From: Aggregicoccus sp. 17bor-14
GTDB lineage: Bacteria > Myxococcota > Myxococcia > Myxococcales > Myxococcaceae
Direction: 5' to 3'
Assembly (NCBI RefSeq): GCF_009659535.1
Contig: NZ_VJZZ01000013.1
Span: forward strand, 62,001-126,000
Length of the DNA stretch: 64,000 nt
This document shows, in pieces, positions 1-64,000 of the stretch; the first letter of the stretch is position 1; each line of letters begins with the position of its first letter. The notes under the pieces are model-generated. The model worked only from the letters and a program-made list of their open reading frames with translations. It was not told where the DNA came from and made no database searches. The translations under genes were made by a program, and so were the position numbers.

Positions 1-377
1 CCGGGTCCTGCACGCTGCGCGCCCCCCCGAGCAGCCGCCTGCGCCAGCCACGCGGCCGCGGGAGCGCGGGCGCTGCGCCGGGGGCAGGAGGCAGGGGAGG
101 CGGCGGCGCACTGCGCGCAGGCTCGCCCGGGTGTGTCGGCATGCGGAGCTCCTCGGAGCGGGGGACGCGCAGACCCGCGAGGGCTGCGCCCGTCCCTGCC
201 CAGGAGCACGCGACGTGCCGCCGCGACCCGCCGGGCCGGACCCAGCAAGGTCGCTCCCTTGGCGCGCGCCGCCGCGCCCCCGTCGTGCAACTTGCAACCC
301 TGCCCCCGCAGCGCCGTGCAAGGCGCACGCTGCAGCGGGGCGCCCCCGGCGCGCTCCCGGAGCCGGGGGCGGGTGGC
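1..377. other. No supported gene at left edge
   Basis: The first 377 bases are extremely GC-rich. They contain only short overlapping reading frames dominated by Arg, Ala and Pro in several frames, which is typical of non-coding high-GC DNA. A short direct repeat of tgcaac lies near 287-298. I see no convincing gene, RNA or terminator. The stretch probably holds the promoter of the small membrane protein that follows. Confidence 0.5.
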
Positions 378-737
378 ATGCCGCAAGCAGTGGATGAGGA
401 GGCCATGACTCCCCTGACCGATGCCGCCCTCCCCTGCCGCCGGATGCTCGGCTCTGGTGGAAAGCTGCTGCTGCTCGTCACGCTGCTCCTGCTCCTCGCC
501 GCGCTGGGCGTCCGCTCCCTCGCAGAGCGCCAGCTGCTCGAGGCCATGCCCGCGCCCCGGCGCGCGACCCTCCTGCAGGCCGAGCTGCTCACCTTCCGCC
601 TGCGCTGCGGCGAGGACGTGGCGCACCGCTCGGAAGCGGACTGTCGCGAGCGCGCGCGCAACGTGCTCAGCTTCCCCGAGTGCGGTGCGGCCTGCAGGCA
701 GGCCGTCGAGGCCTACGCCCCCGCCGCCACGCGCTGA
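378..737 (+). CDS. Small single-pass membrane protein, unknown function
   Basis: About 119 aa if started at the ATG at 378; an ATG at 405 (110 aa) is equally possible. GGAGG lies only two bases before 405, while a G-rich stretch precedes 378. After a short N-terminal stretch there is one strongly hydrophobic segment, roughly residues 29-45, very Leu-rich. A C-terminal domain of about 70 residues follows, with four cysteines (two in a CxxxC spacing, CGAAC) and many charges. The topology suggests an inner-membrane anchor with a cysteine-bearing periplasmic or cytoplasmic domain. It ends 7 bp before the AlgB-like regulator and is probably cotranscribed with it. I do not recognise the family. Confidence 0.55.
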   Translation: MPQAVDEEAMTPLTDAALPCRRMLGSGGKLLLLVTLLLLLAALGVRSLAERQLLEAMPAPRRATLLQAELLTFRLRCGEDVAHRSEADCRERARNVLSFPECGAACRQAVEAYAPAATR

Positions 738-744
738 GCGCCCC

Positions 745-2127
745 ATGGACCTGCCCGCCCCCCGCTCCGACGTCCTCCCGCCGCCTCGCCCCCTGCGCGT
801 GCTGGTGGTGGACGACGAGCGCAACATCCGCAGCACCCTGCGCCTGTGCCTCGAGAGCCTCGGCTGCGAGGTGCGCGAGGCGGCGGGCCCCGAGGCGGCG
901 CTGGCCGCGCTCGCGCAGGCGCCCGTGGACCTGTGCTTCCTCGACCTGCGGCTGGGCACCGCGAGCGGCATGGAGCTGCTGCCCCGGCTGCTCGCCGAGG
1001 ACGCCTCGCTGGACGTGGTGCTCATCACCGCCTACGCGAGCTTCGACACGGCGGTGGAGGCCGTGCGCCGCGGCGCGCGCGACTTCATCGCCAAGCCCTT
1101 CACCCCCGCGCAGGTGCGCCACGTGGTGGCGCGCACCAGCGAGCGACGCGACCTGGCGCGCGAGCGCGAGTCCCTCCAGGCGCAGCTGGCCGAGGTGAGC
1201 CCCGAGGCCCTGCTGGACACGCGGGCCCCGGCCATGCGCGCCGCGCTCGCGCTCGTCTCGCGCGCGGCGACCTCCGATGCCGCGGTGCTGCTGCGCGGCG
1301 AGAGCGGCACCGGCAAGGGCGTGGTGGCGCGCGCGCTGCACGCGCTCTCCGCGCGCCGCAGCCGCCCCTTCGTCACGGTGAACTGCCCCACGCTCTCCGA
1401 GCAGCTGCTCGCCAGCGAGCTGTTCGGCCACGCGCGCGGCGCCTTCACCGGCGCGGTGAGGGACCAGCCGGGCCGCGTGGAGCAGGCGGAGGGCGGCACC
1501 CTCTTCCTCGACGAGGTCACGGAGATGAGCCCCGCGCTGCAGGCGCAGCTCTTGCGCTTCCTGCAGGACAAGCAGTTCGAGCGGCTGGGCGAGGGGCGCA
1601 CCCGCCATGCCGACGTGCGCGTGGTGGCGGCCACGAACCGCGACCTGGACCCGGCCGTGGCCACCGGGCGCTTCCGCGAGGACCTGCTCTACCGGCTGAA
1701 CGTGGTGGAGGTGACGCTGCCGCCCCTGCGCGAGCGCGCCGAGGACATCCTCCCGCTCGCGCGCCGCTTCCTCGCCTTCTTCGCGCGCGCTGCCCAGCGC
1801 CGCCCGCCCGAGCTCTCGGCCGCCACCGAGGCGCTGCTGCGCGCCTACCCGTGGCCCGGCAACGTGCGCGAGCTACGCAACGCGCTGGAGCGCGCGCTCA
1901 TCGTCTGGCCCGCGGACGTGCTCGAGCCCCAGGCCTTCCCCGAGCGCATCTCGGCGGCCGGGGGCCACGGCGTAGTGCTCGGCGGGCCGCACACGCTGGA
2001 GCAGGTGGAGCGCGAGCACCTGCTGCGCGTGGTGGGCAGCCGCCCGAGCCTCGACGAGGCCGCGCGGGTGCTCGGCATCGATGCGTCCACGCTGTGGCGC
2101 AAGCGCAAGAAGTACGAGGCGGAGTGA
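745..2127 (+). CDS. Sigma-54-dependent response regulator (NtrC/AlgB-like)
   Basis: A 460-aa activator with the full NtrC layout. An N-terminal receiver (about residues 15-130) carries VVDDE and phospho-acceptor Asp67. An AAA+ sigma-54 interaction domain (about 160-390) has Walker A GESGTGKG at 185-192, the sigma-54 contact loop GAFTGA at 232-237 and Walker B LFLDE. A Fis-type helix-turn-helix lies at about 428-455. The receiver and AAA+ wording most resembles AlgB, which pairs with the kinase KinB, but no kinase is adjacent; only a small membrane protein precedes it. By family it would activate sigma-54 promoters after phosphorylation. It is one of only two genes in the window with a DNA-binding output domain. 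Confidence 0.92.
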   Translation: MDLPAPRSDVLPPPRPLRVLVVDDERNIRSTLRLCLESLGCEVREAAGPEAALAALAQAPVDLCFLDLRLGTASGMELLPRLLAEDASLDVVLITAYASFDTAVEAVRRGARDFIAKPFTPAQVRHVVARTSERRDLARERESLQAQLAEVSPEALLDTRAPAMRAALALVSRAATSDAAVLLRGESGTGKGVVARALHALSARRSRPFVTVNCPTLSEQLLASELFGHARGAFTGAVRDQPGRVEQAEGGTLFLDEVTEMSPALQAQLLRFLQDKQFERLGEGRTRHADVRVVAATNRDLDPAVATGRFREDLLYRLNVVEVTLPPLRERAEDILPLARRFLAFFARAAQRRPPELSAATEALLRAYPWPGNVRELRNALERALIVWPADVLEPQAFPERISAAGGHGVVLGGPHTLEQVEREHLLRVVGSRPSLDEAARVLGIDASTLWRKRKKYEAE

Positions 2128-2184
2128 GCGCCAGGCGCGATTGCACCCGGCGTCGGCGCCGCAGCCTGCGCTGCGCGTCACCGA

Positions 2185-2204
2185 GAGCCCGAGCCGTCGG
2201 GCTC
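2185..2204. terminator. Bidirectional hairpin between convergent genes
   Basis: A perfect 8-bp stem (GAGCCCGA / TCGGGCTC, 2185-2192 and 2197-2204) with a GCCG loop. It lies between the 3' end of the AlgB-like gene (2127) and the 3' end of the minus-strand ELWxxDGT gene, whose TGA at 2203-2205 overlaps the stem. There is no T-tract, so intrinsic termination is only inferred from position and symmetry. Confidence 0.45.
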
Positions 2205-4029
2205 AGCTCCGGCGCGCAGCGCGCCACCGCCCCCGGAGCACGAGCAGGCTCAGCGCTGCGAGCCAGGCCCCCGGCGAGCCCGCGGTGGACGCGCAGCCGG
2301 AGCCCGGGAGTGGGCCGCCGTCATCCAACGTGTCATCGCCGTACGGCATCCCCACGTACACGGTGACACGGAAGCTGCAGCTCGCCGTGTTCTTCACCGC
2401 ATCCGTGGCGGTGACCACGACCTGCGTTGCGCCCTCGGGGAAGGTGCTCCCCGAGGCCTGCGAGTAGGTGAGGGTGACGGACTCGCCACTGTTGTCGCTC
2501 GCCTGCGCGGGCGGATAGTTCACGTTGATGTTCAGGGGCTGCGATGCGTTCACCGCCACGTCCGCGGGGCAGGTCAGCGTGGGCGGGATGGGATCGTGCA
2601 CCTTCGCCATCGGAATGGCCCACGGCTCGTAGCCGCTCACGCCGTCCGTGGCGCGGAAGTAGAGCGTGTCGCCCGCGAGCGCGAAGTGGCTCGCGCCGCT
2701 GCTCTCGGGGCCGGGGCGCACGTCGGAGACCATGAAGGTGCCCTCGGGCGTCCCGTCGCTGCGCCACAGCTCCTGGCCGTGTACCCCGTCGTCGCCGCGG
2801 AACACGAGCAGCCCGTCGAGGATCTGGTAGCCGTAGAAGTTGTCCGCGGACACCGCGACGTCCTTCACGCGCACGGTGCCTGCCTGCGTGCCGTCACTGC
2901 GCCAGAGCGCCGTGCCACCAGCTGAGCCTGGTCCCACGAAGAGCACGCCGGCACCGTGCGCGATCAACCCACCGAAGATCGTGGGGCCGGCTCCGGGCAG
3001 GGTGTCCAGCAGCAGCACCGTGCTTTCTGGTGTGCCGTCCGTCCTCCAGAGCTGTCGCGCTTCAGCATCCCGGTGCCGAAGCATGAAGAAGACGCGGCTG
3101 CCCGAAGCGACGATGTCCTCCACGCCGTCGGTGAGGCAGTCGTCCCCGAAGACCTTCACGGGAACGGTGCCGAGCTCCGAACCATCGGTGCGCCACAGGC
3201 CGCACGCCCCTGTGCCGTCATCCGCAGCAAAGTAGAGCGCGTTACCCACTGCGACGGGCGCGGCCGAGTACGCCCCCACCCCATCGCCGTCGCTGCGGAT
3301 GTCCTTCACGAGCCGGGTGCCGCCCGCGCTGCCATCGCTGCGCCAGAGCTCTCGTCCGTGGACGGAGTCCTCGGCCGTGAAGAACAGCGTACCGTTCAGG
3401 TCCCGCAGGAATCGGGGATCGGAGGTTTTCGCGCCAGGCCAGACGTCGACCACCAGGTGCGTTCCGTCCGTGGTGCCGTCCGACACCCAGGGCTCAGCGC
3501 CCGTGTCCGGGTCCGTGTGCACGAAGCCCAATTGGGTTCCGAAGCGCCGGAGGGAGAAGGCCCAGCCCTCGCCCTTGGGAGAGAGCGACTGCACGAGCTC
3601 TGGGGACTCGGCGTCCTCCGAGATTTTCCAGAGCCCGAGCGCACTCGTCGGGCCGGCGAAGAAGTACAGCGCATCACCCAGCACTGCGGGCTCGTCACCG
3701 AGGGTGTCCGCAGTGTCATCCGTGAAGTCCTTCACGAGGCGCGTTCCCTGCTCCGTCCCGTCGCTGCGCCAGAGCGCCGGGCCGCTCACGCCGTCGTCCG
3801 CGCGCAGGAACAGCGTGTGCCCCAGCGCGTGCAGGTGGAAGTAGGGCTTGAGCCGCTCGGGCAGGCCGTCGCCGGGCCCGGGGTTGAGGTCCTTCACCCG
3901 GTGCGCGAGCGGCGCGGGGGTGCCCAGCGCGGAGGACTTCCCGGCGAGCCGCGGTGCCTCGGGCTGCGGGCCACAGCTGCTCGCGCCTGCGAGCAGCGCC
4001 AGGGTGCTCCACTTCCACAGCGTCGACAT
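2203..4029 (-). CDS. ELWxxDGT-repeat surface protein with HYR domain and MYXO-CTERM tail
   Basis: A 608-aa exported protein. The N-terminus is a signal peptide ending in GASSC, a plausible but not ideal lipobox. The body holds about eight repeats of the ELWxxDGTxxGT type (for example ELWRSDGTPEGT and GLWRTDGSELGT), each 45-60 residues, probably forming a beta-propeller or solenoid. An HYR (hyalin-repeat) immunoglobulin-like domain covers about residues 480-560, with CPADVAV and SCSFRV. The C-terminus has a Gly/Ser-Cys motif, a hydrophobic helix (WLAALSLLVL) and an Arg-rich end, which is the MYXO-CTERM sorting pattern of myxobacteria. It is likely anchored at the outer surface. No enzymatic function can be assigned. 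Confidence 0.85.
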   Translation of the reverse strand: MSTLWKWSTLALLAGASSCGPQPEAPRLAGKSSALGTPAPLAHRVKDLNPGPGDGLPERLKPYFHLHALGHTLFLRADDGVSGPALWRSDGTEQGTRLVKDFTDDTADTLGDEPAVLGDALYFFAGPTSALGLWKISEDAESPELVQSLSPKGEGWAFSLRRFGTQLGFVHTDPDTGAEPWVSDGTTDGTHLVVDVWPGAKTSDPRFLRDLNGTLFFTAEDSVHGRELWRSDGSAGGTRLVKDIRSDGDGVGAYSAAPVAVGNALYFAADDGTGACGLWRTDGSELGTVPVKVFGDDCLTDGVEDIVASGSRVFFMLRHRDAEARQLWRTDGTPESTVLLLDTLPGAGPTIFGGLIAHGAGVLFVGPGSAGGTALWRSDGTQAGTVRVKDVAVSADNFYGYQILDGLLVFRGDDGVHGQELWRSDGTPEGTFMVSDVRPGPESSGASHFALAGDTLYFRATDGVSGYEPWAIPMAKVHDPIPPTLTCPADVAVNASQPLNINVNYPPAQASDNSGESVTLTYSQASGSTFPEGATQVVVTATDAVKNTASCSFRVTVYVGMPYGDDTLDDGGPLPGSGCASTAGSPGAWLAALSLLVLRGRWRAARRS

Positions 4030-4067
4030 GGGGTCCGCCCTCTTTCGGAGGACGCAGCCTACCCCGG

Positions 4068-4106
4068 AAAAAGCGAGAGGGCCTCTTTCCCGCGGAAAGG
4101 GCCCTC
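4068..4106 (-). terminator. Rho-independent terminator of dnaN
   Basis: Read on the minus strand just after the dnaN stop (4135), this is a 13-14 bp GC-rich hairpin (arms 4077-4090 and 4094-4106, one bulged base, loop CGC). It is followed after TCGC by a run of five T. This is a textbook intrinsic terminator. It would also insulate dnaN from the ELWxxDGT gene, which starts at 4029 in the same direction. Confidence 0.85.
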
Positions 4107-4134
4107 CTCCCTCACTCCCTCGTGAGAGGGGCGC

Positions 4135-5241
4135 TCAGACGCGCATCGGCATGACCACCGCGGTGAAGCTGCGGTCGCCGGGGCCGTGCAGCACGCCGGG
4201 GCTGTGCTCGTCGCCCAGCTCGAAGGCCACCTCGTCGGTGTCCGTCACGCTGAGCACGTCGATGAGGTAGCGGGCGTTGAAGCCGATGGTGATGTCCCCG
4301 CCGCGGTAGGCGACGTCCAGGTCGTCCTTCGCCTCGCCGAGGTCCGGGTTGTTCGCCGTGATCTTCAGCGTGTTCTCGCCCAGCCCGATGCGCACCGCGT
4401 AGCTCTTGTCCGCGGAGAGGAGCGCGATGCGCTTGAGCCCCTCGAGGAAGCGCACCTTGCTGATGAGGACCTTCTTCTCGCCCTCCTTGGGGATGACGCG
4501 CTGGTACTCGGGGAACTGCCCGTCGATGAGGCGCATCACCATGGTGAGGCCCGGCTTCTTGAAGAGGGCCGAGTTCTCGGCGAAGCCCAGGTGGCACTCG
4601 GCATCCGGGGCCTCGTCCAGCAGGCGCTTGAGCTCCATCAGGCCCTTGCGCGGGATGATGACGCCGCTCTTGAGCTTGAAGTCGCCGGTGAGCTCGCGCT
4701 CGATGAGGCTGAGGCGGTGGCCGTCCGTGGCCACCATGCGCACCTTGCCGCCCGCCTGCGGCTCGAAGAAGACGCCGTTGAGGATGTAGCGCGTCTCGTC
4801 GCTGGAGATGGCGAAGCTGGTCTTCTTGATCATCTCCAGCAGCGTGGCGCCGGGCACCTTCACCAGCGGCGCGTTCTCCTCACGCGGCAGCTTCGGGTAC
4901 TCCTCGGGCGCCATGCCCACGATCTTGAAGTGGGCGCTGCCGCTCGCGATGTCCACGTAGTTGTTCGCGAGCTTCTTCAGCGTCACCTGCGCGTCCGGCA
5001 GGTTCTGCACGATGTCGAAGACGTACTTGGCGCTGAGCGTGACGGCGCCCGGCTTGGTGACCTCGGCCGGGTGCTCGCTCACGATGCCGATGTCCAGGTC
5101 GAAGGCCGTGACGGTGATGCCGCCCTTCTGCGCCGTGACCAGCACGTTCGCGAGGATGGGCATCGTCGTCTTGCGCTCCACGATGCCCTGGGCGCGGTAG
5201 AGGGCCTTCTTCAGCTCGTCGGCAGCGATGCGGAATTCCAT
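4135..5241 (-). CDS. dnaN: DNA polymerase III beta subunit (sliding clamp)
   Basis: A 368-aa protein, normal clamp length. It starts [14 protein letters not shown] and matches the three-fold repeated DnaN clamp along its length, with the conserved TTMPILANV region near residue 25, [14 protein letters not shown] near 42 and the C-terminal MPMRV ending. It forms the ring that tethers replicative polymerase to DNA. There is no dnaA, recF or gyrB beside it, so this is not the classical dnaA-dnaN-recF locus, and I see no DnaA-box cluster nearby. It is divergent from msrB, with a 288-bp shared promoter region, and ends at a strong terminator. Confidence 0.97.
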
Positions 5242-5322
5242 AGCCCGGCGGGTGTAGCCCCATCGCGCCGGGGCGTCAATGAACCGGCCTGCCCTCCCTG
5301 CGGCGGCGCGAACAGCCCCGAA

Positions 5323-5355
5323 GTTCCCGGAACTCTTCTGGAACTCCTCCGGAAC
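5323..5355. promoter_or_regulatory. Phased GGAAC repeats in dnaN-msrB promoter region
   Basis: Within the 288-bp divergent region is GTTCC-C-GGAAC, a short palindrome, followed by two more GGAAC copies. The three GGAAC motifs start at 5329, 5340 and 5351, exactly 11 bp apart, so they face the same side of the helix. This could be a binding array for a regulator of dnaN or msrB. No known operator is matched. Confidence 0.3.
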
Positions 5356-5529
5356 GCCCTGGGGTCCCTGGCCCTTGCGCGCACGCCGCAGCGGGCAGGA
5401 CGCCCGGCGCCCGCGTGCCTCGCCTCACCCACCGGCCAGGCGGGCGGGGCGGGGGTGCGAGAATGCACCGGCGGGCGCATGGTCGGGGGGATGGGGCGGG
5501 TTCACTCCCCCAGGGAGGAGCCTTCTGCC

Positions 5530-5985
5530 ATGAGCCCGAGCCACACCGCGAGCTGCGCCCAGCTGGACCCATCCGCTTCTCCGGCCACGCCGCAGGCGCC
5601 GCACGGCGGCGACGAGCAGTGGCGCCGCCGCCTCAGCCCCGAGCAGTTCCGCGTGCTGCGCAAGAAGGGCACCGAGGGCGCCTTCACCGGCGCCTACTGG
5701 GACCACCACGCGCGCGGCACCTACCGCTGCGCGGGCTGCCACGCGCCGCTCTTCGGCTCCGAGGCGAAGTTCGACTCGGGCACGGGCTGGCCCAGCTTCA
5801 CCGCGCCGCTCGCGCGCGAGCACGTGGAGGAGCGCTCGGACGAGTCGCTCTTCATGCGCCGCACGGAGGTCGCGTGCGCGGGCTGCGGCGGGCACCTGGG
5901 CCACGTGTTCCCGGACGGCCCCGCGCCCACGGGCCTGCGCTACTGCATCAACTCCGTGGCGCTGGACTTCGTGCCCGCGCCCTGA
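5530..5985 (+). CDS. msrB: Peptide-methionine (R)-S-oxide reductase
   Basis: A 151-aa protein of the SelR/MsrB family, which reduces methionine-R-sulfoxide in proteins using thioredoxin. Two CxxC zinc motifs are visible (CAGCH near residue 65 and CAGCGGH near 116), with [15 protein letters not shown] and the catalytic-region motif RYCINSVAL holding the resolving/catalytic Cys near the C-terminus. The ATG at 5530 is preceded by an AGGGAGGAG ribosome site about 10 bases upstream. It is divergent from dnaN and followed closely by a lipoprotein gene. Confidence 0.95.
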
Positions 5986-6029
5986 GGAGATGCCCGCTCC
6001 CCCCGCTGCTCCCGGGAGCCCCTCGCCCC

Positions 6030-6512
6030 ATGACGCCGCTGCGCCGCGCCCTCTCCTGCCTCGCCCTCGCCTCCGCCCTCGCCGCCTGCCAGACCCCTGC
6101 CTCGAGCCCCGCGGCCCCGAGCCCCGCGGCCCCCGGCGCCGTGCACGCCGCGAGCGCTCCGGACGCCGGCGCGCAGGACGCAGCGCCCGCCGCCGCCCAG
6201 CGCCCCACCCACCCCACCGACGAGGCCGCGCGCATGCCCTCTGATGGCGCCCAGACCCTGCTGCTCAAGGACAGCGGCGTGCGCTGCATCACCTTCCCCT
6301 GCCCCAGCTACAGCGTGCAGGCGCCGGGCGAGAAGGAGCCCCGGGAGGTGCACGAGCTGGACCTCTCCGCGCTGGGCTCGGACGCGGAGCGCGAGGGGGT
6401 GCAGAAGGCGCTGCAGCAGGGCGTGCGCGTGGAGGGCACCCTCTCCGTGCGCCCCAAGGCGGGCCCCGCCGGCGACGCGACCGTGCTGCGCGTGACGCGC
6501 GTTCTGAAGTAA
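6030..6512 (+). CDS. Lipoprotein with a CxxxPCP motif domain
   Basis: 160 aa. The N-terminus is a lipoprotein signal (LALASALAAC, cleavage before Cys at about residue 21). An Ala/Pro/Ser-rich linker of about 45 residues follows. A compact C-terminal domain of about 90 residues carries GVRCITFPCPSY, then a short beta-rich part (VEGTLSV, ATVLRVTRVLK). The CITFPCP motif resembles small myxobacterial DUF6748-type domains, but I cannot confirm that. Probably anchored facing the periplasm or outer membrane. It starts 44 bp after msrB and may be cotranscribed with it. Confidence 0.7.
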   Translation: MTPLRRALSCLALASALAACQTPASSPAAPSPAAPGAVHAASAPDAGAQDAAPAAAQRPTHPTDEAARMPSDGAQTLLLKDSGVRCITFPCPSYSVQAPGEKEPREVHELDLSALGSDAEREGVQKALQQGVRVEGTLSVRPKAGPAGDATVLRVTRVLK

Positions 6513-6660
6513 CCCGGACACGCGCGGGCCCGGCTCTGTCGCGGGCGCGACGCTTGGGGCCGGGCAGCGGTGCAGGGCGGGGCGGCCGCCATGCGGGCGG
6601 GAGGCGAGCCGGTCATGCTCCGGGCCCTACCGGCGTCCGAGCTCCTCTCCGTCTCCGCGC

Positions 6661-9561
6661 ATGCGCCCGTCCCCTCCGTCACTTCCGTCCGAAGAGACCT
6701 CCGCTGCCGTCCGGGAGCGCGAGCGCGCGTCCGGTCTGCCCGAAGAGCTGCGCGGCCTGCAGGGGCTGCTCGGCGCCCTGGACGGCGCGGGGCTCGCCTA
6801 CTTCGACGCCGAGGGGCGCCACCGCTACGTGAGCGGCCCCTACGCCGCGCTGCTGGGCGCGGGCGCCGCGGCGCCGCCGGCATCCGACGCCCACCGCGCG
6901 CCCCCGCCCGCCGAGGAGCTCGTGCGGGCGCTCGCCGGCGCGGCCGATGCGCTCTCCGCCTCGCTGGACCTGCGCGCCACGCTCGCGGCGATCGGCGCGC
7001 TGGCAGTGCCCGCGCTCGCGGACTGGTGCGCGGTGGACGTGCTCGCGGACGACGGGCGCCTCGAGCGGCTCGAGGTGGCGCACGCCGACCCCGAGCGCGC
7101 GCACCTCGCCGCGCGCGTGCGGGCGCTCGCGCCCGTGGACGTAGGCGGCGCAGGCGGCGCCACGGGGCCCGGCGGCGTGGGGCACGCGGTGGACCCGGGG
7201 CACGCCGGAGCCGACGGGCGGCGAGCACCGCCGGCGCACGCGGTGCAGATGCACGCAGTGCAGGTCGTCGAGGACTTCGCGCCGCTGCTGGAGCGCGCGC
7301 TGCGCGAGGGGACGCTGGAGCCCGGGAGCGAGCGCGCGCAGCTGCTCTCGGCGCTCGCGCCGCGCTCGCTGCTGGTGGCGCCGCTGCTCAGCCGGGGCCG
7401 GCGCCTGGGCGCGCTCACGCTGCTGACGAACGCGGCGAGCGGGCGCCGCTACGGCCCTCGGGACGTGGCGCTGGGCGAGGCGCTGGCGCGGCGGGTGGCG
7501 CTCGCGCTGGACAACGCGCTGCTGCACCGCGCGGCGCAGGAGGCGCGCGAGCGCATCGAGCGGCTGCAGGCGGTGACGGCGGCGCTCTCGGAGGCGGCGA
7601 GCCCCGCGGAGGTGGCGGACGTCATCGCGAGCCAGGGCACGCTCGCGCTGGGCGCGGACGCGGGCGTGGTGATGGTGCTCTCGGGAGACGGGCGCGAGCT
7701 GCGGCTCGCGAGCGCGCGCGGCTACCCCGCCGAGGCGCTCGCGCGCTGGGGGCACCTGCCGCTGGAGCTCTCGCACCCGCTCACGGACGCGGTGCGCGCA
7801 GGCGACCCCACGCGCGTGGTGCAGCTGCCCACGCTGCTCGAGCGCGACCGGCGCTACCCGCACCTCGCCGCAGGCCCCCGCGTGCCGCACGAGGCGCTCG
7901 CCGCGGTGGCGCTGCGCGCAGGCGGCCGGGTGATGGGCGTGGTGGGGCTCTCCTTCCTCGGCCCCCGCGCGCTGCAGGCTCCCGAGCGCGAGCTGCTGCT
8001 CGCGCTCGCGCGCCAGGGTGGCCAGGCGCTGGAGCGCGCGCGCCTGTACGAGGCGGAGCGGCGCGCGCGGCGCGAGGCGCAGGAGGCGCTGCGGGCCGGC
8101 GAGGTCGCGCGCGCGCAGCTCGCGGCGAGCGAGGCGCGCTTCCGGCGCGTGGTGGACAGCGGGATGCTGGGCATCTGCTTCTGGGATGCGAGCGGGCGGG
8201 TGACGGACGCGAACGCGGTGTTCCTCTCGCTCGTGGGCCGCAGCCGCCAGGAGCTGGGGCTGCTGCGCCTGGACGCGCTCTTCCCCGAGCCGCTCGCGCA
8301 CGAGGAGCTGGAGCGGCGCGGCGTGCACGCGCCCTACGAGACGGAGCTCGCGCGCGCGGACGGCGCGCGGGTGCCGGTGCTGATGGGCGGGGCGCGGCTC
8401 TCGCCCGGCGGCGCGGGCGTCTCCTTCGTGCTGGACGTGACCGAGCGCCACCGCGCCGAGGCCGAGCGCGCGGACACGCTGAGCCTGCTGGGCTCGCTGC
8501 TGGCCACCGCGCCCGTGGGGCTGTGCTTCGTGGACCGCTCGCTGCGCTTCACGCACGTGAACGAGAGCCTCGCCGCGCTCACCCACGCGCCGGTGGAGGC
8601 GCACCTCGGGCGCAGCGTCTCGGACGTGGCGCCCGCGGCGCTCGCGCTCGCGCTGCAGGGGAGCTTTCGCCGGGTGTTCGCGGAAGGGGTGGCGCTGCCG
8701 GAGCAGGAGCTGGCGGCGCCGCGCGCGGACGGCAGCCCCGGCCACTTCCAGGCCAGCTTCTACCCGGTGCTGGACCGCACGGGGCAGGTGGCGCTGGCGG
8801 GCGCGGTGCTGGTGGACCTCACCGAGCGCAAGCACGCGGAGGAGCAGCTGGAGGAGGCGGCGGAGTTCCGCGAGCGCTTCCTGGGCATCGTGAGCCACGA
8901 CCTGCGCACGCCCCTGCAGGCGAGCATGCTCGCGGCGAGCCTGCTGCTGCGCGCGGAGGACCTGCCGGAGCGCCACCAGAAGCTCGCGCGCCGCATCGCC
9001 ACGAGCACCGAGCGCATGGGGCGGATGATCTCCGAGCTGCTCGACTTCACGCGCTCGCGCCTGGGCGGCGGCATCCCGGTGGAGCGGCGCGCGGTGGACC
9101 TGGCGGGCCTGTGCCAGGAGGTGCTGGACGAGGTGGGGCTGGGCGCGGGCGAGGGGCAGCTGCAGCTCATCTTGGAGGGCAACGAGGGCGAGGGCCCCTG
9201 CACGGGCGAGTGGGACCCGGGCCGCATCGCGCAGGTGGTGCAGAACCTGGTGACCAACGCGCTGAAGCACGGCGCGCCGGGGGCCCCCGTCACGCTGCGC
9301 CTGGTGGGCGAGGCCGAGGGGGTGCGCCTGAGCGTGCACAACCGCGGCGCCCCCATCCCGCCCACCCTGCTGCCCGAGCTCTTCAACCCCTTCCGCCGCG
9401 GCGCGCGCCGCAGCGCCGCCAGCGGCGCGAGCGAGGGGCTGGGGCTGGGGCTGTACATCGCGCGCGCGGTGCTCGCCGCCCACGGGGGCCACATCGAGGC
9501 CCACTCGAGCGCCGAGGAGGGCACCACCTTCCAGGTGTACCTGCCCCGTGGGCCAGGGTGA
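6661..9561 (+). CDS. PAS-GAF-GAF-PAS-PAS sensor histidine kinase
   Basis: 966 aa, soluble, with no membrane segments. In order: a short PAS-like stretch (about 35-70), GAF 1 (about 85-285, interrupted by a Gly/Ala/Pro-rich insert near 160-200), GAF 2 (about 310-460), PAS (about 490-605), PAS (about 610-725), then HisKA with phospho-acceptor His746 in SHDLRTPL and a HATPase domain (N-box NLVTNAL near 862, glycine motif GLGLGLY near 925). The G1 box reads HNRGAPIP, with Asn where Asp normally contacts adenine, and the DHp domain ends in the LLDFTRSRLGGGIP signature shared by seven other kinases here. It ends in the kinase with no receiver, so it is an orphan kinase. Confidence 0.92.
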   Translation: MRPSPPSLPSEETSAAVRERERASGLPEELRGLQGLLGALDGAGLAYFDAEGRHRYVSGPYAALLGAGAAAPPASDAHRAPPPAEELVRALAGAADALSASLDLRATLAAIGALAVPALADWCAVDVLADDGRLERLEVAHADPERAHLAARVRALAPVDVGGAGGATGPGGVGHAVDPGHAGADGRRAPPAHAVQMHAVQVVEDFAPLLERALREGTLEPGSERAQLLSALAPRSLLVAPLLSRGRRLGALTLLTNAASGRRYGPRDVALGEALARRVALALDNALLHRAAQEARERIERLQAVTAALSEAASPAEVADVIASQGTLALGADAGVVMVLSGDGRELRLASARGYPAEALARWGHLPLELSHPLTDAVRAGDPTRVVQLPTLLERDRRYPHLAAGPRVPHEALAAVALRAGGRVMGVVGLSFLGPRALQAPERELLLALARQGGQALERARLYEAERRARREAQEALRAGEVARAQLAASEARFRRVVDSGMLGICFWDASGRVTDANAVFLSLVGRSRQELGLLRLDALFPEPLAHEELERRGVHAPYETELARADGARVPVLMGGARLSPGGAGVSFVLDVTERHRAEAERADTLSLLGSLLATAPVGLCFVDRSLRFTHVNESLAALTHAPVEAHLGRSVSDVAPAALALALQGSFRRVFAEGVALPEQELAAPRADGSPGHFQASFYPVLDRTGQVALAGAVLVDLTERKHAEEQLEEAAEFRERFLGIVSHDLRTPLQASMLAASLLLRAEDLPERHQKLARRIATSTERMGRMISELLDFTRSRLGGGIPVERRAVDLAGLCQEVLDEVGLGAGEGQLQLILEGNEGEGPCTGEWDPGRIAQVVQNLVTNALKHGAPGAPVTLRLVGEAEGVRLSVHNRGAPIPPTLLPELFNPFRRGARRSAASGASEGLGLGLYIARAVLAAHGGHIEAHSSAEEGTTFQVYLPRGPG

Positions 9562-9690
9562 GCGTCCGCGCGAGGACAGTAGAGTGCGTCCAGAGGGTCG
9601 GCGCTCCCGGATCTCCCGGCTAGCCTGCACCCCCGCGCGCGGGCCCTCGGCACCGCGACCTCCCGCCGGTGAGGCACACATGAGGTGTGG

Positions 9691-11139
9691 ATGAGCGAGC
9701 GCCGTTCGCGTCCGGGCCGCAAGGGCAGCGTGCACCGCTGGCGCACGCGCAGCCCCGACTCCGGGCACGACTCGAGCCCGGACGCGCTGCCGGCGGCCGC
9801 TCCGCGCGAGGCGCCTCCGGCCGCGGACGGGGGCGCTGCACCCGAGCGCGTCCCTGCGCCTGGCCGTGCTGCGGCAAAGCGCAGCGCTTCGGCAGACCGC
9901 AGCGCTTCGGCAGACCGCAGGGCTTCGACAGAGCGCAGCGCTTCGGCAGACCGCAGGGCTTCGACAGAGCGCAGCGCCGCACCTGCGCGCGCGGCCGGGG
10001 AGGAGCGCGGGAGCTCGGCCGCAGGCGCGGCGAGCGCAGCCCCCGCGCAGCTCGCCGGGCTGCTCGCGGACAGTGTCGCGGATGCGCTCTTCATGCTGGA
10101 TGCGCGCGGGCACGTGACGTGGATGAACGCCTCCGCCGAGCGGCTCTTCGGCTGGCGCCACGCGGAGCTCGCCGGGCGCACGCTGCACGAGGCAGTGCAC
10201 GCGCGGCGTCCGGACGGGCGCCCCTTCCCCGCGCGCGAGTGCCCGCTGGGCCGCGTGGTGGTGACGGGCGAGACGGTGCAGCACCACGAGGACACCTTCT
10301 TCCACCGCGACGGCACGCCCGTGCCGGTGCTCTGCAGCAACGCGCCGGTGCGGGTGGACGGGCAGCTCGCGGGGGCGGCGCTCTCCATCCACGACCTGCG
10401 GCTGCGGCGCGCGGCGAGCGAGGCGGCGCGCCAGCGCGCCGCGCTCGAGCAGCAGCTGGTGGGCATCGTGAGCCACGACCTGCGCAACCCGCTCAACGCC
10501 ATCGCGCTCTCGGTGCAGACGCTGCTGCGCCGCCCCGGAGCGCTCGAGCGCGAGCTGGGGCTGCTGCGGCGCATCTCGGACGCGGCGGCGCGCGCGAACC
10601 GGATGATCCACGGCCTGCTGGACTTCACGCAGGCGCGGCTCGGCGGTGCGCTGCCGGTGCACCCGCGCAGCTGCGACCTGCACGCGCTCGCGCGCCAGGG
10701 CGTGGAGGAGCTGCAGGCGGCGCATCCCGGTCGCACCCTGCAGCTGAGCTGCGAGGGAGATGCGCGCGGGCGCTGGGACCCGGACCGCCTGGGGCAGCTG
10801 GTGGGGAACCTGGTGGGCAACGCCCTGCAGTACAGCCCGGCGAGCGCGCCGGTGCGGGTGGTCACGCGCGCGCTGTCGGCAGAGGCGGGCGACGGCGTGG
10901 AGCTGAGCGTGCACAACACCGGCGAGCCCATCCCGGAGGCCCTGCTGCCCCACCTCTTCGAGCCGCTCACGCGCGGCGAGGGGGCCGCGCGCCGCAACGG
11001 CAGCATCGGGCTCGGGCTCTTCATCGTGCACCACATCGTGCAGGCGCACGGCGGGCGCATCGAGGTGCAGTCCACGCGCGAGGACGGCACCTGCTTCCGC
11101 GTGTGGCTGCCGCGCGAGGGTGCGAAGCCCGCGGCGTAG
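9691..11139 (+). CDS. PAS sensor histidine kinase with repetitive N-terminal tail
   Basis: 482 aa. Residues 1-115 are disordered and low complexity, including six 6-residue units (RSASAD/RRASTE) encoded by an 18-bp tandem repeat. A PAS domain follows (about 120-235), then HisKA with His262 in SHDLRNPL, the family signature LLDFTQARLGG, and HATPase with HNTGEPIP as an Asn-type G1 box and GLGLFIV. The ATG at 9691 has GAGG five bases upstream; a GTG at 9685 is the alternative. It is 129 bp after the previous kinase on the same strand, and the two may have arisen by duplication. No output domain. Confidence 0.9.
   Translation: MSERRSRPGRKGSVHRWRTRSPDSGHDSSPDALPAAAPREAPPAADGGAAPERVPAPGRAAAKRSASADRSASADRRASTERSASADRRASTERSAAPARAAGEERGSSAAGAASAAPAQLAGLLADSVADALFMLDARGHVTWMNASAERLFGWRHAELAGRTLHEAVHARRPDGRPFPARECPLGRVVVTGETVQHHEDTFFHRDGTPVPVLCSNAPVRVDGQLAGAALSIHDLRLRRAASEAARQRAALEQQLVGIVSHDLRNPLNAIALSVQTLLRRPGALERELGLLRRISDAAARANRMIHGLLDFTQARLGGALPVHPRSCDLHALARQGVEELQAAHPGRTLQLSCEGDARGRWDPDRLGQLVGNLVGNALQYSPASAPVRVVTRALSAEAGDGVELSVHNTGEPIPEALLPHLFEPLTRGEGAARRNGSIGLGLFIVHHIVQAHGGRIEVQSTREDGTCFRVWLPREGAKPAA
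9880..9987. repeat. 18-bp coding minisatellite
   Basis: Five clear 18-bp units (9880-9969) and one degenerate unit (9970-9987) in tandem. The consensus is CGCAGCGCTTCGGCAGAC, alternating with a CGCAGGGCTTCGACAGAG variant. Each encodes six residues (RSASAD or RRASTE) in the kinase N-terminal tail. Unit length is a multiple of three, so copy-number change keeps the frame. Confidence 0.9.
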
Positions 11140-11185
11140 GCGTCATCTTGGCGCCTGGGCGAGCACGTCTCCCACGCTCGGAGGA

Positions 11186-11269
11186 GAAGCCGGACGGGAC
11201 GGGCTCCTCTCGTGGGCGCCGAGCGCGCGCGGGCGTCGGCCTGCGCGGCGCTCCGGGGATTCGCAGGAG
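11186..11269. repeat. Left arm of long imperfect inverted repeat
   Basis: Aligned by hand to the reverse complement of 11790-11874, roughly 73 of 85 positions match with one single-base gap. The longest identical blocks are around CGCCGAGCGCGCGC and GCGCTCCGGGGA. The copies face each other across about 520 bp that includes the 25-bp inverted pair. Confidence 0.75.
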
Positions 11270-11372
11270 CAAACTCACGTGCGGCGGGAGCGACGAGGCC
11301 TCTCGCTCTTCACGCGCTTCGGTCACCGAAGTGCACGCGCGTGCGGGTTCGGCGGGGGCAGGTCCGTGCGCA

Positions 11373-11649
11373 CCTGTTCTGAGATGTCGGGGGTTTTGCT
11401 GAACAATTTTCAGAGCTCGAGCGGTCCGCGGGCACAACGGGCGACCCCCGGAGGAAGCCTCACCGCGGGCCTCGGTCGGGCCCCTCGATGCGCAGACGGA
11501 GCGAGGCGCGCGCTACCCTGCGCTGCCCCGGGCGTCCGGGCGCAGGTGCGCAACCAGATTCAACGCTCCTTCTGGTGCGGACCTCGTCCCAGCCGCGAGG
11601 CCTCGAACCGGTAAGGCTTACCGGAAAACCCCCGACATCTCAGAACAGG
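11373..11649. mobile_element. MITE-like unit with 25-bp perfect terminal inverted repeats
   Basis: A 277-bp segment whose ends are perfect inverted copies: 11373-11397 begins CCTGTTCTGAGATGTC and ends in GGGGGTTTT, and 11625-11649 is its exact reverse complement. The interior has no transposase. A second perfect 8-bp palindrome (CCGGTAAG-G-CTTACCGG, 11608-11624) abuts the right end. I find no clear target-site duplication (flanks gcgca and agcgc). It could be a non-autonomous insertion element or a relic; an IS family cannot be assigned. Confidence 0.55.
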
Positions 11650-11704
11650 AGCGCGCGACTCTGCTCCGGGAAGGGGTGCCCTTCGGGGGCGCAGCTCGGT
11701 GCGG

Positions 11705-11757
11705 TGCTGTGTACAAACCTCGGGACTTTCGAAATCTCCCGAGGTTTGTACACAGCA
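11705..11757. repeat. Long perfect hairpin
   Basis: Arms 11705-11725 and 11737-11757 are 21-bp perfect reverse complements (TGCTGTGTACAAACCTCGGGA). They are separated by an 11-base loop that itself contains the palindrome TTTCGAAA. RNA from either strand would form a very stable stem. It lies between the MITE-like unit and the right arm of the outer repeat. Function is unknown; termination, recombination or a small structured RNA are all possible. Confidence 0.85.
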
Positions 11758-11789
11758 GCGCGCAGCACTCCATCCGACACCCCTCTCCT

Positions 11790-11874
11790 CTCCTGCGCTT
11801 CCCCGGAGCGCTGCGCAGGGCGGCGCCAGCGCGCGCTCGGCGCAGGCGACAGGTGCCCGTCCCGTGCCGGCTTC
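11790..11874. repeat. Right arm of long imperfect inverted repeat
   Basis: Inverted partner of 11186-11269. In the minus frame the two arms encode similar peptide strings (LLRxPGAxRRxxPARARR), but both frames are interrupted and compositionally biased, so I treat this as shared ancestry of the DNA and not as a gene. Confidence 0.7.
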
Positions 11875-11915
11875 CCCACAGAGCCGATGCGCGCGGGGCA
11901 CAGCGGGAGCGCACT

Positions 11916-11950
11916 TCCCTCACCCCGACCTTTTCCCAGCGGGAGAGGGA
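11916..11950. repeat. REP-like palindrome (LTPTLSQRE type)
   Basis: Sequence TCCCTCACCCCGACC, TTTT, CCCAGCGGGAGAGGGA with stem CCCTC/GAGGG and inner TCCC-AGC-GGGA. This is the widespread bacterial REP type whose translation reads LTPTLSQRERE. It sits immediately 3' of the minus-strand receiver-PAS gene (stop 11958), a typical REP position. Two relatives occur at 20372 and 24986. Confidence 0.7.
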
Positions 11951-11957
11951 GCACGCG

Positions 11958-12893
11958 TCAGTGCAGGGTGGTGCTCGGGGTGGGCGCCTCGTGATCACTG
12001 CTGCGCCGGCCGCTGCTCCGGTGCGCCTCGGGCACTTCGATCAACGAGAGCCCCACGCCGCGCACGTGCCCGCCGTCGGTGAGCAGCGGGAAGTAGCTCG
12101 CCTGCACCTCGCGCACGGCGCCGGAGCCGGGTGGGTGCTCGAACGCGAGCGGCACGCCGCCCAGCGCGCGCCCCGTGGCGATGACGTGCTGCGCGTGCAC
12201 CTGCAGGTAGGGCGCGAGCTCGGGCGCGAGCTGCGCGAGCGGCGCGCCGCCCAGCGCGCGCTCCTCCGCCACGTCCAGCAGCCGCGCGAGCGCGGGGTTG
12301 AGCTGCACCAGCCGCATGTCGGGCGAGAGCACGCCGAGCGCCACTGGCGCCGCGGAGACGAGCGCCCCGGCGAGCGCCGGCTCGCCGACGCCCACGTCCC
12401 CGTCCGTCTCCGTGCTGCCGCTGCCCACCGCTCCCACCGCGCGCTCCATCACGCTGCGCTCGCGATCGCGCAGCAGCGCCCGGTGCTCCTCGAGCCTTCG
12501 CGCCTGCAGGTAGAGGTCCACGAACACCGCCACCTTCGTGCGCAGGATGTCCGGGTCGTAGGGCTTCACGATGTAGTCGGCCGCGCCGCGCGCGTAGCCC
12601 TCGCGCACCAGGGCCTGCTCGCTGGAGAAGGCGGTGATGAAGAGCAGGGGCAGGTGGCGCGTGCGCTCGCGGGCGCGGATGAGCTTCGCCGTCTCGAAGC
12701 CGTCCAGCCCCGGCATCTGCACGTCCAGCAGCACGCAGGCGAAGTCCTCGCGCAGCAGCGCCGCGAGCGCCTCGCGGCCGCTCTGCGCGCGCACGAGGCG
12801 CTGGCCGAGCGGTTCCAGCACCGCCTCGAGCGCGAGCAGGTTCGCGGGAATGTCGTCCACGAGCAGCACGCTGGCCTGGGCCGGAGAGTCCAT
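11958..12893 (-). CDS. Receiver-PAS protein without output domain
   Basis: 311 aa from the ATG at 12891-12893; upstream in-frame codons are Arg/Pro-rich and unlikely to be translated. The receiver (residues 7-125) has VDD, phospho-acceptor Asp57 and Lys110, all canonical. A helical linker (125-175) and a PAS-like domain (about 185-290, ALVSAAPVALGVLSPD) follow, ending without a kinase. The receiver is very similar to that of the 45016-47556 receiver-PAS-PAS-GAF-kinase (shared ANLLALxAVLEPLGQRLV and LLDVQMPGLDGFETAKLI), so this may be a truncated relative. The 3' end abuts a REP and the inverted-repeat region. It is divergent from a single-domain receiver gene. Confidence 0.88.
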   Translation of the reverse strand: MDSPAQASVLLVDDIPANLLALEAVLEPLGQRLVRAQSGREALAALLREDFACVLLDVQMPGLDGFETAKLIRARERTRHLPLLFITAFSSEQALVREGYARGAADYIVKPYDPDILRTKVAVFVDLYLQARRLEEHRALLRDRERSVMERAVGAVGSGSTETDGDVGVGEPALAGALVSAAPVALGVLSPDMRLVQLNPALARLLDVAEERALGGAPLAQLAPELAPYLQVHAQHVIATGRALGGVPLAFEHPPGSGAVREVQASYFPLLTDGGHVRGVGLSLIEVPEAHRSSGRRSSDHEAPTPSTTLH

Positions 12894-12895
12894 GC

Positions 12896-12980
12896 CCTTC
12901 AACCTAGTCAGCCTCGCAACGCGGGCTCCGCGCGCCTGCCCGGCTGCCCTCCGGCCGGAGGAGCCCCGTGCGGTTGAAGG
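12896..12980. promoter_or_regulatory. Inverted 9-mers in divergent promoter region
   Basis: CCTTCAACC at 12896-12904 and its exact reverse complement GGTTGAAGG at 12972-12980 flank most of the 137-bp gap between the divergent receiver genes. Such paired half-sites could bind a looping or autoregulatory factor. No match to a known operator. Confidence 0.3.
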
Positions 12981-13030
12981 TGCGACAAAGGCCACCGTCC
13001 GTGGGCGCAAGGGGGATAGACGCGACCCCC

Positions 13031-13402
13031 ATGACTTCATCTCCCCCCCGCCCCATCCTCGTCGTCGAGGACGAGCACGACATCCGCGAGGCGGTGAGCG
13101 ACCTGCTGCAGATGGAGGGCTACGCCGTGGAGACGGCGTGCAACGGCCAGGAGGCGCTCGAGCTGCTCGAGCGGCCGGCGGACCCCTGCCTCATCCTGCT
13201 GGACGTGATGATGCCGGTGATGGACGGGCACGCCTTCATGGCCCGCCTGCGGGCGCACGAGCGCCACGCGCGCATCCCGGTGGTCATCACCAGCGCGAGC
13301 CCCCAGGTGCCCGAGGGCGCGCGCGCGCACCTGCGCAAGCCCTACGAGCTGCACCGGCTGCTGGACGTGATCGCCGAGCACCGCACGGAGTCCCACACCT
13401 GA
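13031..13402 (+). CDS. Single-domain response regulator (CheY-like)
   Basis: 123 aa: only a receiver. Acidic pocket VEDE, phospho-acceptor Asp58 (LILLDVMMP), switch Ser/Thr in ITSAS and Lys103 in LRKPYE are all present, so it should be phosphorylatable. The ATG at 13031 gives a normal N-terminus. It lies 34 bp before a receiver-PAS-kinase and probably shares its transcript, so it may take phosphate from that kinase or shuttle it to others. Confidence 0.92.
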   Translation: MTSSPPRPILVVEDEHDIREAVSDLLQMEGYAVETACNGQEALELLERPADPCLILLDVMMPVMDGHAFMARLRAHERHARIPVVITSASPQVPEGARAHLRKPYELHRLLDVIAEHRTESHT

Positions 13403-13436
13403 AGCCCGTCCTCGATGCTGGGGAAGCCGCCGCCCG

Positions 13437-15050
13437 ATGAAGGACCTCGCCCACCAGAGCTCCGCCACCGTGCTGGTGGTGGATGACCAGGAGCCCAAGC
13501 GCTACGTCATCGCACGCGCGCTGCGGGCCGAGGGCTACCACGTGGTGGAGGCGGCGGGCGGCCGGGAGGCGCTGCGGCTCGCCCAGGGCGGCGAGCCGGG
13601 GCTCACCTTCGACCTCGTCGTGCTGGACGTGCACCTGCCGGACCTGGACGGCTTCGAGGTGCTCGCGCAGCTCAAGGCGCACCCGCTCACGCGCGCGCTG
13701 CCCGTGCTGCAGGTGTCCGCGAGCGCGATGGACCCGCACGAGCGCGTGCGGGGGCTGGAGAGCGGGGCCTCGGGCTACCTCGCGAGCCCGCACGACCCGG
13801 AGCTGGTGGCCACGGTGCGCGCGCTGCTGCGCGACCAGGGGCAGCGCACCGAGCGCGCGCGGGAGCTCGCGGCGGCCACGCGCGGGGCCCAGGTGGCGCA
13901 GGCGCGCGAGCAGCGCAGCCAGCAGCTCTTGCACGAGACCGAGGCGATCATCGAGAGCCTGCCGGACGGGGTCTTCGTGGGCACGCGCGAGGGGCTCACC
14001 CGGGTGAACAGCGTGGGCGCGCGCCTGCTGGGCTTCGACAGCCCGCGCCAGGCGCTGCTGGACCTGGACAGCCTGCGCCTGCGCCTGCACCCGCGCGACT
14101 GGGCGAGCGGCCAGCCCCTCGCGCCCGCGGAGCACCCCTTCGCGCTCGCGCTCGAGGGGGACACCTGCGTGCGCGAGTGCGTGCTGCGCAACGTGCGCAC
14201 GGGCAAGGACCTGGTGGCGCGCGTCACCGCGGCGCCCATCCGCGAGGGCGACGAGGTGGTGGGCGCGGTGGCCACGCTCACGGACATCACCGAGGCGAAG
14301 CGCGCCGAGCGCGAGCTGCGCGACGCGGCGGAGTTCCGCGAGCGGCTGCTGGGCATCGTGAGCCACGACCTGCGTAACCCCCTGCAGGCCATCTCCATGA
14401 GCGCGCAGGTGCTGCTGCGCGGGGTGGAGGGGCCGGCCGGAGCCCTGCCCGAGCCGGCGCTGCGCGCGGCGGGGCGCATCGCGGCGAGCAGCGAGCGCAT
14501 GGCGCGCATGATCAGCCAGCTGCTGGACTTCACCCGCGGGCGGCTCGGCGGGGGCATCCCCATCCAGCGCGAGCCCGCCGACCTGCTGCTCCTGTGCGAG
14601 CAGACGGTGCGCGAGCTGGAGCTGGGCCACCCCGGGCGCACGCTTCGCTACGAGGCGCGCTGCGACTGCCGCGGCGAGTGGGACCCGGGGCGCATCGCGC
14701 AGGTGCTCGGCAACCTGGTGGGCAACGCCCTGCGCTACAGCCCGCCCGAGGAGCCGGTGACCATCACGCTGGAGGGCACGGACACGGACGTGCTGCTCCG
14801 CGTGCACAACCGCGGGCCCGCCATCCCGCCCGCCCTGCAGCCCGAGCTCTTCGACGCCTTCCGCCGCGGCGCGGGCGGCGCCGGCAGTGGCACGGCGCGC
14901 AGCGAGGGCCTGGGCCTCGGGCTCTACATCGTTCGCCAGGTGGTGCTCGCGCACGGGGGCGCCATCGACCTGACCTCTTCCGAGCCCGAGGGCACCACCT
15001 TCCTCGTCACCCTGCCGCGCCACGCGCCGCCGGGCCCCTCCCAGGCCTAG
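13437..15050 (+). CDS. Receiver-PAS-histidine kinase with atypical receiver
   Basis: 537 aa. N-terminal receiver (about 8-135): VDD and Asp64 are present, but the invariant Lys is replaced by Ser117 (LASPHD where the norm is KP). A coiled linker (135-165) leads to a PAS domain (about 165-285), then HisKA with His310 in SHDLRNPL, signature LLDFTRGRLGGGIP, and HATPase with Asn-type G1 box HNRGPAIP and GLGLGLY. A kinase with an N-terminal receiver suggests control by an upstream phosphodonor. Loss of the Lys implies altered switching. It follows the CheY-like gene closely. Confidence 0.92.
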   Translation: MKDLAHQSSATVLVVDDQEPKRYVIARALRAEGYHVVEAAGGREALRLAQGGEPGLTFDLVVLDVHLPDLDGFEVLAQLKAHPLTRALPVLQVSASAMDPHERVRGLESGASGYLASPHDPELVATVRALLRDQGQRTERARELAAATRGAQVAQAREQRSQQLLHETEAIIESLPDGVFVGTREGLTRVNSVGARLLGFDSPRQALLDLDSLRLRLHPRDWASGQPLAPAEHPFALALEGDTCVRECVLRNVRTGKDLVARVTAAPIREGDEVVGAVATLTDITEAKRAERELRDAAEFRERLLGIVSHDLRNPLQAISMSAQVLLRGVEGPAGALPEPALRAAGRIAASSERMARMISQLLDFTRGRLGGGIPIQREPADLLLLCEQTVRELELGHPGRTLRYEARCDCRGEWDPGRIAQVLGNLVGNALRYSPPEEPVTITLEGTDTDVLLRVHNRGPAIPPALQPELFDAFRRGAGGAGSGTARSEGLGLGLYIVRQVVLAHGGAIDLTSSEPEGTTFLVTLPRHAPPGPSQA

Positions 15051-15230
15051 CGACCGGGAGAGCGTCCACCACTGGACACATCCGGACTCCCTGTGCCGCC
15101 GTACCATCGCTCCGGGTGCGGGGGATGTTCACCCCCGGATGGCCCGGGGATGGAAAGCGATCCAGCCCCTCGTTAAACCACGCGTTTGCCGCACCATCCC
15201 GGAGCCCTCATCTCGTCCCTGCACCGTTCC

Positions 15231-15950
15231 ATGTCCCCCTCATCCGAGCCCGACTCCGAGTTCGCCTCCGGCCCTGCTGCGTCCAGCGCCCCGTCTCCGC
15301 GTGACGCGCACGTGGCGGCGCTGCTCGAGCGCTACCTCGCGGCCCAGCTCAAGGGCCAGCGCCAGGAGGCGATGCGCCTGGTGCTCGAGGACGGCGTGGG
15401 CGCGGGCCTGAGCGTGGCGGACCTGCAGCTGCGGGTCATCGGCCCGGCGCAGCAGGAGATCGGCCGGCTCTGGCAGGAGAACCGCATCACGGTGGCGCAG
15501 GAGCACCTGGCCACGGCCATCAGCCAGCTGGTGCTCGCCCAGCTCTACCGCCACCTGCCGCGCGACCCGCCCAACGGCAAGCGCGTGACGGTGGCGTGCG
15601 TGGAGGGGGAGCTGCACGAGGTGGGCGCGCGCATGGCGAGCGACTTCCTGGAGATGAGCGGCTTCGACGTGGAGTTCCTCGGCGCCAACGTGCCCACCGA
15701 CAGCCTGGTGCGGTGGGTGGAGGACGCGAAGCCGGACCTGCTCTGCCTCTCGGCCACCATGAGCTTCCACCTGGCGGCGCTGCAGGAGGCGATCGAGCGC
15801 GTGCGCACCATCGCGCCGCACCTGCCCATCGCGGTGGGCGGCCACGCCTTCGAGTGGGCGCGGGGGCTGGAGGACAAGCTCGGCGTCACCTTCTACGGCA
15901 AGGACGCGCGCGCGCTGGTGGCCGGCGCCTGCAAGGAGCTGGGCGTATGA
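15231..15950 (+). CDS. Stand-alone cobalamin-binding protein with CarH-type photosensory motif
   Basis: 239 aa. After a disordered 25-residue start, residues 25-112 form the helical B12-binding-2 cap and 115-239 the Rossmann-like B12-binding domain. The cobalt-ligand motif is visible (E127-L-H129-E-V-G132), as are SAT (174-176) and GGH (203-205). The cap contains W81, nine residues, then E91-H92: the Wx9EH motif that defines adenosylcobalamin photoreceptors such as CarH. No MerR DNA-binding domain is present. The residue after Trp, which is His in Thermus CarH and ligates cobalt after light, is Gln82 here. The stop overlaps the next ATG. Likely a light- or B12-sensing partner for the downstream signalling proteins. 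Confidence 0.88.
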   Translation: MSPSSEPDSEFASGPAASSAPSPRDAHVAALLERYLAAQLKGQRQEAMRLVLEDGVGAGLSVADLQLRVIGPAQQEIGRLWQENRITVAQEHLATAISQLVLAQLYRHLPRDPPNGKRVTVACVEGELHEVGARMASDFLEMSGFDVEFLGANVPTDSLVRWVEDAKPDLLCLSATMSFHLAALQEAIERVRTIAPHLPIAVGGHAFEWARGLEDKLGVTFYGKDARALVAGACKELGV

Positions 15951-16663
15951 CGCCGCAGCCCGAGCTCGCGCGCCGCATCGAGGCGCGCACGCAGGCGCTC
16001 GCGTTCGAGAGCGTGCAGCCCTTCCACCAGGACCCCTTCTGGTACGCGCGCTACGGCGAGGCGCGCACGCGCAAGTTCGGCGACGAGGACGCCGTCTTCC
16101 ACGTGCGCTACCTCGTGCAGGCGCTCGCCCAGGGCGCCCCCAGCGTGATGGAGGGCTACGCGCGCTGGCTGCGCACGCTGCTCGTCTCCCACGGCATGTG
16201 CACGCGCCACCTCGCCCAGCACTTCGCCTGGCTGCAGGAGGCGCTCGCGCGCGGAGGCCTGAGCACCCCCGAGGTGCGCACCGTGCTGGCGAGCGCCCAC
16301 GAGGCGCTCGTCCACCGCGAGGGCAGCGCGGGCACACTCGCCTCGCAGGCGGACGCGCTCTCGCAGCGCGCCGCGCGCGCGCTGGGCCAGGCGGGGAGCA
16401 CCCCGCTGCAGGCGGAGCTGGGCCTGCAGCTGTGCTACCTGGCGGACGCGCTCGCCCTCAAGCGCCCCGAGCTCTTCGTGCAGCACGCCCGCTTCTACGC
16501 CGGCTTCTGGCCGCGCCGCGCCCAGGCGCTGCCCGGCACCCTGACCTATCCGCAGGTGTTGCGCGCACTGCAGGACGCGCTAGACACGCTGCCCCCCGCC
16601 CCCCTCGCCGAGGCCCGCCCGCTGCTGGCCCAGGCGCTGGACGCGGTGCAGAGGACCCCCTGA
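15947..16663 (+). CDS. Unknown all-helical protein coupled to the B12 sensor
   Basis: 238 aa, ATGA overlap with the cobalamin protein and 2 bp before the hybrid kinase, so it is translated as part of the same unit. Soluble and predicted mostly helical, with no low-complexity tail. Recognisable strings include FHQDPFWYARYGEARTRKFG near residue 26, DAVFHVRYLVQAL near 48, HGMCTRHLAQHFAWLQ near 82 and ELFVQHARFYAGFW near 186. Several His and aromatic residues could line a pocket. I do not recognise the family. The context suggests an adaptor or second sensor between the B12 protein and the kinase. Confidence 0.85.
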   Translation: MTPQPELARRIEARTQALAFESVQPFHQDPFWYARYGEARTRKFGDEDAVFHVRYLVQALAQGAPSVMEGYARWLRTLLVSHGMCTRHLAQHFAWLQEALARGGLSTPEVRTVLASAHEALVHREGSAGTLASQADALSQRAARALGQAGSTPLQAELGLQLCYLADALALKRPELFVQHARFYAGFWPRRAQALPGTLTYPQVLRALQDALDTLPPAPLAEARPLLAQALDAVQRTP

Positions 16664-16665
16664 CC

Positions 16666-18813
16666 ATGCGTCTCCAAGATCCCTCTCCTCCTCCCATGGA
16701 GCTGCTCACGCAGGCCGTCGGCGCGCTCAGCCGCGAGCTCGCGCTGGTGTGCGCCGCGGACGGCACGGTGACGTGGGCGGACGCGCGCGCCGCCGCCCTG
16801 CTCGGGCTCACCCTGGGCGAGCCGCTCGAGAAGCTCGCCCCCGAGGACCAGCGCCCGAAGCTGCGCACCTTCCTCGCCAAGGCGGCCGCGGGCCAGCTGG
16901 GCACCGAGGCCGGCGAGTCCGCCGAGTCCGCCGAGACCTCCGAGCCGTGGGAGCTGAACCTGTGCGTGAAGGACCGGCCCACCTGCCTCGCCTTCCGCGC
17001 GAGCAGGCTGTCACGCGCCCAGCACGGCGACGGCCACAGCGTGCTGCTGGTGGGCAGCCTCGTGCCCTCGGACTACGGCAACGTGCTCGAGCAGGTGAAC
17101 GAGAACCTGCAGGAGCTCGCGAACCTGCACCGCCAGAGCGAGCGCCAGCAGCGCGAGCTCACCCGGCGCGCGGACGAGCTGCAGCGGCTCAACGCCGAGC
17201 TCGCCGAGAGCAACAAGGGCGTGCGCAGCCTGCACGCCGCGCTGGACGAGAAGGCGGAGACCCTGCAGCGCACCGCGGAGGTGAAGAGCCGCGTGGTGGC
17301 CAACGTGAGCCACGAGTTCCGCACCCCGCTGCACTCCATCCTGGGCCTGGCGAAGCTCTTGCTCAACCCGGGCAACGGCGTGCTGAGCAACGAGCAGGAG
17401 AAGCAGGTGCAGTTCATCCGCAACAGCGCGGAGAGCCTCTACGAGCTGGTGAACGACCTGCTCGACCTCTCCAAGGCGGAGAGCGGCAAGGCGGTGCTGC
17501 GGCCCAAGAAGTTCCTCCTCTCCGAGGAGCTGCTGGCGCTGCGCGGGATGATGCGCCCGGTGCTGCCGGAGGGCAGCGCGGTGGAGCTCAAGGTGGAGAT
17601 CCCCGAGGAGCCGCTGGAGCTGGAGACGGACGAGGCGAAGCTCTCGCAGATCCTGCGCAACCTGGTCTCCAACGCGGCCAAGTTCACCGAGAAGGGCAGC
17701 ATCACGGTGGCGGCCGAGCGCGCGGACCGCGACGTGGTGCTCTTCCACGTGCGCGACACGGGCATCGGCATCTCGCCCGAGCACCACGAGCGCATCTTCG
17801 AGGAGTTCGCGCAGGTGGAGAGCCCGCTGCAGTCGAAGGTGAAGGGCACGGGGCTGGGGCTCGCGCTCGCGCGCAAGCTCGCGGAGGTCCTGGGCGGCAC
17901 GCTCACCGTGCAGAGCGCGGTGGGGGTGGGAAGCACCTTCACCGTGGCCATCCCCCGGGTGCACCCGGAGGTGGCGGAGATGGCGGGCCTCAGCGAGCGC
18001 GCCGAGCGGCTGGACCCCACGCGCGCCCCCGTGCTGGTGCTCGAGGACGACCGCCAGACGCTGTTCCTCTACGAGAAGTACCTGCAGCGCTCGGGCTTCC
18101 AGGTGGTGCCGGTGCGCACCGTGGAGGACGCGCGCGCCGCCATGCAGCGCATCCGCCCGGCCGCCGTGGTGCTGGACGTGATGCTCGAGGGCGAGACGAG
18201 CTGGGGCTTCCTCGCGGAGCTGAAGCAGGGCGAGACCACGCGCGACATCCCCGTGCTCGTGGTCACCATCACCGACCGCGAGCAGAAGGCGCGCGCCCTG
18301 GGCGCGGACGAGTTCTGGCTCAAGCCGGTGGAGGGCAAGAAGCTGCTCAGCAAGCTCACCGCGCTCGCCAAGGTGGGCCCGGTGGAGAAGGTGCTCATCA
18401 TCGACGACGACGAGGTGCACCGCTACCTGCTGCGCCAGGTGCTGCGCGGCACCCCGTACGCGCTGATGGAGGCGGCCACGGGCCCCGAGGGCGTGCGGCT
18501 CGCGCGCGAGGAGGCCCCCCACCTCATCTTCCTGGACTTCGTGCTCGGCGAGCACACCGCCTTCGACGTGCTGGACGACCTCAAGGCGGACCCGCGCACG
18601 CGCGACATCCCGGTCATCCTGCACACCAGCCACCAGCTCGCCGAGGACGAGCAGGCGCGGCTCAAGCAGGAGACGGCCGCCATCCTCTCCAAGCACACCC
18701 TGAGCAAGGAGGTGGCCATCAGCCGCATCCGCGACGCCCTCAACAAGGCCGGCCTCGGCACCCAGCAGCTGCACGGCGCGCAGCACGGCTCGATGGAGGT
18801 GCACCGTGGTTGA
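16666..18813 (+). CDS. Hybrid histidine kinase with two C-terminal receivers
   Basis: 715 aa. An N-terminal PAS-like domain (about 10-140), a long coiled coil (about 140-215), HisKA with His216 in SHEFRTPL, HATPase with canonical RDTGIGI and GTGLGLALA, then receiver 1 (about 445-560, Asp504, KPVEG) and receiver 2 (about 570-690, IDDDE, Asp624; the usual Lys-Pro reads SKHTL). No membrane segment. The PAS part carries a Glu/Ser-rich insert (GESAESAETSE). It is third in the coupled B12-sensor operon. The tandem receivers suggest a phosphorelay to the next protein or to a distant Hpt, since none is encoded nearby. Confidence 0.93.
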   Translation: MRLQDPSPPPMELLTQAVGALSRELALVCAADGTVTWADARAAALLGLTLGEPLEKLAPEDQRPKLRTFLAKAAAGQLGTEAGESAESAETSEPWELNLCVKDRPTCLAFRASRLSRAQHGDGHSVLLVGSLVPSDYGNVLEQVNENLQELANLHRQSERQQRELTRRADELQRLNAELAESNKGVRSLHAALDEKAETLQRTAEVKSRVVANVSHEFRTPLHSILGLAKLLLNPGNGVLSNEQEKQVQFIRNSAESLYELVNDLLDLSKAESGKAVLRPKKFLLSEELLALRGMMRPVLPEGSAVELKVEIPEEPLELETDEAKLSQILRNLVSNAAKFTEKGSITVAAERADRDVVLFHVRDTGIGISPEHHERIFEEFAQVESPLQSKVKGTGLGLALARKLAEVLGGTLTVQSAVGVGSTFTVAIPRVHPEVAEMAGLSERAERLDPTRAPVLVLEDDRQTLFLYEKYLQRSGFQVVPVRTVEDARAAMQRIRPAAVVLDVMLEGETSWGFLAELKQGETTRDIPVLVVTITDREQKARALGADEFWLKPVEGKKLLSKLTALAKVGPVEKVLIIDDDEVHRYLLRQVLRGTPYALMEAATGPEGVRLAREEAPHLIFLDFVLGEHTAFDVLDDLKADPRTRDIPVILHTSHQLAEDEQARLKQETAAILSKHTLSKEVAISRIRDALNKAGLGTQQLHGAQHGSMEVHRG

Positions 18814-20371
18814 GCAGCCCACCGTCGCCACCATCCTCAACGTCAACGACGACGAGGCCAACCGCTACATGGTGGGCCGCATGCTGCAGATGGCCGGCTA
18901 CCGGGTCATCGAGGCGGGCACCGGCCTGGAGGCGCTGCAGAAGGCGCAGACCAAGCCGGACGTCATCATCCTGGACATCAAGCTGCCGGACCTGAGCGGC
19001 TACGAGGTGTGCGCGCGCCTGCGGGCCAACCCGGACACCGCGAGCATCGCGGTGCTGCACACCAGCGCCACCTTCGTCACCCCGGACAAGAAGGCCAAGG
19101 GCCTGGACGGCGGCGCGGACGCGTACCTCACCCAGCCCTTCGAGGCGACGGAGCTGGTGGCCACGGTGCGCTCGCTCATCCGCCTGCGCCACGCCGAGCG
19201 CGAGATGCGCCGCAAGGCGGAGGAGCTCGCGGAGGCGGACAAGCGCAAGGACGAGTTCCTCGCGATGCTCGCGCACGAGCTGCGCAACCCGCTCGCCGCC
19301 ATCACCACCGCGGTGGGCATCCTGGACCGCCGCCCCGCGCCGGACGAGAAGGAGGCGCGCATGCGCGGCATCATCCAGCGCCAGGCGCGCCACCTGAGCC
19401 GGCTCGTGGACGACCTGCTGGACGTCAGCCGCATCACCCAGGGCAAGGTGGAGCTGCGCCGCGAGCGCTGCGACCTGCGCGCGCTGCTCGAGCACGCGCT
19501 CACCACCGAGCGTCCCCTGATGGAGGCGCGCGGCCTCACGCTCGAGGTGGACCTGCCGCAGCGCCCGCTGTGGATGGAGGCGGACTGCACGCGGCTCGAG
19601 CAGGTGTTCGTGAACCTGCTGGACAACGCGGCCAAGTACACGGACGGCGGCGGCTGCGTGAAGGTGAGCGTGGCGGTGGAGCGGGTCGCCGCGGACGCGC
19701 TCGCCGTGGTGCGGGTGAAGGACAGCGGCATCGGCATCCCGCCCGAGGCGCTCGCCCGCGTGTTCGACCTCTTCGCCCAGGTGGACACCACCCTGGAGCG
19801 CAGCCGCGGCGGCCTGGGCATCGGCCTCACCCTGGTGCGCAGCCTCGTGCAGATGCACGGGGGCCGGGTGAGCGCGCTGAGCGAGGGGCTGGGCTACGGC
19901 AGCGAGTTCGTGGTGCGCCTGCCGCTGCTGCCCGCGGTGGAGGCGGCGCTGCCCATGGCCGCGAGCGCGGGCACGCGCACCGAGCCGCGGCGCATCCTCG
20001 TGGTGGAGGACAACCCGGATGCGCGCGCGAGCCTGCGCGAGCTGCTCGAGCTGTGGGGCCACAGCGTGGAGACCGCGCCGGACGGGCTGCAGGGGCTCTC
20101 CGCCGCCGTCAGCTCGCGCCCGGACGTGGCGCTGGTGGACATCGGGCTGCCGGGGCTGGACGGCTACCGGCTCGCGAGCGAGCTGCGCGCGCGCGCCGGC
20201 CAGGACATCCGCCTGGTGGCCATCACCGGCTACGGCGGGCCCGAGGGCCACAACCGCGCGCTCGCCGCCGGCTTCGACGTGCACCTGGTGAAGCCGGTGC
20301 AGCCGGACGAGCTCGCGCGCACGCTCGCGGCGCTGCCGGTCGCCCCCGCGAAGGACTCCTCCGCGGCGTGA
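18806..20371 (+). CDS. Receiver-histidine kinase-receiver protein
   Basis: 521 aa from a GTG start that overlaps the previous gene by 8 bp and has GGAGGT six bases upstream. Receiver 1 (about 8-130) has NDDE and Asp57, but the conserved Lys is Gln110 (YLTQPF). A helical stalk, HisKA with His157 in AHELRNPL and HATPase with canonical KDSGIGI follow. C-terminal receiver 2 (about 395-510) has VVEDN, Asp445 and KPVQP, fully canonical. With the preceding hybrid kinase it makes a chain of four receivers and two kinases in one operon. Confidence 0.93.
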   Translation: MVEQPTVATILNVNDDEANRYMVGRMLQMAGYRVIEAGTGLEALQKAQTKPDVIILDIKLPDLSGYEVCARLRANPDTASIAVLHTSATFVTPDKKAKGLDGGADAYLTQPFEATELVATVRSLIRLRHAEREMRRKAEELAEADKRKDEFLAMLAHELRNPLAAITTAVGILDRRPAPDEKEARMRGIIQRQARHLSRLVDDLLDVSRITQGKVELRRERCDLRALLEHALTTERPLMEARGLTLEVDLPQRPLWMEADCTRLEQVFVNLLDNAAKYTDGGGCVKVSVAVERVAADALAVVRVKDSGIGIPPEALARVFDLFAQVDTTLERSRGGLGIGLTLVRSLVQMHGGRVSALSEGLGYGSEFVVRLPLLPAVEAALPMAASAGTRTEPRRILVVEDNPDARASLRELLELWGHSVETAPDGLQGLSAAVSSRPDVALVDIGLPGLDGYRLASELRARAGQDIRLVAITGYGGPEGHNRALAAGFDVHLVKPVQPDELARTLAALPVAPAKDSSAA

Positions 20372-20410
20372 AGGGTCCCCTCTCCCCCTGGGAGAGGGTC
20401 AGGGTGAGGG
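20372..20410. repeat. REP element between two kinase genes
   Basis: The whole 39-bp gap between the TGA at 20369-20371 and the ATG at 20411 is a REP-type palindrome (CCCCTCTCCCCCTGGGAGAGGG then TCAGGGTGAGGG, in segments), the reverse-orientation relative of 11916-11950. Its last bases, GGTGAGGG, directly precede the ATG, so the repeat itself appears to supply the ribosome-binding sequence of the next gene. Confidence 0.75.
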
Positions 20411-23179
20411 ATGACCTTCGCAGACCTCATCGAAGCCCAGCAGGAGCGCCTCATCGAGCGGTGGCTCGAGCAGGTGCGCCCCTTCGCCCCGCGCGAGGGC
20501 CTCACCCGCGAGCAGCGGGTGGACTCGCTGCCCCGCTTCCTCGCCGAGCTCGCGCACGCGCTCCGCGACCCGGCGCAGGAGGGGGAGCCTCCCGACTGCG
20601 ACACCATCTCCCGCGCGCACGGCGCGCAGCGCCATGCGCTGGGCTACACGACGAGCGCGGTGGCCCACGAGTACCCGCTGCTCCAGGAGACCCTGCTGCA
20701 GGGGGCGATGGAGGCGGGGGTGACGGTGCAGGCCCGCGAGGCCATCCTGCTCGCGCGCTGCATGGGGGTGGCCGCCGCCGAGGCGCTCAGCCACTTCGTC
20801 TCCGAGCAGGAGCGCGGGCTGCGCGGCGAGTCGGTGGCCGCGCGCCAGCGTGCGGCGCGGGACCAGGCGGCGGAGGCCCGGGCGCGCGAGAGCGAGGCGC
20901 GGCTGCGGGCGGTGCTGGACGCCATCCCCCACCTCATCAACTTCGTGGACGCGCAGCAGCGCTACCTGCTGGTGAACCACGCCTACCGCGGCTGGTTCGG
21001 CGTCGAGCCCGAGGCGGTGGTGGGGCGCAGCGTGCGCGAGGTGGTGGGCGAGGAGAACTACGGGGCCATCCGGCCCTTCCTCGAGCGCGCGCTCGCGGGG
21101 GAGGAGACCCACTACGAGCTGCCCTTCGTGTACAGGGGCGGGCGCCGCGGCCATGCGCACGGCCACTACGTGCCCTACCGCGGCCCGGACGGGCAGGTGC
21201 TGGGGGTGGTGGCGCTGGTGCAGGACATCACCGAGCGCCACCAGCTGACGGCCGCGCTGCAGGCGGCCCGCGCCGAGCTGGAGGTGGAGCGCGAGCGGCT
21301 GCAGAGCCTCTTCGAGCACGCGCCCGCCATCGTGTGCACCCTGCGCGGCCCCGAGCATGTCTTCGAAAGGGTGAACCCGCTCTACCAGCGCGCCGTGGGC
21401 GGCGAGCGACCGCTGGTGGGACTGCCGCTGCGCGAGGCGCTGCCCGAGGTGGTGGAGCAGGGCTTCGTCGCGCTGCTCGACCGCGTGTACCAGACGGGCG
21501 AGCCCTACGTGGGACACGAGGTGCCCCTGCGCCTGGACCGGCGCGGGGACGGGCGGCTCGAGGACACGCACTGGACCTTCGTGTACCAGCCCATGCGCGA
21601 CGAGCGCGGCGAGGTGCGGGGCATTGCCGCCTTCGGCTTCGAGGTGACGGAGCAGGTGCGCGCGCGGCAGCAGGCGGAGGCCGCCACGGCCGAGGCCCAT
21701 GCCGCGGCGCAGGCGCTGGAGGCCAGCGAGGCGCGCCTGAGCCAGTTCTTCGAGCTCACCCCGGACCTGCTCGCCATCGCCTCGCTGGAGGACGGGCACT
21801 GGAAGCGCGTGAACCTGGCGATGAGCGCCGTGCTGGGCTTCAGCGAGGAGGAGCTGCTCGCCACGCCCTTCTTCGACATCGTCCACCCGGAGGACCGCCC
21901 GCGCTCGGAGGCGGCCGCGGGCCGGCTCGCGCAGGGCGAGCGGCTGGTGGACTTCGAGCACCGCGTGCGGTGCAAGGACGGCAGCTACCGCTGGATTGCC
22001 TGGTACACGGCCTCCGTCCCCGAGCAGGGGCTGATGTACTGCGCCGGCCGCGACGTGACGCAGCAGCGGCAGGCGCGTGAGGCGGCCGAGGCGAGCCGCG
22101 CGGAGCTGGAGGCCATCTTCGAGAGCCTCCCGGACGCGGTCTACGTGGGCGGGCCGGGCGGCATCGACCGCGCCAACGCGTCCGCGCTCGCCATGCTGGG
22201 CTACTCGGACGTGGCGGAGCTCAACCGCAACATCGCCACCCTGGCCGAGCAGATCCAGACGCGGCGCGCGGACAGCGGCGCCTTCATCCCGGTGGAGGAG
22301 CAGGCCTTCACGCACGCGCTGCAGGGCACGCCGGACGTGCAGGAGGTGCGCATCCGCCACCTGCGCACGGGCGAGGAGCGCGTGGTGCGCGCCTCCTGCG
22401 CGCCCATCCGCGTGGGCGGCGAGGTGGTGGGCGCGGTGGCGATCAACACCGACATCACCGAGCGCAAGCGCACCGAGCTCGCGCTGCAGGAGCGTGTGCA
22501 GTTCGAGCAGCAGCTCATCGGTATCGTGAGCCACGACCTGCGCGGCCCGCTGCAGGCCATCCTGCTCTCGGTGCAGGGGCTCTTGCGCACGCCCGCGCTG
22601 GACACGCGCACCACGCGCGCGGCGGTGCGGGTGCAGGGCTCGGCCGAGCGCGCGCTGCGCCTGGTGCGCGACCTGCTGGACTTCACCCGCGCGCGCGTGG
22701 GCGGAGGCATCCCGCTCGAGCGCCGGCCGCTGGACCTGCACGCGCTGGTCGCCGGCGCGCTCGAGGAGCTGGAGGCCGCCTTTCCCGAGCGCGAGGTGCG
22801 CCTGCGCACCGAGGGGGACGGCCACGGCGCGTGGGACGCGGACCGGCTGGTGCAGGTGCTGGAGAACCTGGTGACCAACGCGCTGAAGTACAGCCCGGAG
22901 GCAACCCCCGTGCAGGTGCACACCCGCGGCGAGGAGGGCCACGTGCTGCTCGAGGTGCACAACGCCGGGGCGCCCATCGCGCCCGAGCTGCTGCCGCGCA
23001 TCTTCGAGCCCCTGCAGCGCGCCACCGCGGAGCTGGACCGGCAGGGGCGCAGCGTGGGGCTGGGGCTCTACATCGTGAAGCAGCTGGTGGAGGCCCACGG
23101 GGGCCGCGTGGGCGTGCGCTCCACTGCCGAGGAGGGCACCACCTTCACCGTGCGCCTGCCGCGCGGCAGCCCGCCCTGA
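20411..23179 (+). CDS. RsbRD_N-PASx4 sensor histidine kinase
   Basis: 922 aa, soluble. Residues 1-145 resemble the RsbRD N-terminal sensor domain (a helical, globin-like fold seen in stressosome proteins). Four PAS-type domains follow, at about 160-275, 290-420, 440-555 and 565-690. HisKA has His708 in SHDLRGPL, signature LLDFTRARVGGGIP, and HATPase has Asn-type G1 box HNAGAPIA and GLGLYIV. It starts at the ATG directly after a REP element. Co-directional with the B12 operon and possibly part of it. The many PAS domains imply several ligands, but no heme- or flavin-specific residues are evident to me. Confidence 0.92.
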   Translation: MTFADLIEAQQERLIERWLEQVRPFAPREGLTREQRVDSLPRFLAELAHALRDPAQEGEPPDCDTISRAHGAQRHALGYTTSAVAHEYPLLQETLLQGAMEAGVTVQAREAILLARCMGVAAAEALSHFVSEQERGLRGESVAARQRAARDQAAEARARESEARLRAVLDAIPHLINFVDAQQRYLLVNHAYRGWFGVEPEAVVGRSVREVVGEENYGAIRPFLERALAGEETHYELPFVYRGGRRGHAHGHYVPYRGPDGQVLGVVALVQDITERHQLTAALQAARAELEVERERLQSLFEHAPAIVCTLRGPEHVFERVNPLYQRAVGGERPLVGLPLREALPEVVEQGFVALLDRVYQTGEPYVGHEVPLRLDRRGDGRLEDTHWTFVYQPMRDERGEVRGIAAFGFEVTEQVRARQQAEAATAEAHAAAQALEASEARLSQFFELTPDLLAIASLEDGHWKRVNLAMSAVLGFSEEELLATPFFDIVHPEDRPRSEAAAGRLAQGERLVDFEHRVRCKDGSYRWIAWYTASVPEQGLMYCAGRDVTQQRQAREAAEASRAELEAIFESLPDAVYVGGPGGIDRANASALAMLGYSDVAELNRNIATLAEQIQTRRADSGAFIPVEEQAFTHALQGTPDVQEVRIRHLRTGEERVVRASCAPIRVGGEVVGAVAINTDITERKRTELALQERVQFEQQLIGIVSHDLRGPLQAILLSVQGLLRTPALDTRTTRAAVRVQGSAERALRLVRDLLDFTRARVGGGIPLERRPLDLHALVAGALEELEAAFPEREVRLRTEGDGHGAWDADRLVQVLENLVTNALKYSPEATPVQVHTRGEEGHVLLEVHNAGAPIAPELLPRIFEPLQRATAELDRQGRSVGLGLYIVKQLVEAHGGRVGVRSTAEEGTTFTVRLPRGSPP

Positions 23180-23248
23180 GCCCGCCCGTCCCCCGGCCCG
23201 CAGGACAGGGGGGAGGCCGCGTGCGCACCGCCGGATTAGAGTAGGGGG

Positions 23249-24382
23249 GTGGACACCCCGAGCTCCAGCGCACCGCCGCCCCGCCTACAGGAGGCCCCGC
23301 GCGGAAGGGTGTGGCTCGTGGAGGACAGCCCCCTGGAGGCCGAGCAGGCGCGCGCGCTCCTGGCGGACGCCCACGAGGTGCGCGTCTTCACCGACGGGGC
23401 CTCCTTCCTCGAGGCCCTCGAGGAGAACGCGGGAGCGGACGGGGTGGACCTCGTCGTGCTCGACTGGCGCCTGCCCGGGGTGTCGGGGCTCGAGGCCTGC
23501 CGCTTCCTGCGCGAGCGCTACGACGAGGTGATGCTCCCGGTGCTGGTGCTCACCGCGAGCACCGCGCGCGAGGACCGCACGCAGGCGCTCGCCGCCGGGG
23601 CCAACGACTTCGTGAGCAAGCCCTACGACGCGCTGGAGCTGCTCGCGCGCGCGCGCACCCTGGTGCGCACGCGCCGGCTCGCGCAGGCCCAGCGCGAGCG
23701 CGTGCAGTTCGAGCAGGAGTTCGTGGGCATCGTCAGCCACGATCTGCGCACCCCGCTCGCCGCAGTGCGCCTCACCGCGGAGACGCTGCTGCACGACGGG
23801 TCGCTGGACGGGCGCGCGGCCCAGGCCATCGTGCGCATCCAGAGCGCCGCCGAGCACACCCTGGGGCTGGTGCGCGACCTGCTGGACTTCACCCGCGCGC
23901 GCATGGGCGGGGGCATCCCCGTGCTGCGCCGGCCGCTGGACCTGCACGCCGTGGTGCAGGAGGCGCTGCAGGAGGTGCAGGCCGCCTACCCGGAGCGCGA
24001 GCTGCGCGTGGAGGTGCAGGGCAGCGGCGAGGGACTGTGGGACGGGCGCCGCATGGCCCAGGTGGTGGAGAACCTGGCGAGCAACGCGCTCAAATACAGC
24101 CCGGAGGGCACCCCGGTGCGCGTGAGCACCCGCGGGGAGGCGGACCAGGTGGTGCTCGAGGTGCACAACGCGGGCGACCCGCTCGCCCCCGAGCTGCAGG
24201 CGCGCCTCTTCGAGCCGCTGCAGCGCGGCGCCCCCGGCCTGGACGCGGCCCAGGACCGCAGCGTGGGGCTGGGGCTCTACATCGTGCGGCAGCTGGTGCG
24301 GGCGCACGGTGGCAGCGTGGAGGTGCGCTCGTCGGGAGAGGAGGGCACGCTGTTCCGCGTGTGCCTGCCGCGCGGGCCCTAG
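23249..24382 (+). CDS. Receiver-histidine kinase
   Basis: 377 aa from the GTG at 23249. Receiver at about 15-140 (VEDSP, Asp72 in LDWRLPG, SKPYD with the canonical Lys), then HisKA directly, with His164 in SHDLRTPL, signature LLDFTRARMGGGIP, and HATPase with Asn-type G1 box HNAGDPLA and GLGLYIV. No PAS domain, so input must come through the receiver. Its kinase is closely related to that of the preceding RsbRD-PAS kinase, including the PLQRG segment. Its TAG ends at 24382 and the convergent cheB stop begins at 24383, with no bases between. Confidence 0.92.
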   Translation: MDTPSSSAPPPRLQEAPRGRVWLVEDSPLEAEQARALLADAHEVRVFTDGASFLEALEENAGADGVDLVVLDWRLPGVSGLEACRFLRERYDEVMLPVLVLTASTAREDRTQALAAGANDFVSKPYDALELLARARTLVRTRRLAQAQRERVQFEQEFVGIVSHDLRTPLAAVRLTAETLLHDGSLDGRAAQAIVRIQSAAEHTLGLVRDLLDFTRARMGGGIPVLRRPLDLHAVVQEALQEVQAAYPERELRVEVQGSGEGLWDGRRMAQVVENLASNALKYSPEGTPVRVSTRGEADQVVLEVHNAGDPLAPELQARLFEPLQRGAPGLDAAQDRSVGLGLYIVRQLVRAHGGSVEVRSSGEEGTLFRVCLPRGP

Positions 24383-25441
24383 CTACACGCGCGCGAGCAG
24401 CGCCGCGGCCATGCGCTCCAGCGGCACCTTTCCCGAGGACAGCCCTGCCTCGTCCACCGAGCGCGGCATCCCGTAGACGACGCAGGAGCTCTGGGCCTCG
24501 GTGAGCACGCGGCCGCCGGCCGCCCGCACGCGCCGCGCGCCCTCGAGCCCGTCGTTGCCCATGCCGGTGAGCACCACCGCGAGCACGTCCTTGCCCCAGG
24601 CCCGCGCCGCGCTCTCGAAGAGCACGTCCACCGCGGGCCGGTGCGGCGTGGTGAGCGGCTCCAGGTCCAGGCGCGCCACGCAGGCCTCGCCCCGCCCCTC
24701 CAGCTTCAGGTGCAGCCCCGCGCGCGCGAGCACCGCCCGGCCCGGGCGCAGCGCGAGCCCGTCCGAGGCCTCGAGCACCTCGAGCGCGCACTGGGTGTTC
24801 AGCCGCTCGGCGAGCGCCTGGGTGTAGCCGGGCGGGATGTGCAGCGCGATGGCCACCGGGCTGGGGAAGTCCGGGGGCAGCGCCATCAGCAGGCGGGTGA
24901 GGGCCTGCGGGCCGCCGGTGGAGGTGCCGATGACCACGAGGGGGGTATCCGTGGCGGGGGCCCGGGGAGGCGGAGCTTCGTCAGGCACCCTCACCCCATC
25001 CCTCTCCCGGAGGGAGAGGGGGTCGGGCAGGGGGCGGGCTCCGGCGGCGATGCGCACCTTGGCCACCAGCTCGTCCGCCAGCTCGTAGAGGCGGTCCGTG
25101 GCCAGCGCCGTGGGCTTGTGCACGAGCTCCACCGCGCCCGCCTGCATCGCGGCCATGGCCAGCTCGCTCTCCGAGTCCGCCATGCTCACCACGACGACGC
25201 GCGGCGGAGTGGGGCCGTGCAGCGCCTTGAGCACCCCCACCCCGTCCAGCCCCGGCATCACCAGGTCCAGCGTGACCACGTCCGGGCGCAGCTCGGCGAT
25301 CTTCTCCAGCGCGTCCAGCCCGTCGCGCGCGGTGCCCACCACCTCCAGGCCCTCCGCGCGCGAGAGCGCCTCGCGCAGCACCTTGCGCGCGAAGGCGGAG
25401 TCGTCCACCACCAGGACACGAATGGGAGCGGGGCCGCTCAT
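24383..25441 (-). CDS. cheB: Chemotaxis protein-glutamate methylesterase CheB
   Basis: 352 aa, full length. Receiver 1-125 (VVDDS, Asp59, HKPTA) and methylesterase domain about 163-350, with the active-site Ser in GTSTGG near 173, His in HIPPGYT and Asp in TGMGNDG. It removes methyl groups from chemoreceptors (and can deamidate Gln) when its receiver is phosphorylated by CheA. The interdomain linker, residues about 140-152, is encoded by a REP-type repeat (DPLSLRERDGVRV). It is last in the seven-gene operon; its ATG overlaps the cheR stop (ATGA). Confidence 0.96.
   Translation of the reverse strand: MSGPAPIRVLVVDDSAFARKVLREALSRAEGLEVVGTARDGLDALEKIAELRPDVVTLDLVMPGLDGVGVLKALHGPTPPRVVVVSMADSESELAMAAMQAGAVELVHKPTALATDRLYELADELVAKVRIAAGARPLPDPLSLRERDGVRVPDEAPPPRAPATDTPLVVIGTSTGGPQALTRLLMALPPDFPSPVAIALHIPPGYTQALAERLNTQCALEVLEASDGLALRPGRAVLARAGLHLKLEGRGEACVARLDLEPLTTPHRPAVDVLFESAARAWGKDVLAVVLTGMGNDGLEGARRVRAAGGRVLTEAQSSCVVYGMPRSVDEAGLSSGKVPLERMAAALLARV
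24986..25024. repeat. REP element inside cheB linker codons
   Basis: CACCCTCACCCCATCC followed by CTCTCCCGGAGGGAGAGG: same REP family as 11916 and 20372, with palindromic core CTCTCCC-GG-AGGGAGAG. It lies inside the cheB reading frame, in phase, and encodes the CheB linker between receiver and esterase. Confidence 0.8.
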
Positions 25442-26274
25442 CGCGCCGCCTCCTTCGTGTAGAAGAACGCGCCGCCTTTCTCCTCGCACAGGAGCTGGGT
25501 GCCGAAGCGCAGCAGGCTCTCGCTCGTGCCCACCAGCAGGTGGCCGCCGGGCTCGAGCGCGGTGGTGAGCGACTCGACGACGCGGCGGGCCGTCTCGTCG
25601 CTGAAGTAGATCATCACGTTGCGGCAGAGGATGACGTGGAAGCGGCCCAGGGCCGCCACCTGCTTCGGGTCCACCAGGTTCACGCGCTTCCACTGCACCT
25701 GCTCGCGCAGCTCCGCGCGCACGGTGGCACTCTCGCTGCCCGGGGCCACGTCGAGGAAGCGCCCGTCGATGCCCGGGGGCAGCGCGCGCAAGGAGCGCCG
25801 GCCGAACTCGCCGCGCTGCGCGCGCTCCAGCACCTTCTGGCTGATGTCGCTCGCCACCAGCTCCACGCGGCTGCCCGCGCCCGAGAGGCCGCGCTCGGCG
25901 AGCATCATCGCCAGCGTGAGCGGCTCCTCGCCGGTGGAGCAGGCGGCGCTCCACACGCGGGTGGTGAGCCCCTGGCGCGCGCGCGGCACCAGCACTCCGT
26001 CCACCAGGGCGCGCAGCTGGTCCACCTCGCGGAAGAAGTAGGTCTCGTGGACGGTGAGCGTGTCGATGAGCGCGTCGAGCGCCGCGGGGCCTGCGGGGTC
26101 GTAGCGGAGGAAGTAGTAGTAGTCGAGCAGCGAGTCGAAGCCCGCCTCGAGCGCGCGCTCGCTGACCTTCTCCGCGAGCAGCTCCTGGTCGGAGGGCGCG
26201 TAGTGCAGGCCCGCGCGCGCCTCGATGAGGCCGCTGAGGATGGAGAAGACGGGGGGGGAGAGCGGCAGGGCCAT
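25438..26274 (-). CDS. cheR: Chemoreceptor methyltransferase CheR
   Basis: 278 aa. The helical N-terminal domain (about 1-80) has TVHETYFFRE, and the C-terminal SAM-binding domain has SAACSTGEEPLTLA, ASDISQ and CRNVMIYF. It methylates receptor glutamates with S-adenosylmethionine, presumably on the giant cytoplasmic receptor of this operon. No TPR extension, unlike FrzF. Start overlaps the stop of the HEAT gene by one base (TGATG); stop overlaps the cheB ATG. Confidence 0.96.
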   Translation of the reverse strand: MALPLSPPVFSILSGLIEARAGLHYAPSDQELLAEKVSERALEAGFDSLLDYYYFLRYDPAGPAALDALIDTLTVHETYFFREVDQLRALVDGVLVPRARQGLTTRVWSAACSTGEEPLTLAMMLAERGLSGAGSRVELVASDISQKVLERAQRGEFGRRSLRALPPGIDGRFLDVAPGSESATVRAELREQVQWKRVNLVDPKQVAALGRFHVILCRNVMIYFSDETARRVVESLTTALEPGGHLLVGTSESLLRFGTQLLCEEKGGAFFYTKEAAR

Positions 26275-28697
26275 CAGCGTCCCAGCGCCTCCGTGCACAG
26301 GCGGCGCACCTCGGGATCCGGGTCCTCTTCCGCAGCGCTGGCGAGCGCGGCGTGGGCCGCGGGGCCCAGCTGCGCGAGCGCGCTCGCGGCGGCCCGGCGC
26401 GAGTGGGCGTGGCCGCCCTTGAGCGTGTCCACCAGCGCGGCCGTGGCGTCCGCGCGCCCCATCCTGGCGAGTGCGGCCACCACCAGCGGCGCCACCTCCT
26501 CGTCCGCGGACTCGAGCCCCGCCTGCAGCCCGGCGATGCGCCCGGGCACCGGCTGCGCGAGCGCGGAGAGGGCGGCGGCGCGCGCGGCCGGATGCGCGAG
26601 CAGCCCCACCAGCAGGGCCGTGGCGGCGGGCTCCTCGCGCGCGGCGAGGAAGCCGAGCGCCGCGGTGCGCACGCTCTCGTCCGGGTCGTGCGCGGCGCGG
26701 CCCAGCGCGGGCAGCACCTCGGGCGGCCCTCCTCCACCCCCGGGGGCATTGCCGCCGAACGCCGCGAGCGCGCTCACCGCGACGAGCCGCGTGGCGGCAT
26801 CCGGCGCATCCAGCGCCGAGAGCAGCGCGGGCAGGCTGTCCACCTGGCGCTGCGCGCCCAGGCCCAGGAGGGCCGCGCGCTGCAGGTCCGCGTCCGGAGC
26901 GCTCGCCGCGCGGCGCAGCGCCGCGAGCGCGGCCGGGGTGCGCAGGTGCGCGAGCGCCTCGACGGCCGCCACCCGCACCTGCCCCGCCTCGTCGTCCATC
27001 AGCGCCACCACCTCGTCCACGGCCCCGGCATCTCCGCGCCGGCCCAGCGACTGGCAGGCGTAGTAGCGCACCCACGCGTCCGCGTCCTTCAGGCCCGCGC
27101 GCAGTACCTCCGTCACCTGCTCCTCACCAGACACCTGGCCCAGCGCGCGCATCGCGCTGGCCCGGGTGCGCGGCGCCGCGTGGCGGGCTGCCTGCAGCAG
27201 CGCCTGCAGGGCGCGCGGGTCCTCGAGGAAGGGCAGGCCGAAGAGGGCCGCGTCGCGCAGGCGCTCGTCCTCGGAGTCCACCGCGGCGAGCAGCGGCTCG
27301 AGGCCCTTCGCGTAGCCGAAGTACGCGATGATGCGCAGGGCGGCGCGGCGCACCCGGGTGTCCGGGCTGCCGGCGGCCGCGAGCGCGAGCGCCTCGGTGC
27401 GCGGGCTGCCCAGGGACTGGATGGCGCCCTGGGCCGCCTGGGCCACGCGCGCGTCCGCGTCCGCGAGCCGCGCGAAGAGCGGCTCCACCGCGCCCACGTC
27501 CCCGATGCGCGCGAGCGTCTCGCAGGCGAGCGCGCGCACCGCCGGGTCGCGGTCCTCGAGGCAGGCGAGGATGTCGCCCACCGCGGCGGCCTTCCGCCCC
27601 ACCAGCGGCAGCAGCACGAGCCGCCGCGCGCTCTCGCCGGAGCGCAGCGCGAGCCGCACCTGCTCCTCCACGCCCTCGTCCACGGCCGCGGCGCTCCCGG
27701 CGCTCGCGCCCGTGCGCTCGCCCAGCGCGCGCGCGGCGGCGTAGGCCACCGGGGGCTCGGCATCCAGCAGGTCGATGAGCGCGGCCACGGCCTCGCCCCC
27801 GCCCACCCAGCCCAGCAGCCGGCCCAGGGCCACGCGCTCCGCTACGTCCGCGCCCGGCAGGCAGCGGGTGAGGCGGCGGCCCAGCGCGGGGCCCGCGGCC
27901 GCGAGCGCCTCGGCCACCGCGTGGCTCACCCCGAGCCGCACCACCTGCGCCTCGTGCACCTCGAGCAGGCTGGTCGCGGCCACGCGCGCGTGCGCCTCAC
28001 CCGCGCGAGACAGCAGCCCTACCAGGGGCGGCACCGCGCGCTCATCGCCGGTGCGCCCCAGGGCGCGCGCGGCCTCCAGCGCGTACACGGGGCTCTCCAG
28101 CAGGGACACCAGCGGCGCCACCGCGCGCGCGTCCCCGGTGCGCCCCAGCACGTCGATGGCGGGGAAGGTGCGGAAGAAGTTGCCGCTGGTGGCCGAGGCG
28201 ATGAGCGCGTCCACCGCGGCGCCGCCGCCCACCCGGCCCAGCGCCTCGATGGCCGCCACGGCCACGTTGTCGTCCGGGTGCGCGGTGAGGCGCGCGAGCA
28301 GCGGGGCGGCCTCGGCGCTGCGCCGCCGGCCCAGCACCTGGGCGGCGTCGTACACGACGGCGGCGTCCGGGTGCTCCACCAGCCCCGCCACGGCCCCCTC
28401 CGCGTCGCCGCTCGAGGCGCTCAGCGCGTCCACGGCCGCCGCGATGCGCGCCTCGTTGTCGCGGCCGCGCACCAGCACCTCGCACAGGGGGCCCACGGCC
28501 ACGTCGCCCAGCTGCGCGAGCGCCGCGACCACGCCGCGGCGCACCGCCCAGCTCGGGTCGTCCAGGCGCGAGACGAGCGGGGCCACGCCCGCGGCGCCCT
28601 GGCGCGCGAGCGCCTCCACCTCGTCCAGGCGGCGGCGGTCCGCGGCGGAGAGCGAGAGCCGGGAGGCTGCGGACGACGCTGCGGGGGCGGACGTCAC
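26274..28697 (-). CDS. HEAT-repeat protein of chemosensory operon
   Basis: 807 aa from a GTG that overlaps the receptor stop (GTGA). Almost the whole length is built of HEAT/PBS-lyase type helical repeats of about 31 residues, for example [36 protein letters not shown] and [16 protein letters not shown] estimate 20-25 repeats. No enzymatic motif, signal peptide or membrane segment. HEAT-repeat proteins accompany some myxobacterial chemosensory clusters (Cpc7 in the M. xanthus Che7 system), where they act as adaptors. Here it sits between the receptor and cheR, so a scaffold or output-coupling role is inferred. Confidence 0.9.
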
Positions 28698-31393
28698 TTC
28701 TGCTCCGGGGTCTGGCGCGCGGCGGGAGCGCCCTTCGGGGTGGGGGCGCTGGCGCCCTGTGCCGCGGCCCCCTGCGCTGCCGCGCCCTGGGGCCCGGCGC
28801 CCCGCGAGGCGCTGCCCTGGAGCGAAGCGCCCTGCGACCGGGGCTCGCCGAGCAGCGCGCTCACCCGGCCCACGGCCTCGGACTGCTCGGCGTGCACCCG
28901 GCCCAGCTGCGCCACGCGGCCCGCCAGCTCGCGCACGTCGTTCGCGCTGCCGGAGGCGAGGCGCGCCTGCTGCGCGGTGGTGGAGACGATCTCCCGGGCG
29001 CGGCCGCGCATGTCGTCCACCGCGCGGGCGATCTGCTCGCTCATGGTGGCCTGCTCCGCGGTGGCGCGGGCCACCCCGGCCACCCCCGAGGTCTGCCGCG
29101 CGACGCCGGCGGCCGCGGCCACCAGCGCCTCGTTCTGCTCCTCCACCGCGCGCGCCGTCTGCTTCGAGATGCGGCGCACCTCGTCCGCGTCCCGGGCGAG
29201 CCCCTGCAGCGCCTTGCCCTGCTCGTCGGTGGCGCGGGTGACGTCGGCGGCGAGGCGGGTGACGTCGCGGGCGGCCGTCTCGATCTGCCCCGCGGCGCGG
29301 CTCTGCTCGGCTACCGCACGCGCGGTCTGCACCGCGCCCTTGCGCGCGTCCTCCATGGCGCGCGCGACCTCGGCCGCCGCGCGGGCCTGCTCGCTCAGGC
29401 CGGTGAGGGTGCGGCCGGTGGACTGGCTCACCTCGTGCGCGAGCGCGCCGGTGGCGGCGAGCGCCTTGCTCTGCTCCACCACCGCGCTGCTCGTCTTCTG
29501 CACCAGCCCGCGCAGCTGCGCGCTCGCCTTGGCCAGCTCGCCGGCGCCCACGCTCTGCTCCTGGGTGGCGCGGCTCACCTGCTCGGCGGCGGCCGTCAGC
29601 TGGGTGTTGGAGCGCACCAGGTCGCGCAGCGCGCGCGCCTGCTCGGCCGTGGCCTGCTGGGTCTGCTTCGCCATGCGGCGCATCTCGGCGCCGCTCTGCG
29701 CGAGGCTCTGCGCGGCCTGCGCCTGCTCGCTCGCGGCCTGGGCGATGGCGCGCCCCTGCTCGCTCACCTTCACGGTGGCCTGGGCGAGGCTCTGCGCCGC
29801 GTCCACCTGCTCGCCCGTGGCGCGGCTCACCTCGCGCACGGTGGTGCCCAGCTCGTCCACGCCCTTGAGGATGGTGGCCAGCGCGCGCTCGGCGTCGCCG
29901 GCGAGGCTCGCGCCCTCGTCCGCGGCGCGCACGCCCTCCACGGTGGCCTGGGCGGCCTCGCGCGCGGTGCCCTGCAGGCCGCGGACGATCTTGGCCACGT
30001 CCGCGCTGGCGGCGGCGGCGCGGTCCGCGAGCGCGCGGATCTCCTCGGCCACCACGGCGAAGCCGCGCCCGTGCTCGCCCGCGCGCGCCGCCTCGATGCT
30101 CGCGTTGAGCGAGAGCAGGTTGGTGCGGTCGGCGATGAGGTTGATGGTCTGCACGATGTCGCCGATCTCCTCGGCGCGCTTGCCCATCTCCTTCATCACG
30201 CTCGCGCTCTCCACGATGGAGCCGCGGATGCGGGTGAGGCCGGAGATGGAGCGGCCCACGATGACGCCGCCCTCGCGCGCCGCCACGCCCACGCGCTCGG
30301 CGGTGCCGCGCGCCTCCTCGCTCATCTGGGCGATCTTGCGGGTGCTGCGGTCCAGCTGCTGGCTCGCGCTGGCGCTGCCGCTGGCCAGCGTGTTGATCTG
30401 CTCCACGCTGCGCGCGACCGCCTGCGCCGAGCGGGCGAACTGCTCGATGGTGCTCGCGTTGGCGTCCACCACGGAGGCGTTCTTCTCCGCGGTGGCCATC
30501 ACCTCCTCCACCGAGGCGGCGATCTCCGCCACGGTGGAGGCGTTGGCGGTGGTGGCGCCCTCCAGCGCCTTCGCGTGGTCCGCCACGGTGCGCACGCTGC
30601 GCGCGAGCTGCTCGGTGGTGGCAGCCGTCTCCTCCACCGCGGCCGCCATGTCCTGCGCGTCCGTGCCCACGGCCGCCATGGTGCGGCTCGCGGCGGCGAC
30701 GCTGCCCGCCATGCCGCCCACGCGCTCGCCCACGCCCTGCGCATCCTGGGCGAGCCGGGCGATGCCCTTGCTCATCTCCTCGGCGGTGGCCGCCACCTCC
30801 TCGATGGTGGAGGCGTTGGCCTGGCCGCGCGTGGCGAGGTCCGCGGTGGTGGCGCTCATCTCGGCGGCGCTCGCGAGCAGCTCCTCGCTCGCGGCGGCGA
30901 GGCTCTCCGCGTTGGTGCCCACGCCGCGCACCGAGCGGGTGGTCTCCTCCAGCGCGCTGGCCATCCCCTCCGAGGAGGTGGCGAGCTGGGCGGCGTCCTT
31001 GCGCACGGAGCCCACCGAGGCGGTGATCTCCTGCAGCGCGGCGCTGGCGAGCTCCGCCTCGCGCGTGAGCTCCTTCGCGCTCTCGCTCACCTGGCGCTGC
31101 GAGCGCGCGAGGCTCTGGGCCGCCTGGCCCGTCTCCTCCACGCTGGCCGCCACGCCCTCGATCGCCGCGCGCACCTGCTCGCCGCCGGCCGCCTGCTCGT
31201 TGCCGCCCGCCGCGAGCCGGTTCACCGTCTGCTCGAGCGCCTGGGCGAAGCCGGCCGTCTCCTGCAACCGGCGCTGCGCGAGCTCGGCGAGGCTGCGCGC
31301 GTCGTCCATCCCCCCCGCCGCCATCGCGCTGCTGCGCGCCCCGTTGACCGTGCGGCCCGCGGCGTTCGTCCCCTTCGTCTTGTCACTCGGCAT
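28694..31393 (-). CDS. Giant cytoplasmic methyl-accepting chemotaxis protein
   Basis: 899 aa with no signal peptide or transmembrane segment and no separate sensory domain visible. The receptor hairpin tip is clear around residue 430 ([32 protein letters not shown]), where CheA and CheW bind. Heptad-like helix extends about 400 residues on each side, with many Glu/Gln pairs suited to methylation. The last 50 residues are a Gly/Ala/Gln-rich tail (repeated GAAAQ) ending TPEQK, with no CheR-tethering pentapeptide. Coupled to cheW by an 11-bp overlap and to the HEAT gene by GTGA. A soluble receptor, like FrzCD in general type but with far longer arms than the usual classes. Confidence 0.93.
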
Positions 31394-31871
31394 GGACCTG
31401 CTCCTCACCCACGACTTTGTTCAGATCGATGAGCAGCAGCAGCCGGCCGCTGCCGCCTGCCCCTGCGCTTCCCTGCCCCACGCCGCCCACCTGCGCCACG
31501 GCCTTCACGAAGCCCCGGGCCTGCTCGGCCACCAGGGGCGGAGGCGGGCGCAGCTGCTCCGGGTCCAGCTTCACCACCTCGCGCGCCGCGTCCACGATGA
31601 GCCCCACCGTGCGCAGGCCCCCGCCCGGCGCCGCGACCTGCCCCACCACCACCCGGGTGTCCAGGTTGCGCTCGGCGGGCGGCAGCCCGAAGCGGGCGCG
31701 CGCGTCGATGACCGGGAGCACCCGGCCGCGCACCTGCACCAGCCCCGCGACGTACGCGGGGCTGCCGGGCACGGGGGTGGCGCCGCTGAAGGACTCCATC
31801 TGCACCACGTCCGCCGCCGGGAGCACGTACTCGGCCGTGCCCACGCGGAACACCACATGCAACACGCTCAT
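31383..31871 (-). CDS. cheW: CheW coupling protein
   Basis: 162 aa, single CheW domain (about 5-150) with [34 protein letters not shown] and [11 protein letters not shown]. It bridges the receptor tip to CheA. A Gly/Gly-Gln insert near residues 128-143 lengthens it slightly compared with minimal CheW proteins. It overlaps cheA by ATGA upstream and the receptor by 11 bp downstream. Confidence 0.95.
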
Positions 31872-33970
31872 GACACCCGCTCCCGCCGCTGCGCTTCCGC
31901 CGCCGCCCCGCCGCCCAGCGCGATGAGGTCCAGCACCAGCGTGGGCCGCCCGTCGCCCAGGTCGGTGGCGCCCGAGACGCCGCGCACCTTCACCAGCACG
32001 TCCTCGAGCGGCCGGATGACGATCTCCTGCTGCCCCAGCATCCGGTCCACCGCGAAGGCCACCGGCTCGCCGCGCTGGCGCACCACCAGCGCCTTCTGGC
32101 CTCCGCCCTCGCCCGCCGGCTGCCCCAGCACGGTGGCGAGCCGCAGCAGCGGCACCGCCTGCCCGCGCCGCTCGAGGATCTGCACCTCGCCGCGCGCCTC
32201 CGCGCCGCCGGGGCCGCGCACGAGGCGCGCCGCGTCCACCTCCACCAGCTCCTCCACGGTGGCCACCGGCACGGCGTAGCGCTGCTGCCCGCTCTCGAAC
32301 ACGAAGGCGTCCACGATGGAGATGGTGAGCGGCACGCGCAGCGTGAAGGTGGTGCCCACGCCGGCCTCCGTCTGCAGCCGCAGCTCGCCGCCCAGCTGGT
32401 CCACCGCGATGCGCTTCACGATGTCCATGCCCATGCCGCGCCCGCTGGTGGTGGTGACCTCCTCGCGGGTGCTCAGGCCCGGGCGGCACAGGAGCTCGAG
32501 CAGCTCCTCGTCGCTCTGCGGAACGGGCACGCCCGCGCGCCGGGCCACGGCCGCCGCATCCACGCCGCGCCCGTCGTCCGAGACCTGCACCTCGAGCTGC
32601 GAGTTGCTGCGCTCGCGGCACACGATGCGCAGCAGCCCCTCCTCGGGCTTTCCCGCGCGCCGCCGCTCCTCGGGGGGCTCCAGCGCGTGGTCCACGGCGT
32701 TGCGCACCAGGTGCACGATGGCGGGGAAGAGCCGGTCGCCCACGGCCTTGTCCAGCTCGGCCGCGCCCAGCTCCAGCTGCAGCGCCACCTGCTTGCCGGT
32801 GCTGCGGCGAAGGCCCCGCACGATGAGCGGCAGGCGCTCGAGCACCTCGCCCACCTTCACCATGCGCACGCGCACGATGGCGGCGCGCAGGTCGCGCAGC
32901 TGCCGCGCGTTCTCCTGGAGGATCTGCACCAGCTCGCGCGTGTTGGCGCCGGAGGCCGTGAGCGCGGCGGCCGCGCGCTGCAGCCGCGAGCGCGTGACCA
33001 CGAGCGCGGCGAGCCGCTCCATCGCCTCGTCCAGGCGCGCCGTCTCCACGCGCACGATGCCGTGGCGCTGCGGGGCCACCTCCTCGTCGAGCGGCGCCTC
33101 GGGCAGGACTCCGGCCAGGTCGGAGGACGGGTCAGCAGAGAGGTCTCCGGCCAGCGCTCCCGAAGCGAGCGCCGCGTCCTCCTCGGGCGGGGGCGGCGGC
33201 TGGGCGACGAGCCGCACCTCTGCGGGCGCCACCTCCACCGCGGCCGCGAGCGCCGCGTCCGGCCCGCTGCTGAGCACCAGCAGCGCGAAGACGAGCCCGC
33301 TGCCGGGCGCGCCGCCCGGGCGGCTGAGCGGCACCACCTTCACGATCTCCGCCACCTGCGACACGCGCTCGCGCACCGTGTTGATGGTGAGCCCGGCGGC
33401 CGAGCGCTGGGGGCTGGGCGCGAAGTCCACCCGCAGCGCGCGCCGCCCGCCCTGCACCCCTTGCGTGAGCTGCTCGCGCTCGGAGGCGGAGAGCTTGCTC
33501 GCGAGCGCGGGCTCCAGGTCGAACTGCACCTCGGCGGGGGCGGCGGCGCGGGGGGCTGCGCGGCGCTCGGCGCCCTCCAGCCCCTCGAGCGCGTCCAGCA
33601 GGGCACTGGGTGCAGGCGGCACGGGCTTGCCCGCGCCCAGCGCGCGCACCCGCACCTCCACCGCCTTGAGCCCCTGCAAGAGCGGCTCGATGCTCGCAGG
33701 GGGGAGCTTGCCGCCGGCGCGGTCCGCCGCGCGCACGCTGGCCTCCATCAGGTGGGTGAGCGCCACCACCGGCTCCACGTCCACCATGGCGGACAGGCCC
33801 TTGATGGTGTGCAGCACGCGGAACAGCTCGCGCACCGCGCGCGGCTGCGGCGCCCCGCCGCGCGCTGCCGTCTCCAGCGTGAGCAGCTGGGTGTGCGCGA
33901 GCCCGAGCAGCTCCTCCACCTCCGCGAGGTACGGAGGGAGGAAGTCGGCGAGGTTCACCGGGCGGCTCAC
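31868..33970 (-). CDS. cheA: Chemotaxis histidine kinase CheA
   Basis: 700 aa from a GTG overlapping the cheY-like stop (GTGA). P1/Hpt at about 1-115 with His54 in LHTIKG. A middle region (about 150-275) carries a P2-like domain with VRERVSQVAEIVK. Dimerisation P3 is at about 335-415. ATPase P4 has HLVRNAVDHALE, DDGRGV and GRGMGMDIV. P5 CheW-like domain to the C-terminus. The only CheA in the window. No fused receiver, so it is CheA proper and not FrzE-like. It would phosphorylate the CheY-like protein encoded just upstream and CheB. Confidence 0.95.
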   Translation of the reverse strand: MSRPVNLADFLPPYLAEVEELLGLAHTQLLTLETAARGGAPQPRAVRELFRVLHTIKGLSAMVDVEPVVALTHLMEASVRAADRAGGKLPPASIEPLLQGLKAVEVRVRALGAGKPVPPAPSALLDALEGLEGAERRAAPRAAAPAEVQFDLEPALASKLSASEREQLTQGVQGGRRALRVDFAPSPQRSAAGLTINTVRERVSQVAEIVKVVPLSRPGGAPGSGLVFALLVLSSGPDAALAAAVEVAPAEVRLVAQPPPPPEEDAALASGALAGDLSADPSSDLAGVLPEAPLDEEVAPQRHGIVRVETARLDEAMERLAALVVTRSRLQRAAAALTASGANTRELVQILQENARQLRDLRAAIVRVRMVKVGEVLERLPLIVRGLRRSTGKQVALQLELGAAELDKAVGDRLFPAIVHLVRNAVDHALEPPEERRRAGKPEEGLLRIVCRERSNSQLEVQVSDDGRGVDAAAVARRAGVPVPQSDEELLELLCRPGLSTREEVTTTSGRGMGMDIVKRIAVDQLGGELRLQTEAGVGTTFTLRVPLTISIVDAFVFESGQQRYAVPVATVEELVEVDAARLVRGPGGAEARGEVQILERRGQAVPLLRLATVLGQPAGEGGGQKALVVRQRGEPVAFAVDRMLGQQEIVIRPLEDVLVKVRGVSGATDLGDGRPTLVLDLIALGGGAAAEAQRRERVS

Positions 33971-34347
33971 GGCGCGCCCTTGGCTCCCAGCAGGCCGCGC
34001 ACCTCGCCGAGGATGCCCTCGGGGGTGAAGGGCTTGGTCATGAAGCGGTTCGCCCCGGCGGCGAGCACGCGCGCGCGGCTCTCCTCGTCCCCGCGGGTGG
34101 TGACGATCACGATGGGGAGCGAGCGCAGCGTGTCCTGGCTGCGCACGAACTCCACGACCTCCACCCCGCCGATGTCCGGCATGTTCAGGTCCAGGACGAC
34201 GAGGTCGAAGGGCTTGAGGCTGAGGCGCTCGATGGCCTCCAGGCCGCTCGAGGCGTGGGTGAAGGAGAGCCCGGGCTCGGCGCGCAGGCAGGCCACCACC
34301 ATGTCCCGCATCATCTTGCTGTCGTCCACCACCAGCACTTCCGCCAT
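33967..34347 (-). CDS. CheY-like response regulator of chemosensory operon
   Basis: 126 aa single receiver, first gene of the operon. VVDDS, phospho-acceptor Asp53 (VLDLNMPD), Thr-Thr switch and Lys105 (MTKPF) are present. The ATG at 34347 has GGAGGAAG five to six bases upstream, the strongest ribosome site in the operon. It probably carries the CheA signal to the output, which is unknown here (no flagellar, pilus or gliding genes nearby). Divergent from the receiver-PAS-kinase at 34455. Confidence 0.94.
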   Translation of the reverse strand: MAEVLVVDDSKMMRDMVVACLRAEPGLSFTHASSGLEAIERLSLKPFDLVVLDLNMPDIGGVEVVEFVRSQDTLRSLPIVIVTTRGDEESRARVLAAGANRFMTKPFTPEGILGEVRGLLGAKGAP

Positions 34348-34454
34348 CGACTTCCTCCAACCAACGGCCCCTGCTCACGGCCCCTGCACCCGCGCGCCGA
34401 CGCTAGCGCGCTCTGCGGCCCGGACCTGTTCAGTGCTGCGCGCGAGGGCGCCCT

Positions 34455-36008
34455 GTGAGCACCCGAGGACAGTCCCGCTTTGGGTCCATCCCCGGAGGGA
34501 CTAGGGTGCAGGACCCTCGGGTTCAAAGTACCTGGGTGCAGCCGGTAGCCAAGAAAACGCGCGTGATCCCCCACAAATTGCTCAGCCCACCCAGCGAGAC
34601 CCGCCCCACCATCTGGGTGGTAGACGACAGTGCGGCCGAGACCGAGGTGGTGCGCCAGGCGCTGGCCCCGAGCTACCACGTGGCGACCTTCCGCGACGGC
34701 GCCGAGATGCTGGAGGCGCTCGCCCGGCTGCAGGCGCCGGAGGTGCTGGTGCTGGACTGGCTGATGCCGGGGCTCTCGGGCATCGAGGTCTGCCAGTTCC
34801 TGCGCGCCAACCAGGCGACCGAGGCCCTGCCCATCCTGATGCTCACCTCGCACTCGCGCCCGGAGGACCTGGTGGCGGGGCTCGCCGCGGGGGCGAACGA
34901 CTACGTGACCAAGCCCTTCCGGCCGGGGGAGCTGGTGGCGCGCGTGGCGGCGCTGGTGCGCATGCACCTCTTGCGCGAGCGGGCCGAGCGCGCGGAAGGA
35001 GCGGCGCTGGCGCTGCTCGCGGGGCTGCCCGAGGCGCTGCTCACCATCGACAGCGCGGGGCGCCTCACCTACGTGAACGCGGAGGCGGAGCGGATGCTGG
35101 GCCGCGGTGCGCGCGAGCTGCTGGGGCAGCCGGTGCGCGAGCTGCTGCCCGGGCTCGCGGTGGACCAGATCCCGGACGTGAGCACGGAGCTGTTCCCGCT
35201 GCCGGACGTGCGGGTGGGGGATGCCTGGTACGCCCCCGTGGTGCGCCCGCTCGCGGTGGACGCGGCGGCGAGCACCACCATCTCCTTGCGCGACGTGACG
35301 GCGCAGCGGCTGCTGGAGGCGCGGCGGCTGGACTTCTACTCGGTCATCGCGCACGACCTGCGCACCCCGCTGCAGGCGGTGCTCCTGCGCACCCAGCTGA
35401 TGCTCGCGGGCAAGGGCGGCACCCTGAGCGAGCAGCACCGCCAGGACCTGGGCCGCATCCAGCAGCGCATCGGCGAGCTGGGAAACCTGGTGGGGGACTT
35501 CCTCGAGCTCGCGCGCCTGGAGGCGGCGGGGCTGAAGCTGGAGCCGCAGCCGGTGGACCTGCCGGACCTGCTCTGCGACACCTTCGACGACTTCCAGGTG
35601 CTCGCGGACAACAGCGGGGTGCGCCTCGAGTGCGCCCCGCGCGGCCAGCGCGCGATGGTGGTGGGGGACCGCCGGCGGCTGGGCCAGGTGGTGAACAACC
35701 TGGTCTCCAACGCCATCAAGTTCACCCCCAAGGGCGGCCGCGTGGAGGCGCGCGTGGAGCTGACGGAGGGCTGGGTGGAGACGCAGGTGCAGGACACCGG
35801 GCGCGGCATCGCGCCCGAGGAGCTGCCGCGGCTCTTCAACCGCTACACGCGCGCGGAGGACGCGGGCGCGGTGAGCGGCACGGGCCTGGGGCTGATGATC
35901 GTGCGCGAGATCGTGGAGGCGCACGGCGGCAGCGTGGGCGTGCACAGCGAGGCGGGCGCGGGCAGCACCTTCTGGTTCCGCCTCCCGCGCGCCGACCCGG
36001 CGGCGTAG
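34455..36008 (+). CDS. Receiver-PAS-histidine kinase
   Basis: 517 aa if the GTG at 34455 is used; later in-frame GTG codons (34535, 34563) are plausible because the first 40 residues look non-domain. Receiver (about 52-175): VVDDS, Asp101 in LDWLMPG, TKPFRP. PAS (about 180-285). HisKA with His300 in AHDLRTPL; HATPase with canonical QDTGRGI and GTGLGLMIV. It lacks the DFTRAR signature, so it belongs to a different kinase lineage from those at 6.7-24 kb. It lies 166 bp upstream of the KaiC-like gene on the same strand. Confidence 0.9.
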   Translation: MSTRGQSRFGSIPGGTRVQDPRVQSTWVQPVAKKTRVIPHKLLSPPSETRPTIWVVDDSAAETEVVRQALAPSYHVATFRDGAEMLEALARLQAPEVLVLDWLMPGLSGIEVCQFLRANQATEALPILMLTSHSRPEDLVAGLAAGANDYVTKPFRPGELVARVAALVRMHLLRERAERAEGAALALLAGLPEALLTIDSAGRLTYVNAEAERMLGRGARELLGQPVRELLPGLAVDQIPDVSTELFPLPDVRVGDAWYAPVVRPLAVDAAASTTISLRDVTAQRLLEARRLDFYSVIAHDLRTPLQAVLLRTQLMLAGKGGTLSEQHRQDLGRIQQRIGELGNLVGDFLELARLEAAGLKLEPQPVDLPDLLCDTFDDFQVLADNSGVRLECAPRGQRAMVVGDRRRLGQVVNNLVSNAIKFTPKGGRVEARVELTEGWVETQVQDTGRGIAPEELPRLFNRYTRAEDAGAVSGTGLGLMIVREIVEAHGGSVGVHSEAGAGSTFWFRLPRADPAA

Positions 36009-36174
36009 GCGCCGCTCCCACCGGAGCCTCACCGGCGCCGAAGCAGCGGGTAGCGAACAGTGCAGGCGACACGGCGGGCGCACGCTGCTGGGCGGATTGG
36101 ACTCCATCCCCAGAATCGTTATGTCCCGAGGCGCGGTCGATCTCCTTCCGCCCCTGCTCAGGCAAGGACGTGTG

Positions 36175-37641
36175 ATGGACGGCAGTCCCCGCCCCCTCTT
36201 CTCCACCGGCATCCCCAGCCTCGACCTGCTGCTGGGCGGCGGCATCCCGCATCGCCAGAGCGTGATCGTCACCGGCGACCCGGGCTGCGGCAAGACGGTG
36301 CTCTGCAGCCAGGTGGCCTTCCTCGCCGCGGCGCGCGGCCTGCCGGTGGTGGTGGCCACGGTGACGAGCGAGCCGCACGACAAGCTGATGAGCGAGCTGT
36401 CCGGCTTCTCCTTCTTCCGGCGCGAGCTGCTGGACGAGAAGCTCTTCGTCATCAGCGCCTACGCCACGCTCAAGCGCGGGGCGAAGGAGACGCGCGAGCT
36501 GCTGGTGCAGACGGTGCGCGAGCGCGGCGCGAAGCTGCTCTTCATCGACGGGCTGCGCGCCATCCGCGACCTGTGGCAGGACGAGGCGCGGCTGCGCGAG
36601 TTCCTCTACGAGCTGGGCATCGGGCTGGCCGCGGCGGACTGCGTGGGGCTGTTCACCACGGAGTACCCGCTCGAGCGGCTGCTCGCGCTGCCGGAGGCCA
36701 CCACGGTGGACGGCATCCTCTCGCTCGCGGTGAGCCGGCGCTCGGCGCGGCGGCTGCGGCGCGCGGAGGTGGTGAAGCTGCGCGGGCAGGCGCACCTCAC
36801 CGGCGAGCACCTGCTGCAGATCGACGCGGGCGGCATCACCGTGCTGCCGCGCCTGGAGGCCCTGCCGGTGGCGGAGCCCGAGGTGGTGCAGCACGCGGAG
36901 CGCGCGGGCTTCGGGCTGCCGGAGCTGGACAGCCTGCTGGACGGCGGGCTGCCGCTCTACGGCAGCACGCTGCTGGCCGGCAGCATGGGCATCGGCAAGA
37001 CGCTGCTCGCCGCGCACTTCGCGGCCGAGGGCGCGCGCCGCGGGCAGCCCACGCTCTTCGTCTCCTTCTTCGAGCACCCGAGCGCGCTCGCGCTGCGCGC
37101 GGGCCGCGTGGGGCTGGACATGCTCGCCCACGAGAAGAGCGGCCTGCTCTCCTTTCTCTACCAGCCGCCGGTGGAGGCCGAGGCGGACGTGGTGACCAAC
37201 CGCATCCTGCAGGAGGTGGCGCGGCGGGGCGTGAAGCGCCTGGTGGTGGACGGGCTCACCGAGCTGGAGCTCTCCATCGCGGACCCCGAGCGCCGCCGCA
37301 CCTTCCTCGCCGCCCTCACGCTGCGCCTGCGCCTGACCGGGGTGACCACGCTGTTCACCCGCGAGGTGCCCAAGATTGCCGGCACCGAGCTGGACTTCAG
37401 CGACGCGCCGGTGGCCGGGGTGGCGGAGAACCTGCTGCTGCTGCGCTTCGTGGAGCTGCGCGGGCGCATCCACCGCATCCTGAGCATCCTCAAGATGCGC
37501 GACAGCAAGTACGACAGCGACCTGCGCGAGTTCGAGATCTCGGACGCGGGCGTGCGCGTGCTCGCCCCGCTGCGCAGCGCCGAGGGGCTGCTCACGGGGC
37601 AGGCGCGCCCCATCGGCAGCAGCATCGGCAGTGCGTCATGA
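36175..37641 (+). CDS. KaiC-like double-domain RecA-family ATPase
   Basis: 488 aa from the ATG at 36175, preceded by AAGGACG; ATG 36121 or TTG 36097 would add 18-26 residues without domain value. Two tandem KaiC domains: domain 1 with STGIPSLDLLLGGGIP, Walker A GDPGCGKT (34-41) and LLFIDGL; domain 2 with FGLPELDSLLDGGLP, Walker A GSMGIGKT (269-276) and LVVDGLTE. The catalytic Glu pair of KaiC is SE in domain 1 and FE in domain 2, so one Glu is kept in each. The stop overlaps the next ATG (ATGA), tying it to a receiver-kinase. No kaiA or kaiB is nearby, so a clock is not implied; an ATP-driven signalling role with the kinase is inferred. Confidence 0.92.
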   Translation: MDGSPRPLFSTGIPSLDLLLGGGIPHRQSVIVTGDPGCGKTVLCSQVAFLAAARGLPVVVATVTSEPHDKLMSELSGFSFFRRELLDEKLFVISAYATLKRGAKETRELLVQTVRERGAKLLFIDGLRAIRDLWQDEARLREFLYELGIGLAAADCVGLFTTEYPLERLLALPEATTVDGILSLAVSRRSARRLRRAEVVKLRGQAHLTGEHLLQIDAGGITVLPRLEALPVAEPEVVQHAERAGFGLPELDSLLDGGLPLYGSTLLAGSMGIGKTLLAAHFAAEGARRGQPTLFVSFFEHPSALALRAGRVGLDMLAHEKSGLLSFLYQPPVEAEADVVTNRILQEVARRGVKRLVVDGLTELELSIADPERRRTFLAALTLRLRLTGVTTLFTREVPKIAGTELDFSDAPVAGVAENLLLLRFVELRGRIHRILSILKMRDSKYDSDLREFEISDAGVRVLAPLRSAEGLLTGQARPIGSSIGSAS

Positions 37642-38723
37642 GCCGCCCGGCGCGCGTGCTGGTGGTGGAGGACGAGGCGGCGCTGCTCGAGGTCTTCGCC
37701 GAGGTGGTGGAGGGGCTGGGCTACGAGGCCCAGCGCGCACACGACGGCGAGCAGGCGCTGCTGATGGCCCGCAGCGAGCCGCCGGACCTGGTGGTGAGCG
37801 ACCACATGATGCCGCGGCGCACCGGCGTGGACCTGATGCGCGCGCTGCGCGCGGAGCCCGCCACGGCGCGCGTGCCCTTCGTGCTGCTCAGCGCGGCGCT
37901 GCCCGCGGGGCGCGAGGAGGCGCTCGCCTTCCTGCAGAAGCCGGTGGACCTGGCCACCTTCGAGGCCACGGTGTGCGGCGCGCTCGGCGAGCGGGCGGTG
38001 CCCCTGCCCGCCCCGCGCAGGAGCAGCAGCGGGGGCGAGAGCGCGGGGCGCGAGGAGATGCTCAACTGGGTGGCGCACGAGCTGAAGACGCCCCTGAGCG
38101 CCGCGCGCCTGCACGCCCAGGTGCTCGCGCGCAAGCTCTCGGAGCACGGCCCGGCGTGCGAGCCGGAGCGCCGGGCAGCGGACGCGGTGCTGCGGCAGCT
38201 GGACCGGATGAACGGCCTGGTCAGCTCCATCCTGGACGCGGCGCGCCTGAGCGACGGCAAGGTGGCGTTGCAGGCCGAGCGCCAGGACCTGTGCGCCTGG
38301 CTCTCGCAGGCGGTGGACGAGTGGCGCGAGCTGCAGCCGCAGGTGCGCTTCGAGCTGCGCTGCGAGGAGGCGCGCCTGCTGCTGCACTTCGACGCCGCGC
38401 GCCTGCGCCAGGTGCTCGACAACCTGCTGTCCAACGCCGTGAAGTACGGCGGCGAGCGGCGGCAGGTGGAGGTGGGGCTGAGCACGAGCGCGGGGCTGGT
38501 GGTGGTGCACGTGCGCGACTGGGGCCAGGGCATCCCGGCCTCCGAGGTGCCCAACATCTTCGACCGCTTCCACCGCGCGGACGAGGACGTGGGCCGCGGC
38601 CACGGGCTGGGGCTCTACATCGCCAGCGCGCTGGCGCGGCTGCACGGAGGCTCGCTCAGCGTGAAGAGCGCGCTGGGCGAGGGCTCCACCTTCAGCGTGC
38701 GGCTGCCCCTGTCGCGCAGCTGA
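37638..38723 (+). CDS. Receiver-histidine kinase coupled to KaiC-like ATPase
   Basis: 361 aa. Receiver about 5-120 (VVEDE, Asp55 in VSDHMMP, Lys101 in LQKPVD), short Ser/Gly linker, HisKA with His147 in AHELKTPL and HATPase with canonical RDWGQGI and GHGLGLYIA. No PAS or membrane segment, so its signal must come through the receiver or from the KaiC-like protein, with which it is translationally coupled. This recalls KaiC-SasA/CikA partnerships, although it has no KaiB-like sensor domain. It is 7 bp before the next kinase. Confidence 0.93.
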   Translation: MSRPARVLVVEDEAALLEVFAEVVEGLGYEAQRAHDGEQALLMARSEPPDLVVSDHMMPRRTGVDLMRALRAEPATARVPFVLLSAALPAGREEALAFLQKPVDLATFEATVCGALGERAVPLPAPRRSSSGGESAGREEMLNWVAHELKTPLSAARLHAQVLARKLSEHGPACEPERRAADAVLRQLDRMNGLVSSILDAARLSDGKVALQAERQDLCAWLSQAVDEWRELQPQVRFELRCEEARLLLHFDAARLRQVLDNLLSNAVKYGGERRQVEVGLSTSAGLVVVHVRDWGQGIPASEVPNIFDRFHRADEDVGRGHGLGLYIASALARLHGGSLSVKSALGEGSTFSVRLPLSRS

Positions 38724-38730
38724 CCTGCCC

Positions 38731-40467
38731 ATGTCCGCCGACGCCGAGCTCCAGTCCTTCCTCGACCTGCTCGCCGCGAGCGGGGAGATGGGCGCGCTCT
38801 ACCTCGCGCACCCCTGGGAGGACTCGCCGCTGGGGCCGCCCGCGCGCTGGAGCCGCAGCCTGCGCAACGCGGTGGCGATGATCCTGCGCATGCCCACCCC
38901 GGCCATCGTCTTCTGGGGCCCCGAGCAGCGGCAGCTCTACAACGCCGGCTACGCGCTCATCATGGGCCCGCGCCACCCGCGCTTTCTCGGCAGCCCCTAC
39001 CGCGAGTGCTGGCCGGACACCGCGCCGATGCTGGACCCCTGGATGCAGGACGTGTTCCTGCGCGACCGGGTGTTCTCGGTGGACCACGCGCACATCCCCC
39101 TCACCCGCCACGGCTTCACCGAGGAGGCCTACTTCACCTTCACCTTCAGCGCCCTGCGCGACGACGACGGGCGCATCGGGGGGCTGTGGCAGCCGGTGGT
39201 GGAGGTGACGGGCGGCGTGCTCAGCCAGCGGCGCACCGACACGCTGCGCGAGCTGGCGCTGCACCTGGGCCAGCTGGACACCGCGAGCCTGGACCTGGAG
39301 CGCGCGCTCGCGCCGGGCGCGCGCGACGTGCCCTTCTGCGTGCTGCTGGAGCAGGCGCCCGGCGAGCGCGGGCTGCAGCTGCGGGCGCAGGCGGGGCTGG
39401 AGCTGAGCGCGCAGGGACTGCAGGCTCTGGACGGACTGCCGCGCCTGCGCGCCGCGGCGCTGCGCGCGCTGGAGACGCGCGCGAGCGTGGCGCTGGAGGT
39501 GCTGGACGCGCCGCTCGCCCACGCGCCGCGCCGCCCCTGGCCCGAGCCCAACGCGCAGGCGCTCGCGCTGCCGCTGCAGGAGGAGGACGGCACGCGCGGC
39601 GTGGTGGTGCTGGGGGTGAGCCCGCGGCTGCGCCTGGACCAGAAGTACCGCGAGTTCCTCGAGGCGCTCGCGCGCGAGCTGTCCGTGCAGCTCGCCGCGC
39701 AGCGCCAGCGCCGCGCGCAGGCGCTGCTGCTGCAGCAGCTGCGCGAGGCGGTGCGCTCGCGCGACGAGTTCCTCTCCATCGCGAGCCACGAGCTCAACAC
39801 GCCGCTGACCTCGCTGCGCCTGCAGACCCAGCTCGCGCACCGCGCGCTGGCGCAGGAGGACGGCAGCCTGGACGGCGCGCGCGCCGTGCGCTGGGTGGAG
39901 CAGGCGGAGCGCAGCACCACGCGGCTCGCGCGCCTCGTGGGAGACATGCTGGACATCTCGCGCATCGCCACCGGCAAGCTCGCGCTGCAGCTGGAGTCCT
40001 TCGACCTGGCGGAGCTGGCGCACGAGTGCGTGGAGCGGCTCGCGCCCCAGGCGCAGGCGCAGGAGACGCGGCTGGTGCTGGGCCCGTGCACGCCGGTGCA
40101 CGGGGCGTGGGACCGCTTCCGCATCGAGCAGGTGCTCGCGAACCTCGTCACCAATGCGCTGCGCTACGGCGAGCGCTCGCCGGTCACCGTGACGGTCGGG
40201 GCCGCGCGGGGGCCCGGGGGCCCGAGCGCGCTCTTGAGCGTGCGCGACGAGGGGCCGGGCATCGCGCCCGCGGACCAGGAGCGCATCTTCCAGCGCTTCG
40301 AGCGCGCCGTGGCGGACCGCAACAACACCGGCCTGGGGCTGGGGCTCTACATCTGCCGCGAGATCGTGGAGCGCCACGGCGGCAGCATCGAGGTGCAGAG
40401 CGCCCCGGGCGCGGGCACCACCTTCGTGGTGCGGCTGCCGGCCGCGAGCCCGCCGCGAGGGGACTAG
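38731..40467 (+). CDS. PAS-GAF-type sensor histidine kinase
   Basis: 578 aa. The N-terminal PAS-type domain (about 10-165) begins with the typical HPWEDSPLGPPARWSRSLRN motif and FWGPEQRQLYNAGY. A degenerate GAF-like domain (about 170-335) and a coil lead to HisKA with His353 in SHELNTPL, where Asn replaces the usual Arg/Lys, and HATPase with RDEGPGI and GLGLGLYI. Third gene of the KaiC cluster, 7 bp after the receiver-kinase. Its TAG overlaps that of the convergent receiver gene in a shared CTAG. Confidence 0.9.
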   Translation: MSADAELQSFLDLLAASGEMGALYLAHPWEDSPLGPPARWSRSLRNAVAMILRMPTPAIVFWGPEQRQLYNAGYALIMGPRHPRFLGSPYRECWPDTAPMLDPWMQDVFLRDRVFSVDHAHIPLTRHGFTEEAYFTFTFSALRDDDGRIGGLWQPVVEVTGGVLSQRRTDTLRELALHLGQLDTASLDLERALAPGARDVPFCVLLEQAPGERGLQLRAQAGLELSAQGLQALDGLPRLRAAALRALETRASVALEVLDAPLAHAPRRPWPEPNAQALALPLQEEDGTRGVVVLGVSPRLRLDQKYREFLEALARELSVQLAAQRQRRAQALLLQQLREAVRSRDEFLSIASHELNTPLTSLRLQTQLAHRALAQEDGSLDGARAVRWVEQAERSTTRLARLVGDMLDISRIATGKLALQLESFDLAELAHECVERLAPQAQAQETRLVLGPCTPVHGAWDRFRIEQVLANLVTNALRYGERSPVTVTVGAARGPGGPSALLSVRDEGPGIAPADQERIFQRFERAVADRNNTGLGLGLYICREIVERHGGSIEVQSAPGAGTTFVVRLPAASPPRGD

Positions 40468-40880
40468 CGGCCCGCGGCGCGCAGCAGCTCGCCGCGCGTG
40501 CGCAGGTGGTCCTTCAGCGTGGCGGTGAAGGCCTCGGCGGCGCGGTCCGTGGTGGGCTTCTGCAGGTAGTCCAGGATGCCGGCGAGCGGCCCCGAGTAGG
40601 AGCGGATGGACTTGGTGATGACCACCGCCGGCACCTTGGGCAGGCGCGCGCTGGCCATCATCTCGCCGTAGAGGCTCCAGCCGCTCAAGCCCGGCAGCTC
40701 CACGTCCAGCAGCAGCAGCTGGGGCACCGGGTCCAGCGCGAGCCGGCCCAGCGCGATGAGCCCGTCCGGCTCCCACTCCGCCTCCCAGCCGCACCCGCGC
40801 ACCAGGCGCTGCAGCTCGCCGCCAAACTGCACGTCGTCCTCGACGATGAGGGCGAGGGGCCTGAGGAGGTTGGGGGGCAC
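40464..40880 (-). CDS. Single-domain response regulator
   Basis: 138 aa from a GTG at 40880. Receiver with VEDD, phospho-acceptor Asp59 (LLLLDVELPG), Thr switch in VITKS and Lys108 (LQKPTT). A short helical C-terminal tail follows. Convergent with, and overlapping by 4 bp, the PAS-GAF kinase gene. It could be a target of the KaiC-cluster kinases, though its own promoter is separate. Confidence 0.88.
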   Translation of the reverse strand: MPPNLLRPLALIVEDDVQFGGELQRLVRGCGWEAEWEPDGLIALGRLALDPVPQLLLLDVELPGLSGWSLYGEMMASARLPKVPAVVITKSIRSYSGPLAGILDYLQKPTTDRAAEAFTATLKDHLRTRGELLRAAGR

Positions 40881-40948
40881 GGTGTGTAGGCTTAGCCCGC
40901 CCGGGGGCGCGGCGCCATGACCCCCGCCCTGCGGGCCAGGGTCGCCTG

Positions 40949-41731
40949 CTAGCGCCGCTGCGAAGCGGAGGCGGAGACGGCCTGCACCGCCTGCGCCCCG
41001 GCCTCCGCATCCCCGAGCGCCACGCCCTCGAGCCAGCGGTCGTACGCGAGCGCGAGGCGCAGGGTGGTGCTGGGCGCGCTCTCGCTCAGCTCCAGCGGCG
41101 CGGCGAAGGTGACGTCGCGGCCGGCGAGCGCGTCGCTCTCGAGCGTGAAGGGCACGGGCGCACCGCCGCCTGCCGGCACCACCTGGCCCTCGAGCCGCAG
41201 GGTGCGGTCCACCATGTCCACGGCCGTGGGCAGGTCGTGCGCGTCGTCGTCCGCGGGGCTGAAGGCGAGGCGCGCGGCGCAGAAGCGGCCCACCGGCGGG
41301 TGCAGCGCTCCGAGCGCCATGGCGGTGCCGTCCGCCTCGTCCAGGCCGAGCACGTGCGGCGAGCCCAGCTTCGTGGGCGTGCCGCCGGTGTGCGCGTGCG
41401 CGGTGCCGATGAACAGGTCCATCACCGAGAAGGCGGGCAGGTGCAGGCGGCGCGGGCGCTGCGAGACGCTGGCGGGCTCGACGCAGGGCAGCAGCTCCAC
41501 GCTGGAGAGCGTCACCCAGCCGCGCGTGAGGGTGACCTTGCGGCCGTCTGCGAGCGTGAAGTGGCGCCCCTGGGCGTCGGTGCTGACGCTGCCCTGCGGC
41601 GCGGCCTCCAGGGTGAGGGCGAGCTCGGTGCCCTCCTCGTGCTCGCCGCAGCCGGCGCCCAGCAGCAGCGCGCTCATCGCCGGGAGCGAGAGGGAGAGCA
41701 ACACGGGAAGGCGCAGGGAGCGACGCATCAT
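40949..41731 (-). CDS. Lipoprotein, possibly metal-associated
   Basis: 260 aa. Lipoprotein signal ending LLLGAGC (Cys at about residue 28). The mature part is beta-rich, with DGRKVTLTRGWVTLSSVELLPC near 61 and a His-rich stretch (GTAHAHTGGTPTKLGSPHVLG) near 108, a possible metal site. YDRWLEGV near 235. Cotranscribed with, and overlapping by ATGA, the outer-membrane protein gene upstream. The pair looks like a periplasm/outer-membrane module. The family is not recognised with certainty; a metal-handling role is a guess from the histidines and the partner's CxxCxC. Confidence 0.75.
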   Translation of the reverse strand: MMRRSLRLPVLLSLSLPAMSALLLGAGCGEHEEGTELALTLEAAPQGSVSTDAQGRHFTLADGRKVTLTRGWVTLSSVELLPCVEPASVSQRPRRLHLPAFSVMDLFIGTAHAHTGGTPTKLGSPHVLGLDEADGTAMALGALHPPVGRFCAARLAFSPADDDAHDLPTAVDMVDRTLRLEGQVVPAGGGAPVPFTLESDALAGRDVTFAAPLELSESAPSTTLRLALAYDRWLEGVALGDAEAGAQAVQAVSASASQRR

Positions 41732-42636
41732 CTATCGACCGCCAGGGAGAGGGTGAAGACGGGGGAGAAGCGCACGGGCTCCTCGGTGTGCTGCAGCACG
41801 GGCACGCGCACGCCGGCCGCGAGCAGCAGGTCCTGCCGGGGGCTGAAGAGCACGTCCGGAGAGAGGAAGGCGACCACGCCCTTCACCGAGGCGTCGCGCG
41901 CGCCGGAGGCCGTGCCCGCGCCGGCCACCTGCACGTCACTGCCCAGGCGAAGCGCCCAGGCCTGGGCCCGCGGCTGGTACTGCGCGCCCACCGAGGCGAG
42001 CAGCGCGGGGGGCCCGCGGTAGCCGTCGCGCCCGTGGGTGGGCAGCCGCCCGGTGACGCTGGCGGAGAGGGCGAAGGGCCCGCGGAAGCCCGAGTAGGCG
42101 AGCCCCGCGAAGGGGTCGAAGGAGCCGGTGCCCAGCTGGCCGTCGAGCGGCAGGGGCTCGCCCTCGGCGTCGTGCACCTCGGGCGCGGTGGGCAGCTTCA
42201 CCCCCCCCAGCACCGAGAGCACGTGGCGCGGGGCGAAGGCGCGGTCGCGCGCGACCACCGCCCGGGCGCTCACCTCCATGTCCCCCGGCGCGAGCGCGCG
42301 GCTGCGCGCGAGGTTCGACTCGCGCAGCTCGCGCCCCTGCAGGGGCACCACCGCCGACAGGGTGAGCCAGTCGCGCGGGCTGTAGGCCACGCCCAGGTCC
42401 AGGCGCAGCTCGCGCAGCTGCTCGCGCTCGCCCGGCTCCCCCTGCCGCAGCCCCCAGCCGCGCAGCGCGCCGGACAGCCGCAGCCGGCCCGCGAAGGGCA
42501 CCTCCTCGCCGGTGACGGTGAGGCTGGGCACCCCGCAGGCGCAGGCCGCGCAGGCCTGGGCGGGGCGCGGGGCGAGCAGGAGGGCGGAGGCGAGGGCGGC
42601 GGCCAGGGAGGCGCGCAGGGGCGTCAAGGGAGCCAT
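41728..42636 (-). CDS. Outer-membrane beta-barrel-like protein with CAACAC motif
   Basis: 302 aa. Signal peptide (to about residue 28, LLAPRPAQA), then CAACACGVPSL at the mature N-terminus, followed by alternating hydrophobic/polar strands typical of a transporter-like barrel (LRELRLDLGVAYSPRDWLTLSAVVPLQG, in two pieces; RFSPVFTLSLAVDR at the end). The Cys cluster suggests metal binding. It overlaps the downstream lipoprotein gene by 4 bp. Substrate unknown. Confidence 0.75.
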   Translation of the reverse strand: MAPLTPLRASLAAALASALLLAPRPAQACAACACGVPSLTVTGEEVPFAGRLRLSGALRGWGLRQGEPGEREQLRELRLDLGVAYSPRDWLTLSAVVPLQGRELRESNLARSRALAPGDMEVSARAVVARDRAFAPRHVLSVLGGVKLPTAPEVHDAEGEPLPLDGQLGTGSFDPFAGLAYSGFRGPFALSASVTGRLPTHGRDGYRGPPALLASVGAQYQPRAQAWALRLGSDVQVAGAGTASGARDASVKGVVAFLSPDVLFSPRQDLLLAAGVRVPVLQHTEEPVRFSPVFTLSLAVDR

Positions 42637-42674
42637 GACGTCTCCCTTCTACGCACGTGCATTCGCCCCGGGAA

Positions 42675-42693
42675 CTGCGTCCGATTGACGCAG
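42675..42693. terminator. Hairpin between CHASE kinase and barrel gene
   Basis: CTGCGTC-CGATT-GACGCAG, a perfect 7-bp stem, 5 bases past the stop of the minus-strand CHASE kinase (42699) and 39 bp before the ATG of the barrel gene in the same direction. No clear T-tract follows, so it could be a weak terminator or an RNA-stability element. Confidence 0.45.
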
Positions 42694-42698
42694 GGGCC

Positions 42699-44846
42699 TC
42701 AGGCCGGGGGCAGGGGCGTGCGCCGCGGCAGGTGCACGGTGAAGGTGGTGCCGCGGCCCGCCTCCGAGGCCACCTCCACGCGGCCCCCGTGCGAGCGCAC
42801 GATCTCCCTCACGATGAACAGCCCCAGCCCCAGGCCGCCGCGCGCCTCGCTCTCGCGCGAGCCCACCTGGAAGGGCTCGAAGAGCAGGGGCAGCTGCTCG
42901 GGGGCGATGGGGGCGCCCGCGTTGTGCACGCTGAGGCTCACCCCCTCCCCGCCCTGCTCCTGCGCGACCCGCACCTGCACGGGCGCCACGGGGTCGCCGT
43001 GGCGCAGCGCATTGACCAGCAGGTTGCCCAGCACCTGCTCGAGCCGCTCGGGGTCCCACGCGCCCGTGACGTCCCCCTCGCAGTGCAGCTGCAGCGTGCG
43101 CTCGGGGTGGGCCGCCCGCGCCTCCTCCACCGCGTGGCGCGCCACCTCGCGCAGGTCCGTGGGCCGGGGGGTGACGGGGATGCCGCGCCCCAGCCGGGCG
43201 CGGGTGAAGTCCAGCAGCGTCTCGATCATCCGGTTCGCGCGGGCGCTGGAGGAGGCGATGCGCGCCACGCTGCGCCGCTGCCGCTCGTCCAGGCCGCTGC
43301 TCGCCGCGAGCGACTGGGCGCTCATGGCGATGGCGGACAGGGGCGTGCGCAGGTCGTGGCTCACGATGCCGATGAGCTGCTGCTCGAGCTCCGCGCGCTC
43401 GTGCGCCTCCTGCTCGCGCAGCCTCCGCTCCGTCACGTCCGTGAGGCTGGCCACCCACTCGCGCACGCGGCCATCCGGCTCCAGGAGTGGCACGCCGCGG
43501 CTGTGCACCCAGCGCACGCCCGTGTCCGGGTGCACGATGCGGTACTCCACCTCCACCGGCCTGCGCGCGCGCACCGCCTCCTCCCAGGCGCGCTTCGTGG
43601 CCGCGCGGTCCTCGGGGTGCACCACCTGCAGCCACCCGCCCGCGAGCATCTGGCGCTCCGGCTGCCCGGTGAAGGCTTCCCAGCCGGGCGCCTCGAAGCG
43701 CTCCCCCCCGGGGTCCGCGCGCAGGAGCAGGTGCGTGCTGTGCAGCGCGAGCGTGCGGAAGCGCTCCTCGCTCTGGTACAGCGCCACCGTGCGGGCGCGC
43801 TCGCGGGCGCGCGCCCGGGTGAGCCCGAAGAGGGCGAAGCTCGCGAGCACCCCGAGCACGCCCACGAAGGGGCGCACCGCCCACTCGGTGAAGGAGACGA
43901 AGCCGGGGCGCGCGTGGAAGGCGAGCGTCCAGGGGCGCCCCGCCAGCACCACCGTGCGCACGTGCCCGTAGCCCGCCTCCCGCTGCTCACCCGCGGTGCT
44001 GTCGTAGAGCAGCGCGCGCGCGTCCACCGCCTCGCCGTCGTAGACCTCGAAGCCCACCGGGCTGCTCGCGGCCTCGCTGAAGAGCCGCTCGAAGAAGTCC
44101 CCCGCGCGAAACGGCGCGTACACGAAGCCCTGCAGCCGCGCGCGGCGCACCGGCAGGGTGGCGGGCGTGTGCCCGTCCTCGTAGAGCGGCAGGTAGAGGA
44201 GGAAGCCGGGCTGCTTCTGGTCCTCGATCTCCTGCTTCAGCTCCACCCGCCCGCTCAGCGCCGCGCGCCCGGTGTCGCGCGCGCGCGCCATCGCCTCGGC
44301 GCGCGTGGGCTCGCTGAACATGTCGAAGCCCAGCGCGGCGCGGTTGCGCGCGTCCAGCGGCTCGAGGAAGAGGACGGTGAAGCGGTCGCGCCCGGGGGTG
44401 CGCGGCGGCCAGAGGCGGAAGTCCGCGAGCCCCTCCTCGCGCGCGTGCGCGACCAGCGCCTCCTCGTCCTCGGGGCGCACGCGCGGGCTGTAGCCCACGC
44501 CGCGCGCGCCCGGGAAGCGGTCGTTCAGGAGCTGCTGCGCCACGTAGTCGTGGAACTCCGTGCGCGTCACGCTGCTGCTGCCCACGAAGAGCCCCGCCAC
44601 CCCGCGCAGCAGCGAGGCCTGCGCGTCGAACCGCACCTCGAGCCGGTCCACCACCGCCTCGGCCGCCGCATCGAAGCGGGCCCTTCGCCGCTCCTCCGCC
44701 TCCTGCAGGCTCCACCGGGTGGCGAGCGCGGTGAGCAGCAGCGCCGCTACCAGCACCGCCCAGGGCAGCCAGGGCTGCGCCCAGGCCCCGGCCGCGGGCG
44801 GGCGGGAGGTCGCAGGAAGGGACGGCGGGGCGGGAGCGGGCTGCAT
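42699..44846 (-). CDS. CHASE-PAS membrane sensor histidine kinase
   Basis: 715 aa. Two transmembrane helices (about 25-45 and 320-345) flank a periplasmic CHASE domain (about 75-300, with FPGARGVGYSPRV, FLEPLDARNRAALGFDM and GFVYAPFRAGDF). A PAS/PAC domain (about 360-470, VHPEDRAATK) leads to HisKA with His497 in SHDLRTPL, signature LLDFTRARLGRGIP, and HATPase with Asn-type G1 box HNAGAPIA and GLGLFIV. The only kinase here with clear membrane topology. CHASE domains bind small extracellular ligands in other organisms; the ligand here is unknown. Divergent from the 45016 kinase with a 169-bp gap. Confidence 0.93.
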   Translation of the reverse strand: MQPAPAPPSLPATSRPPAAGAWAQPWLPWAVLVAALLLTALATRWSLQEAEERRRARFDAAAEAVVDRLEVRFDAQASLLRGVAGLFVGSSSVTRTEFHDYVAQQLLNDRFPGARGVGYSPRVRPEDEEALVAHAREEGLADFRLWPPRTPGRDRFTVLFLEPLDARNRAALGFDMFSEPTRAEAMARARDTGRAALSGRVELKQEIEDQKQPGFLLYLPLYEDGHTPATLPVRRARLQGFVYAPFRAGDFFERLFSEAASSPVGFEVYDGEAVDARALLYDSTAGEQREAGYGHVRTVVLAGRPWTLAFHARPGFVSFTEWAVRPFVGVLGVLASFALFGLTRARARERARTVALYQSEERFRTLALHSTHLLLRADPGGERFEAPGWEAFTGQPERQMLAGGWLQVVHPEDRAATKRAWEEAVRARRPVEVEYRIVHPDTGVRWVHSRGVPLLEPDGRVREWVASLTDVTERRLREQEAHERAELEQQLIGIVSHDLRTPLSAIAMSAQSLAASSGLDERQRRSVARIASSSARANRMIETLLDFTRARLGRGIPVTPRPTDLREVARHAVEEARAAHPERTLQLHCEGDVTGAWDPERLEQVLGNLLVNALRHGDPVAPVQVRVAQEQGGEGVSLSVHNAGAPIAPEQLPLLFEPFQVGSRESEARGGLGLGLFIVREIVRSHGGRVEVASEAGRGTTFTVHLPRRTPLPPA

Positions 44847-45015
44847 CGCAGGGGCCCTACCCTCGCACGGCCCCGCACCCCGGGTGGGAGCGCAGCGCGG
44901 CCGGGCGTCGGATTCCCGCCGCTCGGCGCGCGAGCTGTTGGGCAGCGGGCGTGCAGGCGGGCGTCCCCCGCATTTTGGGCTGCGGCGGGGCGCCGGCTGG
45001 GTTCTGTTGCTCCCC

Positions 45016-47556
45016 ATGGCAAGTCGGGGCAGCCGCGCGCTCGCGGTGGGCAGCGAGGTGGAGGGGCAGGCGAACATCCTGCTCGTCGACGACCACCCTG
45101 CGAACCTGCTCGCGCTCGCGGCGGTGCTCGAGCCGCTGGGGCAGCGGCTCGTGCAGGTGCAGAGCGGCGAGGAGGCGCTCAAGGCGCTCCTGAAGGACGA
45201 CTTCGCCGCCATCCTCCTGGACGTGCAGATGCCGGGGCTGGACGGCTTCGAGACGGCGAAGCTGATCAAGGCGCGCGAGAAGACGCGCCACGTGCCGCTC
45301 ATCTTCCTCACCGCCATCCACCGCGAGGAGGCCCACATCCTCAACGGCTACGCGCACGGCGCGGTGGACTACGTGGTGAAGCCCTTCGACGCGGACATCC
45401 TGCGCACCAAGGTGAGCGTGTTCGTGCACCTGCACGAGAAGACCGAGGCGCTGCGCCGCCAGGAGCAGCTGCTGCGCCAGCGCGAGCGCTCCGCGGGGCA
45501 GGCCGCGCTCAAGCGCGTCATCGAGAGCAGCCCCATGGGGCTCGCCTTCACCGACGAGGCGGGCGTGCTGCGCGACGCGAACGACGCCTTCCTGCGGCTG
45601 GTGGGCTACGCGCGCGAGGAGCTGGAGCGCGGCGAGCTCACCTGGACGCAGCTCAGCTCGACGGACGCGAGCCACCGCGAGGCGCGCCGGCAGCTCGCCG
45701 AGGACGGCTCCACCGTGCCCTTCGAGCTGGAGTACCGGCGCCGCGACGGCAGCCGCGTGCCGGTGCTGGTGGGCAGCGCGCTGCTGCCCGAGGAGCAGCG
45801 CACCCTCACCTTCGTGCTGGACCTCACCGAGCGGCGCCGCGCGGACGAGGCGCTGCGCCAGAGCGAGACGCGCTACCGGCTCGCCACGCTCGCCACCAGC
45901 GAGACCATCTACGACTGGGAGATCTCCACCGGCCACATCCACTGGAACGAGTCCCTGGAGAGCGTGTTCGGCCACAAGCGCGAGGGCACGCAGGGCCCGG
46001 ACATCCGCGCCTGGGAGGAGCTCATCCACCCCGAGGACCGCGCCCGCGTGGCGCGCGGGCTCACCCAGGTCATCTCCGGCGAGGGCACGCACTGGGAGGA
46101 CGAGTACCGCCTGCGCCGCGGCGACGGCAGCTACGCGCGCGTGCTGGACCGCGGCTACGTGGCGCACGACGCGGTGGGCCGCCCGGTGCGCATGGTGGGC
46201 GCGATGCAGGACGTGAGCGCGGCGCGCGCCCGCGAGGAGCAGCTGCGCTTCCTCGCGGAGGTGAGCAACCTGCTCAACGAGGGGCTGGACGCGCGCGCCA
46301 CGCTGGAGCGGCTCGCGCAGCGCGCGGTGCCCTCCATCGCGGACGGGTGCGTGGTGGACCTGGTGCTGCCGGCCGGTCAGTTCAAGCGCGTGGCGGCGGT
46401 GCACGTGGAGCCCGAGCGCATGCGCGGCGTGTGGGAGCTGGAGCGCCGCTACCCGCGCGGCCCCGAGGCGAAGGAGCCCGCGGCGCAGGTGATGCGCACG
46501 GGCAAGAGCCTGTGGACGGGCGAGGTGGAGGAGGAGCACCTGCGCGCCTTCAGCGGCGACGAGCTGCAGCTGCAGCTCTTGCGCGAGCTGGACATGCGCA
46601 GCTTCCTCTGCGTGCCGCTGCGCACGCGCGAACGGGTGCTGGGCGCGCTCACCCTGGTGCAGGGCGTGAGCGGGCGGCGCTTCCGCGAGGCGGACGTGCA
46701 CCTGGCCGAGGACCTCGCGCGCAGGGCCGCGCTCGCGGTGGACAACGCGAACCTCTACCGCGAGGCGCAGGAGGCCGTGCGCAGCCGCGACGAGTTCCTC
46801 AGCGTGGCGAGCCACGAGCTGAAGACCCCCCTCACCCCGCTGATGCTCAAGCTGCAGGGGCTGCAGCGCCACGTGGAGGCGCTCGCGCGCGACGGCGCGA
46901 ATGGCCACGCCGAGCCCGCGGCCGAGGGCAGCGCCGCGCTCGCCGAGCGGCTGCGCGCGGACCTCGCCACCAGCCGCTCGCAGGTGCTCAAGCTGAGCAC
47001 GCTGGTGGACGGGCTGCTGGACGTGACGCGCATCGGCGCCGGGCGGCTGCGGCTCGACCTGGAGGAGGTGGACCTGGCCTCGGTGGTGCGCGAGGTGGCG
47101 GGGCGCTTCAGCGACCAGGCGGTGAAGGCGCGCTGCGAGCTGCAGCTGCGCCTCCCTGAGCCTGCGGTGGGGCGCTGGGACCGGCTGCGGCTGGACCAGG
47201 TGGTGACGAACCTCCTGTCCAACGCGCTCAAGTACGGGGCCGGCAGTCCGGTGGTGCTCTCCGTGCACGTGAACGCGGGCGAGGCGCACCTGCGCGTGCA
47301 GGACGCGGGCATCGGCATCGCGCCCGAGCACCTGGCGCGCATCTTCGGGATGTTCGAGCGCGCGGTGAGCGAGCGGCACTACGGAGGCCTGGGCCTCGGG
47401 CTCTACATCACCCAGCAGATCGTGCTCGCGCTGGGCGGACGCATCGACGTGACCAGCTCCCCCAACGAGGGCGCGCTCTTCACCGTGTGCCTGCCGCTCG
47501 CAGGTCCTGCGCCGGAGGGCCCCGCGCCCGAGCCCGAGGCTCCCGCCCAGGGCTAG
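45016..47556 (+). CDS. Receiver-PAS-PAS-GAF-histidine kinase
   Basis: 846 aa. Receiver about 18-140 (VDDH, Asp69, Lys122 in VVKPFD), PAS (about 165-280), PAS/PAC (about 290-405), GAF (about 415-580), HisKA with His600 in SHELKTPL and HATPase with canonical QDAGIGI and GLGLGLYI. The receiver closely resembles that of the receiver-PAS protein at 11958-12893. C-terminal tail is Pro/Glu-rich. Soluble, and it must receive input through the receiver or PAS/GAF ligands. Divergent from the CHASE kinase; possible regulatory link. Confidence 0.93.
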   Translation: MASRGSRALAVGSEVEGQANILLVDDHPANLLALAAVLEPLGQRLVQVQSGEEALKALLKDDFAAILLDVQMPGLDGFETAKLIKAREKTRHVPLIFLTAIHREEAHILNGYAHGAVDYVVKPFDADILRTKVSVFVHLHEKTEALRRQEQLLRQRERSAGQAALKRVIESSPMGLAFTDEAGVLRDANDAFLRLVGYAREELERGELTWTQLSSTDASHREARRQLAEDGSTVPFELEYRRRDGSRVPVLVGSALLPEEQRTLTFVLDLTERRRADEALRQSETRYRLATLATSETIYDWEISTGHIHWNESLESVFGHKREGTQGPDIRAWEELIHPEDRARVARGLTQVISGEGTHWEDEYRLRRGDGSYARVLDRGYVAHDAVGRPVRMVGAMQDVSAARAREEQLRFLAEVSNLLNEGLDARATLERLAQRAVPSIADGCVVDLVLPAGQFKRVAAVHVEPERMRGVWELERRYPRGPEAKEPAAQVMRTGKSLWTGEVEEEHLRAFSGDELQLQLLRELDMRSFLCVPLRTRERVLGALTLVQGVSGRRFREADVHLAEDLARRAALAVDNANLYREAQEAVRSRDEFLSVASHELKTPLTPLMLKLQGLQRHVEALARDGANGHAEPAAEGSAALAERLRADLATSRSQVLKLSTLVDGLLDVTRIGAGRLRLDLEEVDLASVVREVAGRFSDQAVKARCELQLRLPEPAVGRWDRLRLDQVVTNLLSNALKYGAGSPVVLSVHVNAGEAHLRVQDAGIGIAPEHLARIFGMFERAVSERHYGGLGLGLYITQQIVLALGGRIDVTSSPNEGALFTVCLPLAGPAPEGPAPEPEAPAQG

Positions 47557-47766
47557 GCGGACGGCGCGCGACGCGCCAGGTGCGCAGCGGGGTGGGCGCA
47601 GTGCTGGGCAGACGCCATCCAGGCCTTCGTGGACTCGCTGCAGGGCACGCTCGCGGAGCGCCCGGCCCGCGCTGCTCGCCCAGCGGGCTGGCGAGCGGGG
47701 CGCGCGGGCGCGGCGGGCGCGCGGGGTGCAGCTTGGGCCGTGACGCCTGCTCGAGGAGACCCGCCC

Positions 47767-48093
47767 ATGTCGAAGGCCTGCACCCACCTGCAATCCACCG
47801 TGCGCCACCACACCGCGCCCGTCACGCCCAGCGGCAAGGGCTGTCAGGAGTGCCTCGCGAGCGGGAGCGAGTGGGTGCACCTGCGGCTGTGCCTCACGTG
47901 CGGGCACGTGGGCTGCTGCGACGACTCGCCCAACCGCCACGCGAGCCAGCACTTCCACCGCACGGACCACCCGGTCATCAAGTCCTTCGAGCCGGGCGAG
48001 GACTGGGCCTGGTGCTTCCGCGACGAGGAGATGGTGGAGCGCATCCCGGCCTTCCCCGCCGAGAGCCCCTCCGAGCACTACGCGGCGCCGTAG
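47767..48093 (+). CDS. UBP-type zinc-finger protein
   Basis: 108 aa. It matches the ubiquitin-hydrolase-type zinc finger: C5, a CxxC (CQEC near 28-31), CLTCGHVGCCDD near 44, HASQHFHRTDHPV near 60, and a Trp-rich WAWCF end near 80. In eukaryotes this fold binds ubiquitin C-termini; bacteria encode stand-alone versions of unknown role. The preceding 210-bp gap has a 7-bp stem hairpin at 47674-47696 but no other gene. Confidence 0.9.
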   Translation: MSKACTHLQSTVRHHTAPVTPSGKGCQECLASGSEWVHLRLCLTCGHVGCCDDSPNRHASQHFHRTDHPVIKSFEPGEDWAWCFRDEEMVERIPAFPAESPSEHYAAP

Positions 48094-48266
48094 CGCCGGG
48101 CCCTGCGCCGCAAGGGCCCTCCGGGACGCCGCGCCGCGCTACCCCTGCGACCGTGCAGGGCGCCGCCCCACCCGGCGCTCGCTGCCGTGGGTGTGGAGCG
48201 CCGTTACGGTGAGGTCAGGAGTACGCAGCACAAGGGCAGGCCCGCGCCTGCCCGGGGGGAGTACCC

Positions 48267-48695
48267 ATGTCGATGGCTCGAGGCTCCGTGCCCGGACGCA
48301 TCCTCCTCGTGGAGGATGACGCCGACATCAACGCGACGCTGTGCGAGATGCTCGAGGAAGAGGGCTACGAGGTGCAGGCCGTGCCCAACGGGCGCGCGGC
48401 GCTCGAGGCCCTGGAGCAGCTGCCCGCCCCCTGCCTCGTGCTGCTGGACGTGGAGATGCCGCGCATGGACGGCTACGACTTCCTCGCCCACCTGCGCCAG
48501 CACGCGCGCCACGCCGCGGACCCGGTGGTGGTGGTGACGGCGAGCCGCCACGCCCCCACCGAGGTGGACGAGGTGCTGCACAAGCCCTTCGACTTCGAGG
48601 TGCTGCTGGACGCGGTGGAGCGCTACTGCGAGGCGGGCCCGCGGCCGGACACGCGCTGGCGCGCGGACGCCGGCCACGGCCTGCACGCGCTGTAG
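48267..48695 (+). CDS. Single-domain response regulator
   Basis: 142 aa. Receiver with VEDD, phospho-acceptor Asp61 (VLLDVEMPR), Thr-Ala-Ser switch and Lys106 (HKPFD), plus a 25-residue tail. The ATG at 48267 follows GGGGGGAG by about 6 bases; an ATG two codons later is possible. It lies alone between the UBP-finger gene and a small RelE-like gene, so its kinase is not defined by context. Confidence 0.92.
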   Translation: MSMARGSVPGRILLVEDDADINATLCEMLEEEGYEVQAVPNGRAALEALEQLPAPCLVLLDVEMPRMDGYDFLAHLRQHARHAADPVVVVTASRHAPTEVDEVLHKPFDFEVLLDAVERYCEAGPRPDTRWRADAGHGLHAL

Positions 48696-48785
48696 ACCCA
48701 CATCCTGCGCGCCGCACCTACCGCTTGGCGCGCCGCGGGCACGTGCATACCTCCCGGCACCCACCGACGAGAGAGAGCGCGCCCC

Positions 48786-49058
48786 ATGCCCTTCGCCATC
48801 CGTATCTCCCAGACCGTTCAGCCCGCGCTGCGCACCCTGAGCGCGCCGCAGCGCCGCCTGGTGCTGCAGGAGCTCGCCCGGCTCGCCGAGCGCGCGAGCG
48901 AGGCACGCAAGGCAGGCTGCCCGCAGCGCCCCGTGGGCCTGCGCGTGGAGCTCGAGCGCTACCGCCTGCGGCTGGAGCTGGACTACGCGGGCGGCTCGGT
49001 GCGCCTCGTCGGGCTCACCGGGCGCGCCGTGGCGCCCGTGCGCCTGCTGGCGGCCTGA
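48786..49058 (+). CDS. Small RelE/ParE-like protein
   Basis: 90 aa, basic. The layout resembles the RelE/ParE toxin fold: an N-terminal strand (FAIRISQTV), two helices (LSAPQRRLVLQELARLAERA) and C-terminal strands (YRLRLELDYAGGSVRLVGL). No antitoxin gene is adjacent, and the catalytic set cannot be judged by eye. A convergent gene with the same kind of layout lies 57 bp away. The fold call is an inference from pattern only. Confidence 0.65.
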   Translation: MPFAIRISQTVQPALRTLSAPQRRLVLQELARLAERASEARKAGCPQRPVGLRVELERYRLRLELDYAGGSVRLVGLTGRAVAPVRLLAA

Positions 49059-49074
49059 GCGGTGGCCCGAGCAG

Positions 49075-49100
49075 CGGCCCGAGCCTCGTGGCCCGGGCCG
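49075..49100. terminator. Hairpin between convergent small genes
   Basis: CGGCCCG and CGGGCCG form a 7-bp perfect stem around a 12-base loop, in the 57-bp gap between two convergent genes. GC-rich, with no T-tract. Position supports a bidirectional terminator. Confidence 0.4.
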
Positions 49101-49115
49101 GGCGGCGCCGCGGGC

Positions 49116-49499
49116 TCAGGCCTCGGGCGGGTCGCCGCGCCGGCCGAGCGCGCGCGCGCCGGGCGGCAGCTGGCTGAAGAGGCACAGGCACACCGTGCGC
49201 GCCTCGGCGCGCAGGCTGTAGCCCAGCACGAAGCGGCCCGCGCGCAGCAGGAAGCGGCCCCCCGGAGGCAGCACCCGCGGCGGGCTCTCGCTCAGCGCCT
49301 CGGCGAGCGCATCCAGCACCCGCTGCACGTCGCGGAAGTCCTCCCACCCGAGCGCGCTCAGCTGCCGCCACGCCTCCTGCGAGTACTCGACGCCGAAGCG
49401 CCGATAGGACGAGGACGGAGACGCTCGCTGCGGCGCAAGGGTCTGCTGCAATGCGGCGGTGCCTTTCTGGCCTGAGAAGCCCTCGCCGCGCACACACAC
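49116..49499 (-). CDS. Small RelE-like protein
   Basis: 127 aa from one of several overlapping GTG codons near 49490-49499; the true start is uncertain and the first 30 residues are likely disordered or untranslated. From about residue 32: YRRFGVEYSQEAWRQLSALG, DFRDVQRVLDALAEAL, then FLLRAGRFVLGYSLRAE and VCLCLFSQLP, a strand-helix-helix-strands order like RelE/ParE toxins. No adjacent antitoxin. Convergent with the similar-sized gene at 48786. Toxicity is not implied without experiment. Confidence 0.6.
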   Translation of the reverse strand: MCVRGEGFSGQKGTAALQQTLAPQRASPSSSYRRFGVEYSQEAWRQLSALGWEDFRDVQRVLDALAEALSESPPRVLPPGGRFLLRAGRFVLGYSLRAEARTVCLCLFSQLPPGARALGRRGDPPEA

Positions 49500-49661
49500 C
49501 GCCCGCGCCGAAGGCCCCGGCCTGCCCGGGACGACTGCACCGGGAACATACGCACTCCGGAGCGCCCCCGCAGGCCCTCCCGGGCGGTTTCGGGGGACTG
49601 TCGCGGGCGGGTGACCGGTGCGTGGCGGATGCAGTGTCCACGGGCTTGCACCTGCAGGGAC

Positions 49662-50873
49662 TCAGGGCGGCCCGGTGAGGCCTTGCGCGCGGAGGAAGCG
49701 CGCCACCTCCTCGCCCATCACCCGCTGCCCCTTCGCGCTGGGGTGGATGCCGTCGCCGTCCAGGCCGGGCGCGAACTGGTGCACGCTCGCGCTCGAGCGC
49801 GTCGCGGCCTCGAGGTCGATGACCCCGGCCACCTTCGCCTCCTCGCGCAGCCAGCGGTTCACCACGAGGCGCTGCTCGCGCACCTGCGCGTAGCTGCCGC
49901 GGGTCGTGCGCTCCTTGGGCAGCAGCGTGGCCGCCCACACGGTGCAGTGGGGGCGCAGCCGCTCGAAGAGCCGCGCGAGCCGCGTGCGCAGCTGCACCGT
50001 GTCCGGCTGCGCACCGAGGTCGTTGGTGCCCAGCAACACCACGCAGTCGCTCACCTCCTCGAGCACGAGCACCTCCGCGTCCAGGTTCGCGAGCGCGTCG
50101 TAGAGCCCCTGCCCGCTCACGCCCGCGTTGAGCACCGGCACGCCCAGGCGCGCCTGCGCCACGCCGGGCCACGCCTTGCGCACGTCGTCCGCGCCGTTGA
50201 GGTAGCCCTCGGTGATGCTGTCGCCCACCGCGACCACCGCGGGGCCCGGCACGCCCTCCACCTCCAGCGTGGCGAGCCCCACCGCGCGCCGCCAGCGCTC
50301 GCCGCGCAGCGCCCCTGCCTCCAGCGCCCACGCGCCGGAGCGTGCGCGGCCTCCGGGCAGCGCGCCGATGGCGCTCACGGCGAGCGCGCCCCGCGCCTCG
50401 AAGGTGACGAACAGCTCCTCGCCCCGTGCCACCTGGAGCGCGAGCGGGTCGGACACCACGCGCTCTCCCGCGGACGCGCTCGCCCCGGGCGCGCCCGCGA
50501 AGCTCAGCGGGAGCGGCGCGGAGGCGGGCGTCTCGCCGGCGCCCGCGCGCGCCACGCTCGCGCGCTGCAGCTGCAGTGCGCCCCCGCCCGCGCGAAACGC
50601 GAGCCGCACGCGGCCCCCCGCCCGCCCCAGCGGTACGCGCAGCCGGAAGGTGGTGAGCGACTCCACCCGCAGCGTCCAGCGCAAGGCCTGGTGGAAGGCG
50701 GGCTGGAAGCGCACCGGCGCGGGCGCGGGCCCGGAGGGCGGCGGCGGCGGGGCGGGCGCTGGCGCGGAGGGTGCGGGCGCCTCGGGCGGGGGAGGAGCGG
50801 CGGGCGCGGGCTCCTGGCCGCCACACGCGAGCGCCCCTGCGAGCAGCAGCCACCTCCACACGCCCCTGTCCAT
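49662..50873 (-). CDS. SGNH/GDSL-family esterase lipoprotein
   Basis: 403 aa from the ATG at 50873, which has GGGAGG about seven bases upstream (a GTG two codons earlier is less well placed). Lipoprotein signal (LLLAGALAC), then a 45-residue Pro/Ala linker. An N-terminal beta domain (about 55-200) resembles a carbohydrate-esterase-2 type jelly roll. The SGNH hydrolase domain (about 205-400) has catalytic Ser219 in GDSITEG, GTND near 280 and DGIHPS near 373. Such proteins deacetylate polysaccharides or hydrolyse lipids. Likely on the outer face of a membrane. A palindromic site lies 97 bp upstream. Confidence 0.88.
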   Translation of the reverse strand: MDRGVWRWLLLAGALACGGQEPAPAAPPPPEAPAPSAPAPAPPPPPSGPAPAPVRFQPAFHQALRWTLRVESLTTFRLRVPLGRAGGRVRLAFRAGGGALQLQRASVARAGAGETPASAPLPLSFAGAPGASASAGERVVSDPLALQVARGEELFVTFEARGALAVSAIGALPGGRARSGAWALEAGALRGERWRRAVGLATLEVEGVPGPAVVAVGDSITEGYLNGADDVRKAWPGVAQARLGVPVLNAGVSGQGLYDALANLDAEVLVLEEVSDCVVLLGTNDLGAQPDTVQLRTRLARLFERLRPHCTVWAATLLPKERTTRGSYAQVREQRLVVNRWLREEAKVAGVIDLEAATRSSASVHQFAPGLDGDGIHPSAKGQRVMGEEVARFLRAQGLTGPP

Positions 50874-51189
50874 CCCCACCTCCCCGCCTCAAGGTGGGCA
50901 TGCGGACAGAGCGGCTGCACCCGGGTCCGTGGGCACGCCTGGCTGCACGGCGCGGGCACCTCGATCCTCATGCAACTGAGTTGCATCTATCTCGACCCCA
51001 AGCGGCGCGGCTCCGCCCGGCCCGGGAGCGGCCGTGCGAGCGAGGCCACCCTGCAGGCACGCTCCCACTGACTCGACGCCGTGGCGCGGGGGCGCGGCGG
51101 TGCACGCGGCAACTGGTCCGCAGAGGCGATGGCGCAGGCGGGGCGGCCGCGTCAGCTTAGGGAGGAGCTGCAGGGGCGGGAGTGGGCGG
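50874..51189. other. Divergent intergenic region
   Basis: 316 bases between the esterase (minus) and the CxxC microprotein (plus). Apart from the 17-bp palindrome at 50970-50986, which stands out as a local A/T-richer patch, I see only GC-rich sequence with no coding signal. Confidence 0.5.
50970..50986. promoter_or_regulatory. Perfect 17-bp palindrome (operator candidate)
   Basis: ATGCAACT-G-AGTTGCAT: perfect 8-bp arms with one central base, about 97 bp upstream of the esterase lipoprotein ATG and 204 bp upstream of the microprotein. Length and symmetry fit a dimeric repressor site, possibly of the Fur/Zur family, but the assignment is not secure. Confidence 0.5.
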
Positions 51190-51402
51190 ATGGTGACTTG
51201 CGAGCGGTGTGAAATGCGGGCGGGCCTGCTTCTGCAGCTCGAGCTCTTCGTGGCCTGGTGGTTCGGGCGCGCGGCGCGGGGGTGGACGCGCCAGCGCGCC
51301 CCGGAGGACGCGGGGCCGCTCGCGCCCCTGGACCTCTACTGGTGCCCGCGCTGCTCGCAGCTCTTGCGCAGCGCCGCGCCGCAGCGGCGCGCGCGCAGGT
51401 AG
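51190..51402 (+). CDS. CxxC microprotein (zinc-ribbon-like)
   Basis: 70 aa: MVTCERCEM at the start and WCPRCSQLL near residue 51 give two CxxC knuckles about 44 residues apart, with a Trp/Arg-rich helical middle (LELFVAWWFGRAARGW). It would bind one zinc. The ATG at 51190 follows GGGAGTGGGCGG. It ends 27 bp before the stop of the convergent LuxR-type gene. No family recognised. Confidence 0.65.
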   Translation: MVTCERCEMRAGLLLQLELFVAWWFGRAARGWTRQRAPEDAGPLAPLDLYWCPRCSQLLRSAAPQRRARR

Positions 51403-51429
51403 CCGCCGCCGCGCGAGCGCCGCACTCCC

Positions 51430-52173
51430 TCAGCCCAGCGAGCGCGCCGGGCCCGGCGCGCTCAGCGGCAGCTGCAGCCCCAGCCCGCGCGCACGCAGCG
51501 CCATCTCGGCGCGGTTCTCCACGCGCAGCTTGCGGTACAGCTGCGTCACGTGCGCCTTCACCGTGCGCTCGGTGATGTTCATGTGCGCGGCGATCTTCAG
51601 GTTGTCCATGCCGTGCGCGATGTAGCGCAGCACGTCGCGCTCCCGGGGCGTGAGCAGCAGCCCGGGGAGCTCCGGCGCGCTCATGGACGAGGGCGAAGGC
51701 CCGCCCAGCCGTCCCTGCACCATCCGGCGCTCCCCGCGGCCCACCGCCGCCACGGCCTCGAGCACGGCGTGCACGCCGTCGCGCGCGGTGAACACCACGT
51801 CGTGCGCGCCGAGCGCGAGCGCGCGCTCGGCCAGCGCGGGCTCCTCTGCGTCATCGAGTCCTCCACCCGTCGCTGCACCGGGGCCTCCGACGAGCACCAG
51901 CGCGTGCACCTCGGGCCACGCGCGCTGCAGCTCGGCGAGCAGCTCCCAGGGGCCCGCGCCCAGAGGCTCGCCCCGCGCGCGCGCCTGAGCGAACATCGAG
52001 GAGACGCGCAGCAGCAGCACCGCAGGAGGCGCGGGGTCCAGCTGCCCGAGCAGTGCCTCGGGCGTGGCGGCGGCCGCCGTCACCCGGTGCCCTGCGGCCG
52101 TCAGCAGTCCCGTGAGCAGCTCGCGCAGCAGCGCATCGCGCTCGAGCACCGCGACTCGCACCGACTCGCCCAT
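51430..52173 (-). CDS. LuxR-type regulator with degenerate receiver
   Basis: 247 aa. N-terminal receiver-like domain (about 4-145) in which the phosphorylation residues are lost: the acidic pair reads ERD, the phospho-acceptor position is Arg (LLLRVSS where LLDV is expected), and no KP motif is present. A LuxR/GerE helix-turn-helix (about 175-235) follows, intact: LTPRERDVLRYIAHGMDN and NITERTVKAHVTQLYRKL. It should bind DNA without phospho-control, perhaps through a ligand or partner. One of only two DNA-binding regulators in the window. A perfect GCCACGTGGC palindrome lies 31 bp upstream. Confidence 0.9.
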   Translation of the reverse strand: MGESVRVAVLERDALLRELLTGLLTAAGHRVTAAAATPEALLGQLDPAPPAVLLLRVSSMFAQARARGEPLGAGPWELLAELQRAWPEVHALVLVGGPGAATGGGLDDAEEPALAERALALGAHDVVFTARDGVHAVLEAVAAVGRGERRMVQGRLGGPSPSSMSAPELPGLLLTPRERDVLRYIAHGMDNLKIAAHMNITERTVKAHVTQLYRKLRVENRAEMALRARGLGLQLPLSAPGPARSLG

Positions 52174-52203
52174 CGGTTCCTCCCCCGAACATGTGTTGGC
52201 GCC

Positions 52204-52213
52204 GCCACGTGGC
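52204..52213. promoter_or_regulatory. GCCACGTGGC palindrome upstream of LuxR-type gene
   Basis: A perfect 10-bp palindrome 31-40 bp upstream of the LuxR-type ATG. LuxR/NarL regulators bind short palindromes, so it could be an autoregulatory site; unproven. Confidence 0.35.
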
Positions 52214-52266
52214 AGACCCCGGGGCGTACGGACGCGCTCGCCCCCTGGATCTCCCGCGCCACACCA

Positions 52267-52293
52267 GGGCCCTGCAGTGGACACTGCGGGCCC
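52267..52293. promoter_or_regulatory. Strong hairpin in 52.2-52.5 kb divergent gap
   Basis: GGGCCC-T-GCAGTG-GA-CACTGC-GGGCCC: two 12-bp arms with a single bulged T and a two-base centre. It sits between the LuxR-type gene and the small membrane protein gene. It could be an operator or a structured leader. The rest of this 296-bp gap shows nothing else I can name. Confidence 0.4.
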
Positions 52294-52469
52294 GCGCGTT
52301 CCGCACCTCGGAAGCCGCGCACCCCCTGTGGGAAGCGGCGTTCCACGCAGGGTCCAGCAACCCCGCTGCACACGCGTCTGGGGAGCGGGCGTGTGGGCGC
52401 GTGCGCCGGGTGCCCCCCTCCTCTGCCCAGACCTGGGCACCTACCTTGTTCCTCCGGGAGGGTTGAACC

Positions 52470-52751
52470 GTGAGCTCGATCACCATCGTCTTGGCGTTGC
52501 TGCTGGTGCCCATGTTGATCGGCCTGTGCACGCACGCACTCGCAGGTCTGCTGGGCTTCGGCCAGCAGCTGGCGGGGCTCTTCGGCGCCGCGCCCCGCCG
52601 CCGCGCGCACCCGGTGCGCACCGCGCGGCGCGCGTCCCTCCTCGCCGCGCAGCAGCGCGTGGCGCAGGGCCTGCCGCCCCATCGCGCTCCGGAGCGCCTC
52701 GCGATCCCCGAGCCCACGGTGGGCCTGCCCTCCGACGCGCCCGCCCGCTGA
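52470..52751 (+). CDS. Small membrane protein
   Basis: 93 aa from a GTG preceded by GGGAGGG. One N-terminal hydrophobic helix (ITIVLALLLVPMLIGL, about 4-19), possibly a second weak one (ALAGLLGFGQQLAGLFG), then a basic tail (RRRAHPVRTARRASL) and a Pro-rich end. Probably inserted with the basic tail in the cytoplasm. It ends 45 bp before the next kinase and may be cotranscribed, as a candidate accessory subunit. No family recognised. Confidence 0.65.
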   Translation: MSSITIVLALLLVPMLIGLCTHALAGLLGFGQQLAGLFGAAPRRRAHPVRTARRASLLAAQQRVAQGLPPHRAPERLAIPEPTVGLPSDAPAR

Positions 52752-52796
52752 GTCGATTTACTGGACTTTCGGCCCGCGCTCCGGAAGCTCCACTCC

Positions 52797-54254
52797 GTGT
52801 CCTCCGCGCCCCCGCCCTCCACCTTCGAGCTGCTGGCGCAGCTGCACCCGGACGGCGTGCTGGGCGCGGTGCTCGAGGACGGCAGCTGGCGCGTGCACTT
52901 CCAGGACGGCGTGGCGCTGCGGCTGATGCAGCGCAGCGTGCTGGGCCCGCTGCAGCCGCTCGCCTTCCCCGGCGCCGCGCCCCTGCTGCAGGCGGCGCAG
53001 GAGGCACTGCGGCGCGGCGCCACCCGCCAGGACCCGGTGGAGCGGGAGCTGCCGCTCGAGGTGCGCGGCGGCGCGGGCTGGCTGCGCGTGCGCGCCGTGG
53101 TCCTGCCCTCGGCAGCGCCTCCAGGGGCTCCGGCCGACGCGCCGCAGGTGGCGCTGTTCCTCGAGGACACGAGCCTGGCGCGCGCCTTCGAGCAGGAGCT
53201 GCGCCGCAGCCGCGAGCTGATGTACGCGGTGGTGGAGGCGACGAGTGACGCCATCTACGTGAAGGACCCGCAGGGCCACTACCTCTTCATCAATGCCGCG
53301 GGCGCCCAGGCGCTGGGGCGCGGCGTGAGCGGCGTGGTGGGCCACACGGACGCGGAGCTCTTTCCCCCCACGCTCGCCGAGGCCACGCGCGCGCACGACC
53401 TCGAGGTGCTCGAGCGCCGCCAGACGCTGAGCTACGAGCACGCGGAGGAGCCGGAGCGCGGCACGGGCCGCGTGTGGCAGTCCACCAAGGGCGTGCTGCT
53501 GCACCCGGACGGGCGCGTGCGCGCCCTCTTCGGCACCAGCCGGGACGTCACCGAGCGCCGGCGCGCGGAGCGGCTCCACGAGCGGCTGCTGGGCATCCTC
53601 GGCCACGACCTGCGCAGCCCCCTCACCGCGCTGGCGCTGGACCTGCTGCAGCTGCGCCGGCTCGCGCCGCCGGGCCCCCTGCAGCACCTGGGCGAGCGGC
53701 TCGGGCGCACGGCTCGGCGCGTGGAGCGGCTGGTGGCGCTGCTGCTGGACTACACCCAGCTGCACGCGGGCCGCCCGCTGCTGCTCAACCGCCAGGAGGT
53801 GGAGCTGCGCGGCCTGCTGGAGGTGGCGCTGCGCGAGGCGCTCGCGGGCCACCCGCCGCGCGCCGTGGAGCTGGTGGGCGAGCCGCTGCGCGCGCGCCTC
53901 GACCGCCCGCGCATGGCGCTGGTGTTCGCGCAGCTGCTGGACAACGCGCTCCGCCACAGCCCGCCGGCCAGCCCCCTCACCGTGACGCTGCGCTGCGAGG
54001 GCGGCCGCGCGAGGGTGCAGGTGCACAACGAGGGCGCCCCCATCCCGCTCGAGCGCCTGCAGCACCTCTTCGAGGCCCCGGAGATGGCCCCGAGCGCCGC
54101 CGCGGAGGAGACGGTGCGCCTGTCGCTGGGGCTCGGGCTGCACGTGGCCCGGGCGACCGTGGAGGCCCACGGCGGTCACCTCGAGGTGAGCAGCGGCGAG
54201 GGCGTGGGCACGGTGGTCACCGTGACGCTGCCGCTCGGTGACGGACAGGGCTGA
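52797..54254 (+). CDS. PAS sensor histidine kinase
   Basis: 485 aa from the GTG at 52797. A weak N-terminal PAS-like part (about 10-125), a clear PAS (about 140-260, SDAIYVKDPQGHYLFINAAG), HisKA with His270 in GHDLRSPL, and HATPase with Asn-type G1 box HNEGAPIP and LSLGLGLHVA. The DHp signature is diverged (LLLDYTQLHAGRP), so this is the most distant member of the Asn-type kinase group in the window. No output domain. Confidence 0.9.
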   Translation: MSSAPPPSTFELLAQLHPDGVLGAVLEDGSWRVHFQDGVALRLMQRSVLGPLQPLAFPGAAPLLQAAQEALRRGATRQDPVERELPLEVRGGAGWLRVRAVVLPSAAPPGAPADAPQVALFLEDTSLARAFEQELRRSRELMYAVVEATSDAIYVKDPQGHYLFINAAGAQALGRGVSGVVGHTDAELFPPTLAEATRAHDLEVLERRQTLSYEHAEEPERGTGRVWQSTKGVLLHPDGRVRALFGTSRDVTERRRAERLHERLLGILGHDLRSPLTALALDLLQLRRLAPPGPLQHLGERLGRTARRVERLVALLLDYTQLHAGRPLLLNRQEVELRGLLEVALREALAGHPPRAVELVGEPLRARLDRPRMALVFAQLLDNALRHSPPASPLTVTLRCEGGRARVQVHNEGAPIPLERLQHLFEAPEMAPSAAAEETVRLSLGLGLHVARATVEAHGGHLEVSSGEGVGTVVTVTLPLGDGQG

Positions 54255-54368
54255 GCGCGGGCGCGCCCACTGGGCGACAGGCGGGGGCGGCCCCACCTTG
54301 AGGCACGGCGGTGCCCGTGCGGCACTCGCCCCGTCCCCTCTTCCCTGCGCGTCCCCGCGAGGTGCCCC

Positions 54369-55439
54369 GTGTCCAGCCGCCGTGACTTCCTCGAGCTCGC
54401 GGGCGCCGCGCTGCTCGCCCCCGTCGTCTCCGCCGCCGCCGCTGCGGCCGCGGGCCCCTCCACTACGGGCTCCTCGGGCTCCGGCCCGGGCAGCACCGGA
54501 AGCGATGGCGGCACGCGCGGCATCCTGCTGCCGCGCACGCTGGGCAAGACGGGCGTGCAGGTGTCCGGCCTCGGCGTGGGCGGCTACCACCTGGGCACGA
54601 TGAAGAGCGAGGCCGAGGCGGTGCGGCTGGTGCACGAGGCCATCGACGCAGGCCTCACCTTCTTCGACAACGCGTGGGAGTACAACGAGGGCCGCAGCGA
54701 GCAGTGGCTGGGCAAGGCGCTCGAGGGCAAGCGGCAGCAGGTCTTCCTCATGACGAAGGTGTGCACGCACGGGCGCGACAAGCGCGTGGCGATGCAGCAA
54801 CTGGAGGAGTCGCTGCGCCGGCTGAGGACGGACCACCTGGACCTGTGGCAGGTGCACGAGGTGGTGCACGACAACGACCCCGCGCTGCACTACCAGAAGG
54901 GCGGCGTGCTCGAGGCGCTGGAGGAGGCCAAGCGCCAGGGCAAGGTGCGCTTCGTGGGCTTCACCGGCCACAAGGACCCGGCCATCCACCTGGACATGCT
55001 GCAGCGGGGCTTCCCCTTCGACTCGGTGCAGATGCCGCTCAACGCCTTCGACGCCACCTTCCGCTCCTTCGAGCAGCGCGTGCTGCCCGAGGTGCTCAAG
55101 CGCGGCATGGTGGCGCTGGGGATGAAGAGCCTCGGCGGCGAGGGAGACCCGGTGAAGAAGGGCGCGCTCGCGCCCGAGGAGGCGCTGCGCTACGCGCTCA
55201 GCCTCCCCGCGCACGTCATCATCAGCGGCATGGACAAGCCGGAGGTGCTGCGCCAGAACCTGAAGGTCGCGCGCGACTTCAAGCCGATGAGCGCGGAGGA
55301 GATGCGCGCCTTGCGCGAGCGCTGCCGGCAGCTCGCCGCGGACGGGCGCTTCGAGCTGTACAAGACGAGCATGAAGTACGACGCGGACGTGGGCCGCGCG
55401 CAGCACGGGCTGCCGTCCATGAAGGAGCTGGGCGGCTGA
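54369..55439 (+). CDS. Tat-exported aldo/keto reductase
   Basis: 356 aa from a GTG. Twin-arginine signal (SRRDFLELAGAALLAP) followed by an Ala/Gly/Ser-rich linker to about residue 48. The AKR barrel has the catalytic set Asp and Tyr in FFDNAWEYNEG, Lys in LMTKV and His in WQVHE, plus GFTGHKDP and IISGMDKPE. It reduces or oxidises carbonyls with NADPH; a Tat signal means it is folded in the cytoplasm before export, with its cofactor if any. The substrate is unknown. It is followed 197 bp later by the Slt-type gene. Confidence 0.9.
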   Translation: MSSRRDFLELAGAALLAPVVSAAAAAAAGPSTTGSSGSGPGSTGSDGGTRGILLPRTLGKTGVQVSGLGVGGYHLGTMKSEAEAVRLVHEAIDAGLTFFDNAWEYNEGRSEQWLGKALEGKRQQVFLMTKVCTHGRDKRVAMQQLEESLRRLRTDHLDLWQVHEVVHDNDPALHYQKGGVLEALEEAKRQGKVRFVGFTGHKDPAIHLDMLQRGFPFDSVQMPLNAFDATFRSFEQRVLPEVLKRGMVALGMKSLGGEGDPVKKGALAPEEALRYALSLPAHVIISGMDKPEVLRQNLKVARDFKPMSAEEMRALRERCRQLAADGRFELYKTSMKYDADVGRAQHGLPSMKELGG

Positions 55440-55593
55440 GCCAGCCGCCCGCCCCCTCCAGTCCTCGACACTGCCGGGCGCCCTGCTCGCGCCCCGCCCC
55501 CTGAAACGCCCACCTCCGGACAGCAGCGGCAGGCAAGCGGGCGGGGGCGGTAGCCGTTCGGCGCCGCGGCCGCACCTTGGCTCCCGAACAGGG

Positions 55594-55622
55594 CGTCCCG
55601 GGGCCGTGCAGCGCCCGGGACG
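55594..55622 (+). promoter_or_regulatory. Hairpin in 5' leader of transglycosylase gene
   Basis: CGTCCCGGG and CCCGGGACG, a perfect 9-bp stem around an 11-base loop, ending 14 bases before the ATG at 55637 and directly before its GAGGGA ribosome site. It could affect translation initiation or terminate upstream transcripts. Confidence 0.4.
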
Positions 55623-55636
55623 AGGGAGCGGCCAGC

Positions 55637-58033
55637 ATGACGTGGAAGGGAAACCCCGAGCAGCGGCAGCGCCGCGCGTGCCTCTCTGGCCGCGCGGGAG
55701 CCATCGCGGCCCTGCTGCTCTGCGTGCCGGGGACGGGGGCGTGGGCCCAGGCGCCGGCGGAGGACGCAGAGGCGGCGTCCGAGGCGCAGCTCGAGGACCT
55801 GCTCGAGGCGGCGCAGCGGGCACCGAGCAGTGCGGGGGCCGAGCGGCTCTTCGCGGAGGAGGACCTCGCGCCGCACTTCACCCAGGGCGCGCTCGCCCAG
55901 GCGAAGCTCGCCTACGAGCGCCGCCGCTACGGGCAGGCGCGCGCGCTCCTCGCCCGGGCACCGCAGAGCCCTCCCGTGCGCTACCTCGCGGCGCTCGCGG
56001 CGCTGAACGCCGGCGAGCTCGCCGTGGCGGCCGAGGAGTTCAGCGCGCTCGCGGAGCGCTACCCGCCGCTCGCGGACCGCTGCCGGGCGCTCGCGGGCGG
56101 CGCGCGTGAGCGGCTGAAGCAGTGGGATGCAGCGCTCGCCGCGTACGAGCAGGTGGCGCCCCCCGCGCTCGCCTTCCCCGAGGCGCGCTTCGGGATGTCG
56201 CGCGTGCTCGAGCGCAAGGGGGACCGGGTGGGGGCGGCGCGGGTGCTCGAGCCGCTCACCGGCGATGCGCCGGGGCGCGGGCGTGAGGCGGCGCGGCTGC
56301 AGGCCCTGATGCGGACGTGCGACCTCGCACGCGCGCGCCTCGACTACCAGGCCGAGCACCACGCGCTGCTCGAGGTGTGGGCCACGAGCCCGCTGTCTCC
56401 CGAGGCGGAGCGCGCCCGCGCGCGGCTCAAGGGACTTCCCCTGCCCCTCAAGTGGCGGGTGCGGCGCGCGGAGGCCCTGCTCGCGCTGCACCTCAACGCG
56501 CAGGCGCTCGCGCAGCTCGAGCCCGTGCTGCCGCAGCTCGCGCTGCCCGAGCCCCTCGCCTGCCGCGCGCACCTCGCCTACGGCACCGCGCTGCGCAAGG
56601 AGCGCCAGCACCGCAGCGCCGTGAGGGCGCTCGCCCCGGTGGCGGAGGCCTGCCGCGATGCCGAGCTGCGCCCGCGCGCCCTCTACCTGCTCGGCTATTC
56701 GCAGTCCGTCGTGGCGCCGCGCGACGCGGTGGAGACCTACGCCGCGCTCGCGCGCGACTACCCCGCGCACGCGCTCGCCGACGACGCGCTCTTCTTCGCC
56801 GCCCAGGTGCAGCTGCAGCTGGGCGACGCGCCGGGCGCGCTCGCGCGCTTCGAGGAGACGGCGCGCCGCTACCCCGAGGGCAACTTCGCCGCCGAGGCGC
56901 TCTTCAAGGCCTTCCTCGTCCAGTTCGAGCGCAAGGCCTGGGGGCCGGCGCTCGCGTCGCTCGCCGCCATTGAGGCGCTGCCGGCCGGCACGCTCCCGGA
57001 CGAGGAGCCCTGGCGCGCGCGCTACTGGGAGGCGCGCAGCCTCGAGGCGCAGGGGCAGCTGCCCGAGGCGCTCGCGGCCTACGGGCGCGTGGCGCGCGAG
57101 CGGCCGGGCACCTACTACGGGATGCTCGCGTGTGGCCGGCTCGAGGCGCGCGAGGTGCCCTGTGGCCTCACGCCGGGCACGGCCTCGGGCAGCGCCCCGC
57201 CGCAGGGCCGCGGCGCGGAGCAGGGTGGCACGGGCCTGCCGCTGGGCACGCTCGCCGAGGAGCCCCACTTCTGGGCCGCGGTGGAGCTGCACCGGCTGCG
57301 GCTGCCGGGGGCCGCGGAGGAGCTGCTCGCCATCGAGCCCCGGAGGCAGTCGCCCGCGGGGGCCCGGCTGCTCTTCCGACTGGCGCAGACGCTGGGGCTG
57401 GAGAAGACGGCGGGCGCGCTGGCGCGCAGTACGGCGCTCACCTCGAGCCTCGTCGGCGCGCCGGACGCGAGCTCGCGACAGGTGTGGGAGGCCACCTATC
57501 CGCTCGCGTTCCAGCCCCTGGTGGAGCGCTACGGCAAGGCGGCCCGGGTGGATGCGCACCTCGTGTACGCCCTCATGCGCGAGGAGAGCCGCTTCAACCC
57601 GCGCGCCCGCTCCTCCACCGGCGCGCTCGGCCTCACCCAGCTCATGCCGGCCACCGCGAGCGCCGTCGCCCGGGCCCACCGCGTCGGGCAGGTGACGGCC
57701 GAGCACCTGCTGCAACCCTACAAGAACCTGCAGCTGGGCTCGCTGTACCTCGGCTCGCTCCTGCGCGACTTCGAGGGGGAGCCCACCTACGCCATCGCCA
57801 GCTACAACGCAGGCCCCGGCGCCGTGCGCCGCTGGCTGCGCACGCGCCCCGCCGCCGAGCTGGACGAGTGGGTGGAGCTCATCCCCTTCGAGGAGACGCG
57901 CGCCTACGTGAAGCGGGTGCAGGCCAGCTACGCCACCTACCGGATCCTCTACGCGCGCCCCGCGCCCGCGCAGCCGGAGCGCACGCGCCGGGGCGCTGCG
58001 GGGAGTGGGCGCAGCGCCCTGCTCGCGCCGTAG
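55637..58033 (+). CDS. Slt-type soluble lytic murein transglycosylase
   Basis: 798 aa. Signal peptide (IAALLLCVPGTGAWA, cleavage near 38). A long helical TPR-like superhelix (about 60-600) with several tetratricopeptide-like units (LARDYPAHALADDALFFAAQ). The C-terminal SLT catalytic domain (about 615-775) has catalytic Glu650 in MREESRF, GLTQLMPATA, SYNAGPGAV and FEETRAYVKRV. It cleaves peptidoglycan between MurNAc and GlcNAc to give 1,6-anhydroMurNAc, in the periplasm. Longer than E. coli Slt70. It is 234 bp upstream of the TonB-dependent receptor. Confidence 0.94.
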   Translation: MTWKGNPEQRQRRACLSGRAGAIAALLLCVPGTGAWAQAPAEDAEAASEAQLEDLLEAAQRAPSSAGAERLFAEEDLAPHFTQGALAQAKLAYERRRYGQARALLARAPQSPPVRYLAALAALNAGELAVAAEEFSALAERYPPLADRCRALAGGARERLKQWDAALAAYEQVAPPALAFPEARFGMSRVLERKGDRVGAARVLEPLTGDAPGRGREAARLQALMRTCDLARARLDYQAEHHALLEVWATSPLSPEAERARARLKGLPLPLKWRVRRAEALLALHLNAQALAQLEPVLPQLALPEPLACRAHLAYGTALRKERQHRSAVRALAPVAEACRDAELRPRALYLLGYSQSVVAPRDAVETYAALARDYPAHALADDALFFAAQVQLQLGDAPGALARFEETARRYPEGNFAAEALFKAFLVQFERKAWGPALASLAAIEALPAGTLPDEEPWRARYWEARSLEAQGQLPEALAAYGRVARERPGTYYGMLACGRLEAREVPCGLTPGTASGSAPPQGRGAEQGGTGLPLGTLAEEPHFWAAVELHRLRLPGAAEELLAIEPRRQSPAGARLLFRLAQTLGLEKTAGALARSTALTSSLVGAPDASSRQVWEATYPLAFQPLVERYGKAARVDAHLVYALMREESRFNPRARSSTGALGLTQLMPATASAVARAHRVGQVTAEHLLQPYKNLQLGSLYLGSLLRDFEGEPTYAIASYNAGPGAVRRWLRTRPAAELDEWVELIPFEETRAYVKRVQASYATYRILYARPAPAQPERTRRGAAGSGRSALLAP

Positions 58034-58267
58034 CCCGGGGCTGCGCCACGCGCGTGACCGTGGCGGGTGCCAGTACGGGCCGGCTCGTCTCCGATGCCTT
58101 GAGCGGGGGCCTTGTCCGCTCCGCTCGAAGGCAGCTATACGCATCACCGTTCCAGCCACCCAGCGCCTCGATGGCGGTCCCCTCGCGAGACCGTAGGGCG
58201 CTCGGTGGGGTGCGTCCTGGCGCGACCCGCTCCACACGAGCCCCTGCGCCAGTGGGTACTGCACCCC

Positions 58268-60538
58268 ATGGGACTGGATCTCCACACGGCCGCGCTGCTG
58301 GCCCTCCTCGCACCGAGCCTGGCGCTCGCGCAGACATCTCCTGATGCGGGCGGCTCGCCCTCCGCGCAGGCGGCGTCACCGCAGACACCGGACGGCGGAG
58401 CCACGCCGGCACCCGAGCGCGGCGCGACGCCAGCGCAGGACACGGGCCTCACGGTCGCCCCCGACAGCAGCGCGCCGCTGCCCGCTCCGGCTGAGCCTCC
58501 CGAAGCACCCGCGTCCGCGGCGAAGGAGCCCGCGCCGCTGGAGACCGTGGTGCGCGCCGCGCGCCCCTACACCGCCGCGAGCAGCAGCACGGTGCGCGAC
58601 CGCGACTTCCTGCTGCGCCCGCACCCGCGGCCGGTGGACATCCTGCAGGTGGTGCCCGGGCTCTACACGAACCAGCACGCGGGCGGCGGCAAGGCGAACC
58701 AGTACTTCCTGCGCGGCTTCGACGCGGACCACGGCACGGACGTGGCGCTCTCGGTGGACGGGGTTCCGGTGAACCTCGTGAGCCACGGCCACGGCCAGGG
58801 CTACGCGGACCTCAACTGGATCATCCCCGAGGTGGTGCAGCGGGTGGACGTGGCCAAGGGCCCGTACTTCGCGAGCCTCGGGGACTTCGCCACCGCGGGC
58901 GCGGTGAACCTGGTGGCGCGCGACGCGCAGGAGCAGAGCCAGCTCACGCTCGGCGGCGGCAGCTTCCGTACCTACCGCGCGCTGGGGCTGTTCTCGCCGG
59001 AGCTCGGCGAGTGGAAGCCGCTGCTCGCCGCGCAGGTGTACGGGACGAACGGCCCCTTCGACAGCCCCGAGCGCCTGAAGCGCTACAGCCTCTTCGGCAA
59101 GCTCACGCGGCAGCTGCCCGGTGGCGCGCAGCTCTCGCTCGCGGTCACCTCGTACGGCAGCGGGTGGAACGCCAGCGGGCAGATTCCCCTGCGTGAGGTG
59201 GAGGCGGGGCGGCTCTCGCGCTTCGGCACCCTGGACCCGGACGAGGGCGGCAACTCGCAGCGCCACAGCGTGTACGCCCAGTACCGCGCCCGCACGGACG
59301 GCGGCGGCGAGGTGCAGGCGCTCGCGTACCTGGTGCAGTACCGGCTCAACCTCTACAGCAACTTCACCTTCTTCAGCCGCGACCCGGTCAACGGCGACAT
59401 GATCGAGCAGTACGACGCGCGCACCCTCGCGGGCTTCCACGCGAGCTACCGCTTCGCGCACGAGCTGGGCAGCGTGCGGCTGGAGACCACCGTGGGCGCG
59501 CAGCTGCGCTCGGACACGGTGGACAACGGCCTCTACGACGCGAAGGCGCGCGAGCGCCTCTCGCCCGGGGTGCTCGCCCACGTGCGCGAGGGGAGCCTTG
59601 GCGCGTACGCCCAGGAGGACGTGACCTTCACCCGCTGGCTGCGCCTGGTGGCCGGCCTGCGCGCGGACTACTTCGGCTTCTCGGTGGACGACCGGCTCGA
59701 GGACCTGGGCGGCCTGGGGACGAAGAGCTCCGGCGTCCGGCAGGCCTCGCAGCTCAGCCCCAAGGCGAGCCTCGTGGTGAGCGCGCTCCCGGAGACGGAG
59801 CTGTACCTGAACTACGGAGACGGCTTTCACTCCAACGACGCGCGCGGCGTGGTGCGCGAGCCGGACGCGGTGACGCCGCTCACCCGGGCGCGCGGCTACG
59901 AGGTGGGCGCGCGCACGCGCCTCTTCGACCGGCTGGACCTGGCCGGCAGCCTCTTCCTGCTGGACCTGGACAGCGAGCTCGTCTGGGTGGGAGACGAGGG
60001 CGGGACGGAAGCGCGCGGCCCCACGCGCCGGCGCGGCCTGGAGGGCGAGGCGCGCCTGCGGCTGCTCTCCTGGCTCTACGCGGACGCGGACGTGACGGTG
60101 TCGCGCGCGACGTACGTGCAGAACGCGGGCAACGCGAACGCGGTGGCGCTCGCCCCCACCTTCATCCTCCAGGGCGGGCTCTCCGCGCGCCACCCCAGCG
60201 GAGTGTACGGGCGCCTCGGCGCGCTGCACCTCGCGGACCGCCCGGCCACAGAGGACCGCTTCCTCACCGCCGAGGGCTTCACCCGCGTGGACGCCACGCT
60301 CGGCTACCGCGCGCGCCGCTTCGAGCTGAGCCTCGCGGTACAGAACCTGCTCGATACGCCGTGGCGCGAGGCGCAGTTCGCCAACGTGTCCCGGCTGCCC
60401 AGCGAGACCGGCCCCGAGAGCTGCCCAGCGGGCACGCGCCCCGCCGGCGAGCCGGGCGCCTTCGAGGGCTGCGAGGACCTTCACTTCACTCCCGGCGCGC
60501 CCCTCAACGCCCAGCTCGCGGTGAGCCTCTTCTTCTAG
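58268..60538 (+). CDS. TonB-dependent outer-membrane receptor
   Basis: 756 aa. Signal peptide (LLALLAPSLALA), a Pro/Ala linker (about 23-90), plug domain (about 92-205, with VDILQVVPGLYT, GGGKANQYFLRGFDADHGTD and VDVAKGPYFASLGDFATAG), then a beta-barrel ending in QLAVSLFF with the terminal Phe expected for BAM assembly. It takes up an unknown substrate using TonB energy. No TonB, ExbB/D or ABC genes are adjacent, and I find no Fur-like box in its 234-bp upstream gap. The stop TAG overlaps that of the convergent small gene in CTAG. Confidence 0.94.
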   Translation: MGLDLHTAALLALLAPSLALAQTSPDAGGSPSAQAASPQTPDGGATPAPERGATPAQDTGLTVAPDSSAPLPAPAEPPEAPASAAKEPAPLETVVRAARPYTAASSSTVRDRDFLLRPHPRPVDILQVVPGLYTNQHAGGGKANQYFLRGFDADHGTDVALSVDGVPVNLVSHGHGQGYADLNWIIPEVVQRVDVAKGPYFASLGDFATAGAVNLVARDAQEQSQLTLGGGSFRTYRALGLFSPELGEWKPLLAAQVYGTNGPFDSPERLKRYSLFGKLTRQLPGGAQLSLAVTSYGSGWNASGQIPLREVEAGRLSRFGTLDPDEGGNSQRHSVYAQYRARTDGGGEVQALAYLVQYRLNLYSNFTFFSRDPVNGDMIEQYDARTLAGFHASYRFAHELGSVRLETTVGAQLRSDTVDNGLYDAKARERLSPGVLAHVREGSLGAYAQEDVTFTRWLRLVAGLRADYFGFSVDDRLEDLGGLGTKSSGVRQASQLSPKASLVVSALPETELYLNYGDGFHSNDARGVVREPDAVTPLTRARGYEVGARTRLFDRLDLAGSLFLLDLDSELVWVGDEGGTEARGPTRRRGLEGEARLRLLSWLYADADVTVSRATYVQNAGNANAVALAPTFILQGGLSARHPSGVYGRLGALHLADRPATEDRFLTAEGFTRVDATLGYRARRFELSLAVQNLLDTPWREAQFANVSRLPSETGPESCPAGTRPAGEPGAFEGCEDLHFTPGAPLNAQLAVSLFF

Positions 60539-60777
60539 GGGCGCGGGCGCGCCCGCAGCTCGAGCAGGCGGTCCATCACGTCCGCGCACAGCTCCTCGAG
60601 CCGCTCGGCGAGGTCCGCGTCGCGCGGGTCGGCCGGGTGCTCGCCGGGGTTGCCGAGGCTGCGCTCCTCGCGCGAGGCGCCGAGCGCGGCCCGGGCGGAG
60701 CCGAGGGCCCGCTCCATCGCGTCGAGGCGCTCGAGGCGCAGGAGGTCCGCTTCGTCGGGGGGCCGGGGGTAGAACAT
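60535..60777 (-). CDS. Small helical protein, unknown
   Basis: 80 aa, starting MFYPRPPDEADLLRLERLDAMERAL and ending in a charged Arg-rich helix (LAERLEELCADVMDRLLELRAR, shown in part). The ATG at 60777 has GGAG four bases upstream. Predicted two-helix coiled structure. It converges on the TonB receptor with overlapping stop codons. No family recognised. A real but minor gene is likely given its ribosome site and coding-like residue use. Confidence 0.6.
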   Translation of the reverse strand: MFYPRPPDEADLLRLERLDAMERALGSARAALGASREERSLGNPGEHPADPRDADLAERLEELCADVMDRLLELRARPRP

Positions 60778-60957
60778 GCTCCAGGGCTCCAGGGAGGAGA
60801 GGTCCGTGCAGTACGGGCGTGCCCATCCTTCGGATTGCCCACACTCCGGGTGAGGGGCCAGGCACACAGGCCCCCTGCGGCCCGCCCGCTCAGCGCTTTG
60901 AGTGCTCCGCCCGCGTGCGCACCTTTGGGGCTCCGATTCAGAGGAGGAGCGACGACC

Positions 60958-61386
60958 ATGAAGCTGAGCGAGGTGATGACCCGCGACGTGCAGATCGCCA
61001 ACCCGGACGACACGCTGGCGGAGGCGGCGCTGCGGATGACGGACCACGAGGTGGGCGCGCTGCCGGTGTGCAACGGCCGCAAGGTGCTGGGGATGATCAC
61101 CGACCGCGACCTCGTGGTGCGCGGCATCGCCCGTCACCTCGACCCCGAGACCACCCAGGTGCAGCGCTGCATGAGCGAGGGCGTGCTCTGGTGCTTCGAG
61201 GACGAGGACGTGCAGGAGGCCGCGCGCAAGATGGCCGAGCAGCAGGTGCGCCGGCTCATCGTGGTGGACCGCGACAAGAACCTCGTGGGCATGGTGGCGC
61301 TCGCGGACGTGGCGCGCAGCGCGGACGAGCGCGTGAGCGGCAGCGCGCTCGAGGGCATCAGCGAGCCCTCGCTCTCGGCGCACTAG
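60958..61386 (+). CDS. Tandem CBS-domain protein
   Basis: 142 aa with two CBS motifs (about 7-60 and 70-130: VGALPVCNGRKVLGMITDRD and VRRLIVVDRDKNLVGMVALAD). CBS pairs bind adenosine nucleotides and act as energy-status sensors. The ATG is preceded by GAGGAGGAG. Stand-alone, with no fused enzyme; its partner is not evident. It converges on the HdeD-like gene with an 11-bp gap. Confidence 0.93.
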   Translation: MKLSEVMTRDVQIANPDDTLAEAALRMTDHEVGALPVCNGRKVLGMITDRDLVVRGIARHLDPETTQVQRCMSEGVLWCFEDEDVQEAARKMAEQQVRRLIVVDRDKNLVGMVALADVARSADERVSGSALEGISEPSLSAH

Positions 61387-61397
61387 GCGCGCGCGCC

Positions 61398-61991
61398 CTA
61401 CGCCGACCGGGCGTGCTCGGGCTCCAGGTCCTTGAGCCCGATGGCGAAGGCAATCCACGCAGCCCCGCGGAAGACGAGCTCGACGCCCACGAAGGTGCCG
61501 ATGAGCCACAGCGCCGAGCCGGGCAGCTGACGCCACACCAGCGCGGCCAGCACGAGCGAGACCGCGCCGTTCAAGGTCTCCCACAGCCAGCCGTTCTGAC
61601 GGTTGAGCAGCGACGCCACCACGCGGAACAGCCCCGAGGAGGCGAACCAGCCCACCGCGAGCAGCGAGAGCGTGAGCGCGCTGCCCACCGGCGTGCGCAG
61701 CACCAGCAGCCCCACCACGGCCCCCAGCACGCCGGAGAGCAGGTGCAGCGTGAAGCCGCTGGAGCGGCGCGCCCCGAAGGCGTGCACCACCTCCGCCACG
61801 CCGCCGATGACCAGCGACCAGCCGAGCAGCAGCACCGAGAGCAGGGTGGTGGCCATCGAGGAGCGGAGCGCCCAGAAGCCCACCACCAGCAGCAGCAGCC
61901 CGAGCGCCCAGAACCAGCCCCGGTGGCGCAACAGCTCCTCGTGCACCGCGCTCAACGCCGCGGCCTCGCGCTCCGCACGGTTCGGTTCCAT
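61398..61991 (-). CDS. HdeD-like (DUF308) membrane protein
   Basis: 197 aa with about six hydrophobic helices (for example WALGLLLLVVGFWAL, LLSVLLLGWSLVIGGV and LGAVVGLLVL) and short loops, the HdeD/DUF308 pattern. The second and sixth segments contain the family's spaced Gly residues. HdeD in E. coli is linked to acid resistance; the role here is unknown. The ATG at 61991 gives a hydrophilic N-terminal helix first. Codirectional with the receiver-kinase at 62119 and 127 bp downstream of it. Confidence 0.88.
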   Translation of the reverse strand: MEPNRAEREAAALSAVHEELLRHRGWFWALGLLLLVVGFWALRSSMATTLLSVLLLGWSLVIGGVAEVVHAFGARRSSGFTLHLLSGVLGAVVGLLVLRTPVGSALTLSLLAVGWFASSGLFRVVASLLNRQNGWLWETLNGAVSLVLAALVWRQLPGSALWLIGTFVGVELVFRGAAWIAFAIGLKDLEPEHARSA

Positions 61992-62118
61992 CGCAGCCTC
62001 CCGGGGCGCCCGCTCGGGACCCACACGGCCACCGTAGGTCCTGCGCCCGCACCTGGCAGCGGCCGCCCACTCGCGCCGCCGCCGGGTCCGCTGCCTCCCT
62101 GAAACCCCCGAGGGCGCG

Positions 62119-64000
62119 CTACGGCGCGCGGCGAGGCCAGTGCACGCGGAACAGGGTGCCCCCGGCCTCGCTGGACTGCACCTCCACGCGGCCGCCGTGC
62201 GCGAGCGCGATCTGCTGCGCGATGTAGAGCCCCAGCCCCACGCTCTTGCCCGCCGCGCCCGCGTCCTCCCCCGCGTCGCTGCCGCGGCGCATCGGCTCGA
62301 AGAGGTAGGGCAGGTCCGCGCCCGGGATGGGCCGGCCGCGGTTGTGCACCTCGAGCAGCACCTCGTCCGCGAGCCCGCGCGTGCACACCTGCACCCCGCT
62401 GTCCGCCGCCCCGTGCTGCAGGGCGTTGCCCACCAGGTTGGCGATGACCTGCGCGGCGCGGTCCGCATCGAGCAGCAGCGTGGCCTCGCCCTCCTGGTGC
62501 ACGTGCAGCGCGCGTCCCGGGTGCGTCACCTGCAGCTCGTCCACCACCTGCTGGGTGAGCGCGTGCAGGTCCACGCTCGCGCGGGTGATGGGGATGCCGC
62601 TGCCCATGCGCGCGCGGGTGAAGTCCAGCAGGTCGCGCACCAGGCGGTTCGCGCGCTCCGCGGAGCTGAGCACGCGGCCCGCGACGCGCCGCTGCCGCTC
62701 GTCCAGCCCCTCGCGCGAGAGCAGCGTGGCGGCGGAGAGGCTGATGGCGGCGATGGGGTTGCGCAGGTCGTGGCTCACGATGCCGATGAGCTGCTGCTCG
62801 AACTCGGCGCGCCGCCGCTCGGCCTCCGCCTGGCGGCGCTGCTCGGTGACGTCGCGCCCGGCCGCGTACAGCACCCCCGCCTCCACGTCCGGCGCCGCGT
62901 TCCACGACACCCAGCGGTAGCTGCCGTCCGCGTGCCGGAAGCGGCACTCGAAGCGCGCGGTGGACTGCCCCTGGCCGAGCCGCGCGAGCTCCTCGGCCGC
63001 CGCCGCCTGGTCCTCCGGGTGCTCCAGCTCGCGCAGGCGCTGGCCCACCAGCGCCGCGGGCGCGTAGCCCAGCAGCCGCTCCCAGGCGGGGTTCACGCGC
63101 CGCACCACACCGGTGGCCAGGTCCGCGATGCACAGCAGCTCCTGCGAGAGGACGAAGAAGCGATCGCGCTCCTGCTCCGCGCGCCGGCGCTCGGTGATGT
63201 CCTTGCCCACGCCCACGAAGCCCGCGGGCGCGCCGCCGGGGCCGCGCAAGAGCGTGGTGCGCACGTCCACCCAGAGCTCGCGCCCGTCGCGGTGCCGCCC
63301 CTTCCACTCGCCCCGGTAGTCCTCGCCGTGCAGGATGCGCGAGAGGTCCTCGGGCAAGCTGCTCAGGTCCTGCTCCGGGTAGAGCAGCGCCGGGGTGTGG
63401 CCCAGCACCTCGTCCGCCGTGTAGCCGAACAGCGCCTCGGCGCCCACGTTCCAGTGGGTGATGCGCCCCTCCAGGTCGGTGACGATGACGCTGTCGCGCA
63501 CGTTCTCCAGGATGCGCGCCTGGCCCGCGAGCGCCGCGTTCAGCGCCTCCAGCTCCGCGCGCGCGCTGCGCTCGGCCTCGAGCTGCCGCGCGCGCTCCTG
63601 CGAGACGGACTGCCGGCGCAGCACCGTGCTCAGCGTGGCCACCAGCTCGTCCGGGTCCACCGGCGCCACGAGGAAGGTGTCCGCGCCGCCCTGCAGCCCG
63701 TGCACGCGGTCCGTGCTGGTGGTGAAGGCGGCGGACATCTGCACGATGGGCACGTGCGCGGTGGCCGGGTGCGCGCGCAGCCGGCGGCTCACCTCGAAGC
63801 CCGGGATGTCCGGCAGCTTCACGTCCAGCAGCACGAGGTCCGGCGGCTCCGCGAGCGCGAGCCGCAGCGCCTCCTCGCCGGTGCTCGCCTCGCGCGGCGC
63901 GAAGCCTGCGCGCCGCAGCACGTTCGTCAGCAGGTAGCGCTGCGCGGGGTGGTCGTCCACCACGAGCACGACGTTGGGCTGGGCAGGAGGAGGGTTCGAG
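62119..64000 (-). CDS. Receiver-PAS-PAS-histidine kinase (5' end cut by window)
   Basis: About 627 aa visible. The frame stays open to the right edge (a Pro-rich lead before VVLVVDDHPAQ), so the start lies outside. Receiver: VDDH and Asp (LLDVKLPD) are present, but the invariant Lys is replaced by Ala (FLVAPVDP). Two PAS/PAC domains, HisKA with His in SHDLRNPI (codon 62770-62772), signature LLDFTRARMGSGIP, and HATPase with Asn-type G1 box HNRGRPIP and GLGLYIA. It combines both unusual traits seen in this window: a Lys-less receiver and an Asn G1 box. Confidence 0.92.
   Translation of the reverse strand, partial: SNPPPAQPNVVLVVDDHPAQRYLLTNVLRRAGFAPREASTGEEALRLALAEPPDLVLLDVKLPDIPGFEVSRRLRAHPATAHVPIVQMSAAFTTSTDRVHGLQGGADTFLVAPVDPDELVATLSTVLRRQSVSQERARQLEAERSARAELEALNAALAGQARILENVRDSVIVTDLEGRITHWNVGAEALFGYTADEVLGHTPALLYPEQDLSSLPEDLSRILHGEDYRGEWKGRHRDGRELWVDVRTTLLRGPGGAPAGFVGVGKDITERRRAEQERDRFFVLSQELLCIADLATGVVRRVNPAWERLLGYAPAALVGQRLRELEHPEDQAAAAEELARLGQGQSTARFECRFRHADGSYRWVSWNAAPDVEAGVLYAAGRDVTEQRRQAEAERRRAEFEQQLIGIVSHDLRNPIAAISLSAATLLSREGLDERQRRVAGRVLSSAERANRLVRDLLDFTRARMGSGIPITRASVDLHALTQQVVDELQVTHPGRALHVHQEGEATLLLDADRAAQVIANLVGNALQHGAADSGVQVCTRGLADEVLLEVHNRGRPIPGADLPYLFEPMRRGSDAGEDAGAAGKSVGLGLYIAQQIALAHGGRVEVQSSEAGGTLFRVHWPRRAP

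Follow-up and report, generated by a model that had tools for sequence, protein, structure and literature searches.

What a light-sensor-type B12 protein would signal to when it carries no DNA-binding domain is the question raised by a locus of Aggregicoccus sp. 17bor-14, a soil bacterium. The window (the whole stretch of DNA analyzed here, 64,000 nucleotides) contains a 239-aa reading frame for such a protein (P0001) that is coupled by ATGA to a 238-aa one (P0002) and followed by a hybrid kinase gene. This layout, which the first-pass annotation had described, was confirmed at the coordinates given in Table 1. The stop codon of P0001 and the start codon of P0002 share the ATGA at positions 15947-15950, and the first kinase starts 2 nt past the globin stop codon. 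In the relatives that were measured, the gap between the B12 and the globin gene ranges from -4 to +8 bp.

Table 1. Features of the operon, with positions in the window.
Feature	Position	Strand	Remarks
P0001, photoreceptor-type B12 protein, 239 aa	15231..15950	+	No DNA-binding domain
W81-Q82 ... E91-H92, upper-face adenosyl pocket/dimer motif	15471..15506	+	Direct reading and alignment; Gln after Trp as in SasPcob; W81 codon 15471-15473, E91-H92 codons 15501-15506
H129, putative lower axial cobalt ligand (ExH motif)	15615..15617	+	Alignment with SasPcob His108; 54/54
P0002, tandem bilin-binding globin (predicted), 238 aa, two globin domains	15947..16663	+	ATGA-coupled to the B12 gene
D48, equivalent to SasPcob Asp270 (biliverdin-binding) and to the phycobiliprotein CXRD Asp	16088..16090	+	Register; 59/59
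W74, equivalent to SasPcob Trp296	16166..16168	+	Register; 54/59
First hybrid histidine kinase, 715 aa	16666..18813	+	Pfam HisKA, HATPase_c, 2 x Response_reg
Second hybrid kinase	18806..20371	+	Fourth gene of the conserved unit; 8 bp overlap with the first kinase

The B12 protein and its nearest relatives

Hidden Markov searches with both proteins found B12 domains in P0001 only and no family for P0002. P0001 contains PF02607 (B12-binding_2, 2e-10) and PF02310 (B12-binding, 2e-22), and a MerR domain was absent in the Pfam search. The protein scored 63 bits against the NCBIfam CarH model (cutoff 400) and far below the cutoff of every NCBIfam corrinoid model, and there was no methyltransferase among the conserved neighbors. 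As read from its sequence, P0001 has the architecture of a stand-alone AdoCbl photoreceptor, a four-helix bundle plus a Rossmann domain. The complete W81/E91-H92/H129 motif without MerR domain that the first-pass annotation had noticed was borne out by Pfam and by the orthologues of P0001, all of which keep each of the residues W81, Q82, E91, H92, E127, and H129 (54/54), so the motif is not there by chance. The annotation had also pointed to a Gln in the place of the His that acts in the light state of TtCarH. This Gln is real and invariant, and SasPcob has the same Trp-Gln pair. Since Gln is the photocobilin state, and the light form of SasPcob is a water/hydroxide-ligated cobalamin and not a bis-His one (PMC10979010), this residue is no puzzle.

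The closest relatives of P0001 in the PDB are the photocobilins 8j2x, 8j2w, and 8j2y (1e-25 to 4e-24), with CarH at approximately 5e-11. In a small tree with modest support, short segments, and one long branch, P0001 grouped with the B12 domains of photocobilins (89/96), away from CarH and methionine synthase. By sequence, photocobilins are nearer to P0001 than CarH is, the Trp-Gln pair included. The histidine that pairs with a propionate of biliverdin in SasPcob, His137, has no conserved counterpart in P0001 (near residue 157). With CarH/LitR (5C8A and others) P0001 has in common the B12-binding_2 and B12-binding domains, the Wx9EH motif, and the lower His; unlike them, it lacks the MerR domain, has Gln instead of His132, and shows lower similarity than to photocobilins. 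Elsewhere in the same genome, 2 tandem genes code for CarH/CarA-like B12 proteins (L004 and L005, G000:C5:93651-95127), and a standard CarH system thus appears to be separately present. AerR is a B12 antirepressor that stands alone, has no DNA-binding domain, and works by protein contact. It matched P0001 weakly (7TE2, E 5.6e-4); unlike in AerR systems, no AerR repressor partner gene adjoins the operon, and we know of no globin partner of AerR.

The partner protein and its predicted bilin site

No accepted family was found for P0002 in either Pfam or NCBIfam. Imm5_like and other weak Pfam matches (E of at least 0.03) were common to few members and were rejected. The AlphaFold model (AF2, 20-sequence alignment) consists of twelve helices, with a pLDDT of 94.5 and a pTM of 0.89. 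When this model was compared with the PDB using Foldseek, the top matches were allophycocyanins, phycocyanins, phycoerythrins, smURFP (target TM 0.73), the photocobilin 8j2w, and haemoglobins; E-values were weak (at least 0.05), probabilities were mostly 0.9-1.0, and the matches were coherent. Among the best 50 matches listed, one fell outside the set of bilin proteins and globins, a designed cage at rank 49. P0002 is internally duplicated (hhalign probability 88%, E 3e-6), and a half-domain profile from which the known photocobilins had been left out matched 8j2x (3.4e-5) and 8j2y (9.6e-5). One profile (A2) held a fused paralogue from the same genome, and the rerun without this paralogue (A3) gave the same outcome. 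The designed repeat protein 7ue2 also appeared in the half-domain searches and was rejected because its score sums six weak copies, none of them strong singly. Judged by sequence and model, P0002 is a tandem globin of the phycobiliprotein/photoglobin/BBAG-2 superfamily, kin of the cyanobacterial light-harvesting proteins, and bilin binding is predicted. The first-pass annotation, which could not assign this helical protein, was right in that Pfam and NCBIfam are blank; structure and profile methods do give an assignment. With such a partner, photocobilins rather than CarH are the closest system, and the sensor probably has two chromophores. The earlier label "CarH-type" hence holds for a photoreceptor-type B12 protein and not for the nearest system, as judged by the PDB matches and the globin partner. 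When 195 genomes of the phylum were searched with a profile, P0002-type globins turned up essentially only in Myxococcaceae.

The numbering of the 8j2x chain is the published one minus 5 (checked on Trp61, Glu71, His72, His108, and His137), so Asp270 and Trp296 of SasPcob are chain residues 265 and 291, and these align with D48 and W74 of P0002. In SasPcob, Trp296 contacts the D ring of biliverdin and hydrogen-bonds the corrin. The D48 register also meets the CXRD Asp of allophycocyanin, and in AbPcob it falls on a His, in agreement with the published account (PMC10979010). Among the 59 globins, W74 departs to Ser only in 4 genomes without the B12 gene, and one sequence has a gap. The place of the phycobiliprotein Cys is taken by Gly45 in 58/59 globins, and P0002 has no CXRD cysteine there. 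C85 was rejected as a general covalent bilin site, being present in 44/59 only. In the second globin half Glu replaces Asp and, in the window, Phe183 replaces Trp.

The conserved operon, its kinases, and bilin synthesis genes

The context of the operon was analyzed in 59 globin-bearing Myxococcaceae genomes, the window included. The B12 gene adjoins the globin gene in 54 of them, and the B12 gene, the globin gene, and the first kinase gene occur together in 53/59, a count that includes a partial kinase match (L035) and a kinase 53.6% identical to that of the window (G120). The second kinase gene is also conserved at most of the loci examined, and the remaining neighbors in the window are mostly not. 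The conserved unit is thus made up of four genes, those for the B12 protein, the globin, and the two hybrid kinases. The same operon was found in M. xanthus AM003 (L054). At least 7 histidine-kinase genes lie on the + strand of the window at positions 6661-24382 (approximately 18 kb), and those upstream of the operon are mostly not conserved at the loci of relatives.

The first kinase is organized as a weak PAS domain, a coiled coil, HisKA (H216), HATPase, and two receiver domains (REC, D504 and D624), and the second one as REC (D57), HisKA (H157), HATPase, and REC (D445). In both proteins the HisKA H-box, the HATPase boxes, and the receiver Asp are intact, and no clear membrane segment was seen; by sequence, the first kinase is a soluble, cytosolic hybrid histidine kinase. 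The sensor pair is linked to the kinases by gene order only, with no sign of contact in the sequences. The proposal of the first-pass annotation that a B12 sensor without DNA-binding domain acts on proteins and is linked to a kinase gains support from the conserved two-kinase neighborhood. That annotation had also named the opposite outcome, a neighborhood of B12 metabolism with no kinases; what the analysis found is two hybrid kinases and, in relatives, genes for bilin synthesis.

One such relative is G120, the operon of which (L125:1304-6864) consists of the B12 gene, the globin gene, a ferredoxin-dependent bilin reductase gene (PF05996, 1.9e-30), and the genes for kinase 1 (53.6% identity with that of the window over 674 aa) and kinase 2 (50.6% over 506 aa). 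In a Kofleriaceae MAG (L061:5661-7074), a relative of the tandem globin is encoded 133 bp downstream of a heme oxygenase gene; the B12 gene was not found on this 12-kb contig. A reductase/heme oxygenase cluster in G114 was judged to be of a different type: by eye it has a V4R-like and an Fe-S-like gene, and no B12 gene was recognised. Heme oxygenase was present in 59/59 globin-positive and in 9/37 globin-negative Myxococcaceae genomes (Fisher 9e-17, a value that is overstated because the genomes are related and phylogeny confounds the test). The genome of the window has one heme oxygenase, and a genome-wide search for a bilin reductase found none in it, which makes biliverdin the likely chromophore.

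In four genomes (G038, G051, G027, and G066; loci L118-L121), the globin is kept, a P0001 orthologue is absent, and the first kinase does not lie beside the globin. These globins retain D48, have Y55 replaced, and carry Ser instead of W74; because the four genomes form one clade, this is probably one event. The loss of W74 is consistent with a globin no longer tied to a B12 protein but is no proof of it. At another locus (L008, G074), a remnant of the B12 gene is left ahead of the globin gene and W74 is still there, and L008 and L051 represent globin copies that are orphaned or decaying, without an intact B12 gene and first kinase gene. At L033 and L041 the B12 and globin genes stay and the first hybrid kinase gene is largely deleted; the second kinase gene was seen at L041.

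A proposed split photocobilin and its alternatives

Photocobilins (SasPcob, 8J2W/8J2X; AbDPcob, 8J2Y; Zhang et al. 2024, PMC10979010) share with the P0001-P0002 pair the B12 light domain and the bilin-binding globin, together with the W/EH/ExH motif and the positions of the Trp-Gln pair, Asp270, and Trp296 of SasPcob. Unlike in photocobilins, the two modules are encoded by separate, overlapping genes, the globin comes as a tandem, and the partner genes encode two hybrid histidine kinases. Because the B12 and globin modules are not fused here, we class the pair as a split variant that would work like a photocobilin. In our judgment, the two proteins probably make up a split photocobilin that gates a kinase relay. 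From the computed domains, residue register, operon structure, and links to bilin genes, we infer chromophore binding, complex formation, photochemistry, and control of the kinases, with its direction, as follows. P0001 would bind AdoCbl base-off via His129, with the light pocket of CarH and photocobilins, and the first globin of P0002 would hold biliverdin through D48 and W74. P0002 would dock on P0001 with the bilin edge to the corrin, as the fused globin of SasPcob does. The Co-C bond would then be broken by green light via AdoCbl, or by red light via biliverdin coupled to AdoCbl. The resulting rearrangement of the adenosyl pocket and the P0001 dimer would switch the activity of the first hybrid kinase, which would signal via its receiver domains to the second one. 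Fused photocobilins are sensitive to both green and red light, and their output runs through proteins, with AbPcob and SasPcob regulating an enzyme in trans (PMC10979010), which makes control of a separate kinase plausible. The chances are about even that a two-protein AdoCbl and biliverdin photoreceptor switches a hybrid-kinase phosphorelay in this way, as a green/red sensor of Myxococcaceae with a tandem phycobiliprotein-like antenna.

Instead of light, the B12 protein and the tandem globin might sense tetrapyrrole supply or redox/oxygen, that is, the level of AdoCbl or of biliverdin/heme, and report it to the kinases. The proximity to heme oxygenase or bilin reductase genes in relatives would suit such a sensor, as would the finding that BBAG-2 globins, which are associated with B12 proteins and bind biliverdin, are photoinert as holoproteins when assayed alone, with no light function demonstrated and the function of BBAG stated as unknown (PMC10151467). 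We nevertheless regard level sensing as unlikely: the W/EH/H adenosyl light pocket is invariant (54/54), the nearest solved relatives are photoreceptors, and a level sensor needs no residue set typical of photolysed AdoCbl proteins. The B12 protein could alternatively sense light alone, in the manner of CarH, with the globin as a structural adaptor to the kinase that has lost bilin binding. The globin of AbPcob binds biliverdin weakly and the enzyme is still regulated (PMC10979010), and the Glu and Phe183 of the second half of P0002 would agree with a loss of binding. Conservation of D48 in 59/59 globins, and of W74 wherever the B12 gene is intact (bar one gap), speaks against such an adaptor, and so do the constant presence of heme oxygenase and the bilin reductase inside one operon; we hold it to be improbable. 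The sensor pair might also share no function with the kinases and simply lie in a region rich in them, as the at least 7 histidine-kinase genes between 6661 and 24382 might suggest. This reading is already disfavored and seems very improbable, because across genera conservation with the pair extends only to the two kinases immediately downstream, and the upstream kinases of the window are not conserved or reach 38-41% identity near two loci only.

A link between B12 proteins and globins in Myxococcales was already known. Rockwell et al. 2023 (PMC10151467) associated BBAG globins of this order with B12-binding proteins in genomes bearing heme oxygenase and reported a three-gene B12-globin-reductase cluster; neither a link to kinases nor a tandem structure is mentioned in their main text. 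Our operon resembles BBAG-2 in that the globin gene lies beside a B12-protein gene, heme oxygenase is in the genome, the pyrrole-binding Asp is kept, and the predicted chromophore is biliverdin. G120 holds the three-gene set of the BBAG-2 type, and most of the operons analyzed here are without the reductase. The kinase wiring, the tandem globin, and the embedded bilin reductase are additions to this picture: in the literature searched we came across no account of the conserved pair of hybrid kinases, of the tandem arrangement, or of the five-gene operon, matters on which a 2022 photoglobin study may touch. Photoglobin, a non-heme globin, has reportedly been proposed by Schneider et al. as a light sensor connected with B12 domains and signal transduction.

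The role of BBAG is stated as unknown (PMC10151467) and the whole-cell biology of photocobilins is unexplored in the studies consulted; through the operon, both are connected with a defined kinase output. If the proposed split photocobilin is real, BBAG-2 globins would have a kinase-coupled function, and the phycobiliprotein fold would be used outside cyanobacteria as a signaling antenna. Because the operon is present in strain AM003 of the genetically tractable Myxococcus xanthus, its function is testable by deletion and illumination, and the three separable proteins could serve as a red/green optogenetic module. The genome of the window also encodes a fused, photocobilin-like globin-B12 paralogue (L093:3809-4843, on G000:C2) in which the order is reversed, with the globin N-terminal and the B12 domain (W/EH/ExH) C-terminal.

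Follow-up and report, generated by a model that had tools for sequence, protein, structure and literature searches.

The closest described relatives of this locus come from a 2011 survey by De Luca et al. (PMC3164672), the available portions of which describe two kinds of kaiC neighbourhood. In the 'black group', a gene for a two-domain KaiC with one or no phosphosite is followed directly by a receiver gene, and KaiB is absent. In the KaiC-Nt_HK 'dark-blue group' (Rta_04330/Rta_04340), kaiC is systematically followed by a kinase gene, again with no kaiB; the pair is co-transcribed in Ramlibacter, its KaiCs keep phosphorylatable residues and the N-terminus of its kinase is 19% identical to a receiver. 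SasA, the KaiC-binding kinase of cyanobacteria, reads an active clock through its N-terminal domain, a KaiB-like thioredoxin fold that is the presumed KaiC contact. Archaeal KaiC-like 'hubs' include ATPase-inactivated forms (iKaiC) and, in Methanosarcinaceae, receiver-fused forms (Makarova 2017, as cited in PMC5847659). The archaeal protein ArlH binds ATP without hydrolysing it, and its ATP-bound form is thought to stimulate the ATPase of a partner (PMC8978795). Myxobacterial KaiC homologues, from the same group as the organism analysed here, have been reported to lack the B-loop, with no kaiA, few kaiB and about 50 proteins without phosphosites; the available text of that paper ties them to bacteriophytochrome and rhythm and, in its treatment of the KaiC genes, does not mention receiver or receiver-kinase partners (PMC11832031).

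We analysed a 64-kb window (contig C13:62001-126000 of the source genome, G000; genome size 6.9 Mb) in which the gene for a KaiC-like protein overlaps that of a histidine kinase. Neighbourhoods of the kaiC-receiver and kaiC-kinase kind are already known from 2011 (PMC3164672), as are inactive KaiC-like proteins. What is new is that the two genes are strictly co-inherited and always coupled by 4 bp, that the ring-1 glutamates are lost in every orthologue, and that a separate KaiC clade has as its partner a true receiver fused to a kinase; the available text of the 2011 survey does not report a catalytic-glutamate loss of this uniformity, a coupling by 4 bp or co-inheritance across whole genomes. 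The window pair shares the features of the 'black group', with at most one KaiC phosphosite and a receiver immediately downstream, but differs in that its receiver forms one protein with a complete histidine kinase. It resembles the 'dark-blue group' in gene order and in having no kaiB, but its KaiC phosphosites are gone and its receiver is bona fide. The archaeal hubs and ArlH/FlaH are also KaiC-family proteins, some of them inactivated, and ArlH acts on a partner; they differ in being archaeal and in having other partners, and ArlH is single-domain. Judging from sequence, we consider it somewhat better than an even bet that the window pair is one signalling module, in which a KaiC-like ATP-binding double ring would be a nucleotide-dependent scaffold or switch for its co-translated kinase and not a clock.

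The KaiC-like gene (36175..37641, + strand) starts at ATG 36175, downstream of an AAGGA motif and in a start region that agrees with the orthologues, and ends at TGA 37639-37641. Its putative promoter likely lies within the 166 bp that separate the ATG from the stop of the upstream gene (36009..36174, +). The stop of the KaiC-like gene and the start of the receiver-kinase share 4 bp (ATGA; 37638..37641, +). Our comparison covered a single genome of the source genus and a family set of 96 genomes, which includes Myxococcus, Corallococcus, Pyxidicoccus and Archangium relatives. A KaiC orthologue was found in 46 of the 96 (source included), the other 45 being 55-77% identical. Orthologues of the receiver-kinase (E <= 1e-80) were found in exactly those 46 genomes, and both genes are absent from the remaining 50. 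The pair is always adjacent, in otherwise differing surroundings, and the 4-bp overlap recurs in all 45 other orthologous loci (ATGA in 43, GTGA in 2). At high identity, the receiver-kinase never occurs without the KaiC-like gene. Inside pair-bearing genera, genomes lacking one gene also lack the other (examples are 11 genomes of g19, G002 in g2, and G036, G038 and G040 in g7), a sign that the two were lost or gained together. Except within local clades, no third shared gene was found beside the pair across the orthologous loci.

The KaiC-like gene and the receiver-kinase are a real two-gene unit, paired far beyond chance. The initial annotation had reported the ATGA overlap and left conservation of the pair to be checked; the overlap held in every locus and the linkage proved to be conserved. 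We think it improbable that the two are inherited together as operon partners that make no direct contact, such as members of one pathway that need only matched expression. Adjacency by itself cannot prove contact, but the invariance of the overlap and the joint presence or absence in 96 genomes argue against so loose an association, as does the need of a sensor-less kinase for an input.

A second kinase had been grouped with the unit in the initial annotation. This third gene (38731-40467; Pfam HisKA and HATPase_c) starts at ATG 38731, 7 bp past the receiver-kinase stop. Both the gap and the kinase were described correctly, but the 'PAS-type' label is only probable, because the PAS_4 match is under threshold (23.0 bits, cut-off 23.1); a GAF_3 match (24.8 bits, cut-off 27) is under threshold as well. 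The short gap would fit a system of three genes, with both kinases served by the KaiC-like protein. We consider this very unlikely, since the third kinase is beside the pair in none of the 45 orthologous loci, and it was rejected as a unit member. Furthermore, of 149 receiver domains detected genome-wide the window holds 13, where its length would predict ~1.4, and in DNA so dense in signalling genes adjacency says little for counting the third kinase as a member. The receiver-PAS kinase upstream (34455-36008) was likewise rejected, as it is not beside the pair in orthologous loci. At C13:50248-52112, ~10 kb before the window start and ~47 kb from the window pair, a paralogous KaiC-receiver pair that overlaps by GTGA precedes a CHASE3 kinase.

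The KaiC-like protein (488 aa) contains two Pfam KaiC domains (PF06745, E 3.5e-69) and belongs to the KaiC family, with a double RecA fold and Walker A and Walker B motifs; HMMER found its best solved relatives to be KaiC hexamers. Both Walker A motifs are intact, with Lys and Thr invariant across orthologues. In the ring-1 (CI) motif, GDPGCGKT (aa 34-41; 36274..36297, +), G34, P36, G37, G39, K40 and T41 are invariant in the 46 orthologues, and the same is true of G269, G272, G274, K275 and T276 in the ring-2 (CII) motif, GSMGIGKT (aa 269-276; 36979..37002, +). The Walker B Asp is nearly invariant (D125 in 46/46, D359 in 44/46) and the arginine-finger positions, R203 and R442, are each kept in 46/46.

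The residues that distinguish a clock-type KaiC gave a different picture. HMMER alignment to solved KaiC placed T64-S65-E66 (36364..36372, +) at the catalytic Glu-Glu site of ring 1. Taking this pair to be E77/E78 (S. elongatus numbering), both glutamates are replaced by T/S, with a Glu shifted one residue later (E66), and T-S-E is found in 46/46 orthologues. In ring 2, F299-E300 (37069..37074, +) aligned with E318-E319; residue 299 is F, H, A or S among the orthologues, so that the first Glu is lost, while residue 300 is E or D. Neither ring therefore has the EE catalytic pair that is conserved in cyanobacterial KaiCs (PMC5520375). A414-G415 (37414..37419, +) occupy the autophosphorylation sites S431/T432. 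These phosphosites are not conserved: position 414 is A in 41 orthologues and S in 5, and position 415 is variable, with S/T in 9/46. Alignment to solved KaiC shows a shortened loop where KaiB binds, in line with the published account of myxobacterial KaiCs (PMC11832031), and the score against the circ_KaiC equivalog TIGR02655 (NCBIfam), 127.6 bits, is below the cut-off of 546. A search of the whole source genome found neither KaiB nor KaiA, and KaiB is absent from 39 of the 46 pair-bearing genomes.

Most likely, then, the KaiC-like protein is without clock chemistry, its ring-1 glutamates, autophosphorylation sites and KaiB-binding loop apparently all lost. With the ring-1 glutamates replaced in every orthologue and the first ring-2 Glu lost, binding of ATP is more plausible than its turnover. 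The ring probably binds ATP with little or no turnover and no autophosphorylation cycle, though the Glu next to the lost pair (E66) and the E/D at position 300 make some slow ATPase activity possible. The initial annotation was right that both Walker A motifs are intact and that KaiA and KaiB are missing, which now extends to the whole genome, but its choice of 'ATPase state' as the coupled variable sits badly with the glutamate losses. The same losses bear on whether the pair is a reduced timer (hourglass or clock) of the KaiC-SasA type that works without KaiA and KaiB. Fold and Walker A motifs match KaiC, and two papers contain speculation along these lines, on Ramlibacter KaiC-HK pairs (PMC3164672) and on myxobacterial KaiCs (PMC11832031). 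We give the timer little credence, given the missing glutamates, the unconserved A/G at the phosphosites and the general lack of KaiB.

The receiver-kinase (37638..38723, +; 361 aa) consists of Response_reg, HisKA and HATPase_c by Pfam, which detected no further domain, including between the receiver and HisKA, and no separate sensor. Receiver residues E11, D12, D55, S85 and K101 are invariant in 46/46 orthologues, as in a canonical receiver and not a pseudo-receiver. In the kinase core, H147 and the N and G boxes are conserved in the orthologues (N266, D294 and the glycine boxes). Where SasA has its KaiB-like domain, this kinase has Response_reg, and no KaiB-type domain was matched anywhere in the source genome. 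The kinase had been described as lacking both a sensor and a KaiB-like domain and as carrying a receiver with room for feedback; the domain search agrees with the first two points, and the full set of phosphorylation residues with the third. Three receiver-kinases that are 46-48% identical to that of the window (L192, L193 and L194) have no KaiC within ~2.9 kb upstream and are candidate orphan relatives of the partner kinase. This kinase type can thus work without KaiC, which weakens the idea that it is KaiC-specific.

We found that receivers also adjoin related KaiCs, a point missed in the initial annotation. Five of the six double KaiCs of the source genome directly precede a receiver domain, four of these with a 4-bp overlap; the chance of such adjacency in 5/6 is about 3e-8. 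After the KaiC at C7:177952, the next gene is a kinase without receiver. When a KaiC-linked receiver was used as query, KaiC-linked receivers ranked 1-4 and 8 of the genome's 149. Of 60 further paralogous KaiCs in the family, 59 are followed within 30 bp by a receiver, which in all cases but one stands alone, without an output domain. Five plasmid KaiCs from alpha- and betaproteobacteria, examined by profile, combine a ring-1 change of the same kind with a downstream receiver. At nine annotated plasmid KaiC loci the next gene encodes a response regulator in six, a diguanylate cyclase in one, an unnamed 130-aa protein in one and, in one, an HWE kinase that is followed by a response regulator. 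With a receiver after nearly every related KaiC, we regard the receiver as the constant partner and the fused kinase as the mark of one KaiC clade. This rule suggests that receivers may replace KaiB/SasA as the partner of bacterial KaiCs. The sole paralogue of the 60 without a receiver directly downstream is L149 (G041:C68:354349-358900). The KaiC at L015:6779-9799 (G000:C7) is the only one of the source genome to retain Glu at the ring-1 position (FEL); 3 bp after it begins the gene of a kinase whose ~190-aa N-terminus is unassigned and stands in place of a receiver.

These neighbours bring in the main rival to the ring-to-kinase switch. In the reverse direction, the kinase together with its receiver would be the input, and its phosphorylation state would control the KaiC-like ring, which would act on some other target, as single receivers would do beside the other KaiCs. 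Partners that begin with a receiver and mostly end there are more readily taken for an input to KaiC than for an output, and the phosphorylation residues are kept in 63/63 receivers examined. In this clade, however, the receiver shares its protein with a complete kinase that is an obvious output, and the conserved unit encodes no target for KaiC. We see the reverse direction as a serious but minority possibility.

Phylogenies were used to ask where the receiver-kinase came from. Receiver-kinase-partnered KaiCs form one clade of the KaiC tree (support 99/99), and those partnered by bare receivers fall on the other side (85/98). Receivers linked to KaiC cluster in the receiver tree much more than by chance, yet they are not monophyletic (AU p 0.0004); a simple history of co-divergence from one ancestral pair therefore does not hold for receiver and KaiC. 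By the same test we rejected the possibility that the window's receiver belongs to one co-diverging KaiC-linked clade to which a kinase was added. It groups with the receiver of a KaiC-linked receiver-kinase in G044, which has a more distant pair of the same kind (L137), and with one unlinked receiver of the source genome. Together with the KaiC-less relatives, the two trees suggest a probable single recruitment of the receiver-kinase type by one KaiC lineage, as opposed to its derivation from an adjoining bare receiver.

Returning to the ring-to-kinase switch, the inseparable inheritance, in many myxobacteria, of a KaiC apparently without clock chemistry and a kinase without sensor suggests that the former is probably an ATP-controlled switch for the latter and not a clock. 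For a kinase that is co-translated with a nucleotide-binding ring and, at high identity, never found without it, a role of the ring as sensor or scaffold is the simplest model. The N-terminal receiver would be the probable docking point, in place of the KaiB-like domain of SasA. An ATP-bound ring, as opposed to an ADP-bound or unassembled one, would set kinase activity; the signal would go to an unlinked response regulator, and docking would be tuned by receiver phosphorylation. ArlH suggests a precedent for an ATP-binding KaiC-like switch, and a sequence that keeps Walker A but has lost the catalytic Glu is consistent with one. Physical contact, the receiver as contact site, a ring in which ATP is bound and not hydrolysed, and the direction of the signal are all features that we infer. 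The full version, in which a clock-less KaiC double ring reads the ATP/ADP state, docks on a true receiver and signals to a sensor-less kinase, is tentative, and we would put it well short of even. If true, it would be an energy-sensing two-component input with a separate hexamer as sensor, and an instance of a wider family of KaiC-receiver switches in bacteria.

KaiC homologues without KaiA and KaiB are common outside cyanobacteria, and the pair offers a two-protein test system for the role of a clock-less KaiC. It is present in culturable, genetically tractable myxobacteria, Myxococcus xanthus strain AM003 being among the named genomes with an orthologue. The pair was also found in a Deltaproteobacteria MAG (L113), with a KaiC 53% identical to that of the window. 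There the KaiC homologue (L113:1720-3135) is split over two reading frames, by a frameshift or an assembly error, and the receiver-kinase 12 bp downstream is intact. Finally, a KaiC 71% identical to that of the window was found in BNCN01000003.1 (L100), a record titled 'Comamonas sp. KCTC 72670'. Its 767,272-base contig is identical to one in the family genome G066, so the 'Comamonas' record looks mislabelled.
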